From Clostridium beijerinckii (GTDB taxonomy: Bacteria; Bacillota; Clostridia; Clostridiales; Clostridiaceae), in assembly GCF_036699995.1 (NCBI RefSeq), contig NZ_CP144906.1, positions 328,501 through 392,500 on the forward strand: a DNA stretch of 64,000 nt. Reading direction: 5' to 3'. This document shows positions 1 through 64,000 of the stretch, piece by piece. The notes under the pieces are model-generated. The model was not told where the DNA came from, did no database searches, and saw only the letters and a program-made list of their open reading frames with translations. The translations under genes and the position numbers were made by a program. Positions within the stretch are counted from its first letter, which is position 1, and each line of letters starts with the position of its first letter.

Positions 1-1
1 T

Positions 2-355
2 GGGACTCAAAGATTAGCAAGAATAGTTGGACCAGGAAAAGCTAAAGAATTAATATATACTTGTGACCTTATAAATGCAGAAGAAGCTTATAGAATAGGT
101 TTAGTTAATAAAGTAGTTGAATTAGAAAAATTGATGGAAGAAGCAAAAGCAATGGCTAACAAGATTGCAGCTAATGCTCCAAAAGCAGTTGCATATTGTA
201 AAGATGCTATAGACAGAGGAATGCAAGTTGATATAGATGCAGCTATATTAATAGAAGCAGAAGACTTTGGAAAGTGCTTTGCAACAGAAGATCAAACAGA
301 AGGAATGACTGCGTTCTTAGAAAGAAGAGCAGAAAAGAATTTTCAAAATAAATAA
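2..355 (+). CDS. crt: 3-hydroxybutyryl-CoA dehydratase (crotonase), C-terminal part
   Basis: The gene enters from the left edge in an open frame beginning at base 2; 117 codons are visible, so roughly the N-terminal half of a typical crotonase (about 260 residues) lies outside. The visible part reads GTQRLARIVGPGKAKELIYT and then the helical C-terminal trimerisation region ending in EGMTAFLERRAEKNF, typical of the enoyl-CoA hydratase family. In the butyrate pathway it dehydrates 3-hydroxybutyryl-CoA to crotonyl-CoA. It is the first gene of the crt-bcd-etfB-etfA-hbd cluster and lies 84 bases upstream of bcd. The product call rests mainly on this context plus the family-like C-terminus. Confidence 0.93.
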   Translation, partial: GTQRLARIVGPGKAKELIYTCDLINAEEAYRIGLVNKVVELEKLMEEAKAMANKIAANAPKAVAYCKDAIDRGMQVDIDAAILIEAEDFGKCFATEDQTEGMTAFLERRAEKNFQNK

Positions 356-439
356 TTTTTTAATAATTAGTTAAAAATCTATTAGAGATTTATATATAGT
401 TTGTATCAAATAGGTTTAATTAACAAGGAGGGTAATTTA

Positions 440-1579
440 ATGAATTTCCAATTAACTAGAGAACAACAATTAGTACAACAAATGGTTAGAGAATTCGCAG
501 TAAATGAAGTTAAGCCAATAGCTGCTGAAATCGACGAAACAGAAAGATTCCCTATGGAAAACGTTGAAAAAATGGCTAAGCTTGGAATGATGGGTATCCC
601 ATTTTCTAAAGAATTTGGTGGAGCAGGCGGAGATGTTCTTTCATATATAATTGCTGTGGAAGAATTATCAAAAGTTTGTGGTACTACAGGAGTTATTCTT
701 TCAGCACATACATCATTATGTGCATCAGTAATAAATGAAAATGGAACTAAAGAACAAAGAGCAAAATATTTACCTGATCTTTGCAGTGGTAAAAAGATCG
801 GTGCTTTCGGATTAACTGAACCAGGTGCTGGTACAGATGCTGCAGGACAACAAACAACTGCTGTATTAGAAGGAGACCATTATGTATTAAATGGTTCAAA
901 AATCTTCATAACAAATGGTGGAGTTGCTGAAACTTTCATAATATTTGCTATGACTGATAAATCTAAAGGAACTAAAGGAATTTCTGCATTCATAGTAGAA
1001 AAGTCATTCCCAGGATTCTCAATAGGAAAATTAGAAAACAAGATGGGTATTAGAGCATCTTCAACAACTGAATTAGTTATGGAAAACTGTATAGTACCAA
1101 AAGAAAACTTACTAAGCGTAGAAGGTAAGGGATTTGGTATAGCAATGAAAACTCTTGATGGAGGAAGAATTGGTATAGCAGCTCAAGCTTTAGGTATTGC
1201 AGAAGGTGCATTTGAAGAAGCTGTTAACTATATGAAAGAAAGAAAACAATTCAATAAATCATTATCAGCATTCCAAGGATTACAATGGTATATAGCTGAA
1301 ATGGACGTTAAAATTCAAGCTGCTAAATACTTAGTATACCTAGCTGCAACAAAGAAGCAAGCAGGTCAACCTTATTCAGTAGATGCTGCAAGAGCTAAAT
1401 TATTTGCTGCAGATGTTGCAATGGAAGTTACAACTAAGGCAGTTCAAATCTTTGGTGGATATGGATACACTAAAGAATACCCAGTAGAAAGAATGATGAG
1501 AGATGCTAAGATATGCGAAATCTACGAAGGAACTTCAGAAGTTCAAAAGATGGTTATCGCAGGAAGCATTTTAAGATAG
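440..1579 (+). CDS. bcd: Butyryl-CoA dehydrogenase
   Basis: A 379-residue acyl-CoA dehydrogenase starting MNFQLTREQQ. The ATG at 440 follows a strong AAGGAGGG site (424-432); an in-frame TTG at 401 would add 13 residues but has no such site. The family signatures are present: FGLTEPGAGTDA near residue 130, a flavin-binding middle domain, and a C-terminal QIFGGYGYTKEYPVERMMRDAKI segment followed by IYEGTSEVQ, whose first Glu is the expected catalytic base. It reduces crotonyl-CoA to butyryl-CoA. In clostridia it works as a complex with EtfBA, encoded directly downstream, which couples the reaction to ferredoxin reduction by flavin-based electron bifurcation. Confidence 0.96.
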   Translation: MNFQLTREQQLVQQMVREFAVNEVKPIAAEIDETERFPMENVEKMAKLGMMGIPFSKEFGGAGGDVLSYIIAVEELSKVCGTTGVILSAHTSLCASVINENGTKEQRAKYLPDLCSGKKIGAFGLTEPGAGTDAAGQQTTAVLEGDHYVLNGSKIFITNGGVAETFIIFAMTDKSKGTKGISAFIVEKSFPGFSIGKLENKMGIRASSTTELVMENCIVPKENLLSVEGKGFGIAMKTLDGGRIGIAAQALGIAEGAFEEAVNYMKERKQFNKSLSAFQGLQWYIAEMDVKIQAAKYLVYLAATKKQAGQPYSVDAARAKLFAADVAMEVTTKAVQIFGGYGYTKEYPVERMMRDAKICEIYEGTSEVQKMVIAGSILR

Positions 1580-1592
1580 GAGGACTTTTAGA

Positions 1593-2372
1593 ATGAATAT
1601 AGTAGTTTGTGTAAAACAAGTTCCAGATACTACAGCAGTAAAAATTGATCCTAAAACTGGTACATTAATAAGAGATGGTGTTCCATCAATAATGAACCCA
1701 GAGGATAAACACGCTTTAGAAGGTGCATTACAATTAAAAGAAAAAGTTGGAGGAAAAGTTACTGTAATAAGTATGGGACTTCCAATGGCTAAAGCAGTAT
1801 TAAGAGAAGCATTATGTATGGGAGCTGATGAAGCTGTCCTATTAACAGATAGAGCACTTGGAGGAGCAGATACTTTAGCTACTTCAAAGGCACTTGCAGG
1901 AGTAATAGCTAAATTAGATTATGATTTAGTATTTGCTGGAAGACAAGCGATTGATGGAGATACTGCTCAAGTAGGACCAGAAATAGCAGAACATTTAAAC
2001 ATTCCTCAAGTAACTTACGTTCAAGACGTTAAAGTTGAAGGAAATACATTAATAGTAAATAGAGCACTAGAAGATGGACATCAAGTAGTAGAAGTTAAAA
2101 CTCCATGTCTATTAACTGCAATCGAAGAATTAAATGAAACTAGATATATGAATGTTGTAGATATATTCGAAACTTCAGATGATGAAATCAAAGTTATGAG
2201 CGCAGCTGATATAGATGTAGATGTAGCTGAATTAGGGCTTAAAGGCTCACCTACAAAGGTTAAGAAGTCAATGACTAAGGAAGTTAAAGGTGCAGGAGAA
2301 ATCGTAAGAGAAGCACCTAAAAATGCAGCATACTATGTTGTAGGAAAATTAAAAGAAAAACACTACATCTAA
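1593..2372 (+). CDS. etfB: Electron transfer flavoprotein, beta subunit
   Basis: A 259-residue EtfB starting MNIVVCVKQVPDT, the standard N-terminus of this family. The segment FAGRQAIDGDTAQVGPEIAEHL is the conserved EtfB signature. It lies 13 bases after bcd with a Shine-Dalgarno sequence overlapping the bcd stop, so the two are co-transcribed. With EtfA it forms the heterodimer that accepts electrons from NADH and passes them to butyryl-CoA dehydrogenase and ferredoxin in butyrate-forming clostridia. Confidence 0.96.
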   Translation: MNIVVCVKQVPDTTAVKIDPKTGTLIRDGVPSIMNPEDKHALEGALQLKEKVGGKVTVISMGLPMAKAVLREALCMGADEAVLLTDRALGGADTLATSKALAGVIAKLDYDLVFAGRQAIDGDTAQVGPEIAEHLNIPQVTYVQDVKVEGNTLIVNRALEDGHQVVEVKTPCLLTAIEELNETRYMNVVDIFETSDDEIKVMSAADIDVDVAELGLKGSPTKVKKSMTKEVKGAGEIVREAPKNAAYYVVGKLKEKHYI

Positions 2373-2394
2373 GATAATAGGAGGGTAATTTATT

Positions 2395-3402
2395 ATGAAT
2401 ATAGCAGATTACAAAGGCGTTTGGGTCTTTGCTGAACAAAGAGAAGGCGAATTACAAAAAGTATCTTTAGAACTACTTGGTGAAGGTAGAAGAATTGCTG
2501 ATGAATTAGGAGTAAATCTTACAGCTTTATTATTAGGTAGCAACATAGAAGGATTAGCAAAAACTTTAGCAGAGCACGGTGCAGATGAAGTTTTAGTTGC
2601 TGATGATAAAAACTTAGAACACTATACAACTGATGCTTACACAAAAGTTATTTGTGATTTAGCAAATGAAAGAAAACCAGGAATATTATTCGTAGGAGCT
2701 ACTTTCATCGGAAGAGATTTAGGTCCAAGAATAGCTGCTAGATTATCAACAGGATTAACAGCAGACTGTACATCAATTGACGTTGATGTTACAAATGGCG
2801 ATCTTTTAGCTACAAGACCAGCATTTGGTGGTAACTTAATGGCTACAATTGCTTGTCCGGAACATAGACCACAAATGGCAACAGTAAGACCAGGAGTATT
2901 TGCAAAGATTACAACTGATCCATCTAAATGTAAAATTGAAAAAGTTGATGTTAAATTAGCAGATAGCGATGTAAGAACTAAAGTTTTAGAAACTATAAAA
3001 GCTAAGAAAGATATCGTTGATATAGCTGAAGCAGATTTCATCGTATCAGGTGGTAGAGGAGTTGGAAACAAAGAAAACTTCCAATTACTTAAAGAATTAG
3101 CAGAAGCTTTAGGCGGAACTGTAGCTGGATCAAGAGCAGCTGTAGAAAAAGGATGGATTGATGGAGCATATCAAGTAGGTCAAACTGGTAAGACTGTTAG
3201 ACCTCAAATATATATAGCTTGTGGTATTTCTGGAGCTATCCAACACGTTGCTGGTATGCAAGATTCAGATTTAATCATTGCTGTAAATAAAGATGATTCA
3301 GCTCCAATAATGAAAATTGCTGACTATGCAATAGTTGGTGATCTTACTAAAGTAGTACCAGAATTAATAGCTCAAGTTAAAGAAATAAAGAGCGCTGAAT
3401 AA
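2395..3402 (+). CDS. etfA: Electron transfer flavoprotein, alpha subunit
   Basis: A 335-residue EtfA. The N-terminal domain starts MNIADYKGVWVFAEQ; the C-terminal FAD-binding domain has the signature GSRAAVEKGWID and then QVGQTGKTVRPQIYIACGIS and IQHVAGM at about residues 240-285. It is preceded by GGAGGG at 2381-2386 and sits 22 bases after etfB. It is the partner of EtfB in the Bcd/Etf complex of the butyryl-CoA pathway. A gap of about 190 bases separates it from hbd, with a long hairpin inside it. Confidence 0.96.
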   Translation: MNIADYKGVWVFAEQREGELQKVSLELLGEGRRIADELGVNLTALLLGSNIEGLAKTLAEHGADEVLVADDKNLEHYTTDAYTKVICDLANERKPGILFVGATFIGRDLGPRIAARLSTGLTADCTSIDVDVTNGDLLATRPAFGGNLMATIACPEHRPQMATVRPGVFAKITTDPSKCKIEKVDVKLADSDVRTKVLETIKAKKDIVDIAEADFIVSGGRGVGNKENFQLLKELAEALGGTVAGSRAAVEKGWIDGAYQVGQTGKTVRPQIYIACGISGAIQHVAGMQDSDLIIAVNKDDSAPIMKIADYAIVGDLTKVVPELIAQVKEIKSAE

Positions 3403-3524
3403 TTATTCGGTTAATTTAGATATATTTTTGTTAGATTGTACTATTGAAAGTTAATAATGTAACATTAAAGATAATTAATTAACAATATTATTCAATAAGT
3501 AACAATTAGATAATTATGAAGTTA

Positions 3525-3558
3525 ATCCTTAGTTAAAATACATATTTTAGCTAAGGAT
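3525..3558 (+). promoter_or_regulatory. Long hairpin in the etfA-hbd spacer
   Basis: Arms ATCCTTAG (3525-3532) and CTAAGGAT (3551-3558) extend inward through TTAAAAT and ATTTTAG to a four-base loop, giving about 15 continuous pairs including one G-T. No T-run follows, so it does not look like an intrinsic terminator. It lies 36 bases before the hbd start. It could protect or delimit the hbd part of the operon transcript; that role is an inference. Confidence 0.55.
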
Positions 3559-3593
3559 ATCTATAATGAAAAGATTTAGAGGAGGAATAATTC

Positions 3594-4442
3594 ATGAAAA
3601 AGATTTTTGTACTTGGAGCAGGAACTATGGGTGCTGGTATCGTTCAAGCATTCGCTCAAAAAGGTTGTGAAGTAATTGTAAGAGACATAAAGGAAGAATT
3701 TGTTGACAGAGGAATAGCTGGAATCACTAAAGGATTAGAAAAGCAAGTTGCTAAAGGAAAAATGTCTGAAGAAGATAAAGAAGCTATACTTTCAAGAATT
3801 TCAGGAACAACTGATATGAAATTAGCTGCTGACTGTGATTTAGTAGTTGAAGCTGCAATCGAAAACATGAAAATTAAGAAGGAAATCTTTGCTGAATTAG
3901 ATGGAATTTGTAAGCCAGAAGCGATTTTAGCTTCAAACACTTCATCTTTATCAATTACTGAAGTTGCTTCAGCTACAAAGAGACCTGATAAAGTTATCGG
4001 AATGCATTTCTTTAATCCAGCTCCAGTAATGAAGCTTGTTGAAATTATTAAAGGAATAGCTACTTCTCAAGAAACTTTTGATGCTGTTAAGGAATTATCA
4101 GTTGCTATTGGAAAAGAACCAGTAGAAGTTGCAGAAGCTCCAGGATTCGTTGTAAACAGAATATTAATCCCAATGATTAACGAAGCTTCATTTATACTAC
4201 AAGAAGGAATAGCTTCAGTTGAAGATATTGATACAGCTATGAAATATGGTGCTAACCACCCAATGGGACCTTTAGCTTTAGGAGATCTTATTGGATTAGA
4301 CGTTTGCTTAGCTATCATGGATGTTTTATTCACTGAAACAGGTGATAACAAGTACAGAGCTAGTAGCATATTAAGAAAATATGTTAGAGCTGGATGGCTT
4401 GGAAGAAAATCAGGAAAAGGATTCTATGATTATTCTAAATAA
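3594..4442 (+). CDS. hbd: 3-hydroxybutyryl-CoA dehydrogenase
   Basis: A 282-residue 3-hydroxyacyl-CoA dehydrogenase. The Rossmann NAD-binding motif GAGTMGAGI is at residues 8-16; the catalytic-domain signature [17 protein letters not shown] is near residue 140 and the C-terminal domain contains [17 protein letters not shown] and [17 protein letters not shown]. It reduces acetoacetyl-CoA to 3-hydroxybutyryl-CoA, the step before crotonase, so the cluster encodes the route from acetoacetyl-CoA to butyryl-CoA. The start has GAGGAGG about 8 bases upstream. A terminator follows, so hbd is the last gene of the operon. Confidence 0.97.
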
Positions 4443-4461
4443 TATCATGAATATATGGAAA

Positions 4462-4489
4462 AACTCAAGTTTATGCTTGGGTTTTTTTA
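4462..4489 (+). terminator. Intrinsic terminator after hbd
   Basis: Stem AAACTCAAG / CTTGGGTTT (one G-T pair) around a short TTATG loop, followed by a T-run at 4482-4488. It ends the crt-bcd-etf-hbd operon. Confidence 0.85.
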
Positions 4490-4965
4490 TTTTTAGGGAA
4501 ATATATAAATAACTACTAGATTACATAAATAATTTTAAACTAAAGAATATTGTAAAATTCAACAAAACATTTTATTACTGTTAAGTAAGTGATATAATAT
4601 ATTAAATAATAACTATTTTCTTAAGATTAATTGCATAATTTAATTGAAATATTGGATATTAAAAAAATAAATAGTTAAAAGATATAATATAGGTGGCATA
4701 CATCAGAAAATGGGCAATATAAACTGTGACATAATCTTTAGAAAAAAACCTTAGTGTAGAATATATTATTTAAAGAAGAATATATGAATGAAATAAGTTT
4801 AAACTAAAGTTAATATGATATTATGTTTATTAATGATTTCACTAAAGAGATAAACATATAATTTGAATATTCATAATCTGAGAATAGGATTCATCAATAT
4901 CCATACTAGACTATAAGATGATAAAAACTAAATAATTTTATACTGTAAGGGAGACGGATAATAAA
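4490..4965. other. Non-coding spacer between hbd and the OGG gene
   Basis: About 475 bases of very AT-rich DNA. I see no credible reading frame, tRNA or known riboswitch. The glycosylase promoter presumably lies here, but several weak TATAAT-like strings make a choice arbitrary. Confidence 0.5.
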
Positions 4966-5892
4966 ATGGATTATAAATTTGTAGAATTTTATGATAATTA
5001 TTTAATAATAAAAGAATTAAGCAATTTTAAATTAAAACATATATTTGAGTGTGGGCAAATTTTTAGGTTTGAAGAGATAGCAGAAAATAATTTTATTGTA
5101 ATTGCATTTGGAAGATTAATTGAAGTTAAAGAAGACGGAAATGATGTAATAATTTACAATTCTACAAAGGAAGATTTTCAAAATATTTGGCTTAAGTATT
5201 TTGATTTAGATAGAGATTATTCAGTTATAAAAGATGAACTTTCAAAAGATGTTTTACTTAAACAAAGTATTGAATTTGGATATGGTGTTAGAGTTTTGAA
5301 TCAAGATCCATTTGAAATGCTGCTTAGCTTTATTATTTCAGCGCGAAATAATATACCATCAATAAAGAAGACTGTAAATAAAATATCTAATAAATGGGGA
5401 AAAGAAATTATTTATAAGAATAAAACTTACTATGCGTTTCCTAATATAGATGAAATAAAAGATGCTACATTAGAAGAAATACAGGAGACAGGAGCATCTT
5501 TCAGAAGTAAATATATTTTTGATACAATAAAAAATGTATATAATTCTAAAACAGCAAAAGAGGACCTGAAAGCAAATGATACAAATGAATATATAAAGTA
5601 TGATCTAGATTATATTAAAAATTTAGATGATGATGAATGTCACAATGCACTTCAAGAATTCAAAGGTGTAGGTTCAAAGGTAGCTGACTGCATAATGTTA
5701 TTTTCAATGGAAAAGACTTCAGCATTCCCAGTAGATGTATGGGTTAAACGTGCGATGATTCATTTTTATGGGGCAGAGGATGCGTCTCTAAATAAAATTA
5801 GAATTTTTGGAAGGAACAAGTTTGGTAAATTAGCAGGTTTTGCGCAGCAATATTTATTCTACTATGCGAGAGAGAATAAAATAAATGTATAG
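4966..5892 (+). CDS. 8-oxoguanine DNA glycosylase / AP lyase (OGG1 type)
   Basis: A 308-residue HhH-GPD superfamily protein. The C-terminal half carries the helix-hairpin-helix and GPD signature FKGVGSKVADCIMLFSM...FPVDVWV. Lys238 in GVGSKVAD aligns with the catalytic lysine of OGG1, and Asp257 in PVDVW with the essential aspartate. The N-terminal half has the QIFRF segment of the OGG N-domain. The enzyme removes oxidised guanine from DNA and cleaves the abasic site, a useful function in an anaerobe exposed to oxygen. It is monocistronic between a long spacer and a strong terminator. OGG1-type enzymes are common in clostridia in place of MutM. Confidence 0.88.
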   Translation: MDYKFVEFYDNYLIIKELSNFKLKHIFECGQIFRFEEIAENNFIVIAFGRLIEVKEDGNDVIIYNSTKEDFQNIWLKYFDLDRDYSVIKDELSKDVLLKQSIEFGYGVRVLNQDPFEMLLSFIISARNNIPSIKKTVNKISNKWGKEIIYKNKTYYAFPNIDEIKDATLEEIQETGASFRSKYIFDTIKNVYNSKTAKEDLKANDTNEYIKYDLDYIKNLDDDECHNALQEFKGVGSKVADCIMLFSMEKTSAFPVDVWVKRAMIHFYGAEDASLNKIRIFGRNKFGKLAGFAQQYLFYYARENKINV

Positions 5893-5921
5893 GATAGAAT
5901 AAAAAAGTTTATTATAGAATG

Positions 5922-5953
5922 AAAAGTCTAGGATTTTATTTCCTAGACTTTTT
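5922..5953 (+). terminator. Intrinsic terminator after the OGG gene
   Basis: Perfect 12-bp stem AAAAGTCTAGGA / TCCTAGACTTTT with a 7-base loop, continuing into T's. It lies 29 bases after the stop codon. Confidence 0.88.
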
Positions 5954-6216
5954 ATTTTGTCAAGAAATATTAGAATAATATGTTCAATAATGTTAATAAT
6001 TTATCATTGATGTAATAATATAAATGTCATATAAATCCCTTGATATAACTAATATAATGGTAAATAAACAGATCTGAAAAGAAGTGGAAATACAAGAAAA
6101 AACTTTAACTAAAGTAGCTGAGAAATACCAATATATACATATGAAAATAGAACGTATATTAAGAAAATTTAGAAAATTTAAATTATATAATATTTGTTAT
6201 AATTTTAACAAGAGTA

Positions 6217-6225
6217 TGCTATAAT
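6217..6225 (+). promoter_or_regulatory. Candidate extended -10 promoter of the hydrogenase gene
   Basis: TGCTATAAT matches an extended -10 element, 53 bases before the ATG at 6278. The only -35-like string, TTGTTA at 6194, is 20 bases away, so recognition would rely on the TG extension. Confidence 0.5.
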
Positions 6226-6277
6226 TATTTTGTATTATAAATGTAAGATAAAAATTATTCATGGGAGAGTGTGTATA

Positions 6278-7768
6278 ATGTTTCAGTTTGAGAATCAACT
6301 TCTAGCTTTAAAGCACGAGGTTCTTACTAGAGTTGCTGTATTAGCAAAAGAAAATAATATTAGTAAAGAGGAAATAGAAAAAATTCCTTATGCTATGATT
6401 GTAGGAGAAGAACCTAAGTATAGAGATTCAGTTGAACGAGAAAGAAATGTAGTATTAGAGAGAGCAAAACTTGCAGCAGGATTTAAACCAACAGGCAAAC
6501 ATGGACAAGATTTAGTTAATATAGAAGAAGAAAAACAAATATTATATGTTATAAAAGAAGCATGTGATAGATGCCCAACAAAGAAGTTCCAAGTTACTGA
6601 TGCATGTAGAAATTGTATAGCTCATAAGTGTCAAAGTGCATGTAATTTTGGAGCAATTACATATGTTGATGGAAGAGCTTATATAGATCCAGATAAATGT
6701 AAGGAATGTGGAATGTGTAAAAAAGCATGTCCATATGATGCTGTTGCAGAAGATATGAGACCTTGTAAGAAGTCATGTCCAACAGGTGCATTAAGCTATA
6801 ATGCAGAAGATTTGAGTGCTGAAATTACAGAAAGTAAATGTGTAAACTGTGGTGCATGCATGTCAGCATGTCCATTTGGAGCTATAGAAGACAAAAGCTC
6901 ATTAGTTAAAGTTATTAATAGATTGATGGATAAAGAAGAAAAAATTTATGCAGTAGTTGCACCAGCAATAACAGGGCAATTTGGGCCTAAAACAACTTAT
7001 GGACAAGTTAAGAATGCAATTAAGGCATTAGGCTTTAAAGATATGTTAGAAGCTGCATGTGGAGCAGATGCAGTTACTGTACATGAAAGTAATGAATTTG
7101 TAGAGAGAATGGAAAAAGGGGATAGCTACATGACAAATTCATGTTGTCCAGGATTCCTAAGTTACATTGAAAAAATGATGCCAGATCAAGTTGAGAAAAT
7201 TTCTGGAACTGTTTCACCTATGGTAGCAACGGGTAGATATATAAAATCTAAAGATAAAGATGCAAAAGTGGTATTTATAGGGCCTTGTACTGCAAAGAAA
7301 AGTGAAGTACTAATAGATTCAATAAGGGATGCAGTTGATTATGTATTAACTTTTGAGGAAGTAGTCGCATTATTTGATGCATTTGGAGTTGATCCAACAA
7401 CTTGTGAAGATATAGTTGTTGATGAAGCATCAATCTTTGGAAGAAATTTTGCTGTTGGGGGAGGATTAACTGCCGCAATACAAAATTATGTACAAGAAAA
7501 AGGTGTTAATGTAGACTTTAAACCAGTTCAAGTTTCTGGTGGGGCGGATATCAAAAAAACTATGACAATGGCTAAGGTTGGAAAGTTACAAGGAAACTTT
7601 ATTGAAGGAATGATGTGTGAAGGTGGCTGTATAAATGGGGCAGCTAAAATTGTATCAGTAATGAAAGCTAAAGCGCCATTTACAAAATTAAACCAGCAAA
7701 CACCTATTAAGAGTGTATTATCTAATAAGGTGTTAGGTGAATATCACAATGTAAATTTAGAAAGATAA
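6278..7768 (+). CDS. Monomeric [FeFe] hydrogenase, group B-like
   Basis: A 496-residue protein; the ATG at 6278 follows GGGAGAG, and an upstream in-frame TTG is not needed. The N-terminal third has cysteine clusters for several [4Fe-4S] centres: CDRCPTKK, CRNCIAHKCQSAC, CKECGMCKKACPYDA, CKKSC and CVNCGACMSACPFGA. The H-cluster domain has NSCCPGF, GPCTAKKSE and GMMCEGGCINGA. These differ from the TSCCPxW, MPCxxKxxE and GGGQP forms of classical group A enzymes and fit group B. It would catalyse reversible proton reduction, probably with ferredoxin. Its physiological role is poorly known. It is a single gene with its own promoter and terminator, and no maturation genes are nearby. Confidence 0.88.
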   Translation: MFQFENQLLALKHEVLTRVAVLAKENNISKEEIEKIPYAMIVGEEPKYRDSVERERNVVLERAKLAAGFKPTGKHGQDLVNIEEEKQILYVIKEACDRCPTKKFQVTDACRNCIAHKCQSACNFGAITYVDGRAYIDPDKCKECGMCKKACPYDAVAEDMRPCKKSCPTGALSYNAEDLSAEITESKCVNCGACMSACPFGAIEDKSSLVKVINRLMDKEEKIYAVVAPAITGQFGPKTTYGQVKNAIKALGFKDMLEAACGADAVTVHESNEFVERMEKGDSYMTNSCCPGFLSYIEKMMPDQVEKISGTVSPMVATGRYIKSKDKDAKVVFIGPCTAKKSEVLIDSIRDAVDYVLTFEEVVALFDAFGVDPTTCEDIVVDEASIFGRNFAVGGGLTAAIQNYVQEKGVNVDFKPVQVSGGADIKKTMTMAKVGKLQGNFIEGMMCEGGCINGAAKIVSVMKAKAPFTKLNQQTPIKSVLSNKVLGEYHNVNLER

Positions 7769-7901
7769 TATTAATCTTGATTTTGAAATATAATTAAGTA
7801 ATTAAAAATTCTATTATTATATAGGTGATCTAGGCAATGAGGTATTTAGAATTTTAAATTATTTATGAAATTTAATAGCTTTATTCTCTATATAAGGTCA
7901 T

Positions 7902-7945
7902 AAAAACTCTAATCAGTAATATGTTTATTTGGTTAGAGTTTTTTT
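7902..7945 (+). terminator. Intrinsic terminator after the hydrogenase gene
   Basis: Arms AAAACTCTAA and TTAGAGTTTT enclose a loop of about 20 bases and run into seven T's. It is about 135 bases after the stop codon; the DNA between holds no visible gene. Confidence 0.8.
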
Positions 7946-8064
7946 ATTATTTTAAAAATTCATAATATTAATAATAATATGGAGAAAATTTAAGTAAATG
8001 CGATATATTTTGAGATAAGGAGTAATATTCGCTGAAAAATGGGATATAATATTAGAAGTAATGT

Positions 8065-8093
8065 TTGAATTATATGGGTATAAAGGATATTAT
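8065..8093 (+). promoter_or_regulatory. Candidate groESL promoter
   Basis: TTGAAT (8065-8070) and TATTAT (8088-8093) are separated by 17 bases. The predicted start falls at the CIRCE element, as expected for HrcA-repressed heat-shock promoters. Confidence 0.65.
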
Positions 8094-8100
8094 AATTATG

Positions 8101-8127
8101 TTAGCACTCGACAATGATGAGTGCTAA
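8101..8127 (+). promoter_or_regulatory. CIRCE operator for HrcA
   Basis: TTAGCACTC (8101-8109), nine-base spacer, GAGTGCTAA (8119-8127): an exact match to the CIRCE consensus TTAGCACTC-N9-GAGTGCTAA. It lies just after the candidate -10 and 48 bases before groES. HrcA binding here represses groESL until heat shock. Confidence 0.98.
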
Positions 8128-8175
8128 CAGAAAATAAACTGAAATGATAATATATATTTTAAGGAGGGTTTTTTC

Positions 8176-8460
8176 ATGAACATTAAACCACTTGGTGAAA
8201 GAGTAGTAATTAAAAAATTAGAGGCAGAAGAAAAGACTAAGAGTGGAATAGTCTTAACTGGTACTGCAAAGGAAAGACCACAAGAAGCAGAAGTGGTTGC
8301 AGTAGGACCTGGAGCTATTGTAGACGGAAATAGAGTAGCTATGGAAGTAAAAGTTGGAGATAAAGTATTATATTCAAAATATGCTGGAACAGAAGTAAAG
8401 GTTGATGGCGAAGAATATACTATATTAAAGCAAGATGATATTCTAGCAATAGTTGAATAG
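8176..8460 (+). CDS. groES: Co-chaperonin GroES
   Basis: A 94-residue protein of standard GroES length, starting [14 protein letters not shown], with the mobile-loop region [16 protein letters not shown] near residues 17-32 and the C-terminal [14 protein letters not shown]. It forms the heptameric lid of the GroEL chamber. AAGGAGGG lies about 8 bases before the ATG. It is the first gene of the CIRCE-controlled groESL operon. Confidence 0.98.
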
Positions 8461-8551
8461 TTAAAGTGTTAATAACTAGATATTTAAATATAAAAAATAA
8501 ATTCAATTAGAAACGATAATAAATAACATATATAAGGAGCGTGTGATATAA

Positions 8552-10177
<1,626 letters not shown>

Positions 10178-10220
10178 AATATATAAATTAAAGAATTATA
10201 AATATTTAATTTAATAAATA

Positions 10221-10252
10221 GAGAAAGTGCTCATAGGTACTTTCTCTATTTT
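10221..10252 (+). terminator. Probable terminator after groEL
   Basis: Stem GAGAAAGT / ACTTTCTC (10221-10228 with 10239-10246), ten-base loop, then TATTTTGCTTTTT. The T-run is interrupted, so strength is uncertain. Confidence 0.65.
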
Positions 10253-10481
10253 GCTTTTTAGTATTAAAAAATAAAGTGATTAATAGCCATTAACATATCT
10301 ATGTAATTTTAAAAAGTATTTTATATATTTAAGCTTATGGAAATCATAGCAATGCAACTTTATATGAAATTTATATATTAGAAGTCAATATTAGAAATTA
10401 TTAGAGAATATTTTCCATTTATTGTATAAAAGATTTCCTATTAGACATAATTTAAATAAAAACATTAATAGGAGATGGATA
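10253..10481. other. Spacer upstream of the pilin-like gene
   Basis: Very AT-rich; no gene or recognisable RNA element seen. It presumably contains the promoter of the pilin-like gene. Confidence 0.45.
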
Positions 10482-10488
10482 ATGAATA

Positions 10489-10965
10489 ATGATTTCTTTA
10501 TACATTAAATGTAAATTTAAATTCAAAGATAGTACGCAAAAGAAAAGCTTGTGTAAGAAAAGAAAACGAGAAGGCTTTACTTTAATTGAAATGATTGCAG
10601 TAATTGCAATTATTGGAATTTTAGCTGTTGCTATTTTACCTAAAGTGAATGGCTATATAAATGAAGCGAAAAAAGTTAAAGTTGTAGATCAATGCAGAAA
10701 AGTAATAATGGCCGTTGAATCATATAATTTAAAAAATGATTCTCCTCTAAGTGAAAGCACTAGTGTAAGTTCGGCTATAAGAAACAAAGGGATTAGTAAG
10801 TATTTAGATGGAGTTGAATTTGGTAATTTAAATACTAGTAGCACAAGTTTAAAAGATTGTTATGATGTAGTAAATGGTGCAGAATTTGATTTCACAGAAA
10901 ATACAGATATTTTAAATCCAACGACGATTGATAATGGATCTATCAAAGATGATGTAAAAAAATAG
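10489..10965 (+). CDS. Type IV pilin-like / pseudopilin protein
   Basis: A 158-residue protein with a prepilin-peptidase site: a basic leader ends KRKREG29 followed by F30-TLIEMIAVIAIIGILAVAILPK, with the conserved Glu at mature position 5 (Glu34). The hydrophobic stretch at about 30-52 is both membrane anchor and assembly helix; the rest is a small polar globular domain. The start is uncertain: an ATG at 10482 lies closer to GGAGAT but is in another frame and stops after 8 codons, while 10489 is 12 bases from that site and gives an unusually long 29-residue leader. No prepilin peptidase, ATPase or platform gene is visible in the window, so it depends on machinery elsewhere. Confidence 0.82.
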   Translation: MISLYIKCKFKFKDSTQKKSLCKKRKREGFTLIEMIAVIAIIGILAVAILPKVNGYINEAKKVKVVDQCRKVIMAVESYNLKNDSPLSESTSVSSAIRNKGISKYLDGVEFGNLNTSSTSLKDCYDVVNGAEFDFTENTDILNPTTIDNGSIKDDVKK

Positions 10966-11095
10966 AAAAGATATCGATAACAATAAATTTAACTTACATT
11001 ATTGAAGTAAATTTGCAATTTTAGCTTCAAATTTATTGACTTTAGATTGTACATACATTATAATAATTTTAATTTAAAATATAGCACATTTGAAA

Positions 11096-11160
11096 ACTTA
11101 TATATACCTTGAATATGGCAAGGAGTATCTACCGGGAGCCGTAAATTTCCGACTATAAGT
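11096..11160 (+). promoter_or_regulatory. Guanine riboswitch aptamer upstream of guaB
   Basis: P1 pairs ACTTAT (11096-11101) with ATAAGT (11155-11160). Within it are a P2 hairpin with CCTTG and CAAGG, the joining segment TATCTACC, a P3 loop with CCGTAAAT, and CCGACTA. The C in GACTA is the specificity base that selects guanine over adenine (adenine aptamers have T there). A terminator follows, so guanine or hypoxanthine would lower guaB expression. Confidence 0.93.
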
Positions 11161-11194
11161 GATATTAGTATAGGCTAAATCTATAGATTTATTA

Positions 11195-11233
11195 GCATAT
11201 TAACATCACTTTTGAGGTTAATGTGCTTTTTTT
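11195..11233 (+). terminator. Riboswitch expression-platform terminator
   Basis: GCATATTAAC (11195-11204) pairs with GTTAATGTGC (11217-11226), then seven T's. The segment just after P1, GTGATATTA, can instead pair with TAACATCAC (11201-11209) with one mismatch, giving a plausible antiterminator that guanine-stabilised P1 would disfavour. It lies about 90 bases before guaB. Confidence 0.87.
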
Positions 11234-11275
11234 GTACAAAAAAACAGTACAAGCAATGCAAGTGAAAAATCATGA

Positions 11276-12778
<1,503 letters not shown>

Positions 12779-12781
12779 TAA

Positions 12782-12836
12782 AATGCACAGTTCACAATCA
12801 TGAAATATACCACTTATGTGAACTGTGCATTATTTG
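12782..12836 (+). terminator. Hairpin/terminator after guaB
   Basis: Long perfect stem TGCACAGTTCACA (12784-12796) with TGTGAACTGTGCA (12817-12829), flanked by AA/TT. The T-tract is weak (TTATTTGATT), so it may be partial attenuation or RNA stabilisation between guaB and guaA. Confidence 0.65.
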
Positions 12837-12965
12837 ATTAACTGATAATTATAGAGATTATTTAAATTAGTATTCATAATTTTCGGTGAAAATTGTCTCA
12901 ATTTATTGATAAAAAGATTTATTTAGTTGATAATAGAATTTATAAGAAGAGTTTAGGAGGAGAAC

Positions 12966-14498
12966 ATGAAAAGAGATTTAGTTTTAGTTGTTGATTTTGG
13001 TGGACAATATAACCAACTAATAGCGAGAAGAGTAAGAGAATGTGGCGTTTATTGCGAGATTATTCCATATGACTATACTATAGAAAAGATAAAAGCTAAA
13101 AATCCCAAGGGTATAATATTCACAGGCGGACCTAATAGTGTTTATGGAGAAGATACTCCAACAGTAGAAAAAGAAGTATTTGAATTAGGCGTTCCAGTAC
13201 TTGGAATATGCTATGGTGATCAATTAATGGCGCATTTATTAGGTGGAAAAGTTGCGACAGCACCAGTAAGAGAATATGGAAAAACAAATGTAAAATTAGA
13301 TAAATCATCTAAATTATTTGAAGGAATCGAAACTTATGGTATAGCTTGGATGAGTCATACTGATTATATTGAAGAAGCTCCAAAAGGATTTAAGGTAATA
13401 GGAACTACAGAAGTTTGTCCTGTTGCAGCTATGGAAAATGAAGAAAAAAGGCTTTATGGAGTTCAATTCCATGCAGAAGTTGAACATACTCAATTTGGGC
13501 AAAAAATGTTAGAGAACTTTATACATAATATTTGTGGCTTAGAAAACAGCTGGTCTATGGGATCTTTTGCAGAAGAAAAAATAAAAGAAATAAAAGAATT
13601 AGTGGGGGATAAGAAAGTATTATGTGCTTTATCTGGTGGAGTTGACTCTTCAGTAGCAGCAATGATTGTACATAAGGCTATTGGTCACAACCTAACTTGT
13701 ATATTTGTTGATCATGGTTTATTAAGAAAAGATGAAGGCGATACTGTTGAAAGAGTATTTAAGAAGGAATTTGATATGAACATTAAGAGAGTTAATGTTT
13801 CAGATAGATTCCTTGGAAAACTTGCAGGAGTATCAGATCCAGAAACTAAGAGAAAAATAATTGGTGAAGAATTTATAAGAGTTTTTGAAGAAGAAGCTAA
13901 AAAACTTGGTCAAATTGATTATCTTGTTCAAGGAACAATTTACCCAGATATCGTAGAAAGTGGAACTAAGACATCAGCAACTATAAAATCTCATCATAAT
14001 GTTGGTGGACTTCCAGAAGATATGCAATTTGAGCTTATAGAACCATTAAGAGAATTATTTAAAGATGAAGTTAGAGCAGTAGGAGAAGAGCTTGGAATTC
14101 CTCACAAATTAGTTTGGAGGCAGCCTTTCCCAGGTCCTGGTCTTGCTATTAGAGTTTTAGGTGAAATTACAGAAGAAAAGCTTGAAATAGTTAGAGAAGC
14201 AGATGCAATATTCAGAGAAGAGATTGCAAATGCAAATCTTGATGAATCTATTTGGCAATACTTCGCATGCTTACCTAATATCCGTTCTGTTGGAGTTATG
14301 GGAGATGAAAGAACATATTCTCATACAATTGCTTTAAGAGCTGTTACATCAAGTGATGCAATGACATCTGAATGGGCGAGAATTCCATACGAAATTTTAG
14401 ATTTAGTAAGCAGAAGAATTGTAAATGAAGTTAAGGGAGTAAACAGAATTGTTTACGATATAACTTCAAAACCACCAGCTACTATAGAATGGGAATAG
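12966..14498 (+). CDS. guaA: GMP synthase (glutamine-hydrolysing)
   Basis: A 510-residue two-domain enzyme. The N-terminal class I glutaminase has the nucleophile in [20 protein letters not shown] and the downstream His/Glu in [10 protein letters not shown]. The ATP-pyrophosphatase domain starts at about 200 with the P-loop [12 protein letters not shown], and the C-terminal dimerisation domain ends [10 protein letters not shown]. It converts XMP to GMP using glutamine and ATP, the step after guaB. AGGAGGAG precedes the ATG. Unlike guaB, no riboswitch is visible in its 130-base leader, so its control may differ. Confidence 0.97.
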
Positions 14499-14556
14499 GA
14501 TTGAGTCTTATTAAATAAGGTGTATAGACACTCAAAGAAAATATAATAAAAAATTT

Positions 14557-14606
14557 AGTGGCTTAGATATTATCTAAAAAAGGTAACATCTAAGCTACTT
14601 TTTTTG
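14557..14606 (+). terminator. Intrinsic terminator after guaA
   Basis: AGTGGCTTAGAT (14557-14568) pairs with ATCTAAGCTACT (14588-14599, one G-T), then a run of T's. The 20-base loop is long. Confidence 0.82.
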
Positions 14607-14629
14607 TTGATTTTTTAGAGAGGTGATAA

Positions 14630-14704
14630 ATGAGAAAAGGAGTAAAAAACGGTAGGAAAGAAATTTACAATGACAACACTACTAACGTTAGATTTTCTGA
14701 ATAA
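14630..14704 (+). CDS. Possible 24-residue peptide
   Basis: ATG at 14630 is preceded by AGAGGTGATAA, a good ribosome-binding site, and reads MRKGVKNGRKEIYNDNTTNV then RFSE before TAA. It is very short, basic at the N-terminus and of unknown function. It lies directly after the guaA terminator and 190 bases before the Cys-rich protein. No family is recognised; the call rests only on the start signal. Confidence 0.3.
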   Translation: MRKGVKNGRKEIYNDNTTNVRFSE

Positions 14705-14894
14705 TATTTTTAAAGCAGTAAATACATATTTTCTCTAACTAATAGCAAATAAAATATAACAGCATAATATATTATTAGATAGGTATTAAATTTTATAGGC
14801 AGATCAATAATAATTTGATCCTAGTAATACTTTAACTAAGCGCTTTAGCAATGATTAAACGAAAATTAATGCTGATTACGAAGGAGAGGAAATA

Positions 14895-15218
14895 ATGGAA
14901 AACAGAAATAATAGAAATTGCAGACGTTGTAATTGTGAAGAAGAACGTGGAGAGATGGATAGTAGAAATTGTAATCCTTGTGGTAATGGAACTCTTGGCG
15001 CTAACGTAAATAATGACTGTTTAGCTGATGCGTTGGAAGATGCATATAATGATGGCTATAAAGATGGATATCGTGATGGTTATGAGGATGGAAATACTGC
15101 AGGAGAAACTGCGGGAGAGACAGCTGGATACAAGCAAGGATATTGCGATGGGTATGAAAAAGCAAAACAAGAGGTCTTAGATTATATCAGAAGAAATAGA
15201 TGTTGTAGATGCTGTTAA
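14895..15218 (+). CDS. Cys-rich protein with a central G-x3 repeat
   Basis: A 107-residue protein of unknown function. Both ends are Cys/Arg/Asn-rich (CRRCNC near the start, RNRCCRCC at the end). The middle, about residues 53-88, has glycines every fourth residue (NDGYKDGYRDGYEDGNTAGE, then TAGETAGYKQGYCDGYEKA), the pattern known as deca-GX3 in Yae1/Lto1-type proteins, usually a pair of packed helices. Paired cysteines at both ends suggest metal binding or disulfide cross-linking; a spore-coat-like or metal-chaperone role is possible but not shown. GAAGGAGAGG precedes the ATG. It is monocistronic with its own terminator. Confidence 0.75.
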   Translation: MENRNNRNCRRCNCEEERGEMDSRNCNPCGNGTLGANVNNDCLADALEDAYNDGYKDGYRDGYEDGNTAGETAGETAGYKQGYCDGYEKAKQEVLDYIRRNRCCRCC

Positions 15219-15250
15219 GCAGAACTAAATTATATAATAAGTAGTTATAT

Positions 15251-15305
15251 AAAAAAAGGTGTTTATAAGTGATTGAAAAATCATTGTTAAACACCTTTTT
15301 TATTT
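15251..15305 (+). terminator. Intrinsic terminator after the Cys-rich gene
   Basis: AAAAAAAGGTGTTTA pairs with TAAACACCTTTTT around an inner region that can form a second small hairpin; the 3' arm ends in T's. Confidence 0.85.
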
Positions 15306-15660
15306 AATATAAATATGGTTATAGTGATAATTTAAATAGTTCATATTAGATAAGAGTTAATTAAAAAGTTACTTTTAATACTAATTGAATACAATTGTGC
15401 AAACATTTTCTCTGTAGAGGAAAAAGACGGCATTAATCGTTATCATTATATAAAGTATAATTACATTAAAGAAAGGGGGTATCGAAAACGCTTGAAAAAA
15501 TCAACCTTTGAATATAAGATAGTCATAAGATTATACTATGAGTATAATTTTTAAAGACTTCTAAAATCAAAGAACAACAAGTTAAAGTAAGATTAATAGT
15601 AATAATTTTATTTTAATTTAAATGAATTAATAAGTATTGATTCTTTTCAAGGAGGCAAAA
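15306..15660. other. Leader region of the glucitol operon
   Basis: About 350 bases with no gene. The operon promoter must lie here. Around 15483-15497 there is GAAAACGCTT, which resembles the core of a catabolite-responsive element, but three positions of the usual 14-base consensus do not match. GutR operators are likely here but I cannot define them. Confidence 0.35.
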
Positions 15661-17586
15661 ATGAAGTATTTTTATACTGAAAACCGTTCGACAAGAATTC
15701 TAAAATTAATTGAACGAAGACATTCCATTTCTGTTGACGCCATTGCTGAAAAATTTGAGGTCAGTTCTAAAACAGTTAAAAATGATGTAAAAGAGCTAAA
15801 TGGTTTATTAAAAGGATCTGCACTAATTGATAATAAGCAAGGAATATATAAAATTTATATTATCGATAATAATAAATTTGAGGAAATCAAGACTAATATA
15901 TATAACCAAAAGGAATTTCTTAATTCACCTCAAAGAAGAATGGCATTTATTTTGTATAAGCTTATGAATAGTGAAGAGCCATATTTAACTGATGACCTGG
16001 CGTGTGAGATGAATGTCGGAAGAACGACAGTAATAAGTGATTTAAAGAAAATGAGGGAGATACTTAATAACTACGATTTAAAGATTATAGGCAAAACAAA
16101 TAATGGATTAGCCTTAAAAGGTACAGAATTAAATATAAGGTTTCTTGTACTTGAGAACCTTTATGAAATGATTTATGGAGAATACGAATTAGATGAAGAT
16201 GTTATTGATTTAGTAAAAGAGATAACAGACCAATATCAGTTCGATACAACGACATTTGAATCTTTCATACATTCTCTAGTTGTAACTTTAGATCGCCTTT
16301 TAAATGGACATACAATCAATACATTAAGCGAGAAATATGGTGAATTATTAAGAAGTTGGGAATTTACATTGGTAAATACTATATCAGATGCAGTTGAAAA
16401 AAGGCTTACTATAAGTATTCCAATTAAAGAAAGAATTTTCTTAGCATTGCCGATTATAGGAATGAATACTCCGACTAACATAGAAGGGATTTCACCACAC
16501 GTTGAAATTACAGAAGAAGTATCAAATTTAGTAAATCATATATTAGAGCGCATTAAATACGATATGGGTTTAAACATTACGCTAGATGATATTTTGAAAG
16601 ACTTTGTATACCATATGGCCTTCTTGGTAAATCGTTTAAAGTATGGGGTCCATATTCATAATCCTATAGTAGATGAGATTAGGAAAAAATATAAAGTAGC
16701 TTATAAAATGGCAGAGTTAGCGCGAGATGTCATTGAAAAAAGTCTTGATGTAAAAATGACGCAAGATGAAGTTGGATTTATAGCAGCATATTTTGGAGTT
16801 TTTATTTCAGAGCAGCAAATAGAAAAAAGTAAAATATATAAAGTTGCAGTTATATGCGGAACTGGAAGAGTTACAGCTAGGTTGGTTGCAAGTCAATTAA
16901 AAGGCATTTTTGATGCGAACACAGTTATAGATTTATATTCAGATAGCACAGTTACTAGCGAAATATTAGATAAGTATAATTTAGTTCTATCTACTGTCCA
17001 AGCTAACTTTAAGACAACAGCCACTGTAATATATTTAGAGAAAATATTTGATGAAGAAGCGCTGAAGAAAAGAATAAAAAGTATTAAGTATATAGATAAA
17101 TTAGACATGCCATCCATGCAGGGAATGGATTCTATATTACTAAGTATTTTAGATGAAGATACCTTTTTTATCTTGGATAATCAATTGAGTTATTTAGAAA
17201 ATGTTAATCATATGATTGATAATCTATACTCAAAAGGTTATGTAGATGATGGATTTAAGGAAAGAATAAGAAAAAGAGAAGAAAAGTCTACGATGATTTT
17301 TAATGAATCTATAGCATTTCCTCATACTATCAATTATGAGAATGATGAAATCGTAGTCAGTTTAGGAATAATTCCAGAAAAGGCTGGAGAAAACAATCAA
17401 AGAAAACTTGTATTTTTGGTAGGACTTCCAGAACAAACTAAGGATGATACACTCTTGGTTAAAATTTATGATGAAATTATAGCTATTGCTAATGATAAGA
17501 ATACCATTGAGGCTCTTTCAAAGGTAAAAAGTTATAGAGAGCTAATTTTACATTTTACAAAAGAAAACGATATATTTGATTTATAA
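15661..17586 (+). CDS. gutR: PRD-containing transcriptional regulator of the glucitol operon
   Basis: A 641-residue regulator; ATG 15661 follows AAGGAGGC, and an in-frame TTG 24 bases upstream is less likely. Order: DeoR-like helix-turn-helix (residues 1-70, ISVDAIAEKFEVSSKTVKNDV), a second HTH-like region, two PTS regulation domains (about 170-280 and 290-400, with His in SFIHSLV and VYHMAFL), an EIIB-like domain with Cys in VICGTGRVTA, and an EIIA-like C-terminal domain with His in IAFPHTINY. Phosphorylation of these His/Cys residues by the PTS would set activity, as in LicR/MtlR-type activators. It is the first gene of the operon, 11 bases before gutM, so it probably controls itself. Confidence 0.88.
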   Translation: MKYFYTENRSTRILKLIERRHSISVDAIAEKFEVSSKTVKNDVKELNGLLKGSALIDNKQGIYKIYIIDNNKFEEIKTNIYNQKEFLNSPQRRMAFILYKLMNSEEPYLTDDLACEMNVGRTTVISDLKKMREILNNYDLKIIGKTNNGLALKGTELNIRFLVLENLYEMIYGEYELDEDVIDLVKEITDQYQFDTTTFESFIHSLVVTLDRLLNGHTINTLSEKYGELLRSWEFTLVNTISDAVEKRLTISIPIKERIFLALPIIGMNTPTNIEGISPHVEITEEVSNLVNHILERIKYDMGLNITLDDILKDFVYHMAFLVNRLKYGVHIHNPIVDEIRKKYKVAYKMAELARDVIEKSLDVKMTQDEVGFIAAYFGVFISEQQIEKSKIYKVAVICGTGRVTARLVASQLKGIFDANTVIDLYSDSTVTSEILDKYNLVLSTVQANFKTTATVIYLEKIFDEEALKKRIKSIKYIDKLDMPSMQGMDSILLSILDEDTFFILDNQLSYLENVNHMIDNLYSKGYVDDGFKERIRKREEKSTMIFNESIAFPHTINYENDEIVVSLGIIPEKAGENNQRKLVFLVGLPEQTKDDTLLVKIYDEIIAIANDKNTIEALSKVKSYRELILHFTKENDIFDL

Positions 17587-17597
17587 GTAGGAGGTTT

Positions 17598-18053
17598 ATG
17601 ATGAATTTTTGGTTTTTGATTATATGCTTTGGAATTGCATTTATACTCCAATATATACTAACATTTGCTCAAATGAAAAGTTTCACGGCTTACTATAGTA
17701 AATTGCGAAGAAGAGGAAGAGTTGCCATTGGTAAAGTAAAAGGTGGTTTCCGTGCTGGATGTATTGCAATGTTTGCTATCGATCAAAATGGAATTATACT
17801 TGAAGGGGGTTATATGCAAGGAATAACAGTACTTGCAAGGGTCAAGAAACTAAACGGATTTGAAGGAAAAGATGTTGGTATATTAACTCAAGCAGATTGT
17901 AAGAACTTAGCTAAACCATTAACCAAAGCAGTACTGGAAGCCTCTTCCAATTATAACGTTATTATGGGCGGTGGCGAAGTTGTAGAGCCGCAAAGTCCAT
18001 TACAAAGATTAGGTAATATTTTTACAGCTAAAAAATTAAAAGCTCACAATTAG
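17598..18053 (+). CDS. gutM: Glucitol operon activator protein GutM
   Basis: A 151-residue GutM-family protein with one N-terminal membrane segment (about residues 4-24, FWFLIICFGIAFILQYILTF) and a soluble domain beginning KSFTAYYSKLRRRGRVAIGKVKGGFRAG. Starts at 17598 and 17601 are both possible after AGGAGG. In enterobacteria GutM activates the glucitol operon; the clostridial mechanism is not clear. It sits between the regulator and the PTS permease genes in one transcription unit. Confidence 0.88.
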   Translation: MMNFWFLIICFGIAFILQYILTFAQMKSFTAYYSKLRRRGRVAIGKVKGGFRAGCIAMFAIDQNGIILEGGYMQGITVLARVKKLNGFEGKDVGILTQADCKNLAKPLTKAVLEASSNYNVIMGGGEVVEPQSPLQRLGNIFTAKKLKAHN

Positions 18054-18068
18054 AAAGGAGATATTAAT

Positions 18069-18617
18069 ATGGACGCAATTGTTTATTTTGCAAAAGGATT
18101 TATGTATTTATTTGAAGTTGGTGGAAATACATTTGTTAGTTGGGTAACAGGAATTATCCCAAAGGTATTATTACTTTTAGTTTTTATGAATTCAATAATT
18201 GCTCTTATTGGACAAGATAAAGTTGACAGGTTTGCAAAGTTTGCATCTAAAAATGTTATATTAGCTTATGGAGTTTTGCCATTCTTATCAGCCTTTATGT
18301 TAGGTAATCCAATGGCATTATCAATGGGGAAATTTCTTCCTGAAAGAATGAAACCAAGTTACTATGCATCAGCATCGTATCATTGTCACACAAACAGCGG
18401 TATTTTTCCTCATATTAATGTAGGTGAAATATTCATTTACCTAGGTATTGCAAATGGTATTACAACTCTTGGCCTTGATCCAACAGCTTTAGGACTTCGT
18501 TATTTATTAGTAGGTTTAGTAATGAATTTCTTTGCAGGATGGGTAACTGATTTTACTACAAAGATTGTTATGAGACAACAAGGTATTGAATTAAGTAATC
18601 AACTTAAGGCAAATTAG
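18069..18617 (+). CDS. srlA: Glucitol/sorbitol PTS, EIIC2 component
   Basis: A 182-residue membrane protein of the glucitol PTS (SrlA/GutA1 type) with several hydrophobic helices and the conserved stretch YHCHTNSGIFPHINVGEIFIYLGIANGITTLG. It pairs with SrlE to form the glucitol channel that phosphorylates the sugar during uptake. AAGGAG precedes the ATG, 15 bases after gutM, and srlE follows after 17 bases. The split of the permease into SrlA and SrlE is the normal arrangement for this PTS family. Confidence 0.93.
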   Translation: MDAIVYFAKGFMYLFEVGGNTFVSWVTGIIPKVLLLLVFMNSIIALIGQDKVDRFAKFASKNVILAYGVLPFLSAFMLGNPMALSMGKFLPERMKPSYYASASYHCHTNSGIFPHINVGEIFIYLGIANGITTLGLDPTALGLRYLLVGLVMNFFAGWVTDFTTKIVMRQQGIELSNQLKAN

Positions 18618-18634
18618 TTTAGGAGGGTATTCAT

Positions 18635-19645
18635 ATGGAAAAATATAATGCAATTAAAATTGTAAAAGGAAGTGGAGGTTTTGGCGGTCCACTTACAGTA
18701 AAACCTGAAGAAGGAAAAGATACATTATTATATATTACAGGTGGTGGAGCTGAACCTGAAATTGTAGAAAAGATTGTTAGCTTAACAGGATGTAAAGCGG
18801 TAAATGGATTTAAAACATCTGTACCAGAGGAACAAATTTTCTTAGTTATTATTGATTGTGGTGGAACACTTCGCTGTGGAATATACCCACAAAAGAGAAT
18901 TCCGACAATAAATGTTATGCCAGTAGGTAAAAGTGGGCCTTTAGCAAAATTCATTACAGAAGACATCTATGTATCTGCAGTTGGTTTAAATCAAATCTCT
19001 TTAGCAGATTCAGGTGCAGAACCTATAAAGAGCACAAAAGCGCCTGAGGAAGGAAAAAGAGAATTTAAATATAGTGCGGATAAGAAAGTATCACAAAGTT
19101 TGGCTGAAAACAGTAAATCTAGCATTGTCCAAAAAATTGGTATGGGGGCAGGTAAAGTTGTAAATACACTATACCAAGCAGGCCGTGATGCAGTTCAATC
19201 AATGATTACAACAATATTACCATTCATGGCATTTGTTGCGATGCTAATAGGAATTATACAAGGTTCGGGATTTGGTAATTGGTTCGCTAAAATATTAGTA
19301 CCATTAGCAGGAAACGGAATTGGACTTATGATTCTTGGATTCATATGCTCTATTCCTCTATTATCAGCATTACTTGGACCAGGTGCAGTTATAGCACAAA
19401 TCGTAGGTACTTTAATTGGTGTTGAAATAGGTAAAGGGACTATTCCTCCAAGCTTAGCATTACCAGCATTATTCGCTATTAATACACAATGTGCATGTGA
19501 CTTTATTCCAGTAGGTTTAGGTCTAGCTGAAGCAGAACCAGAAACAGTAGAGGTTGGTGTTCCATCTGTATTGTATTCACGTTTCATGATTGGTGTACCT
19601 AGAGTAGCAGTTGCATGGGTTGCAAGTATAGGATTGTATCAATAA
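18635..19645 (+). CDS. srlE: Glucitol/sorbitol PTS, EIIBC component
   Basis: A 336-residue protein. The cytosolic EIIB part (about 1-180) starts [22 protein letters not shown] and contains the conserved [32 protein letters not shown]; the phosphorylated Cys should be in this domain but I cannot assign it with certainty. The C-terminal half is membrane-embedded, with helices from about residue 185 ([20 protein letters not shown]) and the motif [25 protein letters not shown]. It transfers phosphate from EIIA (SrlB) to incoming glucitol. Confidence 0.93.
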
Positions 19646-19761
19646 ACTATAAAATTTATTTAATTGCGATTGAGTGGTTCTTATGAATTGCTCAATTGCA
19701 CCAAGGAAAATACATTGCTGATTTAGATGCAAGGAGTGGAATAAAAGGAGGGTTATCCATA

Positions 19762-20442
19762 GTGAAATTAATTATTGATGATGTAAATATTGAAAAAATA
19801 AAAGATGTTTTCAGCATATTCCCAATTGATGGTGTAACTAGTAATCCGAGTATTTTGTATAAGTATGGAAAACAGCCGTATGAAATATTAAGAGAAATAC
19901 GTGAATTTATTGGAGAAAACTCGGAATTACATGTACAGGTGATTTCTGAAAGTTCAGAAGGTATGCTTAAAGAAGCACATAAAATTATTAAAGAGCTAGG
20001 TAAAAATACTTATGTAAAGATACCTGTAACTAGAGAGGGGTTAAAGGTTATAAAAATTCTTAGAAAAGAAGAAATTAATGTTACTGCTACCGCTATATAT
20101 ACTCAAATGCAAGCATATCTAGCTGGAAAAGCAGGTGCTCAATATGCTGCTCCATATGTAAACCGAATTGATAATTTGGGAGCAAATGGTGTTCAAGTGG
20201 CAAAAGACATTCACGATATTTTTGAGAAAAACAATTTAAAAACAGAAGTATTAGCAGCTAGTTTTAAGAATTCACAACAAGTATTAGAATTATGCAAGTA
20301 TGGAATTGGAGCGGCTACAATTTCACCTGATGTAATCGAAGGTTTAATTAAAAACGATTGCGTGGATGTAGCTATAGAGAACTTTAAAAAAGATTTTGAA
20401 ATATTATGTGGTCAAGGTAATACCATGTTAAATTGCCGATAA
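19762..20442 (+). CDS. Transaldolase / fructose-6-phosphate aldolase-like protein
   Basis: A 226-residue protein of the short transaldolase (FSA/TalC) family. GTG 19762 has AAGGAGGG nine bases upstream, so it is preferred over in-frame starts further upstream. Motifs: GVTSNPSIL near residue 30, VKIPVTREGL with the probable Schiff-base Lys near residue 85, TAIYTQMQA, and YVNRIDNLG. It lies inside the glucitol PTS operon, between srlE and srlB. A role in handling fructose-6-phosphate, the product of SrlD, is a reasonable inference. A transaldolase-like gene at this position is known from the C. beijerinckii gut operon. Confidence 0.85.
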   Translation: MKLIIDDVNIEKIKDVFSIFPIDGVTSNPSILYKYGKQPYEILREIREFIGENSELHVQVISESSEGMLKEAHKIIKELGKNTYVKIPVTREGLKVIKILRKEEINVTATAIYTQMQAYLAGKAGAQYAAPYVNRIDNLGANGVQVAKDIHDIFEKNNLKTEVLAASFKNSQQVLELCKYGIGAATISPDVIEGLIKNDCVDVAIENFKKDFEILCGQGNTMLNCR

Positions 20443-20506
20443 TCTAAGTAGCTTAGAATAAATAATAATTTTACAAAGAAATATATTTGAAGGGATGAAA
20501 GCATCT

Positions 20507-20875
20507 ATGAGTAGTAAGATAATCTATGAAAATAAAGTAAAAGCCTTAGGAGATTTAGCAGAAACATTCTTAGAAGAAGGAATGATAATATTTTTTGGAG
20601 ATAATGCACCAGATACACTAGCAGATTACTGTTACTCTATTAATATAAAGGAAGTTAAAGAAACAATTAAACCTGGACAAGTATTTATGATTGATGGAAT
20701 GGCTTTTGAAATAACAGCTGTTGGAGATGTGGCTGAGAAGAATCTAGTGAGTTTAGGACATATAACTGTTGCGTTTAATGGTTCTAAAGTACCTACTTTA
20801 TCAGGGACAATTTGTGTGGAGAAAAAAGAAATTCCTAAACTCAAAATAGGAAGTGAAATATTTATATTAGCATAA
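20507..20875 (+). CDS. srlB: Glucitol/sorbitol PTS, EIIA component
   Basis: A 122-residue PTS EIIA of the glucitol family, starting MSSKIIYENKVKALGDLAETF. The EIIA motif appears as VSLGHITVAFNG near residue 85, where His is the expected phospho-acceptor from HPr. The ATG at 20495 lies directly on the AAGGG site, while 20507 has usable spacing, so 20507 is chosen; the difference is four residues. It supplies phosphate to SrlE. Confidence 0.92.
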   Translation: MSSKIIYENKVKALGDLAETFLEEGMIIFFGDNAPDTLADYCYSINIKEVKETIKPGQVFMIDGMAFEITAVGDVAEKNLVSLGHITVAFNGSKVPTLSGTICVEKKEIPKLKIGSEIFILA

Positions 20876-20956
20876 TTATATCTAAAATTTATATGAAATC
20901 GAAATGATAATAAAATGGCATTAAATAATGAAGTTAAATAATCAGGAGGAATTTTT

Positions 20957-21772
20957 ATGAAAAATACATGGCTTAATTTAGAAGGAAAAACAGCAATTGT
21001 AACAGGGGGAGCATCTGGTATTGGTAAGGCAGTTGCACAAGAGTTTTTAAATAATGGTGCAAATGTAGTTGTTTGTGATATGAATCCAAACAAACCTGAA
21101 TTTGATGATCATAATGGACATATGGAATATATAGTTACTAATGTTGCAGATAGAGATAGCGTAGAAAAAATGATTGAGAAGGCTAAAGAGATTACTGGAA
21201 CTATTGATATAATTGTAAATAATGCAGGTATTAATATTCCTAGATTACTAGTTGATAAAAAAGAACCAAAAGGAAAATTTGAGTTAGATGAAAATGTTTG
21301 GGATAAAGTTATGAATGTAAATGTAAAAGGTGTATTTCTATGTGCTCAAGTAGCTGCAAGAGAGATGGCAAGTCAAGGAAAAGGGGTTATTATAAATATG
21401 TCTTCTGAAAGCGGATTGGAAGGATCTGAGGGGCAAAGTGTTTATGCAGCAAGTAAGAATGCAGTAAATTCTTTGACTCGCTCATGGGCAAAGGAGCTGG
21501 GGAAATTAGGTATAAGAGTTATCGGAGTTGCGCCAGGGATTTTAGAAGCTACAGGACTCAGAACTTTAGAATATGAGACAGCGTTAGCTTATACTAGAGG
21601 AATTACTGTAGAAGAATTAAGAGCAGGATATAGTAAAACTTCAACAACTCCATTAGGAAGATCAGGAAAGCTTTCAGAAGTTGCAGATTTAGTTTGCTAT
21701 TTAGCTAGTGATAGAGCAAGTTATATTCATGGAGTTACTTACAATATTGCTGGGGGAAAAACAAGAGGTTAA
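20957..21772 (+). CDS. srlD: Sorbitol-6-phosphate 2-dehydrogenase (SDR family)
   Basis: A 271-residue short-chain dehydrogenase. The NAD-binding motif TGGASGIGKAV is near residue 17, NNAGI near 91, the catalytic Ser in INMSSESGLEGS and Tyr/Lys in YAASKNAV near 160-164. It oxidises glucitol-6-phosphate to fructose-6-phosphate, delivering PTS-imported sorbitol to glycolysis. SDR substrate cannot be read from motifs, so the assignment rests on its place as last gene of the glucitol PTS operon. AGGAGG precedes the ATG. Confidence 0.9.
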   Translation: MKNTWLNLEGKTAIVTGGASGIGKAVAQEFLNNGANVVVCDMNPNKPEFDDHNGHMEYIVTNVADRDSVEKMIEKAKEITGTIDIIVNNAGINIPRLLVDKKEPKGKFELDENVWDKVMNVNVKGVFLCAQVAAREMASQGKGVIINMSSESGLEGSEGQSVYAASKNAVNSLTRSWAKELGKLGIRVIGVAPGILEATGLRTLEYETALAYTRGITVEELRAGYSKTSTTPLGRSGKLSEVADLVCYLASDRASYIHGVTYNIAGGKTRG

Positions 21773-21895
21773 ATAAAAACGATATTAGTACAGAATAAGT
21801 TTAATTATCTGGCCAATTAGCATAGAACAAAGTTAAAAAATTAACAAAGTTATCTAGATTTTAATAATTGAAAAATATATAATTTACATTTTATG

Positions 21896-21922
21896 AAGAG
21901 AAAACTTAGTTTTCTCTTTTAA
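21896..21922 (+). terminator. Terminator of the glucitol operon
   Basis: AAGAGAAAA (21896-21904) pairs with TTTTCTCTT (21910-21918) around a five-base loop; T's follow. It lies about 120 bases after srlD. Confidence 0.75.
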
Positions 21923-22185
21923 AATTTTAAAAATGATTGATATTTAATAAACAATATGTTATGGCAAGCATTAAAAATAAGTTGATATCAATAAGGATAA
22001 GATGAATATTAATTCATACAATTAGAAAAAATAGAACCGAGTAAAGATTAAATAAGATTAATTTCAGGTTATTATTTGATATATTATTTGTAAAAAAGTT
22101 AAAAGCAAAGATGAGATATTGAGAATTTATGATATAATTGAATAATAAAATTATTTTTAGTTATATATGGAGGTAGGATAGAAGA
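21923..22185. other. Spacer upstream of pgi
   Basis: No gene seen. A TATAAT-like string (GATATAATTG, about 22132-22141) some 50 bases before the pgi ATG is a possible -10 without a clear -35. Confidence 0.4.
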
Positions 22186-23535
22186 ATGAATAAAGGTATA
22201 TCACTAGACTTATCAAAAGTTTCTCCTTATTTAGAAGAAGCAGAACTTGAAAATATGGAAAGCATGGTTAAAGCTGTTCATGAAGATTTACACAATAAAA
22301 CAGGCGCAGGTAATGATTTTTTAGGTTGGGTAGACCTTCCTGTAAATTATGATAAAGAAGAATTTGCAAGAATTAAAAAGGCAGCAGAAAAGATTAAATC
22401 AGACTCTGATGTTTTAATAGTTATTGGAATAGGTGGATCATATCTTGGAGCTAGAGCAGCTATTGAAATGTTGACAAATAATTTCCATAATGTATTAGGA
22501 AGTGATAAGAGAAAAGTTCCACAAATATTTTTTGCTGGAAATAATATAAGTTCAACATATATGGCAGAACTTCTACAAGTAATTGAAGGAAAAGATGTAA
22601 GTTTAAATGTAATTTCAAAATCAGGTACAACTACAGAACCAGCAATTGCATTTAGAATTTTAAAATCATATTTAGAAAAGAAATATGGTGTAGAAGAAGC
22701 AAGAAAGAGAATATATGCAACAACTGATAAAGCTAGAGGTGCTTTAAAGACATTAGCTGATTCAGAAGGATATGAAACTTTTGTAGTTCCAGATGATGTT
22801 GGAGGAAGATTTACAGTATTAACAGCGGTTGGATTATTGCCTATAGCTGCGGCTGGAATCGATATTGATGAAATGATGAAAGGTGCTGCAGATGCAAGAA
22901 CAGCTTATTCAGTACCATCAATTAAAGAAAATGACGCTTATAAATATGCAGCAGCTAGAAATGCTTTATATAATAAAGGAGCATCAATTGAAGTATTAGT
23001 AAATTACGAACCATCACTTCATTATTTCAACGAATGGTGGAAACAATTATACGGAGAATCAGAAGGTAAAGATCATAAAGGATTATTCCCAGCAGCAGTA
23101 GATTTTTCAACAGATCTTCACTCAATGGGTCAATATATCCAAGATGGAAGAAGAATAATGTTTGAAACAGTTGTAAATATTGAAAAACCAAAATATGAAA
23201 TAAATATAGAAGAAGCTGATAATGACTTAGATGGATTAAATTTCTTAGCTGGAAAGACTATGGATTTCGTTAATAAGAAAGCATTTGAAGGAACACTATT
23301 AGCTCACAATGACGGTGGAGTTCCTAATATGGTATTAAGTGTACCAGAAATTTCAGCATATTATTTTGGATACATGGTTTATTTCTTTGAAAAGGCTTGT
23401 GGAATAAGTGGATATCTTTTAGCAATAAATCCATTTAATCAACCAGGTGTTGAAGCTTATAAAAAGAATATGTTTGCTTTACTAGGAAAGCCAGGATATG
23501 AAGATATGAAGGCTGAACTAGAAAAGAGACTTTAG
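22186..23535 (+). CDS. pgi: Glucose-6-phosphate isomerase
   Basis: A 449-residue Pgi of the shorter Gram-positive type, starting [16 protein letters not shown]. Motifs: [18 protein letters not shown] near residue 82, [17 protein letters not shown] near 145, [17 protein letters not shown] near 205 and the C-terminal signature [18 protein letters not shown]. It interconverts glucose-6-phosphate and fructose-6-phosphate, so it can also link sorbitol-derived fructose-6-phosphate to upper glycolysis, although it has its own leader. It lies 7 bases before the yaiI-like gene. Confidence 0.97.
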
Positions 23536-23542
23536 TTTAATT

Positions 23543-23974
23543 ATGAAGATTATTATTGATGGAGATGCCTGTCCAGGCATCTCCATTATTGAAAAAGTAG
23601 CAAAAGAACACAATATTTCAGTGATAATTTATTGTGATATTCATCATTTTATACAGAGCAATTATTCTGTAGTTAAAGTTGTTGACAGTGGATTTCAAAG
23701 TGTAGATATGTATGTAATGAATGAAACTAAAGAAGGTGACATAATTGTTTCTCAAGACTATGGTGTGGCTGCAATATGTCTATCTAAGAAAGCGAAAGTA
23801 ATAAACCCTAAGGGATATATATATTATGAGAAAAATATAGATAGATTATTGGAAGAAAGACATATATCACAGAAAATAAGAAGAAGTGGAGGAAAGACCT
23901 CTAATCCCAAAAAAAGAACTGACGAAGATAATATTAGGCTGGAAAAAAACTTATTAAAACTTATAACTTGTTGA
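23543..23974 (+). CDS. UPF0178/DUF188 family protein (YaiI/YqxD)
   Basis: A 143-residue protein starting MKIIIDGDACPGISIIEKVA, the standard N-terminus of the YaiI/YqxD family. Further conserved parts are DIIVSQDYGVAAICLSKKAKVINPKG and the C-terminal SGGKTSNPKKRTDED. The fold is thought to be PIN-like with acidic metal-binding residues; no biochemical function is firmly established. It is translated from the pgi message, 7 bases downstream, and followed by a terminator. Confidence 0.88.
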   Translation: MKIIIDGDACPGISIIEKVAKEHNISVIIYCDIHHFIQSNYSVVKVVDSGFQSVDMYVMNETKEGDIIVSQDYGVAAICLSKKAKVINPKGYIYYEKNIDRLLEERHISQKIRRSGGKTSNPKKRTDEDNIRLEKNLLKLITC

Positions 23975-23980
23975 CAATTT

Positions 23981-24010
23981 TAGAAGCTTAGATAAGAGCT
24001 TCTATTTTTA
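23981..24010 (+). terminator. Terminator after the yaiI-like gene
   Basis: TAGAAGCT (23981-23988) pairs with AGCTTCTA (23997-24004) with an eight-base loop, followed by TTTTTA. Confidence 0.78.
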
Positions 24011-24229
24011 TGCGATAAAAAATTGTAAACCTATATTTTGGATATGATTTTAATTATGATTGGAAGATTTTATTTAAAAAAAATCATCTTACTAATATAT
24101 GAGTTTATATAGGCATTTATGATATAATCAAATAAAAAATAAACTGAAGTTATTTACAAAAAATGGTATAAATGTATAATATAATAATAAGGATCATTTT
24201 GAGAATTGGTATGAGAGGAGCATGAATTT

Positions 24230-26635
24230 ATGGAGGAACTTCAGTTAAAGTATGTTGAGATAGCTTTTGATAAGCAAACACCACAAAAAGTTGGCACGGA
24301 GATAAATATATCTGGTAAAATAGATGGGGAAATAGAAAACTTAGAATATAAATTTATTGTTGGCAAAGGTGGGGTTTGGAATACTATACAAGAATTTTCA
24401 GAAAAAAATTATTGCATATGGAAGCCTAAAAGAGAAGGGGAGTATATGGTTATGGTACAAGCCAGAGAGAGGGATGGAAAAAAACCTTTAGACTATTTAG
24501 CCAAAGAGGACTATTCTATAGTGACAGAGGAAGTGAGTAATACTGTGGATAAAGAGACTAGTATTCAAGATGTTACTAATGATGAAGAAATTAGAAGTGC
24601 TTGCAATGATCAAGAAAGTAATTTGCTAGCGTCTGAAAAAGAAGATCCTATTTTATGCAATATTGAATTTAAAGAAGCAATGAATAATATAGAAGATAAT
24701 GTGGTGTTTCTTGAAGTTAAAGAAATTTCTAGAGCAGAAAAAGAAGTATTAATATCAAATAGCTATGCTGATGAAGAAATATCATCTTCTAATGATATCA
24801 AGGAAGTTGAAGATACGGTAGATAATACTCAATATAGTGAAGAAGTTCTAAATAAAATATTAATTGAAAACAATGCTCAAATAGAACCAAGTTTTATAAA
24901 AGATATCAGGATAGATAAAGAGGAAATAAAAGTTGGAGAAAAATGTTGTATTGAAATAAAGACAGATGATGAGAATTTATATTTATATAGATATTATATA
25001 AAAAAGAATAATGAATGGGATATAATTAAGGATTATGATAAAAGTAATATTTTAAAATATACAGCAAATGAGTCGGGGAATAAAGAATTTTTAATTCAGT
25101 GCAAAAGAATGGATTCCACTGAAACTTTTGAAGACCATAGAATTATCACACTAAAAGTGAGAGAAATTGATAAAGTAGAAATAACCAATTTTAAATGTTT
25201 AAATAACTCATTAATAGCGGGAGAAAAGCTTGGTTTTGTAGTAGAAACAAATATTGAAAAATTTGCTAGTAATGAAGATATTGTATTACTATATAAATTT
25301 TATAAAATATATAAAGATGGGAAATCAATTTGTATACAAGACTATTCAACTAAAAATAATGTGTATTATAAGGAAACAGAAGCAGGCAGTTATAGAATCT
25401 TATGTCTTGTAAAAAGCATATTTTCAAATAAAGAATATGATGATAGAGCTATTTTGGTATACAGTGTTAAACCATATAAAACGATTAAGATTAATAATTT
25501 TGTAGCTGATTCGAATTCTCCTAATATAAGTGGAAGTAGTATTAAGTTTACTTCAGAAATAGAAGGTGGAAACAAAGTTATATATAGATATCAGGTTAAT
25601 GGACCCATTAAAGAGGATACGGGCTTTATAGAAAAGAGCGAATTTGTATGGAAGCCATCTGAAGCAGGAGAGTATGACATTATACTTTACGTTAAGGATA
25701 TTAATTATAAAGGTGACTATGAGGATTTAAAAAGAATTACATTTAATATTGAGAAAAAGAGTGAAAAGCCAGTAAAGATTTTAGATATTGTAGTTGATAA
25801 AGAAAAGAAGATTATTGTTGGGGAGCCAGTTGGTATAACGGTAAATGCTGAAGGGGGAGTAAAGCTCCAATATGCATTCACAATTAGAAAAGATGGAAGA
25901 AGGTTAGAGGGAGTAGATTATAATAAATCTAACTGGATCAATTTTATTCCTAATCAGGCAGGAGAGTATGAAGTAGAAATAAGACTTAAGGATAAGTACT
26001 CAGATAAATCTTATGATGCCCAAACAGTTATATATTTGAAGGCTCTAGAATATCTACCTGGTGAAATAGATTATATAATATTGCCTTATAAGGAAACACA
26101 TTTGATTGGGGAAGCTGTGGAATTTGAATGCATTGTTCAAAATACACAGAATACTTTATTGAAATATGAAACTAAAATTAATGGACACTCCATTGAGAAA
26201 ACAGAGTTCTCAAAAAATAAAAAATTGAGATTTATACCTAAAACTGCTGGTAAATACACTATAGAAGTTTATGCTAAAAATGTTAAATGTACTAGTGAGT
26301 ATGATTCTAAAAAGCAGATAAACTTGTATGTAAGTGAGGCGTCCCCTGTAATAGAAACTAATATAATAGCAAATACACTAGAGGGTCATGTAAATGAGGA
26401 ACTTACATTTGAGGCTATAAGCAGAGGCGGGAAAAATGTTTGCTATGAATTTTATTTAATGGAGAACAATGAGTGGAGAAAAGTGCAAGCATACAGTAGG
26501 AAGCATTATTATAGCTTTATGCCGTTTACTCAAGGAAAATATAAGATTTTAGCTTTAGCCAAAAGTTATTATAAAAAGGTTAGTTATGAGGACTATGCTG
26601 AAGTAACATTTTATGTTAAAGGTTTAAAGGTATAG
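24230..26635 (+). CDS. Triple-tyrosine (Y_Y_Y) repeat protein
   Basis: An 801-residue protein built of about seven copies of a 90-100-residue beta-sandwich repeat. Each copy has the pattern Tyr..(K/N)..W..(I/V)..Y/F-S-..N....W/Y..P...G.Y.I.V.(A/V)K......YD/YED, e.g. CIWKPKREGEYMVMVQARER and VWKPSEAGEYDIILYVKD. An acidic linker (about 105-215) separates the first repeat from the other six. This matches the Y_Y_Y domain. No signal peptide or membrane segment is visible, so its location is unclear. It lies 46 bases before a lytic transglycosylase, suggesting a cell-envelope or binding role, but the function is unknown. An ATG at 24222 is out of frame and stops at once. Confidence 0.82.
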   Translation: MEELQLKYVEIAFDKQTPQKVGTEINISGKIDGEIENLEYKFIVGKGGVWNTIQEFSEKNYCIWKPKREGEYMVMVQARERDGKKPLDYLAKEDYSIVTEEVSNTVDKETSIQDVTNDEEIRSACNDQESNLLASEKEDPILCNIEFKEAMNNIEDNVVFLEVKEISRAEKEVLISNSYADEEISSSNDIKEVEDTVDNTQYSEEVLNKILIENNAQIEPSFIKDIRIDKEEIKVGEKCCIEIKTDDENLYLYRYYIKKNNEWDIIKDYDKSNILKYTANESGNKEFLIQCKRMDSTETFEDHRIITLKVREIDKVEITNFKCLNNSLIAGEKLGFVVETNIEKFASNEDIVLLYKFYKIYKDGKSICIQDYSTKNNVYYKETEAGSYRILCLVKSIFSNKEYDDRAILVYSVKPYKTIKINNFVADSNSPNISGSSIKFTSEIEGGNKVIYRYQVNGPIKEDTGFIEKSEFVWKPSEAGEYDIILYVKDINYKGDYEDLKRITFNIEKKSEKPVKILDIVVDKEKKIIVGEPVGITVNAEGGVKLQYAFTIRKDGRRLEGVDYNKSNWINFIPNQAGEYEVEIRLKDKYSDKSYDAQTVIYLKALEYLPGEIDYIILPYKETHLIGEAVEFECIVQNTQNTLLKYETKINGHSIEKTEFSKNKKLRFIPKTAGKYTIEVYAKNVKCTSEYDSKKQINLYVSEASPVIETNIIANTLEGHVNEELTFEAISRGGKNVCYEFYLMENNEWRKVQAYSRKHYYSFMPFTQGKYKILALAKSYYKKVSYEDYAEVTFYVKGLKV

Positions 26636-26681
26636 CTCGAAAATAAACATAGGATAAATTTTGGAGAAAGGTTGTTTAAGT

Positions 26682-27488
26682 ATGGCGATAGATGGTTTAG
26701 ATAAAATATCAAATGAACAATTGTTAGCAATGAATATGCTCAGCAATGGACAAGTAACAAATGATTCTGATTCTAGCAATAGCACTAGCGGTGAAAAAGA
26801 TTTAGCATTTCAACTAGTTATGAAAAATCTTATGGAATCATCAAAAAAATCTAAAGAAAATAGTAATGCTGAATCAAGTGGGAATACAAAGGAAGTAAAA
26901 AGTGAAACAACCAACAGTGAGAAATCAAATTCAAAAGATAATATAAATTTAAATAATGCAGCTAGAGTAGGGCAAACATATGTGACAGGACAAAACTTAG
27001 AAGAAATACCAATGATTTTAACTAATAATTATATTGGTTTTACAAGAAATTCTGAATCTACATTGTCTAATAAAAGTGGAGCTGATATTAAGAAAATATA
27101 TTCGGCTGTAGATGATGCAGCTAAAAAATATGGGGTAGATCCTAATTTAATCTTAGCTGTAATTAAGCAGGAGTCTGATTTTGATCCTAATTCAACATCT
27201 GGTGTCGGAGCTGCTGGATTAATGCAGATAATGCCAGAAAATTTTTCACATTTAGGTATAACTGATGGATATGATGTTGATCAAAATATTAACGGTGGAA
27301 CTAAGTTGCTTAAAGAATATTTAGATAAATATAATGGAAGTTCAGAGATGGCTCTTATGGCATACAATGGAGGACCTGGAACTATGCAAAGAAGAGGTGT
27401 ATCATCCGCTTCTGACCTATATAAAATGCCACAAGAAACTCAGAACTATGTTCCGAAGGTAATCGGGTACTATAGAAATGGAATCTAG
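26682..27488 (+). CDS. Lytic transglycosylase (SLT domain)
   Basis: A 268-residue protein; ATG 26682 follows GGAGAAAGG. Residues 1-130 are Ser/Asn/Lys-rich and low complexity; the C-terminal half is a soluble lytic transglycosylase domain: DAAKKYGVDPNLILAVIKQE, catalytic Glu164 in KQESDFDP, AAGLMQIMP, and MAYNGGPGTM. It would cut the glycan strands of peptidoglycan, leaving 1,6-anhydroMurNAc. No signal peptide is seen, as for the upstream triple-tyrosine protein, so export (if any) must be non-classical or linked to another machine. Confidence 0.9.
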   Translation: MAIDGLDKISNEQLLAMNMLSNGQVTNDSDSSNSTSGEKDLAFQLVMKNLMESSKKSKENSNAESSGNTKEVKSETTNSEKSNSKDNINLNNAARVGQTYVTGQNLEEIPMILTNNYIGFTRNSESTLSNKSGADIKKIYSAVDDAAKKYGVDPNLILAVIKQESDFDPNSTSGVGAAGLMQIMPENFSHLGITDGYDVDQNINGGTKLLKEYLDKYNGSSEMALMAYNGGPGTMQRRGVSSASDLYKMPQETQNYVPKVIGYYRNGI

Positions 27489-27540
27489 GATGTTTTACAT
27501 TCTAGATTTTTTAAGGAATAAAATAATTATAATCATATAA

Positions 27541-27594
27541 AAACTGCATCAAAAAAACCATCAGTAACAGCTAGATGATTTTTTTCATGCAGTT
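27541..27594 (+). terminator. Long terminator hairpin after the transglycosylase
   Basis: AAACTGCAT (27541-27549) pairs with ATGCAGTTT (27586-27594); inside, AAAAAACCATC pairs with GATGATTTTTT. The inner T-run can end + strand transcripts. Confidence 0.78.
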
Positions 27595-27697
27595 TCTTTG
27601 CTGTTTGTTAATATTGTTAACAATATGTACATTTTTAAGTTAAATTTATTTTGTTATCGTATTCAAATATTGGGTAAATGTTTTCAAAAGGCCATAA

Positions 27698-27728
27698 TAA
27701 AAAACGCAACCCTTGGGGCTAGGTTGCG
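27698..27728 (-). terminator. Terminator for the leftward pseudouridine synthase gene
   Basis: Read on the minus strand, CGCAACC (27728-27722) pairs with GGTTGCG (27711-27705) and is followed by TTTTTTATT. It lies about 170 bases past the stop of the minus-strand gene. Confidence 0.75.
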
Positions 27729-27733
27729 CTTTA

Positions 27734-27754
27734 GCAATAAGCAATAAGCAATAA
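27734..27754. repeat. Three tandem GCAATAA heptamers
   Basis: GCAATAA occurs three times in direct succession (27734, 27741, 27748) in the intergenic DNA between convergent genes. Probably a replication-slippage tract. Confidence 0.7.
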
Positions 27755-27899
27755 ATAAAAAGGGGGCTATATATTCCTTTTATTTATCCTTGCAAGAATA
27801 TTATAGGGTATTATTATTAATAATGCAAGTGATTTAATAAAAAATGTGAATATTTTTGAAAGAAATGAATTATTTTATTGCAAAATTATTTAATATTCG

Positions 27900-28625
27900 T
27901 TAATAGCTCTTTAAAAGGCTTAATTCTTCATCTGTTAATTCTCTATATTCGCCTTCTTCTAAATCTGGATCTAATAATAACCCACCGAACTCTTCTCGTT
28001 TAAGATAAGTTACCTTTTTTCCAACCGCTTCAAACATTCTTTTTACTTGGTGGAATTTACCTTCTTGAATTGTAAGCCTTATTTCAGATCCATCGTTATT
28101 GCTCGATAATATCTCAAGCTTAGCTTCTAAACATTTGTACCCATCATCTAAGGTAATTCCATCCTTAAAGGCTTTTATATCTTTTTCATCAACGCTTTTA
28201 TCTATTTCAGCATAATATACTTTATCAACATGCCATTTAGGTGAAATCAATCTATGGTTTAATTCACCATCATTGGTTAATAACAATAATCCAACAGTAT
28301 CTTTATCTAATCTACCAATAGGGAATGGGTCAAAAACCTGATGTTCTAGGTTTAATAAATCAATAACGGTCTCATCTCTATTATCATGGGTAGCTGATAT
28401 AACTCCATCTGGTTTATTCATCATTAGATATATGTATTTACGATATAGTACCTCTTCACCATTAATTTTTATAACAGATTTTTCAGGGTCAACAAGCATG
28501 GCGCTATCTTTTACTATTAGACCATCAACTTCTATAATTCCTTTTTTTGCAAAAGATTTAACATCTTTTCTGCTTCCGTATCCTAAATTAGAAATTATTT
28601 TATCTAATCTTTCCAAATTATTCAC
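27900..28625 (-). CDS. 16S rRNA pseudouridine synthase, RsuA family
   Basis: A 241-residue protein on the minus strand. Residues 1-60 form an S4 RNA-binding domain (MNNLERLDKIISNLGYGSRK). The catalytic domain has the RsuA/RluB signature PIGRLDKDTVGLLLLTNDGEL, where the Asp is the active-site residue, and the later GKFHQVKRMFEAVG. Family members modify U516 of 16S rRNA (RsuA) or 23S rRNA sites (RluB/E/F); the short length and S4 domain favour RsuA. GGAGTG precedes the ATG on the minus strand. Confidence 0.88.
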   Translation of the reverse strand: MNNLERLDKIISNLGYGSRKDVKSFAKKGIIEVDGLIVKDSAMLVDPEKSVIKINGEEVLYRKYIYLMMNKPDGVISATHDNRDETVIDLLNLEHQVFDPFPIGRLDKDTVGLLLLTNDGELNHRLISPKWHVDKVYYAEIDKSVDEKDIKAFKDGITLDDGYKCLEAKLEILSSNNDGSEIRLTIQEGKFHQVKRMFEAVGKKVTYLKREEFGGLLLDPDLEEGEYRELTDEELSLLKSY

Positions 28626-28780
28626 TCCAATCGTTTGTTTGCTTTAATTTATATATTGATTTATTGTACCATAATAATAAATATCTTAACACACGGATAT
28701 ATAACTTATAATTTATCTACTTCATTTTTATTTTTAATAAAACTAGTAGGATTTATACAAATTATAATATTTATAAAAGA

Positions 28781-28819
28781 AAACCATGCATATGAAATAA
28801 CTTCATCTATGCATGGTTT
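28781..28819 (-). terminator. Terminator for the nitroreductase gene
   Basis: Minus-strand stem AAACCATGCAT / ATGCATGGTTT (28819-28809 with 28791-28781), followed on that strand by TCTTTTAT. It is 14 bases past the nitroreductase stop. Confidence 0.75.
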
Positions 28820-28832
28820 TCTATCAATAGAT

Positions 28833-29498
28833 TTATATCCACTGTACAACAGAATTTAATGGTTGTCTTGTTTTTTCGTGTGGTTCTTTAGCGCGGTATC
28901 CAAAGCTAGCCATAACTGAAACACCAAAGTGTTCAGTATCTAAAATACCTTCATTTTTAAGAATTTCTTCTACTTTTTCAATATTAAATCCTTCAATTGG
29001 GCATGAATCAATTTGTAAGAAAGCTGCAGCAGTTAGCATGTTTGCTAGAGCAATGTAAGTTTGTTTACTTGCCCAGTCAAAAATTGCACGATCACTTTCA
29101 AGTAAATTAAAATCATTCTTCTGAAAGCTTTCGAAAGCTGATTTTCTTTGATTGGCTACATCTTCAGGAAGATTTTGAACTTCAGACATAATTTTAGTGA
29201 TATATTCAGAATTATAAATTGTATCAACTTTTTTACGAGCAAGAAGAATTACAAAGTGACTAGCTCCATTAAAACTATTCTGAGCCCCCCAAGATACGGG
29301 AAATAATTTTTCTTTAAGAGATTTATTTTGAACTACAAGGAACTTCCAAGGTTCAAAACCGAATGAACTTGGAGAAAGGCGCCCAGCCTCTAATATAGTA
29401 TTAAAATCTTCTTCAGATACTGTTTTTGTAGGGTCAAATTGCTTACAAGCATGACGAAATTGAAATGCATCTATAATTTCTTTGTTTTTGGTATTCAT
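28833..29498 (-). CDS. Nitroreductase-family NAD(P)H-dependent oxidoreductase
   Basis: A 221-residue FMN-dependent nitroreductase (NfsB-like). Features: FRHACKQFDPTKTVSEEDF at the N-terminus, EAGRLSPSSFGFEPWKFLVV for FMN binding, and the C-terminal GVSVMASFGYRAKEPHEKTRQP. It probably reduces quinones or nitro-compounds with two electrons; the natural substrate is unknown. It is divergent from an HxlR-family regulator, which is the usual genetic sign of control by that regulator. AGAGGTGATT precedes the ATG on the minus strand. Confidence 0.9.
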   Translation of the reverse strand: MNTKNKEIIDAFQFRHACKQFDPTKTVSEEDFNTILEAGRLSPSSFGFEPWKFLVVQNKSLKEKLFPVSWGAQNSFNGASHFVILLARKKVDTIYNSEYITKIMSEVQNLPEDVANQRKSAFESFQKNDFNLLESDRAIFDWASKQTYIALANMLTAAAFLQIDSCPIEGFNIEKVEEILKNEGILDTEHFGVSVMASFGYRAKEPHEKTRQPLNSVVQWI

Positions 29499-29554
29499 TT
29501 AAAAATCACCTCTTATCTAAGTATAAATTAAGTCTAACACAATTGGATACTGCA

Positions 29555-29583
29555 TTGAAGTACGCACAAATTTGATATATAAT
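29555..29583 (+). promoter_or_regulatory. Promoter of the HxlR-family gene
   Basis: TTGAAG (29555-29560), 17 bases, TATAAT (29578-29583), in the divergent spacer between the nitroreductase and the regulator. Confidence 0.7.
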
Positions 29584-29632
29584 ATAAATGAACTTACCTA
29601 AGTATCTATTTTATACTAAAGGAGCGAAAAAT

Positions 29633-29977
29633 ATGCATGAACCAGCTATATATCCAGATTGTCCTAACCACCCATGTCCAGTAGAGACAACACTAAATAT
29701 AATTAGTGGTAAGTGGAAGGGAATTATTCTATATCGTTTATTAGGTGGCAAGAAACGATTTAATGAATTAAAGAAATTGATTCCGAATGTTACACACAGA
29801 ACATTAACACTTCAATTGCGTGAGCTTGAAAGAGATAAAATTTTAAAACGTACAGTTTATGCGGAAGTTCCTCCAAGAGTTGAATATGAGTTGACGGTTC
29901 TTGGTCAGTCTATGTCACCGATAATTAAATCTATGTATGATTGGGGGCTGAATTATCAATCAGAATTAAAGTCTTAA
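29633..29977 (+). CDS. HxlR-family transcriptional regulator
   Basis: A 114-residue winged-helix regulator starting MHEPAIYPDCPNHPCPVETT. ATG 29633 has AAAGGAG eight bases upstream; an in-frame ATG 45 bases earlier lacks one. The core NIISGKWKGIILYRLLGGKKRFNEL and THRTLTLQLRELERDKIL are the HxlR DNA-binding region. The two N-terminal cysteines resemble redox or electrophile sensors such as YodB, whose Cys6 senses quinones; that similarity is an inference. It likely controls the divergent nitroreductase. Confidence 0.9.
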   Translation: MHEPAIYPDCPNHPCPVETTLNIISGKWKGIILYRLLGGKKRFNELKKLIPNVTHRTLTLQLRELERDKILKRTVYAEVPPRVEYELTVLGQSMSPIIKSMYDWGLNYQSELKS

Positions 29978-30058
29978 AAAAGAAATTAAATATTTAATTA
30001 GCGTTTTAAGGAGAATAAAAATTTAAAACTATATTAAAATAATAAAATAAAAAAAGCA

Positions 30059-30087
30059 TTGACAAAAAAATATTAAAATTCTATAAT
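30059..30087 (+). promoter_or_regulatory. marR promoter
   Basis: Consensus TTGACA (30059-30064), exactly 17 bases, TATAAT (30082-30087). The palindromic operator at 30091 covers the predicted start site, so the gene is probably autorepressed. Confidence 0.85.
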
Positions 30088-30090
30088 TAA

Positions 30091-30106
30091 TTCGTACCCG
30101 AACGAA
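30091..30106 (+). promoter_or_regulatory. MarR-type operator 1
   Basis: TTCGTACCCGAACGAA has TTCGT/ACGAA arms. It is the same palindrome family as 30578, 30897 and 30929 and overlaps the start of transcription of marR. Confidence 0.75.
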
Positions 30107-30119
30107 CGAGGTGGTAAAA

Positions 30120-30554
30120 ATGAAAAACAAATGTATCGTTGGAAGAATGAGTATAATTGTTGAAGCGTCCAACAAATTTTTGACAAAAAAAATAAAGGAT
30201 GAGCGACTACCTATATTGCAAAATCACGCAGCACTATTTGATATCTTACCTGAAGATGGTTCGAAGTTACTTTTTAATGAAATAGCAAGCACATGGAAAA
30301 TATCAAAATCATCTTTGTCTGACATAATAAATAAGTATGAGAGTCAGGGGTTGATAAATAAGTGCATGTGTAGCGAAGATAAGAGAAGTGTATATATAAG
30401 TTTAACTCCTGAAGCTGTAGTTATAAAGCAAAGACTTCAAGTTATGGAGAGAGAATTTCTAGATATAATATTAAAAGATTTTGGCGAAGATGAAAAAAAG
30501 GTCTTTGAAGATAATATAGATAAAGCTCTTAAAAATATAATAAAAATGCTCTAA
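30120..30554 (+). CDS. MarR-family transcriptional regulator
   Basis: A 144-residue winged-helix protein; ATG 30120 follows GAGGTGG. The recognition region is LLFNEIASTWKISKSSLSDIINKYESQGLI with wing MCSEDKRSVYISLTPEA. Cys5 near the N-terminus and a CMC at the start of the wing could be redox sensors, as in OhrR-type MarR proteins; not shown here. It sits under a consensus promoter covered by its own type of palindrome and is followed by a NifU-like gene and a chemoreceptor preceded by related palindromes. It most likely represses all three. Confidence 0.85.
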   Translation: MKNKCIVGRMSIIVEASNKFLTKKIKDERLPILQNHAALFDILPEDGSKLLFNEIASTWKISKSSLSDIINKYESQGLINKCMCSEDKRSVYISLTPEAVVIKQRLQVMEREFLDIILKDFGEDEKKVFEDNIDKALKNIIKML

Positions 30555-30568
30555 AGGCATTTTTTTTA
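30542..30568 (+). terminator. Terminator overlapping the marR stop codon
   Basis: AAAAATGC (30542-30549) pairs with GCATTTTT (30557-30564), followed by more T's. The TAA at 30552 lies in the loop, so the 5' arm is coding sequence. Confidence 0.7.
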
Positions 30569-30577
30569 AATAGATAA

Positions 30578-30593
30578 TTCGTACGCGTACGAA
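30578..30593 (+). promoter_or_regulatory. MarR-type operator 2
   Basis: TTCGTACGCGTACGAA is a perfect 16-bp palindrome 25 bases before the nifU-like gene. Confidence 0.8.
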
Positions 30594-30618
30594 GAATATA
30601 AAAGAAGGAGTATAGATT

Positions 30619-30840
30619 ATGAAAGAATTAATAATGAAATCACTAGATAAAATTAGACCAATGCTGCAAAGAGATGGAGGAGACGTTGAATTAGTGGATG
30701 TGAGCAACGATGGAGTTGTAAGTGTAAAAATGCAAGGTGCTTGTGGAAATTGTCCAGGAGCAATGATGACAATAAAAATGATTATTGAGCAGAGATTAAA
30801 GGAAGAGGTTCCTGGGGTTACAGAAGTCATAGGAGTGTAA
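30619..30840 (+). CDS. NifU-like C-terminal-domain protein (Fe-S scaffold)
   Basis: A 73-residue stand-alone NifU C-terminal domain: LDKIRPMLQRDGGDVELVDV, then GACGNCPGAMMT with the CxxC that binds a transient [4Fe-4S] cluster. Such Nfu proteins carry or repair Fe-S clusters. AGAAGGAG precedes the ATG. The gene lies between two MarR-type palindromes, suggesting it is induced together with the downstream chemoreceptor in response to a redox or metal signal; that is an inference. Confidence 0.9.
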   Translation: MKELIMKSLDKIRPMLQRDGGDVELVDVSNDGVVSVKMQGACGNCPGAMMTIKMIIEQRLKEEVPGVTEVIGV

Positions 30841-30888
30841 AACTAAAGTATTCAATAAGTTAATGTAAATAAAATGTTTTTAAAGTTA

Positions 30889-30920
30889 GCATATACTTCG
30901 TACGCGAACGAAGTATATGC
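30889..30920 (+). promoter_or_regulatory. Extended MarR-type operator 3
   Basis: GCATATACTTCGT (30889-30901) and ACGAAGTATATGC (30908-30920) form 13-bp inverted arms; the core at 30897-30912 is TTCGTACGCGAACGAA. No T-run follows. It lies 100 bases before the chemoreceptor gene. Confidence 0.75.
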
Positions 30921-30928
30921 TGAAAAGA

Positions 30929-30945
30929 TTCGTTTCGGGTACTAA
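30929..30945 (+). promoter_or_regulatory. Degenerate MarR-type operator 4
   Basis: TTCGTTTCGGGTACTAA resembles the reverse complement of operator 1 (TTCGTTCGGGTACGAA) with one extra T and one substitution. It lies 9 bases after operator 3. Confidence 0.5.
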
Positions 30946-31019
30946 ATCAAATATAAAAAACATATAGAAATTATAATTAAGATATTAAGATAGATAATCA
31001 AATATTAGGGAGGGGTAAT

Positions 31020-32657
31020 ATGTTTAATTCTATAAGAAAAAAGTTAATCTTTAATTTTGTTTTAATAGCAGCAATAATAACTTTGATTTGTATAACTTTT
31101 TTTTCATACCAGATGGTAAATGGAATACAAAACCAAATGAAAGCAGATGGAATTATTTTAGTTAATAATATAAAAGCAAATATAGAAAGTGTAGGAGTTA
31201 CAAATACAGATAAAATACAGGGAATAATAGATCAAACATATAAATATTCAGATGGAGAATTATGCTATATAGGTATAATATCAAGTGATAAAACTCTTGT
31301 TGCAGGAACATCGAAGGAATCAATTGGAGAGAAGATTGAATCAACAGGATTAGATGCAGTATTTAAAGGTAATACAGGAGCATATATGGACGAATGGAAG
31401 GGAACTCCGGCATATAATGTAACAGTTCCTGTCAAAGACGGAGATGATATAGGATACGCTCTTTCAATTGGAATTTCTGTTGATAACATGCAAAAGTCTA
31501 TTAGAAGCACTATTATAAAAAGCATAATTTATGCTATAGTAGTATTGATATTAGCAGCTGTTGCAGGAGTATATATAGGAAGGCGAATTGCGAAACCTAT
31601 AGAAATTATTAAAGATGTTATTGAAAAAGCAGGGAATGGAGATTTTACAGCAGAATATAAAATTACAGGTAAAGACGAAATAGGAAAATTAGCAGCTGCA
31701 AGTAGTAAAACTAGAAAGAGCATGAGGGAGCTTGTTAGGAAAACAAAAGTGATATCAGAAAGTTTGGCTAAACTATCAAAGGATATTGAAATTGGCGGTA
31801 GCACTGTAGCATCATCTAGTGAAGAAATCGCAACTTCAGTGACTAATGTATCTCAAGAAGGTATAAAACAAGCGGAAGCGTTAGAAGAGGCTGTTAGCTT
31901 ATTAGAAAGTTTTTCGGTAGATTTAGATAATGTGGATAATAAATTGAAATTATTAGCTGATGGTGGAAAAGTTATAAAAGAGGATACAAATAAAGGAGTA
32001 GAAACTATAAATAAGTTAGCGAACACTATCGATGATATGTTAAACTCATTTTCAGTATCAAGAGCAAAGGTTGAAAATTTAGATAACACTATATCGCAGA
32101 TTAATTCCATAGTTGATGTTATAAATGGAGTTGCAAAACAAACTAATCTTTTAGCATTAAATGCATCCATTGAGGCAGCAAGAGCAGGGGAGGCTGGAAA
32201 AGGATTTTCAGTAGTGGCAGAAGAAATACGAAAGCTTGCAGAAGAAGTATTAAATTCATCAAAAAGCATAACTCAATTAATAGATACAGTTATGAAAGAG
32301 ACTCATGATGTTTCTAATACTACAGAGGCTGTAACTAAAATAGTAAAAGAAAGTAAAAATGATATTAATACCGTAACAAACTCATTTGAAGGAGTCATTA
32401 GCAAGGTTAATAATATTCCTAGTGATATTAATATGGTTCATGTGGTACTTCAAGAAACCATGAAAGGAAGAAATAAGATCTTAAATACAGTTGAAAATAT
32501 AGCTTCAAAATCGCAAGAAATATCAGCCCTTTCAGAAGAGGTTACAGCAGCTACAGAAGAGCAAGCAGCTATAACAAATGAATTTTCTATGACAGCAAAA
32601 AAGCTAGTTAATATTTCATCGGTATTAGAAAAAGACATCTTAAACTTTAGAATATAG
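31020..32657 (+). CDS. Methyl-accepting chemotaxis protein
   Basis: A 545-residue transmembrane receptor. TM1 is at about 9-30; a small extracytoplasmic Cache-like domain covers about 35-160 ([20 protein letters not shown]); TM2 is at about 165-185, then HAMP ([20 protein letters not shown]) and a long coiled-coil signalling domain. The conserved hairpin tip is [20 protein letters not shown] near 370-390. It would signal through CheA/CheW to the flagellar motor. GGGAGGGG precedes the ATG. Two MarR-type palindromes lie in its leader, so expression is probably tied to the upstream regulator. Ligand unknown. Confidence 0.93.
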
Positions 32658-32740
32658 TTCATTATATTGTTGAATTATAAAAGTTAGAGTGATTAATATA
32701 TGATGAGTAAAATTATTAAATTACTAAGTAATGCGTGAGT

Positions 32741-32771
32741 AACACTTGATTAAAATATCAAGTGTTTTTTA
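32741..32771 (+). terminator. Terminator after the chemoreceptor gene
   Basis: AACACTTGA (32741-32749) pairs with TCAAGTGTT (32758-32766), followed by TTTTT. Confidence 0.87.
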
Positions 32772-32927
32772 TTCCTAAAAATTCATAATTTTGCTAAGTA
32801 GATATAGACTAACCTAGAGTATAAGTTTGAATATATGCAATTAAAATAATATTTTAGTTAGGTTAATGATTTAAACATAAGCACATATGGTATAATATTT
32901 AAGGATTGGGAAAGGAGGAATAAGTAA

Positions 32928-37206
<4,279 letters not shown>

Positions 37207-37209
37207 AGT

Positions 37210-37482
37210 ATGAAAAAGTTAATAAATTTGCTTGAATTTATATCAGCTTTTATAACAAGCATCTTAATAATTTGTACTTTTTTGACAACATATCAATTTT
37301 ATTATGTTGGTCAGATTTTTAATTCATACTTACCGATACAACTTGGAGTCTGTATCACTATGGCAATTTTAGCAATTAGGTTTCTTATTAACGAGACAGG
37401 AAAAAAGAGAATAGTATATTGTATCTTAAGTTTTTTAATATCAATTTCTTTAATCTTCTTTATGATAAATTTAATTAAGTAA
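37210..37482 (+). CDS. Small membrane protein of unknown function
   Basis: A 90-residue protein with three predicted hydrophobic segments (about 10-28, 37-58 and 68-88). Its ribosome-binding site AAGGAGG overlaps the end of ligA, so it is translated from the pcrA-ligA message. No family is recognised. Confidence 0.75.
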   Translation: MKKLINLLEFISAFITSILIICTFLTTYQFYYVGQIFNSYLPIQLGVCITMAILAIRFLINETGKKRIVYCILSFLISISLIFFMINLIK

Positions 37483-37544
37483 TAAAATATTGATTAAAAC
37501 GAACTTAACAGCTGTTGATTTGTAGCAGAAGTTTTTGATTAAGG

Positions 37545-37586
37545 AACTGACTCAAAGTTATTTAAAAACATTTGAGTCAGTTTTTT
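37545..37586 (+). terminator. Terminator of the pcrA-ligA unit
   Basis: AACTGACTCAAA (37545-37556) pairs with TTTGAGTCAGTT (37571-37582), then T's. Confidence 0.88.
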
Positions 37587-37647
37587 GATTAGACAAAGTA
37601 AATTGTGGAAATAATTCTTAATATAAATTAAGGCAAAGGGTGTAATT

Positions 37648-39141
37648 ATGAAAAGAATTTTTTTCTATGCAATTATGTTAAGTTTTATAATATTATTTTG
37701 TTTAGGATTTGTGAACAAAGAAAGTAACAATTTATCTACTGATGATTCGCAAGAAACAATAAGTTATGGTATAAATGAGATTCCAGAAGACTTAGAAAAG
37801 GTTACTAATTTATCTAAACGCCATGAGGATATTATATGTGCAGTAAGCAAAGGGCTGGTTTCTAAAGATGTGGATAATAAAATAGTACCATCTTTAGCAA
37901 GTGAAATTACAAAAAGCAAGGATGGTATTCAATATGAGTTTAAAATTAGAGATGATATTTTTTGGAGTGACGGAAGTAAAATAACTCCTAATGATATAGC
38001 TACTTTCTTTAAAGAGTTACTGAAAGAGGAAGATGAAGAAAATATACAAGCATTGCTTAATGTTTATGGGGCAAAAGAATTCAGAGATGGTAAAGTTGTA
38101 TATGAAACTGGAGTTGCAATAAAAGGAAATGAGAATTCTGTTATTATTAGATTGAATAAAGCGGATGATAATTTTCTAAATGAATTGACCAAACCACAGT
38201 ATACACTAAGAAAGTATTTAATAATGTGGCGTAATATGAAAAATAATTATAGTACATTAATTTACTCTGGTGATTATAAGATTGATTCATTTAACAAAGA
38301 TCAGGTTGTCTTAAAAAGAAATGAGAATAATAAAAGTGGTATAGATACTATTAAAATATTAAATGATGATAGTGTAGAAACATCTATGGCATCATATGAA
38401 GTCAAAGAAAGAGATATTGTAATAAATCCACCAGAAAGTGAACTTAATAAATTATCGGAGCAGAAAAAATTAATAACACTTCCCGAAACAAAAGGAACAT
38501 ATTTAATCATTAACAGTAAAAGCAACTCTATTCCTCTTCAAGGAAGGAGAGATATCTATAATGATGTATGTAAAGCTACTGAATCATATCAAAATTCGAA
38601 TAATAAAGAATTTGAACTTGCAGAAGGAAGTTTTTTTAGAGAGGATAAACAGGATCTAACAAAATTACAAGCAAGGAAAGTTATTAGTAATAAAGAAGGT
38701 GAATGGAACAAACCTAAGATATTAACATTACTTTGTGAAGATACTGATGAAAATAGAATTTTATGTAGAACAATTGAAGACTGGTTTAAAAATAATACAA
38801 ATATAACAATAAAATATAGTTTAGTAAAAGAAGAATTCGAAGATGAAGAATTAAAAAAAAGATATGATATGATTTTGGTTAATAATAATGCTGACTCATC
38901 TGACAAAGCAGATTTTTATGATAACTTTAAAAAATATCTAACAGAAGACCAGAATAAATTGTTGGAAAAGTTATTAAACACTAAAAATAATGGAGATTAT
39001 TCAAGCTTAGAAGAAAATCTATTTGATAATTACGATATTCTTCCATTGGTGTTTTATAATGAAAATATAGCAATTTCTGATAAGATATCAGATCTGAAAT
39101 TAGATGGAAATGGTAATATAAATTTTGCTACAATCCAATAA
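37648..39141 (+). CDS. Oligopeptide-binding-like protein (SBP family 5)
   Basis: A 497-residue protein with an N-terminal hydrophobic segment (about residues 4-20) and a family 5 solute-binding fold: ICAVSKGLVSKDVDNKIVPSLASEI and YEFKIRDDIFWSDGSKITPNDIATFFKELL are typical of OppA/DppA. Cys18 in ILFCLGF has Phe at -1, so it is not a standard lipobox; it may be anchored by an uncleaved signal segment. No permease or ATPase genes are adjacent, so it is an orphan and may sense or scavenge peptides. Confidence 0.75.
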   Translation: MKRIFFYAIMLSFIILFCLGFVNKESNNLSTDDSQETISYGINEIPEDLEKVTNLSKRHEDIICAVSKGLVSKDVDNKIVPSLASEITKSKDGIQYEFKIRDDIFWSDGSKITPNDIATFFKELLKEEDEENIQALLNVYGAKEFRDGKVVYETGVAIKGNENSVIIRLNKADDNFLNELTKPQYTLRKYLIMWRNMKNNYSTLIYSGDYKIDSFNKDQVVLKRNENNKSGIDTIKILNDDSVETSMASYEVKERDIVINPPESELNKLSEQKKLITLPETKGTYLIINSKSNSIPLQGRRDIYNDVCKATESYQNSNNKEFELAEGSFFREDKQDLTKLQARKVISNKEGEWNKPKILTLLCEDTDENRILCRTIEDWFKNNTNITIKYSLVKEEFEDEELKKRYDMILVNNNADSSDKADFYDNFKKYLTEDQNKLLEKLLNTKNNGDYSSLEENLFDNYDILPLVFYNENIAISDKISDLKLDGNGNINFATIQ

Positions 39142-39204
39142 GAATTGTTTTAAGATTAATATTAATAATTATTTAGAGCATATGTTTTCAATACAACGTA
39201 TTAT

Positions 39205-39260
39205 AACTATCCTTATATGTAAATCTTATATTTTGATTTACATATAAGGATAGTTTTTTA
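39205..39260 (+). terminator. 21-bp perfect hairpin terminator
   Basis: A 21-bp perfect inverted repeat, 39205-39225 with 39235-39255, beginning AACTATCC and ending GGATAGTT; T's follow on the + strand. It separates the convergent solute-binding and unknown genes. On the minus strand no T-run follows. Confidence 0.85.
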
Positions 39261-39281
39261 TCATATCCATATTTATGAATC

Positions 39282-41021
39282 TTAAAACTTTTTCTTACTG
39301 TGTGGATGTTGAGCTTTATTTTTCTTTGGTTTTTTATTTTTAACAGAATGGCTAATTTTAGTTGTACTATCATTATTTAATGAAGCTATATTAGTATTTT
39401 TTTTGAAAGTATTAAAACTATTGAGTACAGGTTCTTTAAAGCTAACAGGGGCTTCTACCTTTGATAAGTTTAATTGTGTTTTTAAGTTACTTACATTACT
39501 CTCTGGGCTAGATGTAGCTGATGAATTATTAGAGATATCTTCTTTTGTGTCAGTTGTTGCAGAATCAGTATTTGCGTCAACAGAGTTATCTAAATCAGAG
39601 AGTCTTTCTAATCCTAATGGTGGGATAAATTCCATAAAGTCTTCAACCATATCTTTAAGAAGGTAGATAATCATAAAGAAGTTGAACATATTTTTGCTAC
39701 TATCAAAAGAAGTCCTTTTAGTATTTAATGAATCTTTTTTCTTTGAATAACTTAAGCTCTTAACAAATACAGGAGCTAAACCTGTGCTTTTAGGAGTAGG
39801 TAATACTGGCATTCTAAAATATATCTCATCTAACATATCATCGGAACGTAGGCTTAATTTCTTATATCGTTCTACCTCATCTAAGGTTGGAGCTTCAGGC
39901 CAACTTGTTAAAAGGCCGCCGTTTACGAAGAATTTTCTATAAAGACCAGAAATAATAGGTCGTAGTTCTGAAATCCTATCTTCTTGAAATGAATACATAA
40001 GTAAACATAAAAGATATAGATTAATTTCAATGCAAGAGTATTTACTATCTTTCTTATCGGACAATTTTATAAATATATTTTTGTCCGTATCATATAAACT
40101 AATCAGTTTTTCAGTAATTTCTTTAGAGAATTCTTTAAAAGAAATTATTTCTGTATGTTTATAAGCTTCCATTAGACAGATAGAAAATAGTGCACAATCA
40201 TCTATAGAATCGATATAGTAATCTTTTTCTTGAAATTTAGAAATTAAAAAATCACCTAGATCTAAAATTAATTCTTTTGCATTTTGTGAACACGAATATT
40301 TATAATGAATATTTAGAGCGAGAAAAATTTGTATACATTCACTAAACGATAAATCATATAATACAGAATTATAAGTTTTAAACATATCTAGAATTTCGTT
40401 TGAAAATGCAGCATAATCTTTGCTAAGCTCGTCATTATCATTATAATATGAGTATAGTAGGTAAGCATCCATCATAAAAGCTTGATCTGAAAATTTAAAT
40501 TTATCATCTTTATCTATTAGAGAAAATCCCTTAGAATTTCCATCAGATATATTTTTCTTATCTACAAATAAGCCTTCATTATTTCGTAAGTTTTCAGAAT
40601 AGAATTGTAACTGCTCTCTAGCAAGGTATTTAAATGGTTTCTCAAGAGATACTACATTTCTTTTTCCATCACTATAATGTGAATAATATTCGCTTAATTC
40701 AAGTAAACATAAAGTCATAAGAGCACTAGTAGAAGGGCTTATTTCCTTTTTAAAACTTGCTTCATCAAAACTAGGGCTGCTTTTACTATGAATAAATAAC
40801 GGTGAAGCTTTTCTATATAAGCATAATAGTGGAGAAAAATTATTTAATATGCTAATATCTTCTATAGGAGATTTTTTTGAAGCTCTAGTTTGAGCTAAAA
40901 TTCCGCACTTAGAGTTTAGAACCAAAGTTTTTATTGATTCTTTGGATAAGTAAAAAAGTTGACCACTAATTTCTTTTTGGGAAAGACTGTTCATCCTAAA
41001 AAATGGTCCTATATATCTCAA
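39282..41021 (-). CDS. Large protein of unknown function
   Basis: A 579-residue minus-strand protein. The TTG start at 41021 has GAGAGGTG seven bases upstream; the first ATG is nine codons later and has no such site. Residues 30-440 look like a helical repeat or alpha-toroid (for example TSALMTLCLLELSEYYSHY and FMMDAYLLYSYYNDND), reminiscent of (alpha/alpha)6 barrels but with no family I can name. Residues 455-579 are Ser/Thr/Asn-rich and disordered, ending in a very basic tail (KNKKPKKNKAQHPHSKKKF). No signal peptide. The tail may bind nucleic acid or polyanions; function unknown. Confidence 0.8.
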   Translation of the reverse strand: MRYIGPFFRMNSLSQKEISGQLFYLSKESIKTLVLNSKCGILAQTRASKKSPIEDISILNNFSPLLCLYRKASPLFIHSKSSPSFDEASFKKEISPSTSALMTLCLLELSEYYSHYSDGKRNVVSLEKPFKYLAREQLQFYSENLRNNEGLFVDKKNISDGNSKGFSLIDKDDKFKFSDQAFMMDAYLLYSYYNDNDELSKDYAAFSNEILDMFKTYNSVLYDLSFSECIQIFLALNIHYKYSCSQNAKELILDLGDFLISKFQEKDYYIDSIDDCALFSICLMEAYKHTEIISFKEFSKEITEKLISLYDTDKNIFIKLSDKKDSKYSCIEINLYLLCLLMYSFQEDRISELRPIISGLYRKFFVNGGLLTSWPEAPTLDEVERYKKLSLRSDDMLDEIYFRMPVLPTPKSTGLAPVFVKSLSYSKKKDSLNTKRTSFDSSKNMFNFFMIIYLLKDMVEDFMEFIPPLGLERLSDLDNSVDANTDSATTDTKEDISNNSSATSSPESNVSNLKTQLNLSKVEAPVSFKEPVLNSFNTFKKNTNIASLNNDSTTKISHSVKNKKPKKNKAQHPHSKKKF

Positions 41022-41117
41022 TGTATAACACCTCTCATAAAATTCTCATCTTATTCATTAATATGAAATTTGTAAACAAAAAGTACATAAAATAAAAATA
41101 AAAGGAGATTTTTTATA

Positions 41118-42095
41118 ATGAAGGAAGGAAAATTAGATTTCGAGGATTTGAGAAATATTATATTAAATAATAAAACAATTAAGAGAAAGGAGGTAAAGAT
41201 TAGAAATGATGTTGGAGAAGATTGCTCTATTATTGATTTTGGAGAATATGAAGGCATATTTTCTACAGATCCAATAACAGGAGCAAGTGAGAATGTTGGG
41301 AAGCTAGCAGTACATATTAATTGTAATGATATAGCATCAGCAGGTGGAGAGCCTATAGGTATTTTAGTTACAATATTAGCGCCAACATCATCAACATTAC
41401 AAGAGATAAACGAAATCATGAAGGAAATTAATGAAGAAGCAGCTAAGATTAATGTAGAGATTATAGGAGGACATACAGAAGTAACAAGTGCAGTAAATAA
41501 GATGGTTATATCGGTAACAGTAATAGGAAAGAATTTAAAAGGTAAATCTGTAAAAACTGCAGGAGCGCAATTAGGAGATGACATAATAGTAACTAAAACA
41601 TTAGGATTAGAAGGTACATATATCTTAATAAATGATCATAAAGCAAGAATTGAGAAAATTTTATCAAAAGAAGAGATAGAATTTGGAAGTAATTTAATTA
41701 ATAAGCTAAGTGTTCTTAGAGAGGGAAAAATAAGCGGAGAATTTGGCGTTAATTCAATGCACGATATAACAGAAGGAGGACTTCTTGGAGGACTTTTTGA
41801 GGTTGCTATGGCATCAAATAAAGGCTTTAAAATATTTAAAGAGAAAATACCAATGTTGGATATAACTAAAAAGGTTTGCAGGGAATTTAAAATAGATCCA
41901 CTTAGGCTCATATCGTCTGGAAGTATGCTTATTACTACTAAAAATGGTAGTGAATTGATAAACCTTCTAAATGAAAGTGGAATTGAGGCTAGTATAATAG
42001 GTAAGATATGTGAGCGTGGAGCATTATTAATAGATAATGATAGTGAAATCGAGGTTGAACCACCTAAAAGAGATGAATTATTTAATATACAGTAA
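41118..42095 (+). CDS. AIR synthase-related protein (HypE/PurM-like)
   Basis: A 325-residue protein of the PurM/HypE/ThiL/SelD superfamily. The N-terminal domain has GEDCSIIDFGEYEGIFSTDPITGA (metal/ATP-binding Asp), VHINCNDIASAGGEPIGILVTI and IIGGHTEVT; the C-terminal domain has SMHDITEGGLLGGLFEVA. It lacks the C-terminal cysteine needed for HypE to carry a cyanide group, so it is not a classical HypE. Substrate unknown. AAGGAG precedes the ATG. Confidence 0.82.
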   Translation: MKEGKLDFEDLRNIILNNKTIKRKEVKIRNDVGEDCSIIDFGEYEGIFSTDPITGASENVGKLAVHINCNDIASAGGEPIGILVTILAPTSSTLQEINEIMKEINEEAAKINVEIIGGHTEVTSAVNKMVISVTVIGKNLKGKSVKTAGAQLGDDIIVTKTLGLEGTYILINDHKARIEKILSKEEIEFGSNLINKLSVLREGKISGEFGVNSMHDITEGGLLGGLFEVAMASNKGFKIFKEKIPMLDITKKVCREFKIDPLRLISSGSMLITTKNGSELINLLNESGIEASIIGKICERGALLIDNDSEIEVEPPKRDELFNIQ

Positions 42096-42307
42096 GAATG
42101 CTAAAAGATTAATGTGTTCAAGTAAATTAGTTAGAATTATATAAAAGCTATTTAGGAATATATAGTGTTAGTTAGGTTACTTAAAAATGAAAAAGTGATA
42201 ATATTATTAGTGATAGAAAAGCAAAAGAACCAGTGATTTTAAAGCACTTTATAGAGTAATTATGGAATTTGAAATTTTTATTGTAAATGAGCAAAAGGAG
42301 ATATATA

Positions 42308-42919
42308 ATGAAAAAATTAATATTAGCTAGTAATAATAAGAAAAAGATTAAAGAAATGAAAGAAATATTAAAAGAGATAGATATAGAAGTTAGATCATTG
42401 GAAGATGAGCGTATAAACATAGATGTAGTTGAAGATGGAAAAACATTTGAAGAGAATGCAAAAAAGAAAGCTAAGGAAATATATGAATATCTGTTGGAAA
42501 GAAAAGATAGTAATTTTATTGTATTAGCAGATGATTCAGGATTAGAAGTAAATTACTTAAATGGGGAGCCTGGAATTTATTCTGCTAGATATGCAGGGGA
42601 ACATGGAAATGATTCAAAAAACAATGAAAAGCTTTTAAACAAGTTAAAAGGAGTTTTAAAAAGCAATAGAGGAGCTAAGTTTATTTGCCAATTAGCTATG
42701 TTTACAGATAAGAGGGAGTATTTTAAAGTTACAGGTGAAGTGGAAGGATATATTATAGAAGAACTACATGGAGATGGCGGATTTGGATATGATCCATTAT
42801 TTTTCTACGAACCATTAGATAAAACTTTTGCTGAGTTAACTTCAGAGGAGAAGAATGAAATAAGTCATAGAGGAAAGGCATTAAAGGAATTAAAAAAGGT
42901 AATTATTAAATTAATTTAA
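42308..42919 (+). CDS. rdgB: XTP/dITP pyrophosphatase (RdgB/HAM1)
   Basis: A 203-residue protein. ATG 42308 follows AAAAGGAG; an in-frame ATG at 42287 would start before that site. Motifs: LASNNKKKIKEMKEIL for nucleotide binding, ADDSGLEVNYLNGEPGIYSARYAG with catalytic Asp, GEVEGYIIEELHGDGGFGYDPLFFY, and ISHRGKALKEL. It hydrolyses non-canonical purine triphosphates to keep them out of nucleic acids. It is followed by the YfcE-type gene, a usual neighbour in Firmicutes. Confidence 0.95.
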   Translation: MKKLILASNNKKKIKEMKEILKEIDIEVRSLEDERINIDVVEDGKTFEENAKKKAKEIYEYLLERKDSNFIVLADDSGLEVNYLNGEPGIYSARYAGEHGNDSKNNEKLLNKLKGVLKSNRGAKFICQLAMFTDKREYFKVTGEVEGYIIEELHGDGGFGYDPLFFYEPLDKTFAELTSEEKNEISHRGKALKELKKVIIKLI

Positions 42920-43004
42920 TTTATTTAGAAAGTTATTCTAGATGGATAGGTTCTTTGCTATATAAGAGTTAAATAAGTAATAATGCAGGAGGAGAAATTA
43001 AATT

Positions 43005-43484
43005 ATGTTAATTGCAGTTGTAAGTGATACACATAGGATGACTAAATATATTAATTTGGCTAAGGCACTAATAAAGGATGCCGATATTTTGATACATCTA
43101 GGAGATAACATTGATGATGCGGAATTATTGGAAAATACTTTTAAAGGAAAAGTATATGCTGTTGCAGGTAATTGCGATTATTCAACTAAGTATCCAAAGG
43201 AATCTGTCATAGAAGTGAATGGAAAAAAGATATTTTTTACACATGGTGATCTGTATGGGGTAAAGAGTTCTATGAATAATATCTATTATAGGGGAAGAGA
43301 ATTAAATGCTGACATTGTGTTATTCGGTCATACACATCAACAATTAGTAGAGAAAGAAGATGATATGATATTAATGAATCCAGGAAGCATATCATTACCT
43401 AAATTTAAAGGGAGGTGTATAGGTTTTATAAACATCGATAATAATGGGGAAGTAGACGCATATTTAAAAGAAATTAGGGAATAA
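43005..43484 (+). CDS. YfcE-type metallophosphoesterase
   Basis: A 159-residue calcineurin-like phosphodiesterase of the YfcE/MJ0936 family. Metal ligands are in VVSDTHR, HLGDNIDD, AGNCDY, FTHGD and LFGHTH, in order. These enzymes hydrolyse phosphodiesters in vitro; the physiological substrate is not established. AGGAGGAG precedes the ATG, 85 bases after rdgB. Confidence 0.93.
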   Translation: MLIAVVSDTHRMTKYINLAKALIKDADILIHLGDNIDDAELLENTFKGKVYAVAGNCDYSTKYPKESVIEVNGKKIFFTHGDLYGVKSSMNNIYYRGRELNADIVLFGHTHQQLVEKEDDMILMNPGSISLPKFKGRCIGFINIDNNGEVDAYLKEIRE

Positions 43485-43528
43485 TGATTAAATATTTAAA
43501 TTTATTATGAAAAATTATAAAAAAGGTA

Positions 43529-43557
43529 TTGACGAAACAGATTTGATATTGTAGAAT
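43529..43557 (+). promoter_or_regulatory. Promoter at the head of the tRNA cluster
   Basis: TTGACG (43529-43534), 17 bases, TAGAAT (43552-43557), about 50 bases before the first tRNA. Confidence 0.75.
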
Positions 43558-43609
43558 AATCATTGTCGCTGAGAGATGAGTGACAAGTTGAAAAACTAGT
43601 TAAGATTCT

Positions 43610-43685
43610 CGGGGTGTGGCGCAGATGGGAGCGCGCGTGGTTTGGGACCATGAGGTCGCAGGTTCAATCCCTGTCACCCCGACCA
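43610..43685 (+). tRNA. tRNA-Pro(TGG), copy 1
   Basis: Acceptor CGGGGTG/CACCCCG, discriminator A, encoded CCA. Anticodon loop TTTGGGA gives TGG. Confidence 0.96.
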
Positions 43686-43702
43686 TTTAAAGATTAATAT
43701 TT

Positions 43703-43776
43703 GCGGGTATCGTATATCGGTAATACTCCAGCCTTCCAAGCTGGAAAGGTGGGTTCGATTCCCACTACCCGCTCCA
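43703..43776 (+). tRNA. tRNA-Gly(TCC), copy 1
   Basis: Acceptor GCGGGTA/TACCCGC, anticodon loop CTTCCAA, encoded CCA. First of four nearly identical copies in the cluster. Confidence 0.96.
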
Positions 43777-43815
43777 TTAAAAATTATGATATTAATCAAA
43801 GTGGTTAAAAAAGTC

Positions 43816-43844
43816 TTGACAAAGTTTAAAGGAACATGTAAAAT
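43816..43844 (+). promoter_or_regulatory. Internal tRNA-cluster promoter 1
   Basis: TTGACA (43816-43821), 17 bases, TAAAAT (43839-43844), in the spacer before tRNA-Arg(TCT). Confidence 0.75.
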
Positions 43845-43869
43845 AAAAAACGTTCCGAAGAAAAAGTTC

Positions 43870-43898
43870 TTGACAAGATTGCTTGAATAGAGTAAAAT
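43870..43898 (+). promoter_or_regulatory. Internal tRNA-cluster promoter 2
   Basis: TTGACA (43870-43875), 17 bases, TAAAAT (43893-43898). It has the same architecture as the promoter 54 bases upstream, so the pair looks duplicated. Confidence 0.75.
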
Positions 43899-43925
43899 AA
43901 AAAAGTCTGAAAAGCAATTAAATAT

Positions 43926-44002
<77 letters not shown>

Positions 44003-44008
44003 TTAAAT

Positions 44009-44084
44009 CGGGGTGTGGCGCAGATGGGAGCGCGCGTGGTTTGGGACCATGAGGTCGCAGGTTCAATCCCTGTCACCCCGACCA
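44009..44084 (+). tRNA. tRNA-Pro(TGG), copy 2
   Basis: Identical to 43610-43685; only six bases after the preceding tRNA-Arg. Confidence 0.96.
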
Positions 44085-44099
44085 TTTAAAAATAAATAT

Positions 44100-44173
44100 G
44101 CGGGTATCGTATATCGGTAATACTCCAGCCTTCCAAGCTGGAAAGGTGGGTTCGATTCCCACTACCCGCTCCA
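44100..44173 (+). tRNA. tRNA-Gly(TCC), copy 2
   Basis: Identical to copy 1; second member of the repeated Pro-Gly-Arg block. Confidence 0.96.
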
Positions 44174-44208
44174 TACAAATTTAATATTTGTAACATAATA
44201 AAAGATAT

Positions 44209-44285
<77 letters not shown>

Positions 44286-44289
44286 TTAT

Positions 44290-44366
44290 GGTGAACGTAG
44301 TTCAGTTGGTAGAGCGCCAGTTTGTGGCACTGGTTGTCGTGGGTTCGAGTCCCATCGTTCACCCCA
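44290..44366 (+). tRNA. tRNA-His(GTG)
   Basis: Acceptor GTGAACG/CGTTCAC with the extra G at -1 (44290) opposite C73, encoded CCA; anticodon loop TTGTGGC. Confidence 0.95.
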
Positions 44367-44369
44367 TAC

Positions 44370-44444
44370 AGGGATATCGCCAAGCGGTAAGGCAATGGAC
44401 TTTGACTCCATTATTCGTAGGTTCGAATCCTGCTATCCCTGCCA
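44370..44444 (+). tRNA. tRNA-Gln(TTG), copy 1
   Basis: Acceptor AGGGATA/TATCCCT, anticodon loop CTTTGAC, discriminator G, encoded CCA. Confidence 0.95.
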
Positions 44445-44451
44445 TTATTTT

Positions 44452-44527
44452 GGTTCACTAGCTCAGTCGGTAGAGCACATGACTTTTAATCATGGTGTCC
44501 CGGGTTCGATTCCCGGGTGAGCCACCA
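44452..44527 (+). tRNA. tRNA-Lys(TTT), copy 1
   Basis: Acceptor GGTTCAC/GTGAGCC with a G-T pair, anticodon loop CTTTTAA, encoded CCA. Confidence 0.95.
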
Positions 44528-44544
44528 AATTCATAAAAACTTAT

Positions 44545-44629
44545 GCAGGTGTGGCGGAATTGGCAGACGCACTAGACTTAGGATCTAGCGCCTAACGGTG
44601 TAAGAGTTCGACTCTCTTCATCTGCACCA
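44545..44629 (+). tRNA. tRNA-Leu(TAG), copy 1
   Basis: 85 bases with the long variable arm of class II tRNAs. Anticodon loop CTTAGGA. The acceptor starts GCAGGTG where copy 2 has GCAGATG; the T-stem also differs between copies but still pairs. Confidence 0.95.
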
Positions 44630-44634
44630 AATGA

Positions 44635-44709
44635 GCGGAAATGACTCAACGGTAGAGTGCCACCTTGCCAAGGTGGAGGCTGCGGGTTCGAATCCCGTTT
44701 TCCGCTCCA
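44635..44709 (+). tRNA. tRNA-Gly(GCC), copy 1
   Basis: Acceptor GCGGAAA/TTTCCGC, anticodon loop TTGCCAA, encoded CCA. Confidence 0.95.
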
Positions 44710-44734
44710 TACATGAAATAATATAAATAAATAT

Positions 44735-44808
44735 GCGGGTATCGTATATCGGTAATACTCCAGCCTTCCAAGCTGGAAAGGTGGGTTCGATTCCCACTAC
44801 CCGCTCCA
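44735..44808 (+). tRNA. tRNA-Gly(TCC), copy 3
   Basis: Same sequence as copies 1 and 2; last member of the first Gln-Lys-Leu-Gly-Gly block. Confidence 0.96.
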
Positions 44809-44813
44809 ATTAT

Positions 44814-44889
44814 GCGTGATTAGCTCAGTTGGTAGAGCACCTGACTCTTAATCAGGGTGTCCAGGGTTCGAATCCCTGATGACGCACCA
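44814..44889 (+). tRNA. tRNA-Lys(CTT)
   Basis: Anticodon loop CTCTTAA. The acceptor GCGTGAT/ATGACGC has a G-G mismatch at 5-68; a C at position 5 would pair perfectly. All other stems are intact and CCA is encoded. Confidence 0.92.
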
Positions 44890-44946
44890 TAGTAAGTTTA
44901 TTATTTACTTAAATTATGTGGGATAACATGTGGTTCATTCCATTAT

Positions 44947-45021
44947 AGGGATATCGCCAAGCGGTAAGGCAATGGACTTTGACTCCATTATTCGTAGGTT
45001 CGAATCCTGCTATCCCTGCCA
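44947..45021 (+). tRNA. tRNA-Gln(TTG), copy 2
   Basis: Identical to 44370-44444; begins the second Gln-Lys-Leu-Gly-Gly block. Confidence 0.95.
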
Positions 45022-45028
45022 TTATTTT

Positions 45029-45104
45029 GGTTCACTAGCTCAGTCGGTAGAGCACATGACTTTTAATCATGGTGTCCCGGGTTCGATTCCCGGGTGAGCC
45101 ACCA
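45029..45104 (+). tRNA. tRNA-Lys(TTT), copy 2
   Basis: Identical to 44452-44527. Confidence 0.95.
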
Positions 45105-45113
45105 ATTGTATAT

Positions 45114-45198
45114 GCAGATGTGGCGGAATTGGCAGACGCACTAGACTTAGGATCTAGCGCCTTACGGTGTGGGGGTTCGACTCCCTTCATCTGCACCA
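45114..45198 (+). tRNA. tRNA-Leu(TAG), copy 2
   Basis: Anticodon loop CTTAGGA. Differs from copy 1 in the acceptor, variable arm and T-stem, with pairing kept. Confidence 0.95.
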
Positions 45199-45203
45199 AA
45201 TGA

Positions 45204-45278
45204 GCGGAAATGACTCAACGGTAGAGTGCCACCTTGCCAAGGTGGAGGCTGCGGGTTCGAATCCCGTTTTCCGCTCCA
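45204..45278 (+). tRNA. tRNA-Gly(GCC), copy 2
   Basis: Identical to 44635-44709. Confidence 0.95.
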
Positions 45279-45303
45279 TACATGAAATAATATAAATAAA
45301 TAC

Positions 45304-45377
45304 GCGGGTATCGTATATCGGTAATACTCCAGCCTTCCAAGCTGGAAAGGTGGGTTCGATTCCCACTACCCGCTCCA
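45304..45377 (+). tRNA. tRNA-Gly(TCC), copy 4
   Basis: Identical to the other three copies; the cluster terminator follows at once. Confidence 0.96.
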
Positions 45378-45405
45378 AAAAACAACTGATTTCAGTTGTT
45401 TTTAT
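45378..45405 (+). terminator. Terminator of the main tRNA cluster
   Basis: AACAACTGA (45381-45389) pairs with TCAGTTGTT (45392-45400), flanked by A's and T's. It separates the cluster from the last tRNA-Arg. Confidence 0.88.
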
Positions 45406-45423
45406 TTATATAAAAATGAATAT

Positions 45424-45500
45424 GCACTTGTAGTTCAGTTGGATAGAGCGTTGGACTTCGAATCCAGAAGTCGTGGGTTCGAATCCCACCAAGTGTACCA
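45424..45500 (+). tRNA. tRNA-Arg(TCG)
   Basis: Anticodon loop CTTCGAA. Acceptor GCACTTG/CAAGTGT, so position 1-72 is a G-T wobble; CCA is encoded. It lies after the cluster terminator, and the phage integrase ends 55 bases downstream. Confidence 0.93.
45455..45500. other. Probable phage attachment site (attL) in tRNA-Arg
   Basis: The prophage begins directly after this tRNA, and tyrosine integrases commonly use the anticodon-to-3'-end part of a tRNA gene as the core. The exact core cannot be set because the right end of the prophage is outside the window. The unusual U72 may come from the phage copy of the tRNA end. Confidence 0.6.
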
Positions 45501-45554
45501 TAAGCGTTGATACTACTGGGATTGTGAAAATGTTTGAATTAATATTTAGCTGTA

Positions 45555-46727
45555 TTAACACATTTTTAACACATTAAGAATATCAATGCTTTTTTCTTTT
45601 TCTTTCTTTAACACATGGGTATAAGTATTTGCTGTTATTTCTATGCTGCTGTGGCCTAATAAAGTTGATACTGTTTTTAATGGTAATTCAGCTTCAAATT
45701 GACGTGTTGCATATGTATGTCTTAAAGCATGAAATTTTATATACCTTACTCCAATCTTTTTTAAATATCTCTTCCAACTTCTACTTAAATTACTACTATC
45801 AATTAGATTTCCATTTTCAGTTAAAAAAATAAAGCCTTCATTTTCTCTATTATAACTTTCACCGATTTTTAATTTATTTTCATTTTGTTTGATTTTTATT
45901 CTCTCAAATATAGGTTTTAATGATTCTGGTAGTGGAATGCTTCTTACAGATCCTTTTGTTTTCGGAATTTGTACTATTGTTTCATATTTTCTATTTCCAT
46001 CTTTATCAATAACAGCTACAGTTGAAACAGTTCTACTAATATTAATTTCCATAGCATCCGAATCTAAATCACTCCATTTAAGGCCCAGACATTCACCACG
46101 TCTTATTCCAGTAGAAATGCAGACAGTTGCTATATCTTTTATTATAGAGTTCTTAGAATAGCTAAGAATAGCTATTAGTTCCTCATCAGTAAAAACTTCC
46201 ACTTCATTATTATTAATCTCAACTTCACCGGGAATGACAATTTGGCCGATGCAAGGATTTTTTAGTAAGTAACCTTCATTCACTGCATAAGTAAAAAAAT
46301 GTTTTAGTAACTTATTTAGATTAAATATTTGACTAGTAGTTTTTCCATTTTTAAATAGTTTGTTATAGTATTTTTGAATTTGTAAAGACTTAATATCATT
46401 TAATGGCAAAGAAGCGATAGGAGAGCTCTTTATATAATTTCTATATATACCTTCATATCTCTCAAATGTAGTTGGTTTAATTTTATTGGACATATTTATT
46501 ACTTCAAATAACCAATTGCTCATTGTAGAACTTAAATAAGCATTTTTATCTACAATTAATCCTTGCTTTAAGCTATCTTTATATTCTTCTAGTTTTTTTT
46601 CGGCCTCCTTTTTGTTTTTTCCATAGAAAAACTTTCTTATAAGCTTCCCATTAGCATCTCTCCCAAATGAAGCTGATACTCTAAAATAATCTTTCCCATT
46701 CATTTTATAGTTTGTTTTCACTGCCAT
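45555..46727 (-). CDS. int: Phage tyrosine integrase
   Basis: A 390-residue site-specific recombinase. The N-terminal arm-binding domain (1-65, NYKMNGKDYFRVSASFGRDA) is followed by a SAM-like core-binding domain and the catalytic domain: Arg in STGIRRGECLGLKWSD, His-x-x-Arg in HALRHTYATRQF, and LGHSSIEITANTYTHV with the second His and nucleophile Tyr. It carries out integration and excision at the adjacent tRNA-Arg. AAAGGATG precedes the ATG on the minus strand. It is transcribed toward the tRNA, the normal arrangement at an attachment site. Confidence 0.95.
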   Translation of the reverse strand: MAVKTNYKMNGKDYFRVSASFGRDANGKLIRKFFYGKNKKEAEKKLEEYKDSLKQGLIVDKNAYLSSTMSNWLFEVINMSNKIKPTTFERYEGIYRNYIKSSPIASLPLNDIKSLQIQKYYNKLFKNGKTTSQIFNLNKLLKHFFTYAVNEGYLLKNPCIGQIVIPGEVEINNNEVEVFTDEELIAILSYSKNSIIKDIATVCISTGIRRGECLGLKWSDLDSDAMEINISRTVSTVAVIDKDGNRKYETIVQIPKTKGSVRSIPLPESLKPIFERIKIKQNENKLKIGESYNRENEGFIFLTENGNLIDSSNLSRSWKRYLKKIGVRYIKFHALRHTYATRQFEAELPLKTVSTLLGHSSIEITANTYTHVLKKEKEKSIDILNVLKMC

Positions 46728-46793
46728 AAAATCATCCTTTCGTAGAATTTATATAAATATTTATAAATCAACCAATTGAAATAATCAACTGGA

Positions 46794-47297
46794 TTATTTG
46801 CCATTATAATTGAATAGACCATCAATATCTTTATATATACCAAAACTAGGTTCCAATTGTATATAATAATTACCGACTGGTATACCTAATCCATATTGTT
46901 TTCTTAGATCCTCTATTATGGTATAAAAGGTATCCACTGTAACATGAACATATTCAGCCAATTCATATATATTTGTTGCACCATTCCTCATGGCATTAAC
47001 AATATCTATAGGCTCCACTAAAGTTTTAAAACCATCTCTGCGAGCAACTAATTCAAGTTTTTTATTTCTAATGTCATCTAAATTTGTTATGTTGCCATAA
47101 GTAGTATGATGATGACCTAATTCTTCCGCAAGTACTTCATGCTTTTCAATATCTGTTATATTTGAATTAATAATAATAATGCTCTCATTTTTATTATTAA
47201 GATATTTACCACATTTTTTATTAGTGCCAAGATCAACTTCAATAACTTCAACACCTTGATCTTCAGCTTCAATTAAAAGTTTTTCGTATTTCGTCAA
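46794..47297 (-). CDS. ImmA/IrrE-family metallopeptidase
   Basis: A 167-residue protein. A TTG at 47306 overlaps the GGAG site, so the TTG at 47297, nine bases from it, is the better start. The zinc-binding motif is HEVLAEELGHHHTTYGNI, the phage-type variant of this family. In ICEBs1 and related prophages ImmA cleaves the repressor ImmR on induction. Here it lies 15 bases after the repressor gene on the same strand, so the pair likely forms the induction switch. Confidence 0.88.
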   Translation of the reverse strand: MTKYEKLLIEAEDQGVEVIEVDLGTNKKCGKYLNNKNESIIIINSNITDIEKHEVLAEELGHHHTTYGNITNLDDIRNKKLELVARRDGFKTLVEPIDIVNAMRNGATNIYELAEYVHVTVDTFYTIIEDLRKQYGLGIPVGNYYIQLEPSFGIYKDIDGLFNYNGK

Positions 47298-47312
47298 TGC
47301 AATCAACTCCAG

Positions 47313-48128
47313 TTATTTACGTTTCCTATTTAATGCTTCTAATATTTTTTTATCTGCTTCTCGTTTTTCTTCAGCTGTTAAATTATCATCGTGTGCAGCT
47401 ATTGTTGTATAACGGTTAACTAAAGATTCAGGATCTTCCATAAGTGGAGCTCTGAATTTATCAATGCTGATTTCATTATCAGTATATTTTGGTGTATCTA
47501 TCAAATCATTACTGTACTCAATCAATTTATGTTTACCAACTTCGTTTAATTTATGGAAGTTTGATAATAATTTATCTTCTATATCTAAAAAGCCTGAGTT
47601 AATTTTTAAATATTTTTCATGTGTAATTTTATGTTTATGATAGTCTTCATATTTGAGGGGTTCATAAGTTAATCCGCAAATGGGACACTTAGTAATTTCT
47701 TTATCATTGTAAAGAAAATCAAAAGATACATTAAAAAATACAGCAATTTTATGTGCCAATTCTGGGCTGGCACCAATCTCAAGTTTCTCAAGTTTACTAA
47801 TAACATCAGAATCTAAGTTTAATATTTTAGACAATTCTTCTTGAGTAAGTTTATTTATATCTCTAAGATTTTTTAATTTTTCACAATTAATGCAAAATTC
47901 AAATGCAATATTATCACTTAAAATAGATGTAGGTACATTAAAAACATTTGCAATTTTGCTTATTAATTCATTATTGGGTCTTGTTCTACCACTTTCAATG
48001 TCACCTATATATCCTCTTGAAATCCCTAATGCATCGGCTAAATCTTTCTGAAGAAATCTTCTGCCTATTTTTAAACTGTGTTCACTTCTTAATTGTTTTA
48101 TTTTAAGTCCAAGTAATTTACTATTCAC
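47313..48128 (-). CDS. Phage repressor with two XRE helix-turn-helix domains
   Basis: A 271-residue protein; the GTG start has AAGGAG eight bases upstream. The first XRE domain is at about 8-70 (QKDLADALGISRGYIGDIESGRTRP) and a second, more degenerate one at about 85-145 (TQEELSKILNLDSDVISKLEKL). Then a short Cys2-His2-like element CPICG...HKHKITH (about 152-175) and a charged C-terminal region that may be the ImmA target. It probably maintains lysogeny by binding the TGACGTAA operators upstream of its own gene and the rightward early genes. Confidence 0.88.
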   Translation of the reverse strand: MNSKLLGLKIKQLRSEHSLKIGRRFLQKDLADALGISRGYIGDIESGRTRPNNELISKIANVFNVPTSILSDNIAFEFCINCEKLKNLRDINKLTQEELSKILNLDSDVISKLEKLEIGASPELAHKIAVFFNVSFDFLYNDKEITKCPICGLTYEPLKYEDYHKHKITHEKYLKINSGFLDIEDKLLSNFHKLNEVGKHKLIEYSNDLIDTPKYTDNEISIDKFRAPLMEDPESLVNRYTTIAAHDDNLTAEEKREADKKILEALNRKRK

Positions 48129-48158
48129 GACAAAAACTCCTTTTTAATAATTAACGTT

Positions 48159-48187
48159 ATTATACGTCTTTTACGTCATTATGTCAA
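48159..48187 (-). promoter_or_regulatory. Promoter of the repressor gene
   Basis: On the minus strand TTGACA (48187-48182), exactly 17 bases, TATAAT (48164-48159). A TTACGTCA operator (48171-48178) lies in the spacer, suggesting autoregulation. Confidence 0.82.
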
Positions 48188-48294
48188 TAAATCAATGGAA
48201 TAAATAGAGAATAAAAGCAATACATTGATAAAATTGGTATAATGACGTAATATGACGTAAAGATATCGTTGCTATTATAAACATTATGACGTAA
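48171..48294. promoter_or_regulatory. Cluster of repressor operators (TGACGTAA)
   Basis: Exact TGACGTAA at 48243-48250, 48253-48260 and 48287-48294, and its complement TTACGTCA at 48171-48178. Weaker relatives lie at about 48151-48170. The first rightward copy abuts the extended -10 of the early promoter. Confidence 0.8.
48235..48243 (+). promoter_or_regulatory. Early rightward phage promoter (extended -10)
   Basis: TGGTATAAT is an extended -10 with no good -35. Two operator copies follow immediately, so the repressor would block it. Confidence 0.7.
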
Positions 48295-48345
48295 TATGTA
48301 CTTGTAAGCAAAAAACATGCAAGTAAGCAAACGAAGAGGTGGAGA

Positions 48346-48573
48346 ATGATGTCAGATTTAATTAGAAATTTAACTTGGAACAAAAAGATGGAAGTTTTAA
48401 GAACCATTAAGGGATGGAGTCAAGAAGAAACAGCAGAAAAGTGTTTCACCGGGCAAAGAGCTTACTGGGGATGGGAAAAGGGAATTGTATATCCTCGAAA
48501 AAATAGTAGACGAGCCATAGCTCAAGCCTTTGGGGTTAGTGAAAAAGAAATATTCGAAAAGATGGAGACTTAG
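48346..48573 (+). CDS. Cro-like HTH protein
   Basis: A 75-residue XRE-family protein (LRTIKGWSQEETAEKCFTGQRAYWGWEKGIVYPRKNSRRAIAQA). ATGs at 48346 and 48349 are both possible after AGGTGGAG. It is the first rightward gene after the operator region, the position of Cro in lambdoid switches, so it probably competes with the repressor. It may instead be a minor early activator. Confidence 0.82.
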   Translation: MMSDLIRNLTWNKKMEVLRTIKGWSQEETAEKCFTGQRAYWGWEKGIVYPRKNSRRAIAQAFGVSEKEIFEKMET

Positions 48574-48574
48574 G

Positions 48575-48814
48575 ATGGAAGAATTACTAAAAGAAATATT
48601 AACAGTCTTAAAATCAGAAAAACCTCAGAAGATCACTTTTTCAATTCAAGAGGCAGCAACATATATGGGAATAGGACACGAAAAGGTAAGGGAACTTGTT
48701 GAAAAACCAAATACTGATTTTCCATATTTCAAAGTAGGAACAAGAACATCTATTGACAAAAGAGCATTGGATAGATGGATAGAGAAGATTACAGAAGAAC
48801 ATAGACAGATTTAA
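48575..48814 (+). CDS. Excisionase-like / MerR-type HTH protein
   Basis: A 79-residue protein; the start codon follows the stop of the Cro-like gene by one base, with GGAG just upstream, so the two are translationally coupled. The core FSIQEAATYMGIGHEKVRELV...FPYFKVGTRTSIDKRALDRWIEK matches excisionase-family helix-turn-helix proteins. It could assist Int in excision or act as an early regulator; the fold cannot tell these apart. Confidence 0.78.
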   Translation: MEELLKEILTVLKSEKPQKITFSIQEAATYMGIGHEKVRELVEKPNTDFPYFKVGTRTSIDKRALDRWIEKITEEHRQI

Positions 48815-48879
48815 GTAATCTTTAAACATAATTTTGAAAAGGGTAAGTTAGTTAACTAAAAGTTAGGAGGAATTAAAAG

Positions 48880-49329
48880 ATGCCAAAGTTCAGATTTCAC
48901 GTTGATGAAATGAAAAATGTATTAAACTTTGTTGAAATAGAAATGCCTGGACATATTAGAGAAGATGATGCTTTAATTACTAAAATTGAAAAAGAAGAAG
49001 TTACGAGTACATTAGATCTAAAAAGAAAATTAGAAGCTCAAGGAGTAAAAGTAACAAGTTTTAGCCTAAACAATAAATCCTTTTACAGAAAAGCTGAAGT
49101 TCTTGAAATTGAAGAGTTGGAAGAACCTCGAAAGCAAGAAACCATATTCCAATGTAGAGCCTGTGATTTAACAAAAGAGAGTATTGAACAAGCCATTGAG
49201 GAATTAAGAGAAAAAATGTATGCCAGTATTGATTCTAATGAAAGGCAATCAAATGAGACTATACAAGTAAGTCAGGATTTAGATATTTTAATCGTATCCC
49301 ATATGAAAATGCAACTTGGAGGGAGGTGA
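48880..49329 (+). CDS. Phage protein with a C-terminal Spo0E-like phosphatase domain
   Basis: A 149-residue protein starting MPKFRFHVDEMKNVLNFVEI after a clear TTAGGAGG. Residues 1-95 are of unknown type with a CRAC pair at 92-95. Residues 99-146 read ESIEQAIEELREKMYASID then ...VSQDLDILIVSHMKMQLG, which fits the Spo0E family of small two-helix aspartyl-phosphate phosphatases; the signature SQ(E/D)LD is at 131-135. In spore formers these dephosphorylate Spo0A~P and delay sporulation. In a prophage it could tune host sporulation. The family match is read by eye and needs a profile search. Confidence 0.65.
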   Translation: MPKFRFHVDEMKNVLNFVEIEMPGHIREDDALITKIEKEEVTSTLDLKRKLEAQGVKVTSFSLNNKSFYRKAEVLEIEELEEPRKQETIFQCRACDLTKESIEQAIEELREKMYASIDSNERQSNETIQVSQDLDILIVSHMKMQLGGR

Positions 49330-49478
49330 ACAAAGTTGAAACGTGGACAAGCAAGGATAGAGTACCAGGACATAGAAAGATGGTAAGCTCTTATGATAAA
49401 GAACGTTCTGAGAAAGAACTTCAAAAGTTACCAAAAGAAAAAAGCTATAAGGATACCGACCAAAGTAATCCATTATAG
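49326..49478 (+). CDS. Small phage protein, 50 residues
   Basis: GTG 49326 overlaps the stop of the Spo0E-like gene (GTGA) with GGAGGGAG just before it, so it is translationally coupled. The product starts MNKVETWTSKDRVPGHRKMV and is highly charged (many Lys/Glu/Asp). No family recognised. The frame is open with a good start signal but short. Confidence 0.5.
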   Translation: MNKVETWTSKDRVPGHRKMVSSYDKERSEKELQKLPKEKSYKDTDQSNPL

Positions 49479-49518
49479 CCATACGTAAATATTCAACTCA
49501 ATTATATCACAAAGGAGT

Positions 49519-49776
49519 GTGATTGCAATTAAAAATTGGCATAAAGAAATTCAGCAAGCAAAAGAAGAAATAATTCAAGCTAAGAAAGATGCTTGGGTGA
49601 ATGAATGGAGATACAAAAATCCAAAAGCCATAGTAGTCCCAGTTCCACCCAATATTGAAATTAAAGCATGGTTTATAGGCCAATGGAACACTGGATTTGT
49701 ATGTGTAGCTATGGATGAACTTATGAAGTTGCCTAAAAAGCAAAGAGAAAAAATTTTAAAGCTGGGAGGGCTATAA
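49519..49776 (+). CDS. Hypothetical phage protein, about 85 residues
   Basis: Open frame reading IAIKNWHKEIQQAKEEIIQA then ...VVPVPPNIEIKAWFIGQWNTG and a basic C-terminus. The N-terminal part looks like a coiled coil. The start is unclear: GTG 49519 sits on top of the AAAGGAG site, and there is no ATG near the N-terminus, so an unusual ATT start at 49522 or 49528 is possible. Function unknown. Confidence 0.6.
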   Translation: MIAIKNWHKEIQQAKEEIIQAKKDAWVNEWRYKNPKAIVVPVPPNIEIKAWFIGQWNTGFVCVAMDELMKLPKKQREKILKLGGL

Positions 49777-49780
49777 GGTT

Positions 49781-50044
49781 ATGAGTAAACAAGTAGCACT
49801 TATTAGATTCACAAGAGGTAGTTTTGACCAAGAATACTCATATTTCACAGACATAGAAGATTTAAAAGAAGGTGACATATTAGTAGTTCCGACGAGCAAT
49901 TCATATTCTATAGGGGTTTTTAGCAGATATTCAAAAAGCAAGATTCATATTGATAAGGCAGAAAAGTGGATTGTTAAAAATATTAATTCAGACATTAAAG
50001 TTTTTGAAGAGAAAATGTTTTTAGAAGATCTAAAAAATGGATAA
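49781..50044 (+). CDS. Hypothetical phage protein, 87 residues
   Basis: Starts MSKQVALIRFTRGSFDQEYS four bases after the previous stop. The sequence has a beta-rich look (DILVVPTSNSYSIGVFSRYS), but no family is recognised. It is part of the tightly packed early operon; the next small gene overlaps its end. Confidence 0.65.
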   Translation: MSKQVALIRFTRGSFDQEYSYFTDIEDLKEGDILVVPTSNSYSIGVFSRYSKSKIHIDKAEKWIVKNINSDIKVFEEKMFLEDLKNG

Positions 50045-50198
50045 AAGGTTAACAAAAGCAGAGTTTATGCAGTTAGTAGTAAATGACTTATATAAGAAGA
50101 AGGCTAAGGAAAGAGAAAAACTTACTGGTGCAGATGCTCATGCAATTCAGAATATAAATAGAATTAAAGATTTCAGGAGGAAAAAATTATGCAAATAG
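50037..50198 (+). CDS. Small basic phage protein, 53 residues
   Basis: ATG 50037 overlaps the end of the previous gene by 8 bases. The product starts MDKRLTKAEFMQLVVNDLYK and is Lys/Arg-rich throughout, ending RIKDFRRKKLCK. It overlaps the start of the next gene by 10 bases. No family recognised; support is from open frame, packing and composition. Confidence 0.5.
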   Translation: MDKRLTKAEFMQLVVNDLYKKKAKEREKLTGADAHAIQNINRIKDFRRKKLCK

Positions 50199-50650
50199 TA
50201 TTAAATTCAATCGAGGAACTAAAGGAATTAACAGCACTTATTAATGGAAATACCCCATCTGTTGTAAATATTGGACAAGCAAAATTGGAGCAACTAAAGA
50301 AAGATATTAAACCCGCAGCTGAAAATCCTAAAAAGGAAAGGGTAGGAAATAAGAAAGAAGAAAAGGTTGATTCAAAGGGTGAAACTCCTAATGTGGAAGT
50401 TGAAGTTACAGGAATAGATACGACTACTGAAGAATTACCGAAGGATGCGGATATTAAGGGAGAAAATACAGCCGATGCTGAAGTTAATATTACTAAGGAA
50501 ATGGTTAGAGAAAAATTTAATCAAGTTGTTAAATCTGGAAAGCAAAAAGAAGCTAAGGCCTTAATTGAAAACCTTGGAGCTAAAAAACTATCTGATGTTA
50601 AACCAGAAGATTATGCAGCTCTTATAAAAGAGGCGGAGGCATTACTATAA
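50189..50650 (+). CDS. Hypothetical phage protein with an acidic linker
   Basis: A 153-residue protein starting MQIVLNSIEELKELTALING after AGGAGG. Residues 1-35 and 105-153 look folded and helical (EMVREKFNQVVKSGKQKEAK then IENLGAKKLSDVKPEDYAAL), joined by a Lys/Glu/Thr-rich linker. The C-terminal part resembles small domains in phage replication-module proteins. Function unknown. Confidence 0.72.
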   Translation: MQIVLNSIEELKELTALINGNTPSVVNIGQAKLEQLKKDIKPAAENPKKERVGNKKEEKVDSKGETPNVEVEVTGIDTTTEELPKDADIKGENTADAEVNITKEMVREKFNQVVKSGKQKEAKALIENLGAKKLSDVKPEDYAALIKEAEALL

Positions 50651-50916
50651 TGGCAAATTTAGTAGGTATAGTAAACAAGCCACAATTTGATGTTGATACA
50701 TTTACTGTTGGTAAGGCTATTCATGTAAAGCAATGGGCCAAGAGTAATGGGTACAAAATAAAGGATTTAGATGGTCTTATAAAAGAGATAGATCCACTTC
50801 GCATACACATATGGTTATTTAATGAAGGCGATGATGATTGTGATTACATTGTAATAACTATATCAGAAGTGGTCAGTGAAGAATACGAATTAACATTAAT
50901 GCAGGAGGTAAAGTAA
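50650..50916 (+). CDS. Hypothetical phage protein, 88 residues
   Basis: Starts MANLVGIVNKPQFDVDTFTVGK; its ATG overlaps the previous stop (TAATG). Ends in an acidic stretch GDDDCDYIVITISEVVSEEYEL. No family recognised. Overlap on both sides (ATG of the next gene overlaps its stop) marks it as part of a coupled set. Confidence 0.7.
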   Translation: MANLVGIVNKPQFDVDTFTVGKAIHVKQWAKSNGYKIKDLDGLIKEIDPLRIHIWLFNEGDDDCDYIVITISEVVSEEYELTLMQEVK

Positions 50917-52064
50917 TGGCAGCACACGCAAAATTATCTGCAAGTTCTTCTCATAGGTGGTTAATGTGTACGCCTAGTGTTGAACTAGAAAAGGGCTTTG
51001 AAAATAAAACAAGTACAGCAGCAGAAGAGGGAACACTAGCTCATGAGCTTGGAGAATTGAGCTTGAGATATCAACTTGGGGAAATAACTAAGAGATCTTA
51101 TGACAGTAAAGTAAAGAAGCTTATAACTAACAATGATCTGTATACAAATGATATGCCAGATTATGTTGAAATTTATACAGATGTTTGCATAGAGAAAGTT
51201 GCAAAAGCTAAAGCAACAACACCTGATGCAATTGCAATTGTTGAACAAAGACTTGATTTTTCTGAATGGGTTCCAGACGGATTTGGAACTGGCGACTTTG
51301 TAATAATTGCAGATGGAACAATGGAAATTTGTGATTTGAAGTATGGTAAAGGTGTTCCAGTTTCAGCAGTAGGAAATACACAAATGAGGTTATACGCTCT
51401 TGGAGCAATAACAGAGTTTTCGTTTTTATATGATATTCAAAATGTAAAAATGACAATTATACAACCAAGACTTGATTCAATAAGCACTGATGAAATATCA
51501 ATTGATGAACTTATAAAATGGGCAGATGAATATGTTAAACCTAGAGCACAACTTGCAATTAAAGGTGAAGGAGAATTATGTGCAGGAGAACACTGTAAAT
51601 TCTGCAAAGCACAGGCTATATGCAAAGCTAAAGCTGAGTATAATATGGAACTTGCAGGATATGAATTTGCAGAAAGTAAGCTTTTAAGTCAAGAAGAGAT
51701 TGCAGATATATTAGGAAGAGTTGATGATCTTGTAGGTTGGGCCACAAAGATAAAAGAATATGCTTTAGATCAAGCCTTAAGTGGAGTTAATTATCCAGGT
51801 TATAAAGTCGTTGAAGGTAGAAGTAATAGAAAGTGGACAGATGAAAAGAAAGTTGGAGAGATACTTATTGAACAAGGTTTCTTGGAAAATATTATTTACA
51901 CTAAAAAGCTTACAGGCATATCAAATATGGAAACAGCTATAGGTAAAAAAGAGGTTCAGAGATTGCTAGGAGAATATATTGAAAAGCCACAAGGTAAACC
52001 AACTTTAGCACCTGAAGGTGATAAAAGACCAGTATTTAATTCAGCAATAGAAGATTTTAAGTAA
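50916..52064 (+). CDS. DUF2800 protein, RecB-type nuclease fold
   Basis: A 382-residue protein starting MAAHAKLSASSSHRWLMCTPSVELEK, the standard opening of DUF2800. Around 100-170 come IVEQRLDFSEWVPDGFGTGD and MEICDLKYGKG, with acidic residues and Lys as in PD-(D/E)XK nucleases. A cysteine set CAGEHCKFCKAQAIC near 222-236 may bind an Fe-S cluster as in Cas4/AddB-type nucleases. It is encoded with DUF2815 and the polymerase, so it probably acts in phage recombination or replication. Confidence 0.82.
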   Translation: MAAHAKLSASSSHRWLMCTPSVELEKGFENKTSTAAEEGTLAHELGELSLRYQLGEITKRSYDSKVKKLITNNDLYTNDMPDYVEIYTDVCIEKVAKAKATTPDAIAIVEQRLDFSEWVPDGFGTGDFVIIADGTMEICDLKYGKGVPVSAVGNTQMRLYALGAITEFSFLYDIQNVKMTIIQPRLDSISTDEISIDELIKWADEYVKPRAQLAIKGEGELCAGEHCKFCKAQAICKAKAEYNMELAGYEFAESKLLSQEEIADILGRVDDLVGWATKIKEYALDQALSGVNYPGYKVVEGRSNRKWTDEKKVGEILIEQGFLENIIYTKKLTGISNMETAIGKKEVQRLLGEYIEKPQGKPTLAPEGDKRPVFNSAIEDFK

Positions 52065-52137
52065 AAATTAAATATGCCATAGCAGAGGGCATTGTACTCT
52101 GGTGAAATAAAAAATTAAAATTTTGGAGGAAATTATT

Positions 52138-52698
52138 ATGATAAATGCAAAGCGCACAGGCACAAAGGTTACTACAGGAAAGGTTAGATTGAGTTATGTT
52201 CATCTAGCTGAACCACATGCATTAGAGGGTAATGAGCCTAAATATAGTGTATCTGTAATAATCGATAAAAATGATAAATCAACACTTACTGCTATAAAAG
52301 AAGCAACAGCAGAAGCAAAAGAAAATGGGAAGTCTAAATGGGGAGGAAAAGTTCCACCTACTTTAAAAATACCTTTAAGAGATGGAGATGTTGAAAGACC
52401 AGATGATCCAGCATATTCAGGATGCTATTTCTTAAATGCAAGTAGTAAGATGAAACCAGGAGTTGTAGATGCAAGTGCACATCCAATTATGGATGTAGCA
52501 AGTGAAGTATATAGTGGCTGCTATGGAAGATTAACACTTAACTTCTATGCTTATAATGCAGCCGGAAACAAAGGGGTCGCATGTGGTTTAGGCAATGCTC
52601 AAAAATTGGAAGATGGTGAGCCATTAGGTGGATTTACAAGAGCAGAAGATGATTTTGATGCAGTAGAATCAGATACTGATGATTCATTCTTAGTTTAG
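52138..52698 (+). CDS. DUF2815 protein, probable ssDNA-binding protein
   Basis: A 186-residue protein; ATG 52138 follows TGGAGGA, while an in-frame TTG 15 bases upstream lies before the site. It starts MINAKRTGTKVTTGKVRLSYVHL and ends with an acidic tail (DDFDAVESDTDDSFLV) like that of single-strand-binding proteins. DUF2815 regularly sits between DUF2800 and the phage polymerase. An SSB-like role is an inference from fold type, tail and context. Confidence 0.82.
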   Translation: MINAKRTGTKVTTGKVRLSYVHLAEPHALEGNEPKYSVSVIIDKNDKSTLTAIKEATAEAKENGKSKWGGKVPPTLKIPLRDGDVERPDDPAYSGCYFLNASSKMKPGVVDASAHPIMDVASEVYSGCYGRLTLNFYAYNAAGNKGVACGLGNAQKLEDGEPLGGFTRAEDDFDAVESDTDDSFLV

Positions 52699-52702
52699 AA
52701 TT

Positions 52703-54664
52703 ATGGATATTCTAAGCATAGATGTTGAAACATATTGTGACTTAGATATTAAAAATGTGGGTGCTTATAGATACTGTGAGCACCCATCTTTTGAAATATT
52801 GCTGTTTGCATATGCTTTCAATGATGAACCAGTAGAAATTTTAGATTTTACAGATTTTGATTTATTGCCAGAAAGAGTTTTAAAAGCTCTTGAAGATCCA
52901 CAAGTAATTAAAAGTGCATTTAATGCTAACTTTGAAAGAAATGCTATTTATAGATTTCATGACCTTCTTATGGTGCCAGAGCAATGGCAATGTACTATGA
53001 TTAAAGCTTTAACTTTAGGTTTACCAAGTTCACTTGATATGGTTGGTAAGGCATTACACTTTCCAGAGAATAAACAGAAGATGAAAGAAGGTAAATCACT
53101 TATTCAATACTTTTGTAAGCCATGTAAGCCTACTAAAGCAAATGGTCAAAGAGTTAGAAACTTACCGGAAGATGCACCAGATAAATGGGAAACATTTAAA
53201 TTATATTGTAAGCAAGACGTTGAAGTTGAAAGAGATATAAGAAATAAATTAAGCAGATATAAAACTTTAGATAAAGAACAAAGGCTTTGGGAATTAGATC
53301 AGCATATTAATGATAGGGGAATTAATACAGATTTAGAACTTATATCAAAAGCTATTGACTGTGATGAACAATATAAAGAAAGACTAGTGAATGAAGCAAT
53401 AGAGTTAACAGGGCTAAGCAATCCCAACAGTCCAGCTCAATTGAAAGAGTGGATAGGGCAAAGGTTAGGATATGCAGTTGGAAGTATAAATAAAGATATT
53501 ATGCCAACTTTAATAAAAGATGCTGAGCTTCAAGGAAAAGATGAAGTAAAAAGAATATTAGAACTAAGGCAGCTTATGGGAAAAACCTCAACAAAGAAAT
53601 ATAAAACAATGATTGATATGAGATGTGATGATGGAAGAGTAAGAGGACTGTTACAGTTCTATGGTGCTAATAGAACTGGCAGATGGGCAGGACGTGGAGT
53701 TCAAGTTCAGAACCTTCCACAAAACCATTTACCGGACTTAGATGATGCTAGAAATTATGTAAAGAATGGTGATTTTGATATAGTTGAACTCTTATATGAT
53801 AGTGTTTCAGATACGTTAAGCCAGCTTATAAGAACTGCATTTATCCCGGCTGATGGAAATAGATTTATAGTTGCGGACTTCAGTGCTATAGAAGCAAGAG
53901 TTATAGCGTGGCTTGCTGGGGAACAATGGAGACTAGAAGTTTTTAATAATAATGGTGATATCTATTGTGCATCTGCATCTAAGATGTTTAAGGTACCAGT
54001 AGAAAAGCATGGTATAAATGGACATCTAAGGCAAAAGGGAAAAATAGCAGAGTTGGCACTTGGTTATGGCGGAAGCGTTGGAGCTCTTACAAGCATGGAC
54101 AAGAAAAAAGATATTCCAGAAGCAGAACTTCCGGGTTTAGTGAGGGATTGGAGAAATGCAAATCCTAAGATAACTAAGTTTTGGTGGGATGTTGATAAAG
54201 CAGCTAAGAAAGCAATTCATGAAAGAACTACAGTTGAGTTACATCATGGGATTAAGTTTATATATGATCCAGGAGTTTTATTCATTCAATTACCAAGTGG
54301 TAGAAGATTATCTTATATAAAACCAAAGATTGAAGCAGGTCCATATGATAAGAACATTATAACATATGAGGGGATGGAACAAACCTCAAAACAATGGACA
54401 ACATTAGAAACTTACGGTCCAAAGCTAGTCGAGAACATTGTTCAAGCTGTAGCAAGAGACTGTTTAGCAGAGGCCATGTTTAAAGTTACTAAAGCAGGAT
54501 ATGACATTGTAATGCATGTACATGATGAAATTATTATGGATATATCTAAAGACTTTGGAAGTATAGAAGCAGTTAATGCAATATTTGGTGAATCTATTGA
54601 ATGGGCTAACGGATTACCGCTTAGAGCAGATGGTTATAAATGTGATTATTACATGAAGGATTAA
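52703..54664 (+). CDS. Phage DNA polymerase, family A (PolA-like)
   Basis: A 653-residue polymerase. The N-terminal 3'-5' exonuclease starts MDILSIDVETYCDLDIKNVGAY with the Asp/Glu pair and a later KQDVEVERDI segment. The polymerase part has motif A VADFSAIEARVIAWLAGE near 390, motif B RQKGKIAELALGYGGSVGAL and motif C VMHVHDEIIMD near 605. It should replicate the phage genome. The ATG is 4 bases after the DUF2815 stop with only a weak ribosome-binding site, so translation is probably coupled. Confidence 0.94.
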   Translation: MDILSIDVETYCDLDIKNVGAYRYCEHPSFEILLFAYAFNDEPVEILDFTDFDLLPERVLKALEDPQVIKSAFNANFERNAIYRFHDLLMVPEQWQCTMIKALTLGLPSSLDMVGKALHFPENKQKMKEGKSLIQYFCKPCKPTKANGQRVRNLPEDAPDKWETFKLYCKQDVEVERDIRNKLSRYKTLDKEQRLWELDQHINDRGINTDLELISKAIDCDEQYKERLVNEAIELTGLSNPNSPAQLKEWIGQRLGYAVGSINKDIMPTLIKDAELQGKDEVKRILELRQLMGKTSTKKYKTMIDMRCDDGRVRGLLQFYGANRTGRWAGRGVQVQNLPQNHLPDLDDARNYVKNGDFDIVELLYDSVSDTLSQLIRTAFIPADGNRFIVADFSAIEARVIAWLAGEQWRLEVFNNNGDIYCASASKMFKVPVEKHGINGHLRQKGKIAELALGYGGSVGALTSMDKKKDIPEAELPGLVRDWRNANPKITKFWWDVDKAAKKAIHERTTVELHHGIKFIYDPGVLFIQLPSGRRLSYIKPKIEAGPYDKNIITYEGMEQTSKQWTTLETYGPKLVENIVQAVARDCLAEAMFKVTKAGYDIVMHVHDEIIMDISKDFGSIEAVNAIFGESIEWANGLPLRADGYKCDYYMKD

Positions 54665-54682
54665 TACAGGAAGGTGAAAATT

Positions 54683-55057
54683 ATGGAGGATTTAAAAATA
54701 TGTCCATTTTGTGGCCATGAAGTTGTAAAGACATCTAATAAAGAGATTTACGGAAAAGAATATGGTAATGGAGTTTGTTATTTATGTAGAAACTGTAAGG
54801 CTTCAGTAGGAACACATCCAGATGGAAGACCATTGGGCATACTAGCTAATAGGGAAATGAAAATATTAAAAAAAGCGTGTCATGATCTATTTGATTATGT
54901 TTGGAAAACCAATAAAATGCCAAGGAATAGTGCTTACGAGGTGTTAAGTAACAAGCTTGAAATAGATGTGAAAGACTGTCACTTTGGGCATTTTGATACA
55001 GAAACATTATTGAGAGCATTAAAAGTATTAGCTGATAGTAATTGGTATATAGTTTAG
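54683..55057 (+). CDS. Zinc-finger-containing protein (DUF3268-like)
   Basis: A 124-residue protein. ATG 54683 follows AGGAAGGTGA; an in-frame GTG lies inside that site. A zinc ribbon CPFCGHEV...CYLCRNC is at about 7-37, then SVGTHPDGRPLGILANREMKILKKACHDLFDYVWK, which matches the DUF3268 pattern found beside phage polymerases. Probably nucleic-acid binding; function unknown. Confidence 0.8.
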   Translation: MEDLKICPFCGHEVVKTSNKEIYGKEYGNGVCYLCRNCKASVGTHPDGRPLGILANREMKILKKACHDLFDYVWKTNKMPRNSAYEVLSNKLEIDVKDCHFGHFDTETLLRALKVLADSNWYIV

Positions 55058-55096
55058 TGCTAAATCTGTAAAAATGGCGAAGGAGTGAAAAATAAA

Positions 55097-55273
55097 ATGA
55101 TAGCGAAAGAATTAATGGAAAAAATACAAAAATACCCAGGCTTTGAAGTTGTATTCTGTTTCATAGAGGACAATAAAAAGCATGAAAACTTTGAAACACG
55201 AACATTTTCTAATTTGTGTGTTAAAGATGTAGAAATACATAAATTAGAAAAACGAATTGTAATATGTGAATAA
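55097..55273 (+). CDS. Small hypothetical phage protein
   Basis: 58 residues from ATG 55097 (MIAKELMEKIQKYPGFEVVF); an in-frame GTG at 55085 overlapping GGAG would add four. It resembles the next small gene in layout (helix, then short beta strands). No family recognised. Confidence 0.6.
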   Translation: MIAKELMEKIQKYPGFEVVFCFIEDNKKHENFETRTFSNLCVKDVEIHKLEKRIVICE

Positions 55274-55311
55274 TTTTAAATTCACAATACTAAAATTTTT
55301 GGAGGTAAAAA

Positions 55312-55515
55312 ATGAAAATAAGTGAAGCAATGTTAATAATGCAAGAAACTTTAAAAGGGTATGGAGATTTGGATTTAAAAATACAAGTTTTAGATTATGA
55401 AGCTGGTGAAACAATAGAAAAATATGTTAATGAAATAGAGCTAGAGCATAGAATAACAACTTCAAGAGAATCTAAAAATTGCAATGTGTTAGTAATAAGT
55501 GATGGAAACAAGTAA
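55312..55515 (+). CDS. Small hypothetical phage protein, 67 residues
   Basis: Starts MKISEAMLIMQETLKGYGDL after TTGGAGG, a strong site. A helix then beta strands (LDLKIQVLDYE, CNVLVISDGNK). The pattern EAMxxMQETLKGYGDLDLKIQV looks like a short all-in-one domain, but I know no function. Confidence 0.65.
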   Translation: MKISEAMLIMQETLKGYGDLDLKIQVLDYEAGETIEKYVNEIELEHRITTSRESKNCNVLVISDGNK

Positions 55516-55555
55516 TACGCCACACTAAAATTTGAAGCTGGAAGGATGAAATAAT

Positions 55556-55732
55556 ATGGATGTTAGTAAATTATTAATTATAATGCCTAAATATGAAAAA
55601 TGCCCTAAGTGTGGTAGCGATAGAGTAGGAAATGGACAAGGTAAATTAATAATAGAAGAAGATTATTACTATAGAGAATGTAGGTGTGGTTGGAGCATCA
55701 AAATTGATAATGAAGGTGAAGAACTAGATTAA
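55556..55732 (+). CDS. Small zinc-ribbon protein, 58 residues
   Basis: ATG 55556 preceded by GGAAGGATG. Reads MDVSKLLIIMPKYEKCPKCG, then ...YYRECRCGWSIKIDNEGEELD. Two Cys pairs (CPKCG and CRCG) about 25 residues apart form a zinc ribbon. It fits between packed genes. Probably nucleic-acid binding. Confidence 0.68.
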   Translation: MDVSKLLIIMPKYEKCPKCGSDRVGNGQGKLIIEEDYYYRECRCGWSIKIDNEGEELD

Positions 55733-55763
55733 TTAAATGAAAAATAACAAGGAGGTTCTACTT

Positions 55764-58208
55764 ATGAATCCTGACGATATTCAAGAAGATATAAAAATTA
55801 AATATGATGGCATGGTAACTCTCGCAACTGGTGAAGGTAAGTGGGCAAAAAAATGGAAAAATAAAAATGTATTATGGTCTAAAGTAGTTAAAAGATTAAG
55901 TAGAACCACCAGAACAGTAGAGAGTTACGTTGAATATAAAAAGATGGCTAAAACTGATAAAGATAAAGCTAAAGATGTAGGCGGATTTGTTGGTGGTGGA
56001 CTTAAGAATGGCAGACGTAAGGCTGAAAATGTGGCTAACAGAACAATGCTTACATTAGATATAGATTATGCAAAGGGTGATGTGTGGGCAGGTATAGAAG
56101 TCTTATGGGACTTTTCAGTTATTATGTATTCAACTCATTCGCATTCGCCTGAAAATCAAAGATTAAGATTAGTAATTCCTTTATCAAGACCAGTTCTTCC
56201 AGATGAATATCAAGCTATATCCAGAATGATAGCAAATGAATTAGGAATGGATCTATTCGATGATACAACTTATGAACCATCAAGGTTAATGTTTTGGCCA
56301 TCGACTTCAAGAGATGGAGAATATGTATTTAAATTTCAAGATGGAAAATGGTTAGATGCGGATGAAGTATTGGGTAGATATACTTTTGGTTGGCAGGATG
56401 TAAGTTATTGGCCTGAAAGTTCAAGAGCTAGAGCAAGATTAAATTCAGCTATTAAGAAACAAGAGGATCCATTAGAAAAGAAAGGTATCATAGGTGCTTT
56501 CTGTAGAACCTATTCGATTACTGATGCAATAGCAGAATTTCTAAAAGATGTATATATTCCAGGTACAGATGAAACAAGATATACCTATGCAGAAGGTAGT
56601 ACATCTGGTGGACTAGTTGTATATGATGATAAATTCAGTTTCTCACACCATGGTACAGATCCAACAAGCGGAATGCTATGTAATGTGTTTGATTTAGTTA
56701 GGATTCATAAATTTAGAGAACTTGATGAAGACTCAAAGCCTGATACTCCTGTAAATAGACTACCATCATTTCTTAAAATGTCAGAGTTTGCAGCTAATGA
56801 TAATGAGGTTAGAAAAACATTAGGCAAAGAGCGTATGGAGAAGGCTCAAGAAGACTTCGAGGCAGTTGAAATAAATGAAGAATCAGAGACAAAATGGCTT
56901 GAAGAACTCGAATATACAGAACGTGGTAAGTTAAAAAGTACAATAAATAATATTCTTTTAATTATAGAAAATGAACCACTTTTAAAAGGTAAAATAGCTT
57001 ACGATGAATTTTCTAATAGAGCTACAGTTATTGGACAATTACCTTGGAGAAAAGATATAAACATCTTAGACTGGTCAGACAGTGATGATAGCGGACTTAG
57101 AAGTTTTATAGAAAAAATATATGAAATATCAGCTCCTTCAAAGGTAAATGATGCTTTAACAATAGCCTTCCAAAAACATACATTCCATCCGGTAAGAGAT
57201 TATTTGAATAGTCTAAATTGGGATGGTGTAAGTAGGATAGATACTCTATTTATAGATTACTTGGGAGCTGAAGATTGTAATTATGTAAGAACAGTTACAA
57301 GAAAAGTTTTAACTGCAGCAGTTGCTAGAGTTTTTAAACCAGGCATTAAATTTGATAATATGCTTATTTTAAGTGGTAAGCAGGGAGTAGGTAAAAGTAC
57401 CATAATTAGAAAGTTAGGCAAGGATTGGTATTCTGATTCATTAACAACTGTAAGCGGAAAAGAAGCATATGAACAATTACAAGGAGTATGGATATTTGAA
57501 ATGGCTGAAATGATGGCTACAAAAAAGGCAGATATTGAAGCTACAAAACACTTTTTAAGTAAAACGGAAGATATATACAGAGTTGCATATGGTAAAAGGA
57601 CAAGTAGATTTTTAAGGCAATGTATATTCATTGGAACAAGTAATGAACATGAATTTCTAAGAGATAAGACTGGAAATAGAAGATTTTGGCCGATAGATAT
57701 ATACAATCAAGAGCCTACAAAGGACGTATTCAAAGTAAGTAAGGATAAGATTCATCTGGATGATGAAATAGATCAAATATGGGCAGAAGCAGTTCAGTTA
57801 TTTAAAAATAATGAACCTTTATATTTATCAGGTGAAGAAGAAAAAGAAGCACAGAAACAACAAGAATCCCATTCAGAGGAAAGTGCAAAGTCTGGACTTA
57901 TACAAGAGTACTTAGAAATATTATTACCTGAAGACTGGTATAAGTTAGATTTATCTGAAAGAAGAAATTATATACAGGGTAATGAATTTGGTGATTCTAA
58001 AGTAGGTACTATGCAAAGGACAAAGACTTGTGTAATGGAAATATGGGTTGAACTTTTCAATGGGGATCCTAAACAATTAACACCAATTGTATCAAGAGAA
58101 ATTAATGATATTCTAAAAGGTCTTAATGGATGGACTAAATATGATAAAGGTCTTTTAAAATTCGGAAAAGTTTATGGAACTCAAAGAGCCTTTGTGAGGG
58201 AGAAATAA
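55764..58208 (+). CDS. Primase/VapE-type helicase fusion protein
   Basis: An 814-residue protein; ATG 55764 follows AAGGAGGT, and an in-frame ATG 27 bases upstream precedes that site. The N-terminal 260 residues resemble phage primases (RTMLTLDIDYAKGDVWAGIE with Asp-x-Asp, then STHSHSPENQRLRLVIPLSR). The C-terminal virulence-associated E domain (about 430-740) has Walker A LSGKQGVGKSTIIRKLG near 540, the Walker B region GVWIFEMAEMMATKK and GTSNEHEFLRDKTGNRRFWPI. It probably primes and unwinds DNA at the phage origin. Confidence 0.88.
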   Translation: MNPDDIQEDIKIKYDGMVTLATGEGKWAKKWKNKNVLWSKVVKRLSRTTRTVESYVEYKKMAKTDKDKAKDVGGFVGGGLKNGRRKAENVANRTMLTLDIDYAKGDVWAGIEVLWDFSVIMYSTHSHSPENQRLRLVIPLSRPVLPDEYQAISRMIANELGMDLFDDTTYEPSRLMFWPSTSRDGEYVFKFQDGKWLDADEVLGRYTFGWQDVSYWPESSRARARLNSAIKKQEDPLEKKGIIGAFCRTYSITDAIAEFLKDVYIPGTDETRYTYAEGSTSGGLVVYDDKFSFSHHGTDPTSGMLCNVFDLVRIHKFRELDEDSKPDTPVNRLPSFLKMSEFAANDNEVRKTLGKERMEKAQEDFEAVEINEESETKWLEELEYTERGKLKSTINNILLIIENEPLLKGKIAYDEFSNRATVIGQLPWRKDINILDWSDSDDSGLRSFIEKIYEISAPSKVNDALTIAFQKHTFHPVRDYLNSLNWDGVSRIDTLFIDYLGAEDCNYVRTVTRKVLTAAVARVFKPGIKFDNMLILSGKQGVGKSTIIRKLGKDWYSDSLTTVSGKEAYEQLQGVWIFEMAEMMATKKADIEATKHFLSKTEDIYRVAYGKRTSRFLRQCIFIGTSNEHEFLRDKTGNRRFWPIDIYNQEPTKDVFKVSKDKIHLDDEIDQIWAEAVQLFKNNEPLYLSGEEEKEAQKQQESHSEESAKSGLIQEYLEILLPEDWYKLDLSERRNYIQGNEFGDSKVGTMQRTKTCVMEIWVELFNGDPKQLTPIVSREINDILKGLNGWTKYDKGLLKFGKVYGTQRAFVREK

Positions 58209-58486
58209 TGGAAGAAAGTAGAGTTGAAAGATATCTAAAAAAGCAGGTTGAGAAAATAGGTGGTAAGGCTTATAAATGGAATCCAACTGGAGTAATAGGA
58301 GTACCAGATAGAATGGTGCTCTTACCTGTCGGAAAAGTTGTATTTATAGAATTAAAGGCGCCTGGTGAAAAACCTAGGAAAATTCAAGAATATAGGGCAA
58401 AAGAGCTTAGAAAGTTAGGTTTTTTGGTTGAGTGTTTAGATACAGTTGAAAAAGTAGATTTGTTTATAGAAAATGTGAGGAAGTGA
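58208..58486 (+). CDS. VRR-NUC domain nuclease
   Basis: A 92-residue stand-alone VRR-NUC protein: EKIGGKAYKWNPTGVIGVPDRMVLLPVGKVVFIELKAPGEKP, with Asp in PDR and Glu-x-Lys in ELKAP as PD-(D/E)XK metal ligands. Its ATG overlaps the previous stop. Such small nucleases accompany VapE and SNF2 genes in many Firmicutes phages and may cut branched DNA intermediates. Confidence 0.93.
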   Translation: MEESRVERYLKKQVEKIGGKAYKWNPTGVIGVPDRMVLLPVGKVVFIELKAPGEKPRKIQEYRAKELRKLGFLVECLDTVEKVDLFIENVRK

Positions 58487-58491
58487 GAGTA

Positions 58492-58839
58492 GTGAAATTA
58501 GAATTTAGAGCAGTTGAATTAAAGGAAGATTCTAAGTGGCTAGAAAAAATGAAGATACAAACAGAGCTGTTAAAAGCAAATAATAATTTAAGATGTGAAA
58601 TGAGAAATGAATTTATTATAGTTGGTGAAGAAAGCATAGAAAATGAAGAATATTATAAGGTTAATCAGCTTAATGAAAGTGGATTATCTATCTTTGGAGG
58701 TTTAGATTTAGCAACCATATCTCTATCAATTCCTAAAAAAGAATTTAAGTGGGATGGGGAAACATTCACAATATTAGATGTTCCTAAAGAAAATTTAACT
58801 ATAGATTTAATAGATGATATTAAAAGATTAAACTATTAA
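58492..58839 (+). CDS. Hypothetical phage protein, 115 residues
   Basis: GTG 58492 has GAGGAAG eight bases upstream; an alternative GTG at 58483 lies inside that site. Starts MKLEFRAVELKEDSKWLEKM. No family recognised. It lies between the VRR-NUC and helicase genes. Confidence 0.65.
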   Translation: MKLEFRAVELKEDSKWLEKMKIQTELLKANNNLRCEMRNEFIIVGEESIENEEYYKVNQLNESGLSIFGGLDLATISLSIPKKEFKWDGETFTILDVPKENLTIDLIDDIKRLNY

Positions 58840-58881
58840 TTTGTTGCATAATACCAGAAATTTTAAGTTAGAAAGAAGGTG

Positions 58882-60268
58882 ATGAATATGAACTTTATCC
58901 CATGGAATTATCAAGAATATGCAATTAATCATGTAATTGAACATGATGCTGCAGGTCTTTTTCTCGATATGGGAATGGGTTAGCTAAGGCAAAACTGTAA
59001 GCACTTTAACAGCAATAGAATTATTAAAATACGATTATCTTGAAATAAATAGAGTTCTTGTTATAGCCCCAAAGAGAGTTGCAGAAGATACATGGTCAAC
59101 GGAAGTTGAAAAGTGGGACCATCTTAATCATTTAAGAATATCTAAAGTGCTCGGAACTCAAAAAGAAAGAATGGCTGCGCTAAGAAAAGATGCAGATGTA
59201 TATGTTATTAATAGAGAAAATGTAGAATGGTTAGTAAGTTATTTATCTAAAGATTGGTTCTTTGATATGTGTGTCATAGATGAATTAAGTTCTTTTAAAT
59301 CAAGTAAAGCTCAAAGGTTCAGAGCATTAAGAAAAGTAAGACCATATTTTAAAAGAATTATAGGACTTACTGGAACACCTGCACCAAATTCATTAATAGA
59401 CTTATGGCCGCAGATTTATTTACTAGATGGTGGTCAAAGATTAGGCAGAACAATCACAGGATATAAGGAGCAGTATTTTAAGCCAGGAGATAGAAATGGT
59501 CATATAGTTTATAACTGGAATCTTAAAGAAGGCTCAGAGGAGACAATTCACAATAAAATATCTGATATATGTATTTCAATGATGGCTAAAGATTACCTAG
59601 ACTTACCTGAAAGAATTGATAATAAGGTTTATGTAAATCTACCAAAGAAAGCATTGGATCAGTACAAGGAACTTGAAAGAGACTTAATAATTGAACTAGA
59701 TAATGAAGATATAACAGCAACTAATGCTGCAGTACTTGCAGGTAAGTTACTTCAAATGTCCAATGGCGCAATATATTCAGAATCTAAGGAAGTAATGGAA
59801 ATTCATGAGGAAAAGCTTAATGCATTGCTAGACCTTATTGAAGCAGCCAATGGAAAACCAGTTCTTATATTTTATAATTTCCAACATGATAAAGATAGGA
59901 TATTAGCATTTCTTACTAAGAATAAATATAAAGGTAAAGTGCTTGGAGGAAGTGAGGATATTAAAGCTTGGAATGAGGGTAACATATCAATACTTCTAAC
60001 ACATCCAGCTTCAGCAGGCCATGGACTTAACTTACAGTATGGAGGGAACATTGTTGTATGGTTTGGGTTAACGTGGAGTTTAGAATTGTATCAACAAGCT
60101 AATGCGAGATTATATAGGCAAGGGCAAAAGAAGACAGTTATTATTCACCATTTAATAGCTAAAGGGACAGTTGATGAAGATGTAATTAAGGCATTAAGTG
60201 GTAAAGAAATTAATCAGAATTTACTTTTAGAAGCGGTAAAGGCAAGAATGAAAAGTACCAAATATTAG
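58882..60268 (+). pseudogene. SNF2-family helicase interrupted in the Walker A motif
   Basis: From ATG 58882 (after AAGAAGGTG) the frame reads MNMNFIPWNYQEYAINHVIE then ...GLFLDMGMG and stops at TAG 58981. The downstream frame opens at 58988 with GKTVSTLTAIELLK and runs to 60268 without defects: DEAH-like CVIDELSSFK, GLTGTPAPNSLIDLWPQIY, and motif VI YQQANARLYRQGQKKTV. Removing 10 nt (58981-58990) joins the parts as DMGMG-KTVST, an exact P-loop, giving 458 residues. Either this is a recent inactivating insertion, or the ribosome bypasses the block from GGT to GGC. The gene follows VRR-NUC as in related phages. Listed as a pseudogene because the coding sequence is broken as written. Confidence 0.85.
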
Positions 60269-60289
60269 GATAACAAGATGGATTTAAGA

Positions 60290-60543
60290 GTAAACAAAGT
60301 AAACAAATTCTGCTTTGGGGATATTTGGAATAGTAAACAAAGTAAACACAATTTTTTCTTCTGTTTACCCTTTTGTTTACCCTTAAAACGTGATAATACC
60401 AATGCTTAAAGTACAAAGGTAAACAAAGTAAACAAAATAATATATATAAGTTATAAATAGTAAATTAGGTATATATGTATACATCTAATACGCCTAATAC
60501 GTATACGTATATAGAAAAAAGTAAATTTTGTTTACTTGTTTAC
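60290..60543. repeat. Paired GTAAAC repeats beside AT-rich DNA, candidate phage origin
   Basis: GTAAACAAAGTAAAC occurs at 60290-60304, 60333-60347 and 60419-60433; the reverse orientation appears as GTTTAC pairs at 60363-60380 and 60530-60543. Between the third direct copy and the last inverted pair is almost pure A/T with short palindromes (CGTATACG). The 350 bases from 60269 to 60618 contain no gene. Iterons plus an AT-rich unwinding region suggest a replication origin; a regulator-binding array is the alternative. Confidence 0.6.
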
Positions 60544-60618
60544 CCCAAATATTGTAAATAAGTTTGTAAATATGAAAAGATTAAAAAAAATTAAATGTGA
60601 AGGTAGGGAAATATAGGG

Positions 60619-60969
60619 ATGAAATTATTGATGCATATATTAACAAAAAATTACAATTTAAATATAGATAATGCAACTTTAAGTTCAAAAGAAATAATCG
60701 ATAAAACACAGGAAGAGTTTAACGAAGTAATTGAAGCAATAGAAATTTATGAAGTTGATAAATCGCTTATGCATTTGAAGGAGGTCATAAGAGAAACGTT
60801 TGATTTAATCCAGATGTGCATTTTGATTTTATGGAGGTGTCATAGAAGAGCTTTGACTTTTGATGAACCAAATTTAATTCAGGAGATTAACCTTGAACAT
60901 AAAGACAAGCTTATAGGTGAAAGACATTGGACCGTAGAAACTGGGATTGAAATTGATGTAAAGGAGTAG
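60619..60969 (+). CDS. MazG-like nucleotide pyrophosphohydrolase
   Basis: A 116-residue all-alpha protein. KTQEEFNEVIEAIEIYEVDK followed by LKEVIRETFDLIQMCI matches the ExxE...ExxD metal-binding pattern of MazG-type NTP pyrophosphohydrolases. It may clean the nucleotide pool during phage growth or affect alarmone levels. GTAGGGAAATATAGGG precedes the ATG, so the ribosome-binding site is weak. Confidence 0.75.
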   Translation: MKLLMHILTKNYNLNIDNATLSSKEIIDKTQEEFNEVIEAIEIYEVDKSLMHLKEVIRETFDLIQMCILILWRCHRRALTFDEPNLIQEINLEHKDKLIGERHWTVETGIEIDVKE

Positions 60970-60975
60970 ATGTAC

Positions 60976-61530
60976 ATGGAGAATAAAAAATTAATAAACT
61001 ATGATGAAGCAGTGAGAATTGGTGTCAGAGAAGGAATAAAATATATTAAAGAGCAGGAATATCATAAAACAACGAAAAGATATGATAGGAGATTAAGAAA
61101 TACAAGGCTATTATTAAAACATTATAGAACTCTAAAGGCACATAATAAGATTGCTGATAGCTCTATCAATAATGTTTATGAAGAGAATGCAGTTGATGTA
61201 TTAGACGATATTGAGGCAATAGATGATGAAGAACAATATGTGCAATCATTAGGCAGAACAAAAATAAGGACGATGATAATTGTGGGTCATATAAATAAAG
61301 CTATGAAATATTATCAATCTATTTGTGAAAGCGAAGGTAAAAATCAAGAAAGAAGATATAACATAGTTAAATATATGTATATTGATACAAGAGATGCTGA
61401 TATCACTCCAAGTTATGATGAAGTGTCAGAAAGATTTGGCTTAAATATAAGAACTGTTGGACGAGATTTAAGAGCCGCTATAGAAGATTTAAGTATATTG
61501 TTTTTCGGTATTGATGGAATAAAATTATAA
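60976..61530 (+). CDS. Sigma-70-like / ArpU-type late transcription regulator
   Basis: A 184-residue protein; ATG 60976 has AAGGAG nine bases upstream and the ATG at 60970 is too close to it. The N-terminal half is highly basic and helical; the C-terminal 40 residues form a sigma region 4-like HTH (PSYDEVSERFGLNIRTVGRDLRAAIEDL). Proteins like this lie just before terminase in many Firmicutes prophages and switch on the packaging and structural genes. A good promoter lies about 120 bases downstream. Confidence 0.78.
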   Translation: MENKKLINYDEAVRIGVREGIKYIKEQEYHKTTKRYDRRLRNTRLLLKHYRTLKAHNKIADSSINNVYEENAVDVLDDIEAIDDEEQYVQSLGRTKIRTMIIVGHINKAMKYYQSICESEGKNQERRYNIVKYMYIDTRDADITPSYDEVSERFGLNIRTVGRDLRAAIEDLSILFFGIDGIKL

Positions 61531-61651
61531 AAAAGTTTTTCAAAAGTGTAAAAATATTATCAAATTTTGTCCTTGACAAAATACTGAAAAGTGAGGGAAT
61601 AAGCCAAAACTTATAAAAATACTGTTTGAAATTATGTCCTTTAGTGTGGAA

Positions 61652-61680
61652 TTGACGTGCTTTTTATAATAAGGTAATAT
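61652..61680 (+). promoter_or_regulatory. Candidate late promoter before terminase
   Basis: TTGACG (61652-61657), 17 bases, TAATAT (61675-61680), 139 bases before terS. It may need the upstream sigma-like protein. Confidence 0.65.
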
Positions 61681-61710
61681 GGTATCAAGGAATTTTATAA
61701 ATTAAACATA

Positions 61711-61787
61711 AACCAGTAGAAACAAAAAATATATTTGAAAGAAGGTGGATCCCTCCACTAGCACAAGTATATGGTGGCCTACTGGTT
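61711..61787 (+). promoter_or_regulatory. Structured leader before terS
   Basis: AACCAGTAG (61711-61719) pairs perfectly with CTACTGGTT (61779-61787), enclosing 59 bases that contain a second hairpin GTGGA/TCCAC (about 61745-61758). It lies in the transcribed leader of the late operon. Function unknown. Confidence 0.5.
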
Positions 61788-61818
61788 TATTCTTATAAAA
61801 GAAAGTGAGGTGGCATTA

Positions 61819-62346
61819 ATGGCCAAGCTAACAGAAAAACAAAAGCTGTTTTGTGATGAATATTTAATTGATCTTAATGTCACGCAAGCAGCAATAAGAG
61901 CAGGATATAAAGCTAAATATGCAGACTCTCAGGCATATAAATTATTAGATAATACAGAGATAAAAGACTATATTGATAAGCGTATGAAGGATAGACAGGA
62001 AAGAACTGAGATAACTCAGGATATTATCTTGGAAGAGTTAAGAAGAATAGCATTAGCAAAGCCAACTGACTTCTTTGAGGTTGAGGATATGGGACAGTAT
62101 AAGAGAGTTAATATCGTCCCAACAAAGGACATTCCAGAAGATAAGATTGGAGCTATAGCAAGTATAAAGCAAGGTGCTAATGGTATAGAAGTTAAGCTTC
62201 ATGATAGACTCAAGGCATTAGAGCTTATTGGAAGGCACTTAGGAATGTTCAAGGATAAGGTTGAAATAACGGATGGGAACAGCAGTGTTAATGTAAACAT
62301 AGATGATATGCTTAATGAGATTAAGAAAGATAACTTTAAAAAGTAG
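61819..62346 (+). CDS. terS: Terminase small subunit
   Basis: A 175-residue protein; ATG 61819 follows GAGGTGG. The N-terminal HTH is LTEKQKLFCDEYLIDLNVTQAAIRAGYKAKYADSQAYKLL, the classic opening of this family, and the C-terminus has KLHDRLKALELIGRHLGMFKDKVEI. It recognises the phage packaging site and loads the large subunit. The large subunit begins at 63640, separated by a resolvase and one small gene. Confidence 0.95.
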   Translation: MAKLTEKQKLFCDEYLIDLNVTQAAIRAGYKAKYADSQAYKLLDNTEIKDYIDKRMKDRQERTEITQDIILEELRRIALAKPTDFFEVEDMGQYKRVNIVPTKDIPEDKIGAIASIKQGANGIEVKLHDRLKALELIGRHLGMFKDKVEITDGNSSVNVNIDDMLNEIKKDNFKK

Positions 62347-62347
62347 T

Positions 62348-62460
62348 GTTTCACTAGAGTATACTACAGTGAAACAATTAAATAATAACTAAATATATTT
62401 CAATAGAGTTGTATAAATAATTTTGAAATGTTTCATAATAAACATTGACTTCAATGAAAC
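62348..62460. repeat. Three-part res-like site before the resolvase gene
   Basis: Three inverted repeats share an RTTTCA arm. I: GTTTCACT...AGTGAAAC (62348-62375, 28 bp) with central palindrome AGTATACT and an AT at the exact centre. II: ATTTCAAT...TTTGAAAT (62397-62429, 33 bp). III: GTTTCATA...AATGAAAC (62430-62460, 31 bp). Size, order and spacing resemble the Tn3-family res site. Confidence 0.7.
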
Positions 62461-62473
62461 ACATTGATATAAT
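62445..62473 (+). promoter_or_regulatory. Resolvase promoter, overlapping subsite III
   Basis: TTGACT (62445-62450), 17 bases, TATAAT (62468-62473). The -35 lies inside subsite III of the res-like region, so resolvase binding would repress its own gene. Confidence 0.8.
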
Positions 62474-62493
62474 AATACTATAGAAGATACATA

Positions 62494-62556
62494 GGAGCAG
62501 ATACAAGAGGGGTACCTTCTAAATCTGGAAAGTCATTTCGACTGGCGACTAGCTCC
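62494..62556 (+). promoter_or_regulatory. Structured leader of the resolvase gene
   Basis: GGAGC (62494-62498) pairs with GCTCC (62552-62556), enclosing a hairpin around GAGGGGTACCTTC and a second around AGTCATTTCGACT. It lies fully within the predicted leader. No known riboswitch class is recognised. Confidence 0.4.
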
Positions 62557-62595
62557 ATAAAATTTTCTAGTATTTTTTTAGAAGGAAGTGTTTTT

Positions 62596-63195
62596 ATGAG
62601 AATATATGGTTATTCAAGAGTTAGCACAAAGGATCAAAATTTAGATAGACAATTAGTTGAACTTAAGAAGTTTGTAGAAGATAGATTTATATTCCAGGAT
62701 AAATTAAGTGGAAAAGATTTTGATAGACCTCAATACCAGCTCATGAGAAAAGTTGCTCAAAAAGGCGATACCATTTATGTTAAATCTTTAGATAGACTTG
62801 GTAGAAATAAGAGCCAAGTCAAAGAAGAACTTGAGTACTACAAAAATGAAGGTGTTAGAGTAAAAGTTCTAGACATACCTACTACTATGATGGATATACC
62901 AGAAGGTCAAGAGTGGCTTATGGATATGATTAATAATTTACTTATCGAAGTTCTAGCAACTATGGCAGAACAGGAAAGAGTTAATATTAAACAACGTCAG
63001 GCTGAAGGCATTGCAATCGCTAAAGAAAAAGGTGTATATAAAGGTCGCAAGAAAATTGAAGTTGATGATACATTCAAGAAATCCTATGACCAGTGGAAAG
63101 CTGGAGAGATAACTGCTGTAAAAGCCATGGAACTTACTGGGCTTAAAAGAAATACATTCTACAGAAGAGTTTCAGAATATGAAGAAAATAGGTGA
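62596..63195 (+). CDS. Small serine recombinase (resolvase/invertase family)
   Basis: A 199-residue Tn3/Hin-type recombinase. The N-terminus MRIYGYSRVSTKDQNLDRQL has the catalytic Ser10 and Arg8; KSLDRLGRN carries further active-site Arg residues; a long E-helix follows (LLIEVLATMAEQERVNIKQR), and a C-terminal HTH DNA-binding domain (GEITAVKAMELTGLKRNTFYRRV). AGAAGGAAG precedes the ATG. It sits between terS and terL, with a res-like region directly upstream. It could resolve genome multimers, invert DNA or be a passenger of a small mobile unit. Confidence 0.93.
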   Translation: MRIYGYSRVSTKDQNLDRQLVELKKFVEDRFIFQDKLSGKDFDRPQYQLMRKVAQKGDTIYVKSLDRLGRNKSQVKEELEYYKNEGVRVKVLDIPTTMMDIPEGQEWLMDMINNLLIEVLATMAEQERVNIKQRQAEGIAIAKEKGVYKGRKKIEVDDTFKKSYDQWKAGEITAVKAMELTGLKRNTFYRRVSEYEENR

Positions 63196-63209
63196 GTGGA
63201 GTTGATCAA

Positions 63210-63566
63210 ATGATTAATAAAAATAGGGTTCAGTGTGAAAAATGTAAAGCTGAATTAAATTTAAAAAAGATACCTATAGAGTCTAAACATATTGGAGAAA
63301 TTAGAATACAGTTCTTTAGGTGTCCTTCATGTTATGAGAAATATTTAATTGATGTTACTGATAAGGCAACTAGAGAAAAGCAAATTGAGTATGCTAGGTT
63401 AGGAACTTATCAAAAGCAATTAATGGAATCAGTAAATAAAGATAATTTAGAAGCTATTGAGCAATTAACATTAAAAAATAAAGATAAAATGGAAGTTTTA
63501 CTAAAAGAAATTAAAGATACTAAAGCAATGTTAAAAGAAAAATATGGCACGGAATTAAATAATTAA
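63210..63566 (+). CDS. Zinc-ribbon and coiled-coil protein of unknown function
   Basis: A 118-residue protein; ATG 63210 has GAGTGGAG eight bases upstream, while a GTG at 63192 overlaps the resolvase stop. Residues 7-40 have CEKCKAEL...CPSCYEKY, a zinc ribbon; the rest is a long charged helix (LEAIEQLTLKNKDKMEVLLK). Its stop codon lies at the edge of the following terminator. It travels with the resolvase and may be its partner or a separate morphogenesis gene. Confidence 0.72.
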   Translation: MINKNRVQCEKCKAELNLKKIPIESKHIGEIRIQFFRCPSCYEKYLIDVTDKATREKQIEYARLGTYQKQLMESVNKDNLEAIEQLTLKNKDKMEVLLKEIKDTKAMLKEKYGTELNN

Positions 63567-63594
63567 GCACTTAGAATTATCTAGGTGCTTTTCT
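63564..63594 (+). terminator. Terminator after the resolvase unit
   Basis: AAGCACTTAG (63564-63573 region) pairs with CTAGGTGCTT (63581-63590) with one G-T, then TTCTT. It separates the resolvase/zinc-ribbon pair from terL. Confidence 0.68.
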
Positions 63595-63639
63595 TATGCC
63601 TAAAATTTAAATTCTTATAGAAAGGGTGTGCTATAGCAA

Positions 63640-64000
63640 TTGATATATTTTGATAATAAGCAATTTGATACTGAAATTAAATACGATGTGTATTTATTAA
63701 AAAAATATTTATCTGAACATTATGATGAAGATACAGCTATAGCTCTACTTAAGAATAACAGCTCAGATCTTGATAAATTAGCTAAAGCTTTAGGTGAAAT
63801 TGATGTAGAATTCTTTTGTTTGTATTTTATGAGTGATATTTTTGTTCCAAAAGGAATAAATGATGATGGAAGTTATCCAGAAGACCATATACCTAATGTC
63901 GCTCGACAACTTTCTAAAGGTCATTATGAGTTATGGCAGGTTGCAAATGAAATATTCGTAGAGGATAAAAGAGATAAGGCTGCAATTATTGAACCCAGAG
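63640..64000 (+). CDS. terL: Terminase large subunit, N-terminal part
   Basis: Open to the right edge, 120 codons visible. TTG 63640 follows AAAGGGTG at 11 bases. Reads MIYFDNKQFDTEIKYDVYLL, then FCLYFMSDIFVPKG, and ends ...HYELWQVANEIFVEDKRDKAAIIEPR. In this family a P-loop (PRGxGKT type) would follow directly after IIEPR, just outside the window. It is the ATPase/nuclease that packages DNA into the capsid. The call is based on this N-terminal pattern and position after terS. Confidence 0.8.
   Translation, partial: MIYFDNKQFDTEIKYDVYLLKKYLSEHYDEDTAIALLKNNSSDLDKLAKALGEIDVEFFCLYFMSDIFVPKGINDDGSYPEDHIPNVARQLSKGHYELWQVANEIFVEDKRDKAAIIEPR

What the first reader, a model, noticed from the sequence alone, without database searches (positions are those of the whole stretch)
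58882..60268. Helicase gene broken by 10 nt exactly inside the P-loop, with a possible ribosome-bypass signature
The SNF2 gene reads to ...DMGMG and then TAG; the rest opens seven bases later as GKTVST. Deleting 10 nt (TAG-CTAA-GGC, 58981-58990) restores an exact DMGMGKT Walker A and a 458-residue protein. Take-off GGT and landing GGC are synonymous glycine codons, both read by tRNA-Gly(GCC), and a stop follows the take-off codon, as in T4 gene 60, the known case of translational bypassing. The block holds the palindrome TTAGCTAA (58980-58987). The remaining 420 codons have no other defect, so selection may still act or the event is recent. A simple inactivating insertion is the plainer explanation.
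Basis: partly seen in the sequence, partly recalled or inferred. Interest (0 to 1): 0.78.

Follow-up and report, generated by a model that had tools for sequence, protein, structure and literature searches.

The report
Phage helicase with likely ribosome hop
A phage helicase gene is cut by a stop codon and a few extra bases inside its ATP-binding motif, yet many related phages carry the same kind of cut at the same place and both halves are still kept by selection, so the ribosome most likely jumps over it.

Summary
The interruption is real: the SNF2 helicase frame (start 58882) ends at TAG 58981 after DMGMG; the rest opens at GGC 58988. It is neither unique nor random. Of 381 distinct relatives, 65 are interrupted within the P-loop codons and 3 are truncated further on. 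In neighbouring genes (1.2 Mb) 17 scattered frame breaks were found. In 57 of 65 a stop directly follows the last in-frame codon; random insertion gives 5.6%. A fresh set of 133 genes held 21 more: 20 with an immediate stop, 21 with GGC three codons before it, 20 with GGT directly before it. Interrupted pairs keep downstream dN/dS of 0.03-0.22; the N-terminal piece has the same ratio (0.157) as in intact genes (0.161). Plain inactivation is not supported. Best explanation: a recurrent, horizontally exchanged short translational bypass ("stop-hop"), like T4 gene 60 in principle, but with gaps of 1-11 nt and no RNA hairpin signal. No protein product is shown. In passing: an uncultured clostridial genome seems to shift +1 at CGG in many genes.

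The parts
58882..58983 (+). First piece of the SNF2 helicase gene: 33 codons ending DMGMG, then TAG
   Evidence: phrog_62 profile positions 691-721, E 1.7e-5
58978..58980 (+). Proposed take-off codon GGT (Gly)
   Evidence: GGT is the Gly take-off codon in 47 of 51 interrupted relatives with a Gly take-off
58981..58987 (+). Stop TAG followed by CTAA: the stretch between take-off and landing codons
   Evidence: a stop stands directly after the take-off codon in 57 of 65 interrupted relatives
58988..58990 (+). Proposed landing codon GGC (Gly)
58988..60268 (+). Second piece of the helicase gene: 426 codons with motif start GKT, SNF2 and helicase C domains, and stop
   Evidence: phrog_62 profile positions 721-1142, E 5e-165
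58208..58486 (+). Endonuclease gene (phrog_93; the matching neighbour in named phages is annotated VRR-Nuc)
   Evidence: annotation
55737..58208 (+). Intact primase/helicase gene of the same replication region (phrog_256)
44635..44709 (+). tRNA-Gly(GCC), which would read both GGT and GGC
45204..45278 (+). second tRNA-Gly(GCC)

Best explanation
The gene is not dead. The ribosome translates the first 33 codons and meets a stop codon in the A site with tRNA-Gly on GGT in the P site. In some fraction of passes the peptidyl-tRNA lets go, slides a few bases, re-pairs at GGC and resumes, giving one helicase with an unbroken Walker A motif. The same kind of signal (most often GGC-Leu-GGT-stop with a short gap) recurs in the P-loop codons of SNF2 helicases of many phages and prophages and moves between them, with the N-terminal segment, by recombination. 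Shown by sequence: the interruption, its recurrence, its codon context, selection on both halves, linkage to the N-terminal segment. Inferred: the hop itself, its efficiency, and its use (shielding a conserved DNA site from a nuclease, or control of helicase synthesis).
For: Recurrence at one site: 16 of 74 loci in the uncapped scan, 65 of 381 distinct genes in all, with 3 truncated elsewhere downstream; neighbouring genes have 17 frame breaks in 1.198 Mb. Immediate stop 57 of 65 against 5.6% for random and 3.75% for duplicated inserts; GGT take-off 72% against 10.7% and 13.5%; equal middle base of take-off and landing 91% against 33%. Stops at the break avoid TAA (4 of 60 with a stop near the break, against 21 of 65 natural ends). 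GGC at -3 in 34 of 34 interruptions of 4-6 nt after the last Gly, against 70 of 316 intact. Fresh set: 21 of 133, with 20, 21 and 20 of 21 showing immediate stop, GGC at -3, GGT at -1. Selection: 15 of 24 interrupted pairs gave a finite dS, dN/dS 0.03-0.22; two groups in the fresh set 0.035-0.137; N-terminal piece 0.157 against 0.161 intact. No close second copy in the window's genome or in six records with interrupted genes.
Against: No product or hop has been measured. No RNA structure above shuffles. Landing triplets are imperfect: the first two bases equal the take-off codon in 26 of 65 only, and the commonest landing triplet is AGC after GGT (21 of 65). The interrupted state changes at least 53 times on the downstream tree, so many cases are young in their present background. 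Eight of 65 have no stop directly after the take-off codon as placed by the script; for L256 the CGG shift explains it, and L498 is a misplacement (its stop follows GGT), the others remain. L614 of the fresh set has a further stop 35 codons on. L228 may be a plain frameshift or an error: CGG is common in it. Nine of 24 pairs had saturated dS.
Confidence: 0.75

Rival explanations
1. Plain inactivating insertion: the gene is a pseudogene, recent or tolerated in a prophage.
For: The frame is broken within an essential motif. State changes are frequent on the downstream tree.
Against: Breaks sit in a few codons of the gene and not along it; immediate stop and GGT far above nulls; dN/dS well below 1 in both pieces; groups of interrupted genes are each other's nearest kin; three complete named phage records carry it.
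Confidence: 0.1
2. Split protein: a 31-33 residue peptide and a large second piece are made separately (reinitiation or internal start) and work together.
For: In the 5-nt TGA type a TTG overlaps the stop in frame with the second piece, and the phiPaco and NatCom_6392 records annotate two overlapping genes.
Against: 33 of 65 have no ATG, GTG or TTG in the second frame from 12 codons before to 10 after the P-loop Lys; in the window the second frame follows directly on a TAA and the first listed start is at 59147. The Walker A motif would be cut between Gly and Lys.
Confidence: 0.1
3. A sequence-specific nuclease or other DNA-level process hits the P-loop codons and leaves small inserts; the pattern is mutational.
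For: One short site, many different inserts, and turnover between close relatives (L004 and L008 differ in insert and are about 94% identical).
Against: Does not predict a stop directly after a complete codon, GGT, or selection on both pieces. Most close interrupted/intact pairs differ by exchange of the N-terminal segment rather than by a fresh insert. It may act together with the bypass.
Confidence: 0.04
4. Sequencing or assembly error.
For: A single genome could contain one.
Against: Recurs in viral contigs, genome contigs and named phage records and clusters among kin.
Confidence: 0.01

Closest known systems
Programmed bypassing in phage T4 gene 60 (review PMC5009743 and PMC11194080: passages read)
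   Same: Stop codon directly after a Gly take-off codon, Gly landing codon, phage DNA-metabolism gene, early take-off (codon 46 there; usually codon 29-33 here). The T4 insert is thought to have protected the site against a homing nuclease.
   Different: Gaps of 1-11 nt instead of 50; no hairpin signal found; imperfect landing triplets; many phages and hosts.
Stop-hops in synthetic E. coli constructs (same review, passages)
   Same: Matched codons flanking a stop; the 6-nt types (such as GGT TGA GGA) have exactly this layout.
   Different: Here in natural genes; the review of 2016 says that no natural in-frame case was known.
byps in mitochondria of the yeast Magnusiomyces capitatus (same review, passages)
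   Same: Many short inserts that must be skipped; take-off and landing codons not always matched; a poorly read codon in the A site.
   Different: There in most mitochondrial genes; here in one gene, at one motif, in bacterial phages.
phrog_62 DNA helicases of phages
   Same: Family and profile coverage.
   Different: 316 of the 381 distinct genes compared have an uninterrupted P-loop.

Membership tests
T4 gene 60 type programmed bypassing | Two frames separated by a non-coding gap in one gene | tested here: met
T4 gene 60 type programmed bypassing | Stop codon directly 3' of the take-off codon | tested here: met
   TAG after GGT in the window; 57 of 65 relatives
[quoted passage not shown]
   GGT and GGC in the window; first two bases equal in 26 of 65, middle base in 59 of 65
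T4 gene 60 type programmed bypassing | Stem-loop at the take-off site | tested here: not met
   mean z-scores near 0 in six stretches, like intact genes (plain shuffles, 100 intact genes sampled)
T4 gene 60 type programmed bypassing | Nascent-peptide signal | not testable with these tools
   the N-terminal peptide is conserved, but equally so in intact genes
T4 gene 60 type programmed bypassing | Full-length product shown | not testable with these tools
   no proteomic data on hand
Mobile bypass cassette with a homing endonuclease | Homing endonuclease gene next to the bypass site | tested here: inconclusive
   the upstream gene matches phrog_93 endonuclease, annotated VRR-Nuc in kin with intact helicases too; no systematic search was made
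Pseudogene | Relaxed selection and lesions spread over the gene | tested here: not met
phrog_62 SNF2 helicase | Profile match of both pieces to adjoining parts of the profile | tested here: met

The most novel reading that the evidence does not exclude
A widespread natural class of short ribosome hops: a compact signal (GGC-Leu-GGT-stop plus a few bases) inside the Walker A codons of phage SNF2 helicases acts as a horizontally exchanged recoding cassette that shields the most conserved DNA of the gene from a sequence-specific nuclease, or throttles helicase synthesis, while the protein stays unchanged.
Probability: 0.4. Interest if true: 0.96.

Novelty: new variant of a known kind. Interest (0 to 1): 0.9.

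Why it matters
The review read here (PMC5009743, passages) names very few natural cases of bypassing. A family of short hops in scores of phages, with natural intact and interrupted alleles, gaps from 1 to 11 nt and a tight codon context, would supply comparative material and make the requirements for hopping directly testable. It would also mean that genes set aside as frameshifted in phage genomes can be functional.

Tried and rejected
Second intact copy: none close in the window's genome or in six records (three of these are virus contigs that may be fragments). RNA structure: nothing above shuffles. One plain frameshift: insert lengths fall in all three phases (37, 18 and 10 of 65). Stop reassignment: TAA, TAG and TGA all occur, and read-through would add residues to the P-loop. 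Exact window junction in viral contigs: 0. Close named phages by DNA for 45000-64000: no match. Plasmids: 3 records, none covering 80% of the gene. Literature: the listings showed no paper on such interruptions in phage helicases; only open-licence PMC papers are searched. The frame-transition survey PMC3711429 (passages) has 'helicase' 0 times in its main text.

Rows dropped and limits: of 495 loci 24 were not scored (P-loop end missing, too little upstream, or no usable match on the + strand); L092-L110 (weak, mostly cellular SNF2 relatives) were dropped; five rows flagged by the script (L161, L393, L395, L405, L480) were judged natural variants by eye and counted intact; L082, L083, L087 and L089 looked uninterrupted at the P-loop but are not among the 381. 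L498 is misplaced by the script (its stop follows GGT further on) and is counted as interrupted without an immediate stop. In one search, 27 of 160 loci were skipped; of 33 flagged, 12 were judged not interrupted (11 in-frame variants and L703). The scans keep only the best 80, so prevalence is biased there; one search was not capped. The named phages were partly chosen because their matches looked broken, so 3 of 9 is no prevalence. The neighbour control sees changes of frame only, not in-frame stops; 55 of the 65 P-loop cases change frame. Fisher and null comparisons are not corrected for relatedness.

Full report
WHAT IS THERE. The window is part of a 5.55-Mb genome and holds a prophage that begins with an integrase beside a tRNA array. 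Its replication region has an exonuclease, a DNA polymerase, a primase/helicase, an endonuclease and the SNF2 helicase (the endonuclease is annotated VRR-Nuc in the phages LunBun and Emery). The helicase frame starts at 58882, runs 33 codons to DMGMG and stops at TAG 58981; a 426-residue frame opens at 58988 and runs to 60268. Searched apart, both pieces match adjoining parts of one profile, phrog_62 (691-721 and 721-1142).

IT RECURS. The downstream piece was used to fetch relatives. In the first, uncapped viral scan (77 loci) 74 cover the P-loop and 16 of these are interrupted within its codons (L014 and L015 are one sequence); one other, L064, breaks elsewhere. Two relatives of the window, L004 and L052, carry 10-nt interruptions of nearly the same sequence (TAGCTAA and TAACTAG after GGT; TAGCTAA in the window). 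With and nine named phages the set grew to 381 distinct genes: 316 intact, 65 interrupted. Three named phages are interrupted: Fusobacterium phage phiPaco, Christensenellales phage NatCom_6392 and Ruminococcus phage NatCom_23091. Record titles of other cases include Clostridium guangxiense, Ruminiclostridium cellobioparum and Desulfosporosinus hippei.

ITS ANATOMY. Interruptions follow four codon positions of the motif (A/G)LFLDMG(L/M)GKT: 42 after the last Gly, 10 after the Leu or Met before it, 9 after the Gly before that, 4 before the Asp. Lengths are 1, 2, 4, 5, 6, 7, 8, 10 and 11 nt and fall in all three phases, so no single frameshift explains them. In 57 of 65 a stop stands directly after the last in-frame codon: TAG 30, TGA 24, TAA 3. 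The natural ends of the same 65 genes are TAA 21, TAG 9, TGA 35, so the stops at the break avoid TAA and favour TAG. The base after the stop is C 27, G 25, A 5, T 0 (that C there weakens termination is recalled, no call). Gly take-off codons are GGT in 47 of 51, against 75 of 316 intact. In the 34 interruptions of 4-6 nt after the last Gly the codon three before the stop is GGC in 34 of 34, against 70 of 316 intact, while codons further upstream are not fixed apart from Met. In the longer ones (10-11 nt) it is GGC in 3 of 7; the window has GGA. A null that inserts random letters at any phase gives an immediate stop in 5.6%, GGT in 10.7% and an equal middle base of take-off and landing in 33%; observed are 87.7%, 72% and 90.8%. 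A tandem-duplication null reproduces the landing match (91%) but not the stop (3.75%) or GGT (13.5%).

FRESH TEST. After this pattern had been noted, two new viral scans with other queries gave 133 distinct scored genes. Twenty-one are interrupted, each after the last Gly; 20 have an immediate stop (L772 has CCG), 21 have GGC at -3 and 20 have GGT at -1. The Leu codons were TTA, TTG and CTC, as before, plus one CTG. One of them, L614, has a second stop 35 codons on; three uninterrupted genes have shortened downstream frames.

NOT DECAY. In neighbouring genes of the same loci (1.198 Mb aligned) 17 frame breaks were found, three of them in interrupted loci, two of these at CGG in L256. Of 24 interrupted pairs 15 gave a finite dS; their dN/dS runs from 0.03 to 0.22: L170/L503 0.043 at dS 0.49; L114/L192 0.133 at dS 0.51; L421/L422 (CGG type) 0.032 at dS 1.40; window/L004 0.220 at dS 0.70. 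In the fresh set a group of eight and a group of four, whose members are nearer to one another than to any intact gene held, give 0.035-0.137 at dS 0.23-0.64. The N-terminal 26 codons give 0.157 in 47 interrupted pairs and 0.161 in 239 intact pairs. Both pieces are kept as in a working helicase.

IT MOVES. On the downstream protein tree the state changes at least 53 times. On the 84 nt upstream of the P-loop it changes 34 times, against 49-56 on nine downstream stretches of equal length (377 genes). Forty of 65 interrupted genes have an interrupted nearest neighbour in the N-terminal segment (11 expected by chance), 26 in the downstream part. In 14 interrupted/intact pairs the N-terminal segment is 0.146 less identical than the rest; in 70 intact pairs 0.021, in 9 interrupted pairs 0.019 (Mann-Whitney for the first two, p = 1e-4). 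L289 and L288 are 99.9% identical downstream and 69% in the N-terminal segment. So the interrupted allele travels with the N-terminal segment, and the edge of exchange lies near the P-loop. In a few of the 14 pairs (L044, L008, L251) the segment is nearly as alike as the rest, which would fit a fresh insertion.

HOW IT WORKS. The layout is that of a stop-hop: P-site tRNA-Gly on GGT, a stop in the A site, dissociation, re-pairing a few bases on. The 6-nt type (GGT TGA GGN) is the layout that a 2016 review describes from synthetic constructs while saying that no natural in-frame case was known (PMC5009743, passages). Shown: sequence, recurrence, context, selection, linkage. Inferred: the hop, its yield, its use. 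Against the T4 model: no hairpin signal and imperfect landing triplets. Reinitiation could serve the 5-nt TGA type, where TTG overlaps the stop in frame, but 33 of 65 have no usual start codon near the site. Whether the allele is kept as protection of the DNA against a nuclease, as suggested for T4, or for control is open.

THE CGG TYPES AND A SECOND FINDING. Five of the 65 have CGG in place of a stop; CGG is absent from the assigned codons of one of these loci (L237), rare in three (L421, L422, L255) and common in one (L228). L256, listed with ACG, has two +1 steps at CGG in the helicase and two in the adjacent endonuclease gene, and no CGG in 1777 assigned codons. In 400 kb sampled from its genome, G068, CGG is the rarest sense codon (47 of 90,231), and 60 candidate +1 changes at CGG include stretches that I recognise from memory as FtsZ, ribosomal protein L4, PheT, a sporulation sigma factor, RadA and PlsY, each resuming on Gly; others are plainly chance overlaps. 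FtsZ was checked in two pieces: they match residues 17-109 and 110-259 of one solved chain, 4m8i. Against it: the same overlap count is not high for CGG in absolute numbers (43, against 11-45 for eight other codons), and GroEL of this genome is uninterrupted; the case rests on the rarity of CGG and on recognisable genes. The genome has a normal tRNA-Gly(UCC) with loop CTTCCAA and a second one with CTTCCGA, whose UCCG could read CGGN. Of 40 genomes sampled from its family, G068 included, 31 match the second tRNA at 76-100%, seven at 100%; the odd loop itself was seen in four of the nine relatives' loci that I looked at, and the scan read one strand only. Two other genomes with CGG-type cases, G069 and G071, show no such pattern in the parts sampled. 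A survey of alternative codes describes CGG, in the passages read, as reassigned only as a triplet (PMC8629427).

VERDICT. Observation confirmed; inactivation not supported; translational bypass best supported, not proven. Confidence 0.75.

Noticed in passing
G068, host genome of L256 (L513-L532, L567, L582; L256 2687 and 2724): Many genes, FtsZ among them, change to the +1 frame at CGG and resume on Gly, as if CGGN were a four-base Gly codon; CGG is the rarest sense codon, and a second tRNA-Gly has the loop CTTCCGA.
   Followed up: partly
L064: A locus with several frame breaks in neighbouring genes and one in the helicase 53 codons after the P-loop: a decaying or poorly assembled locus, unlike the interrupted ones.
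   Followed up: no
L503 595-598, L502 598-601: In the 5-nt TGA type a TTG overlaps the stop, so reinitiation is possible there; both records annotate two overlapping genes.
   Followed up: partly
window 43610-45500: An array of 19 tRNA genes, partly repeated (Gln-Lys-Leu-Gly-Gly twice), next to the prophage integrase.
   Followed up: no
window 58483-58839: A 118-residue frame between the endonuclease and helicase genes without a PHROG match.
   Followed up: no
L772: An interruption of the same site and codon context, but with CCG in place of a stop.
   Followed up: no
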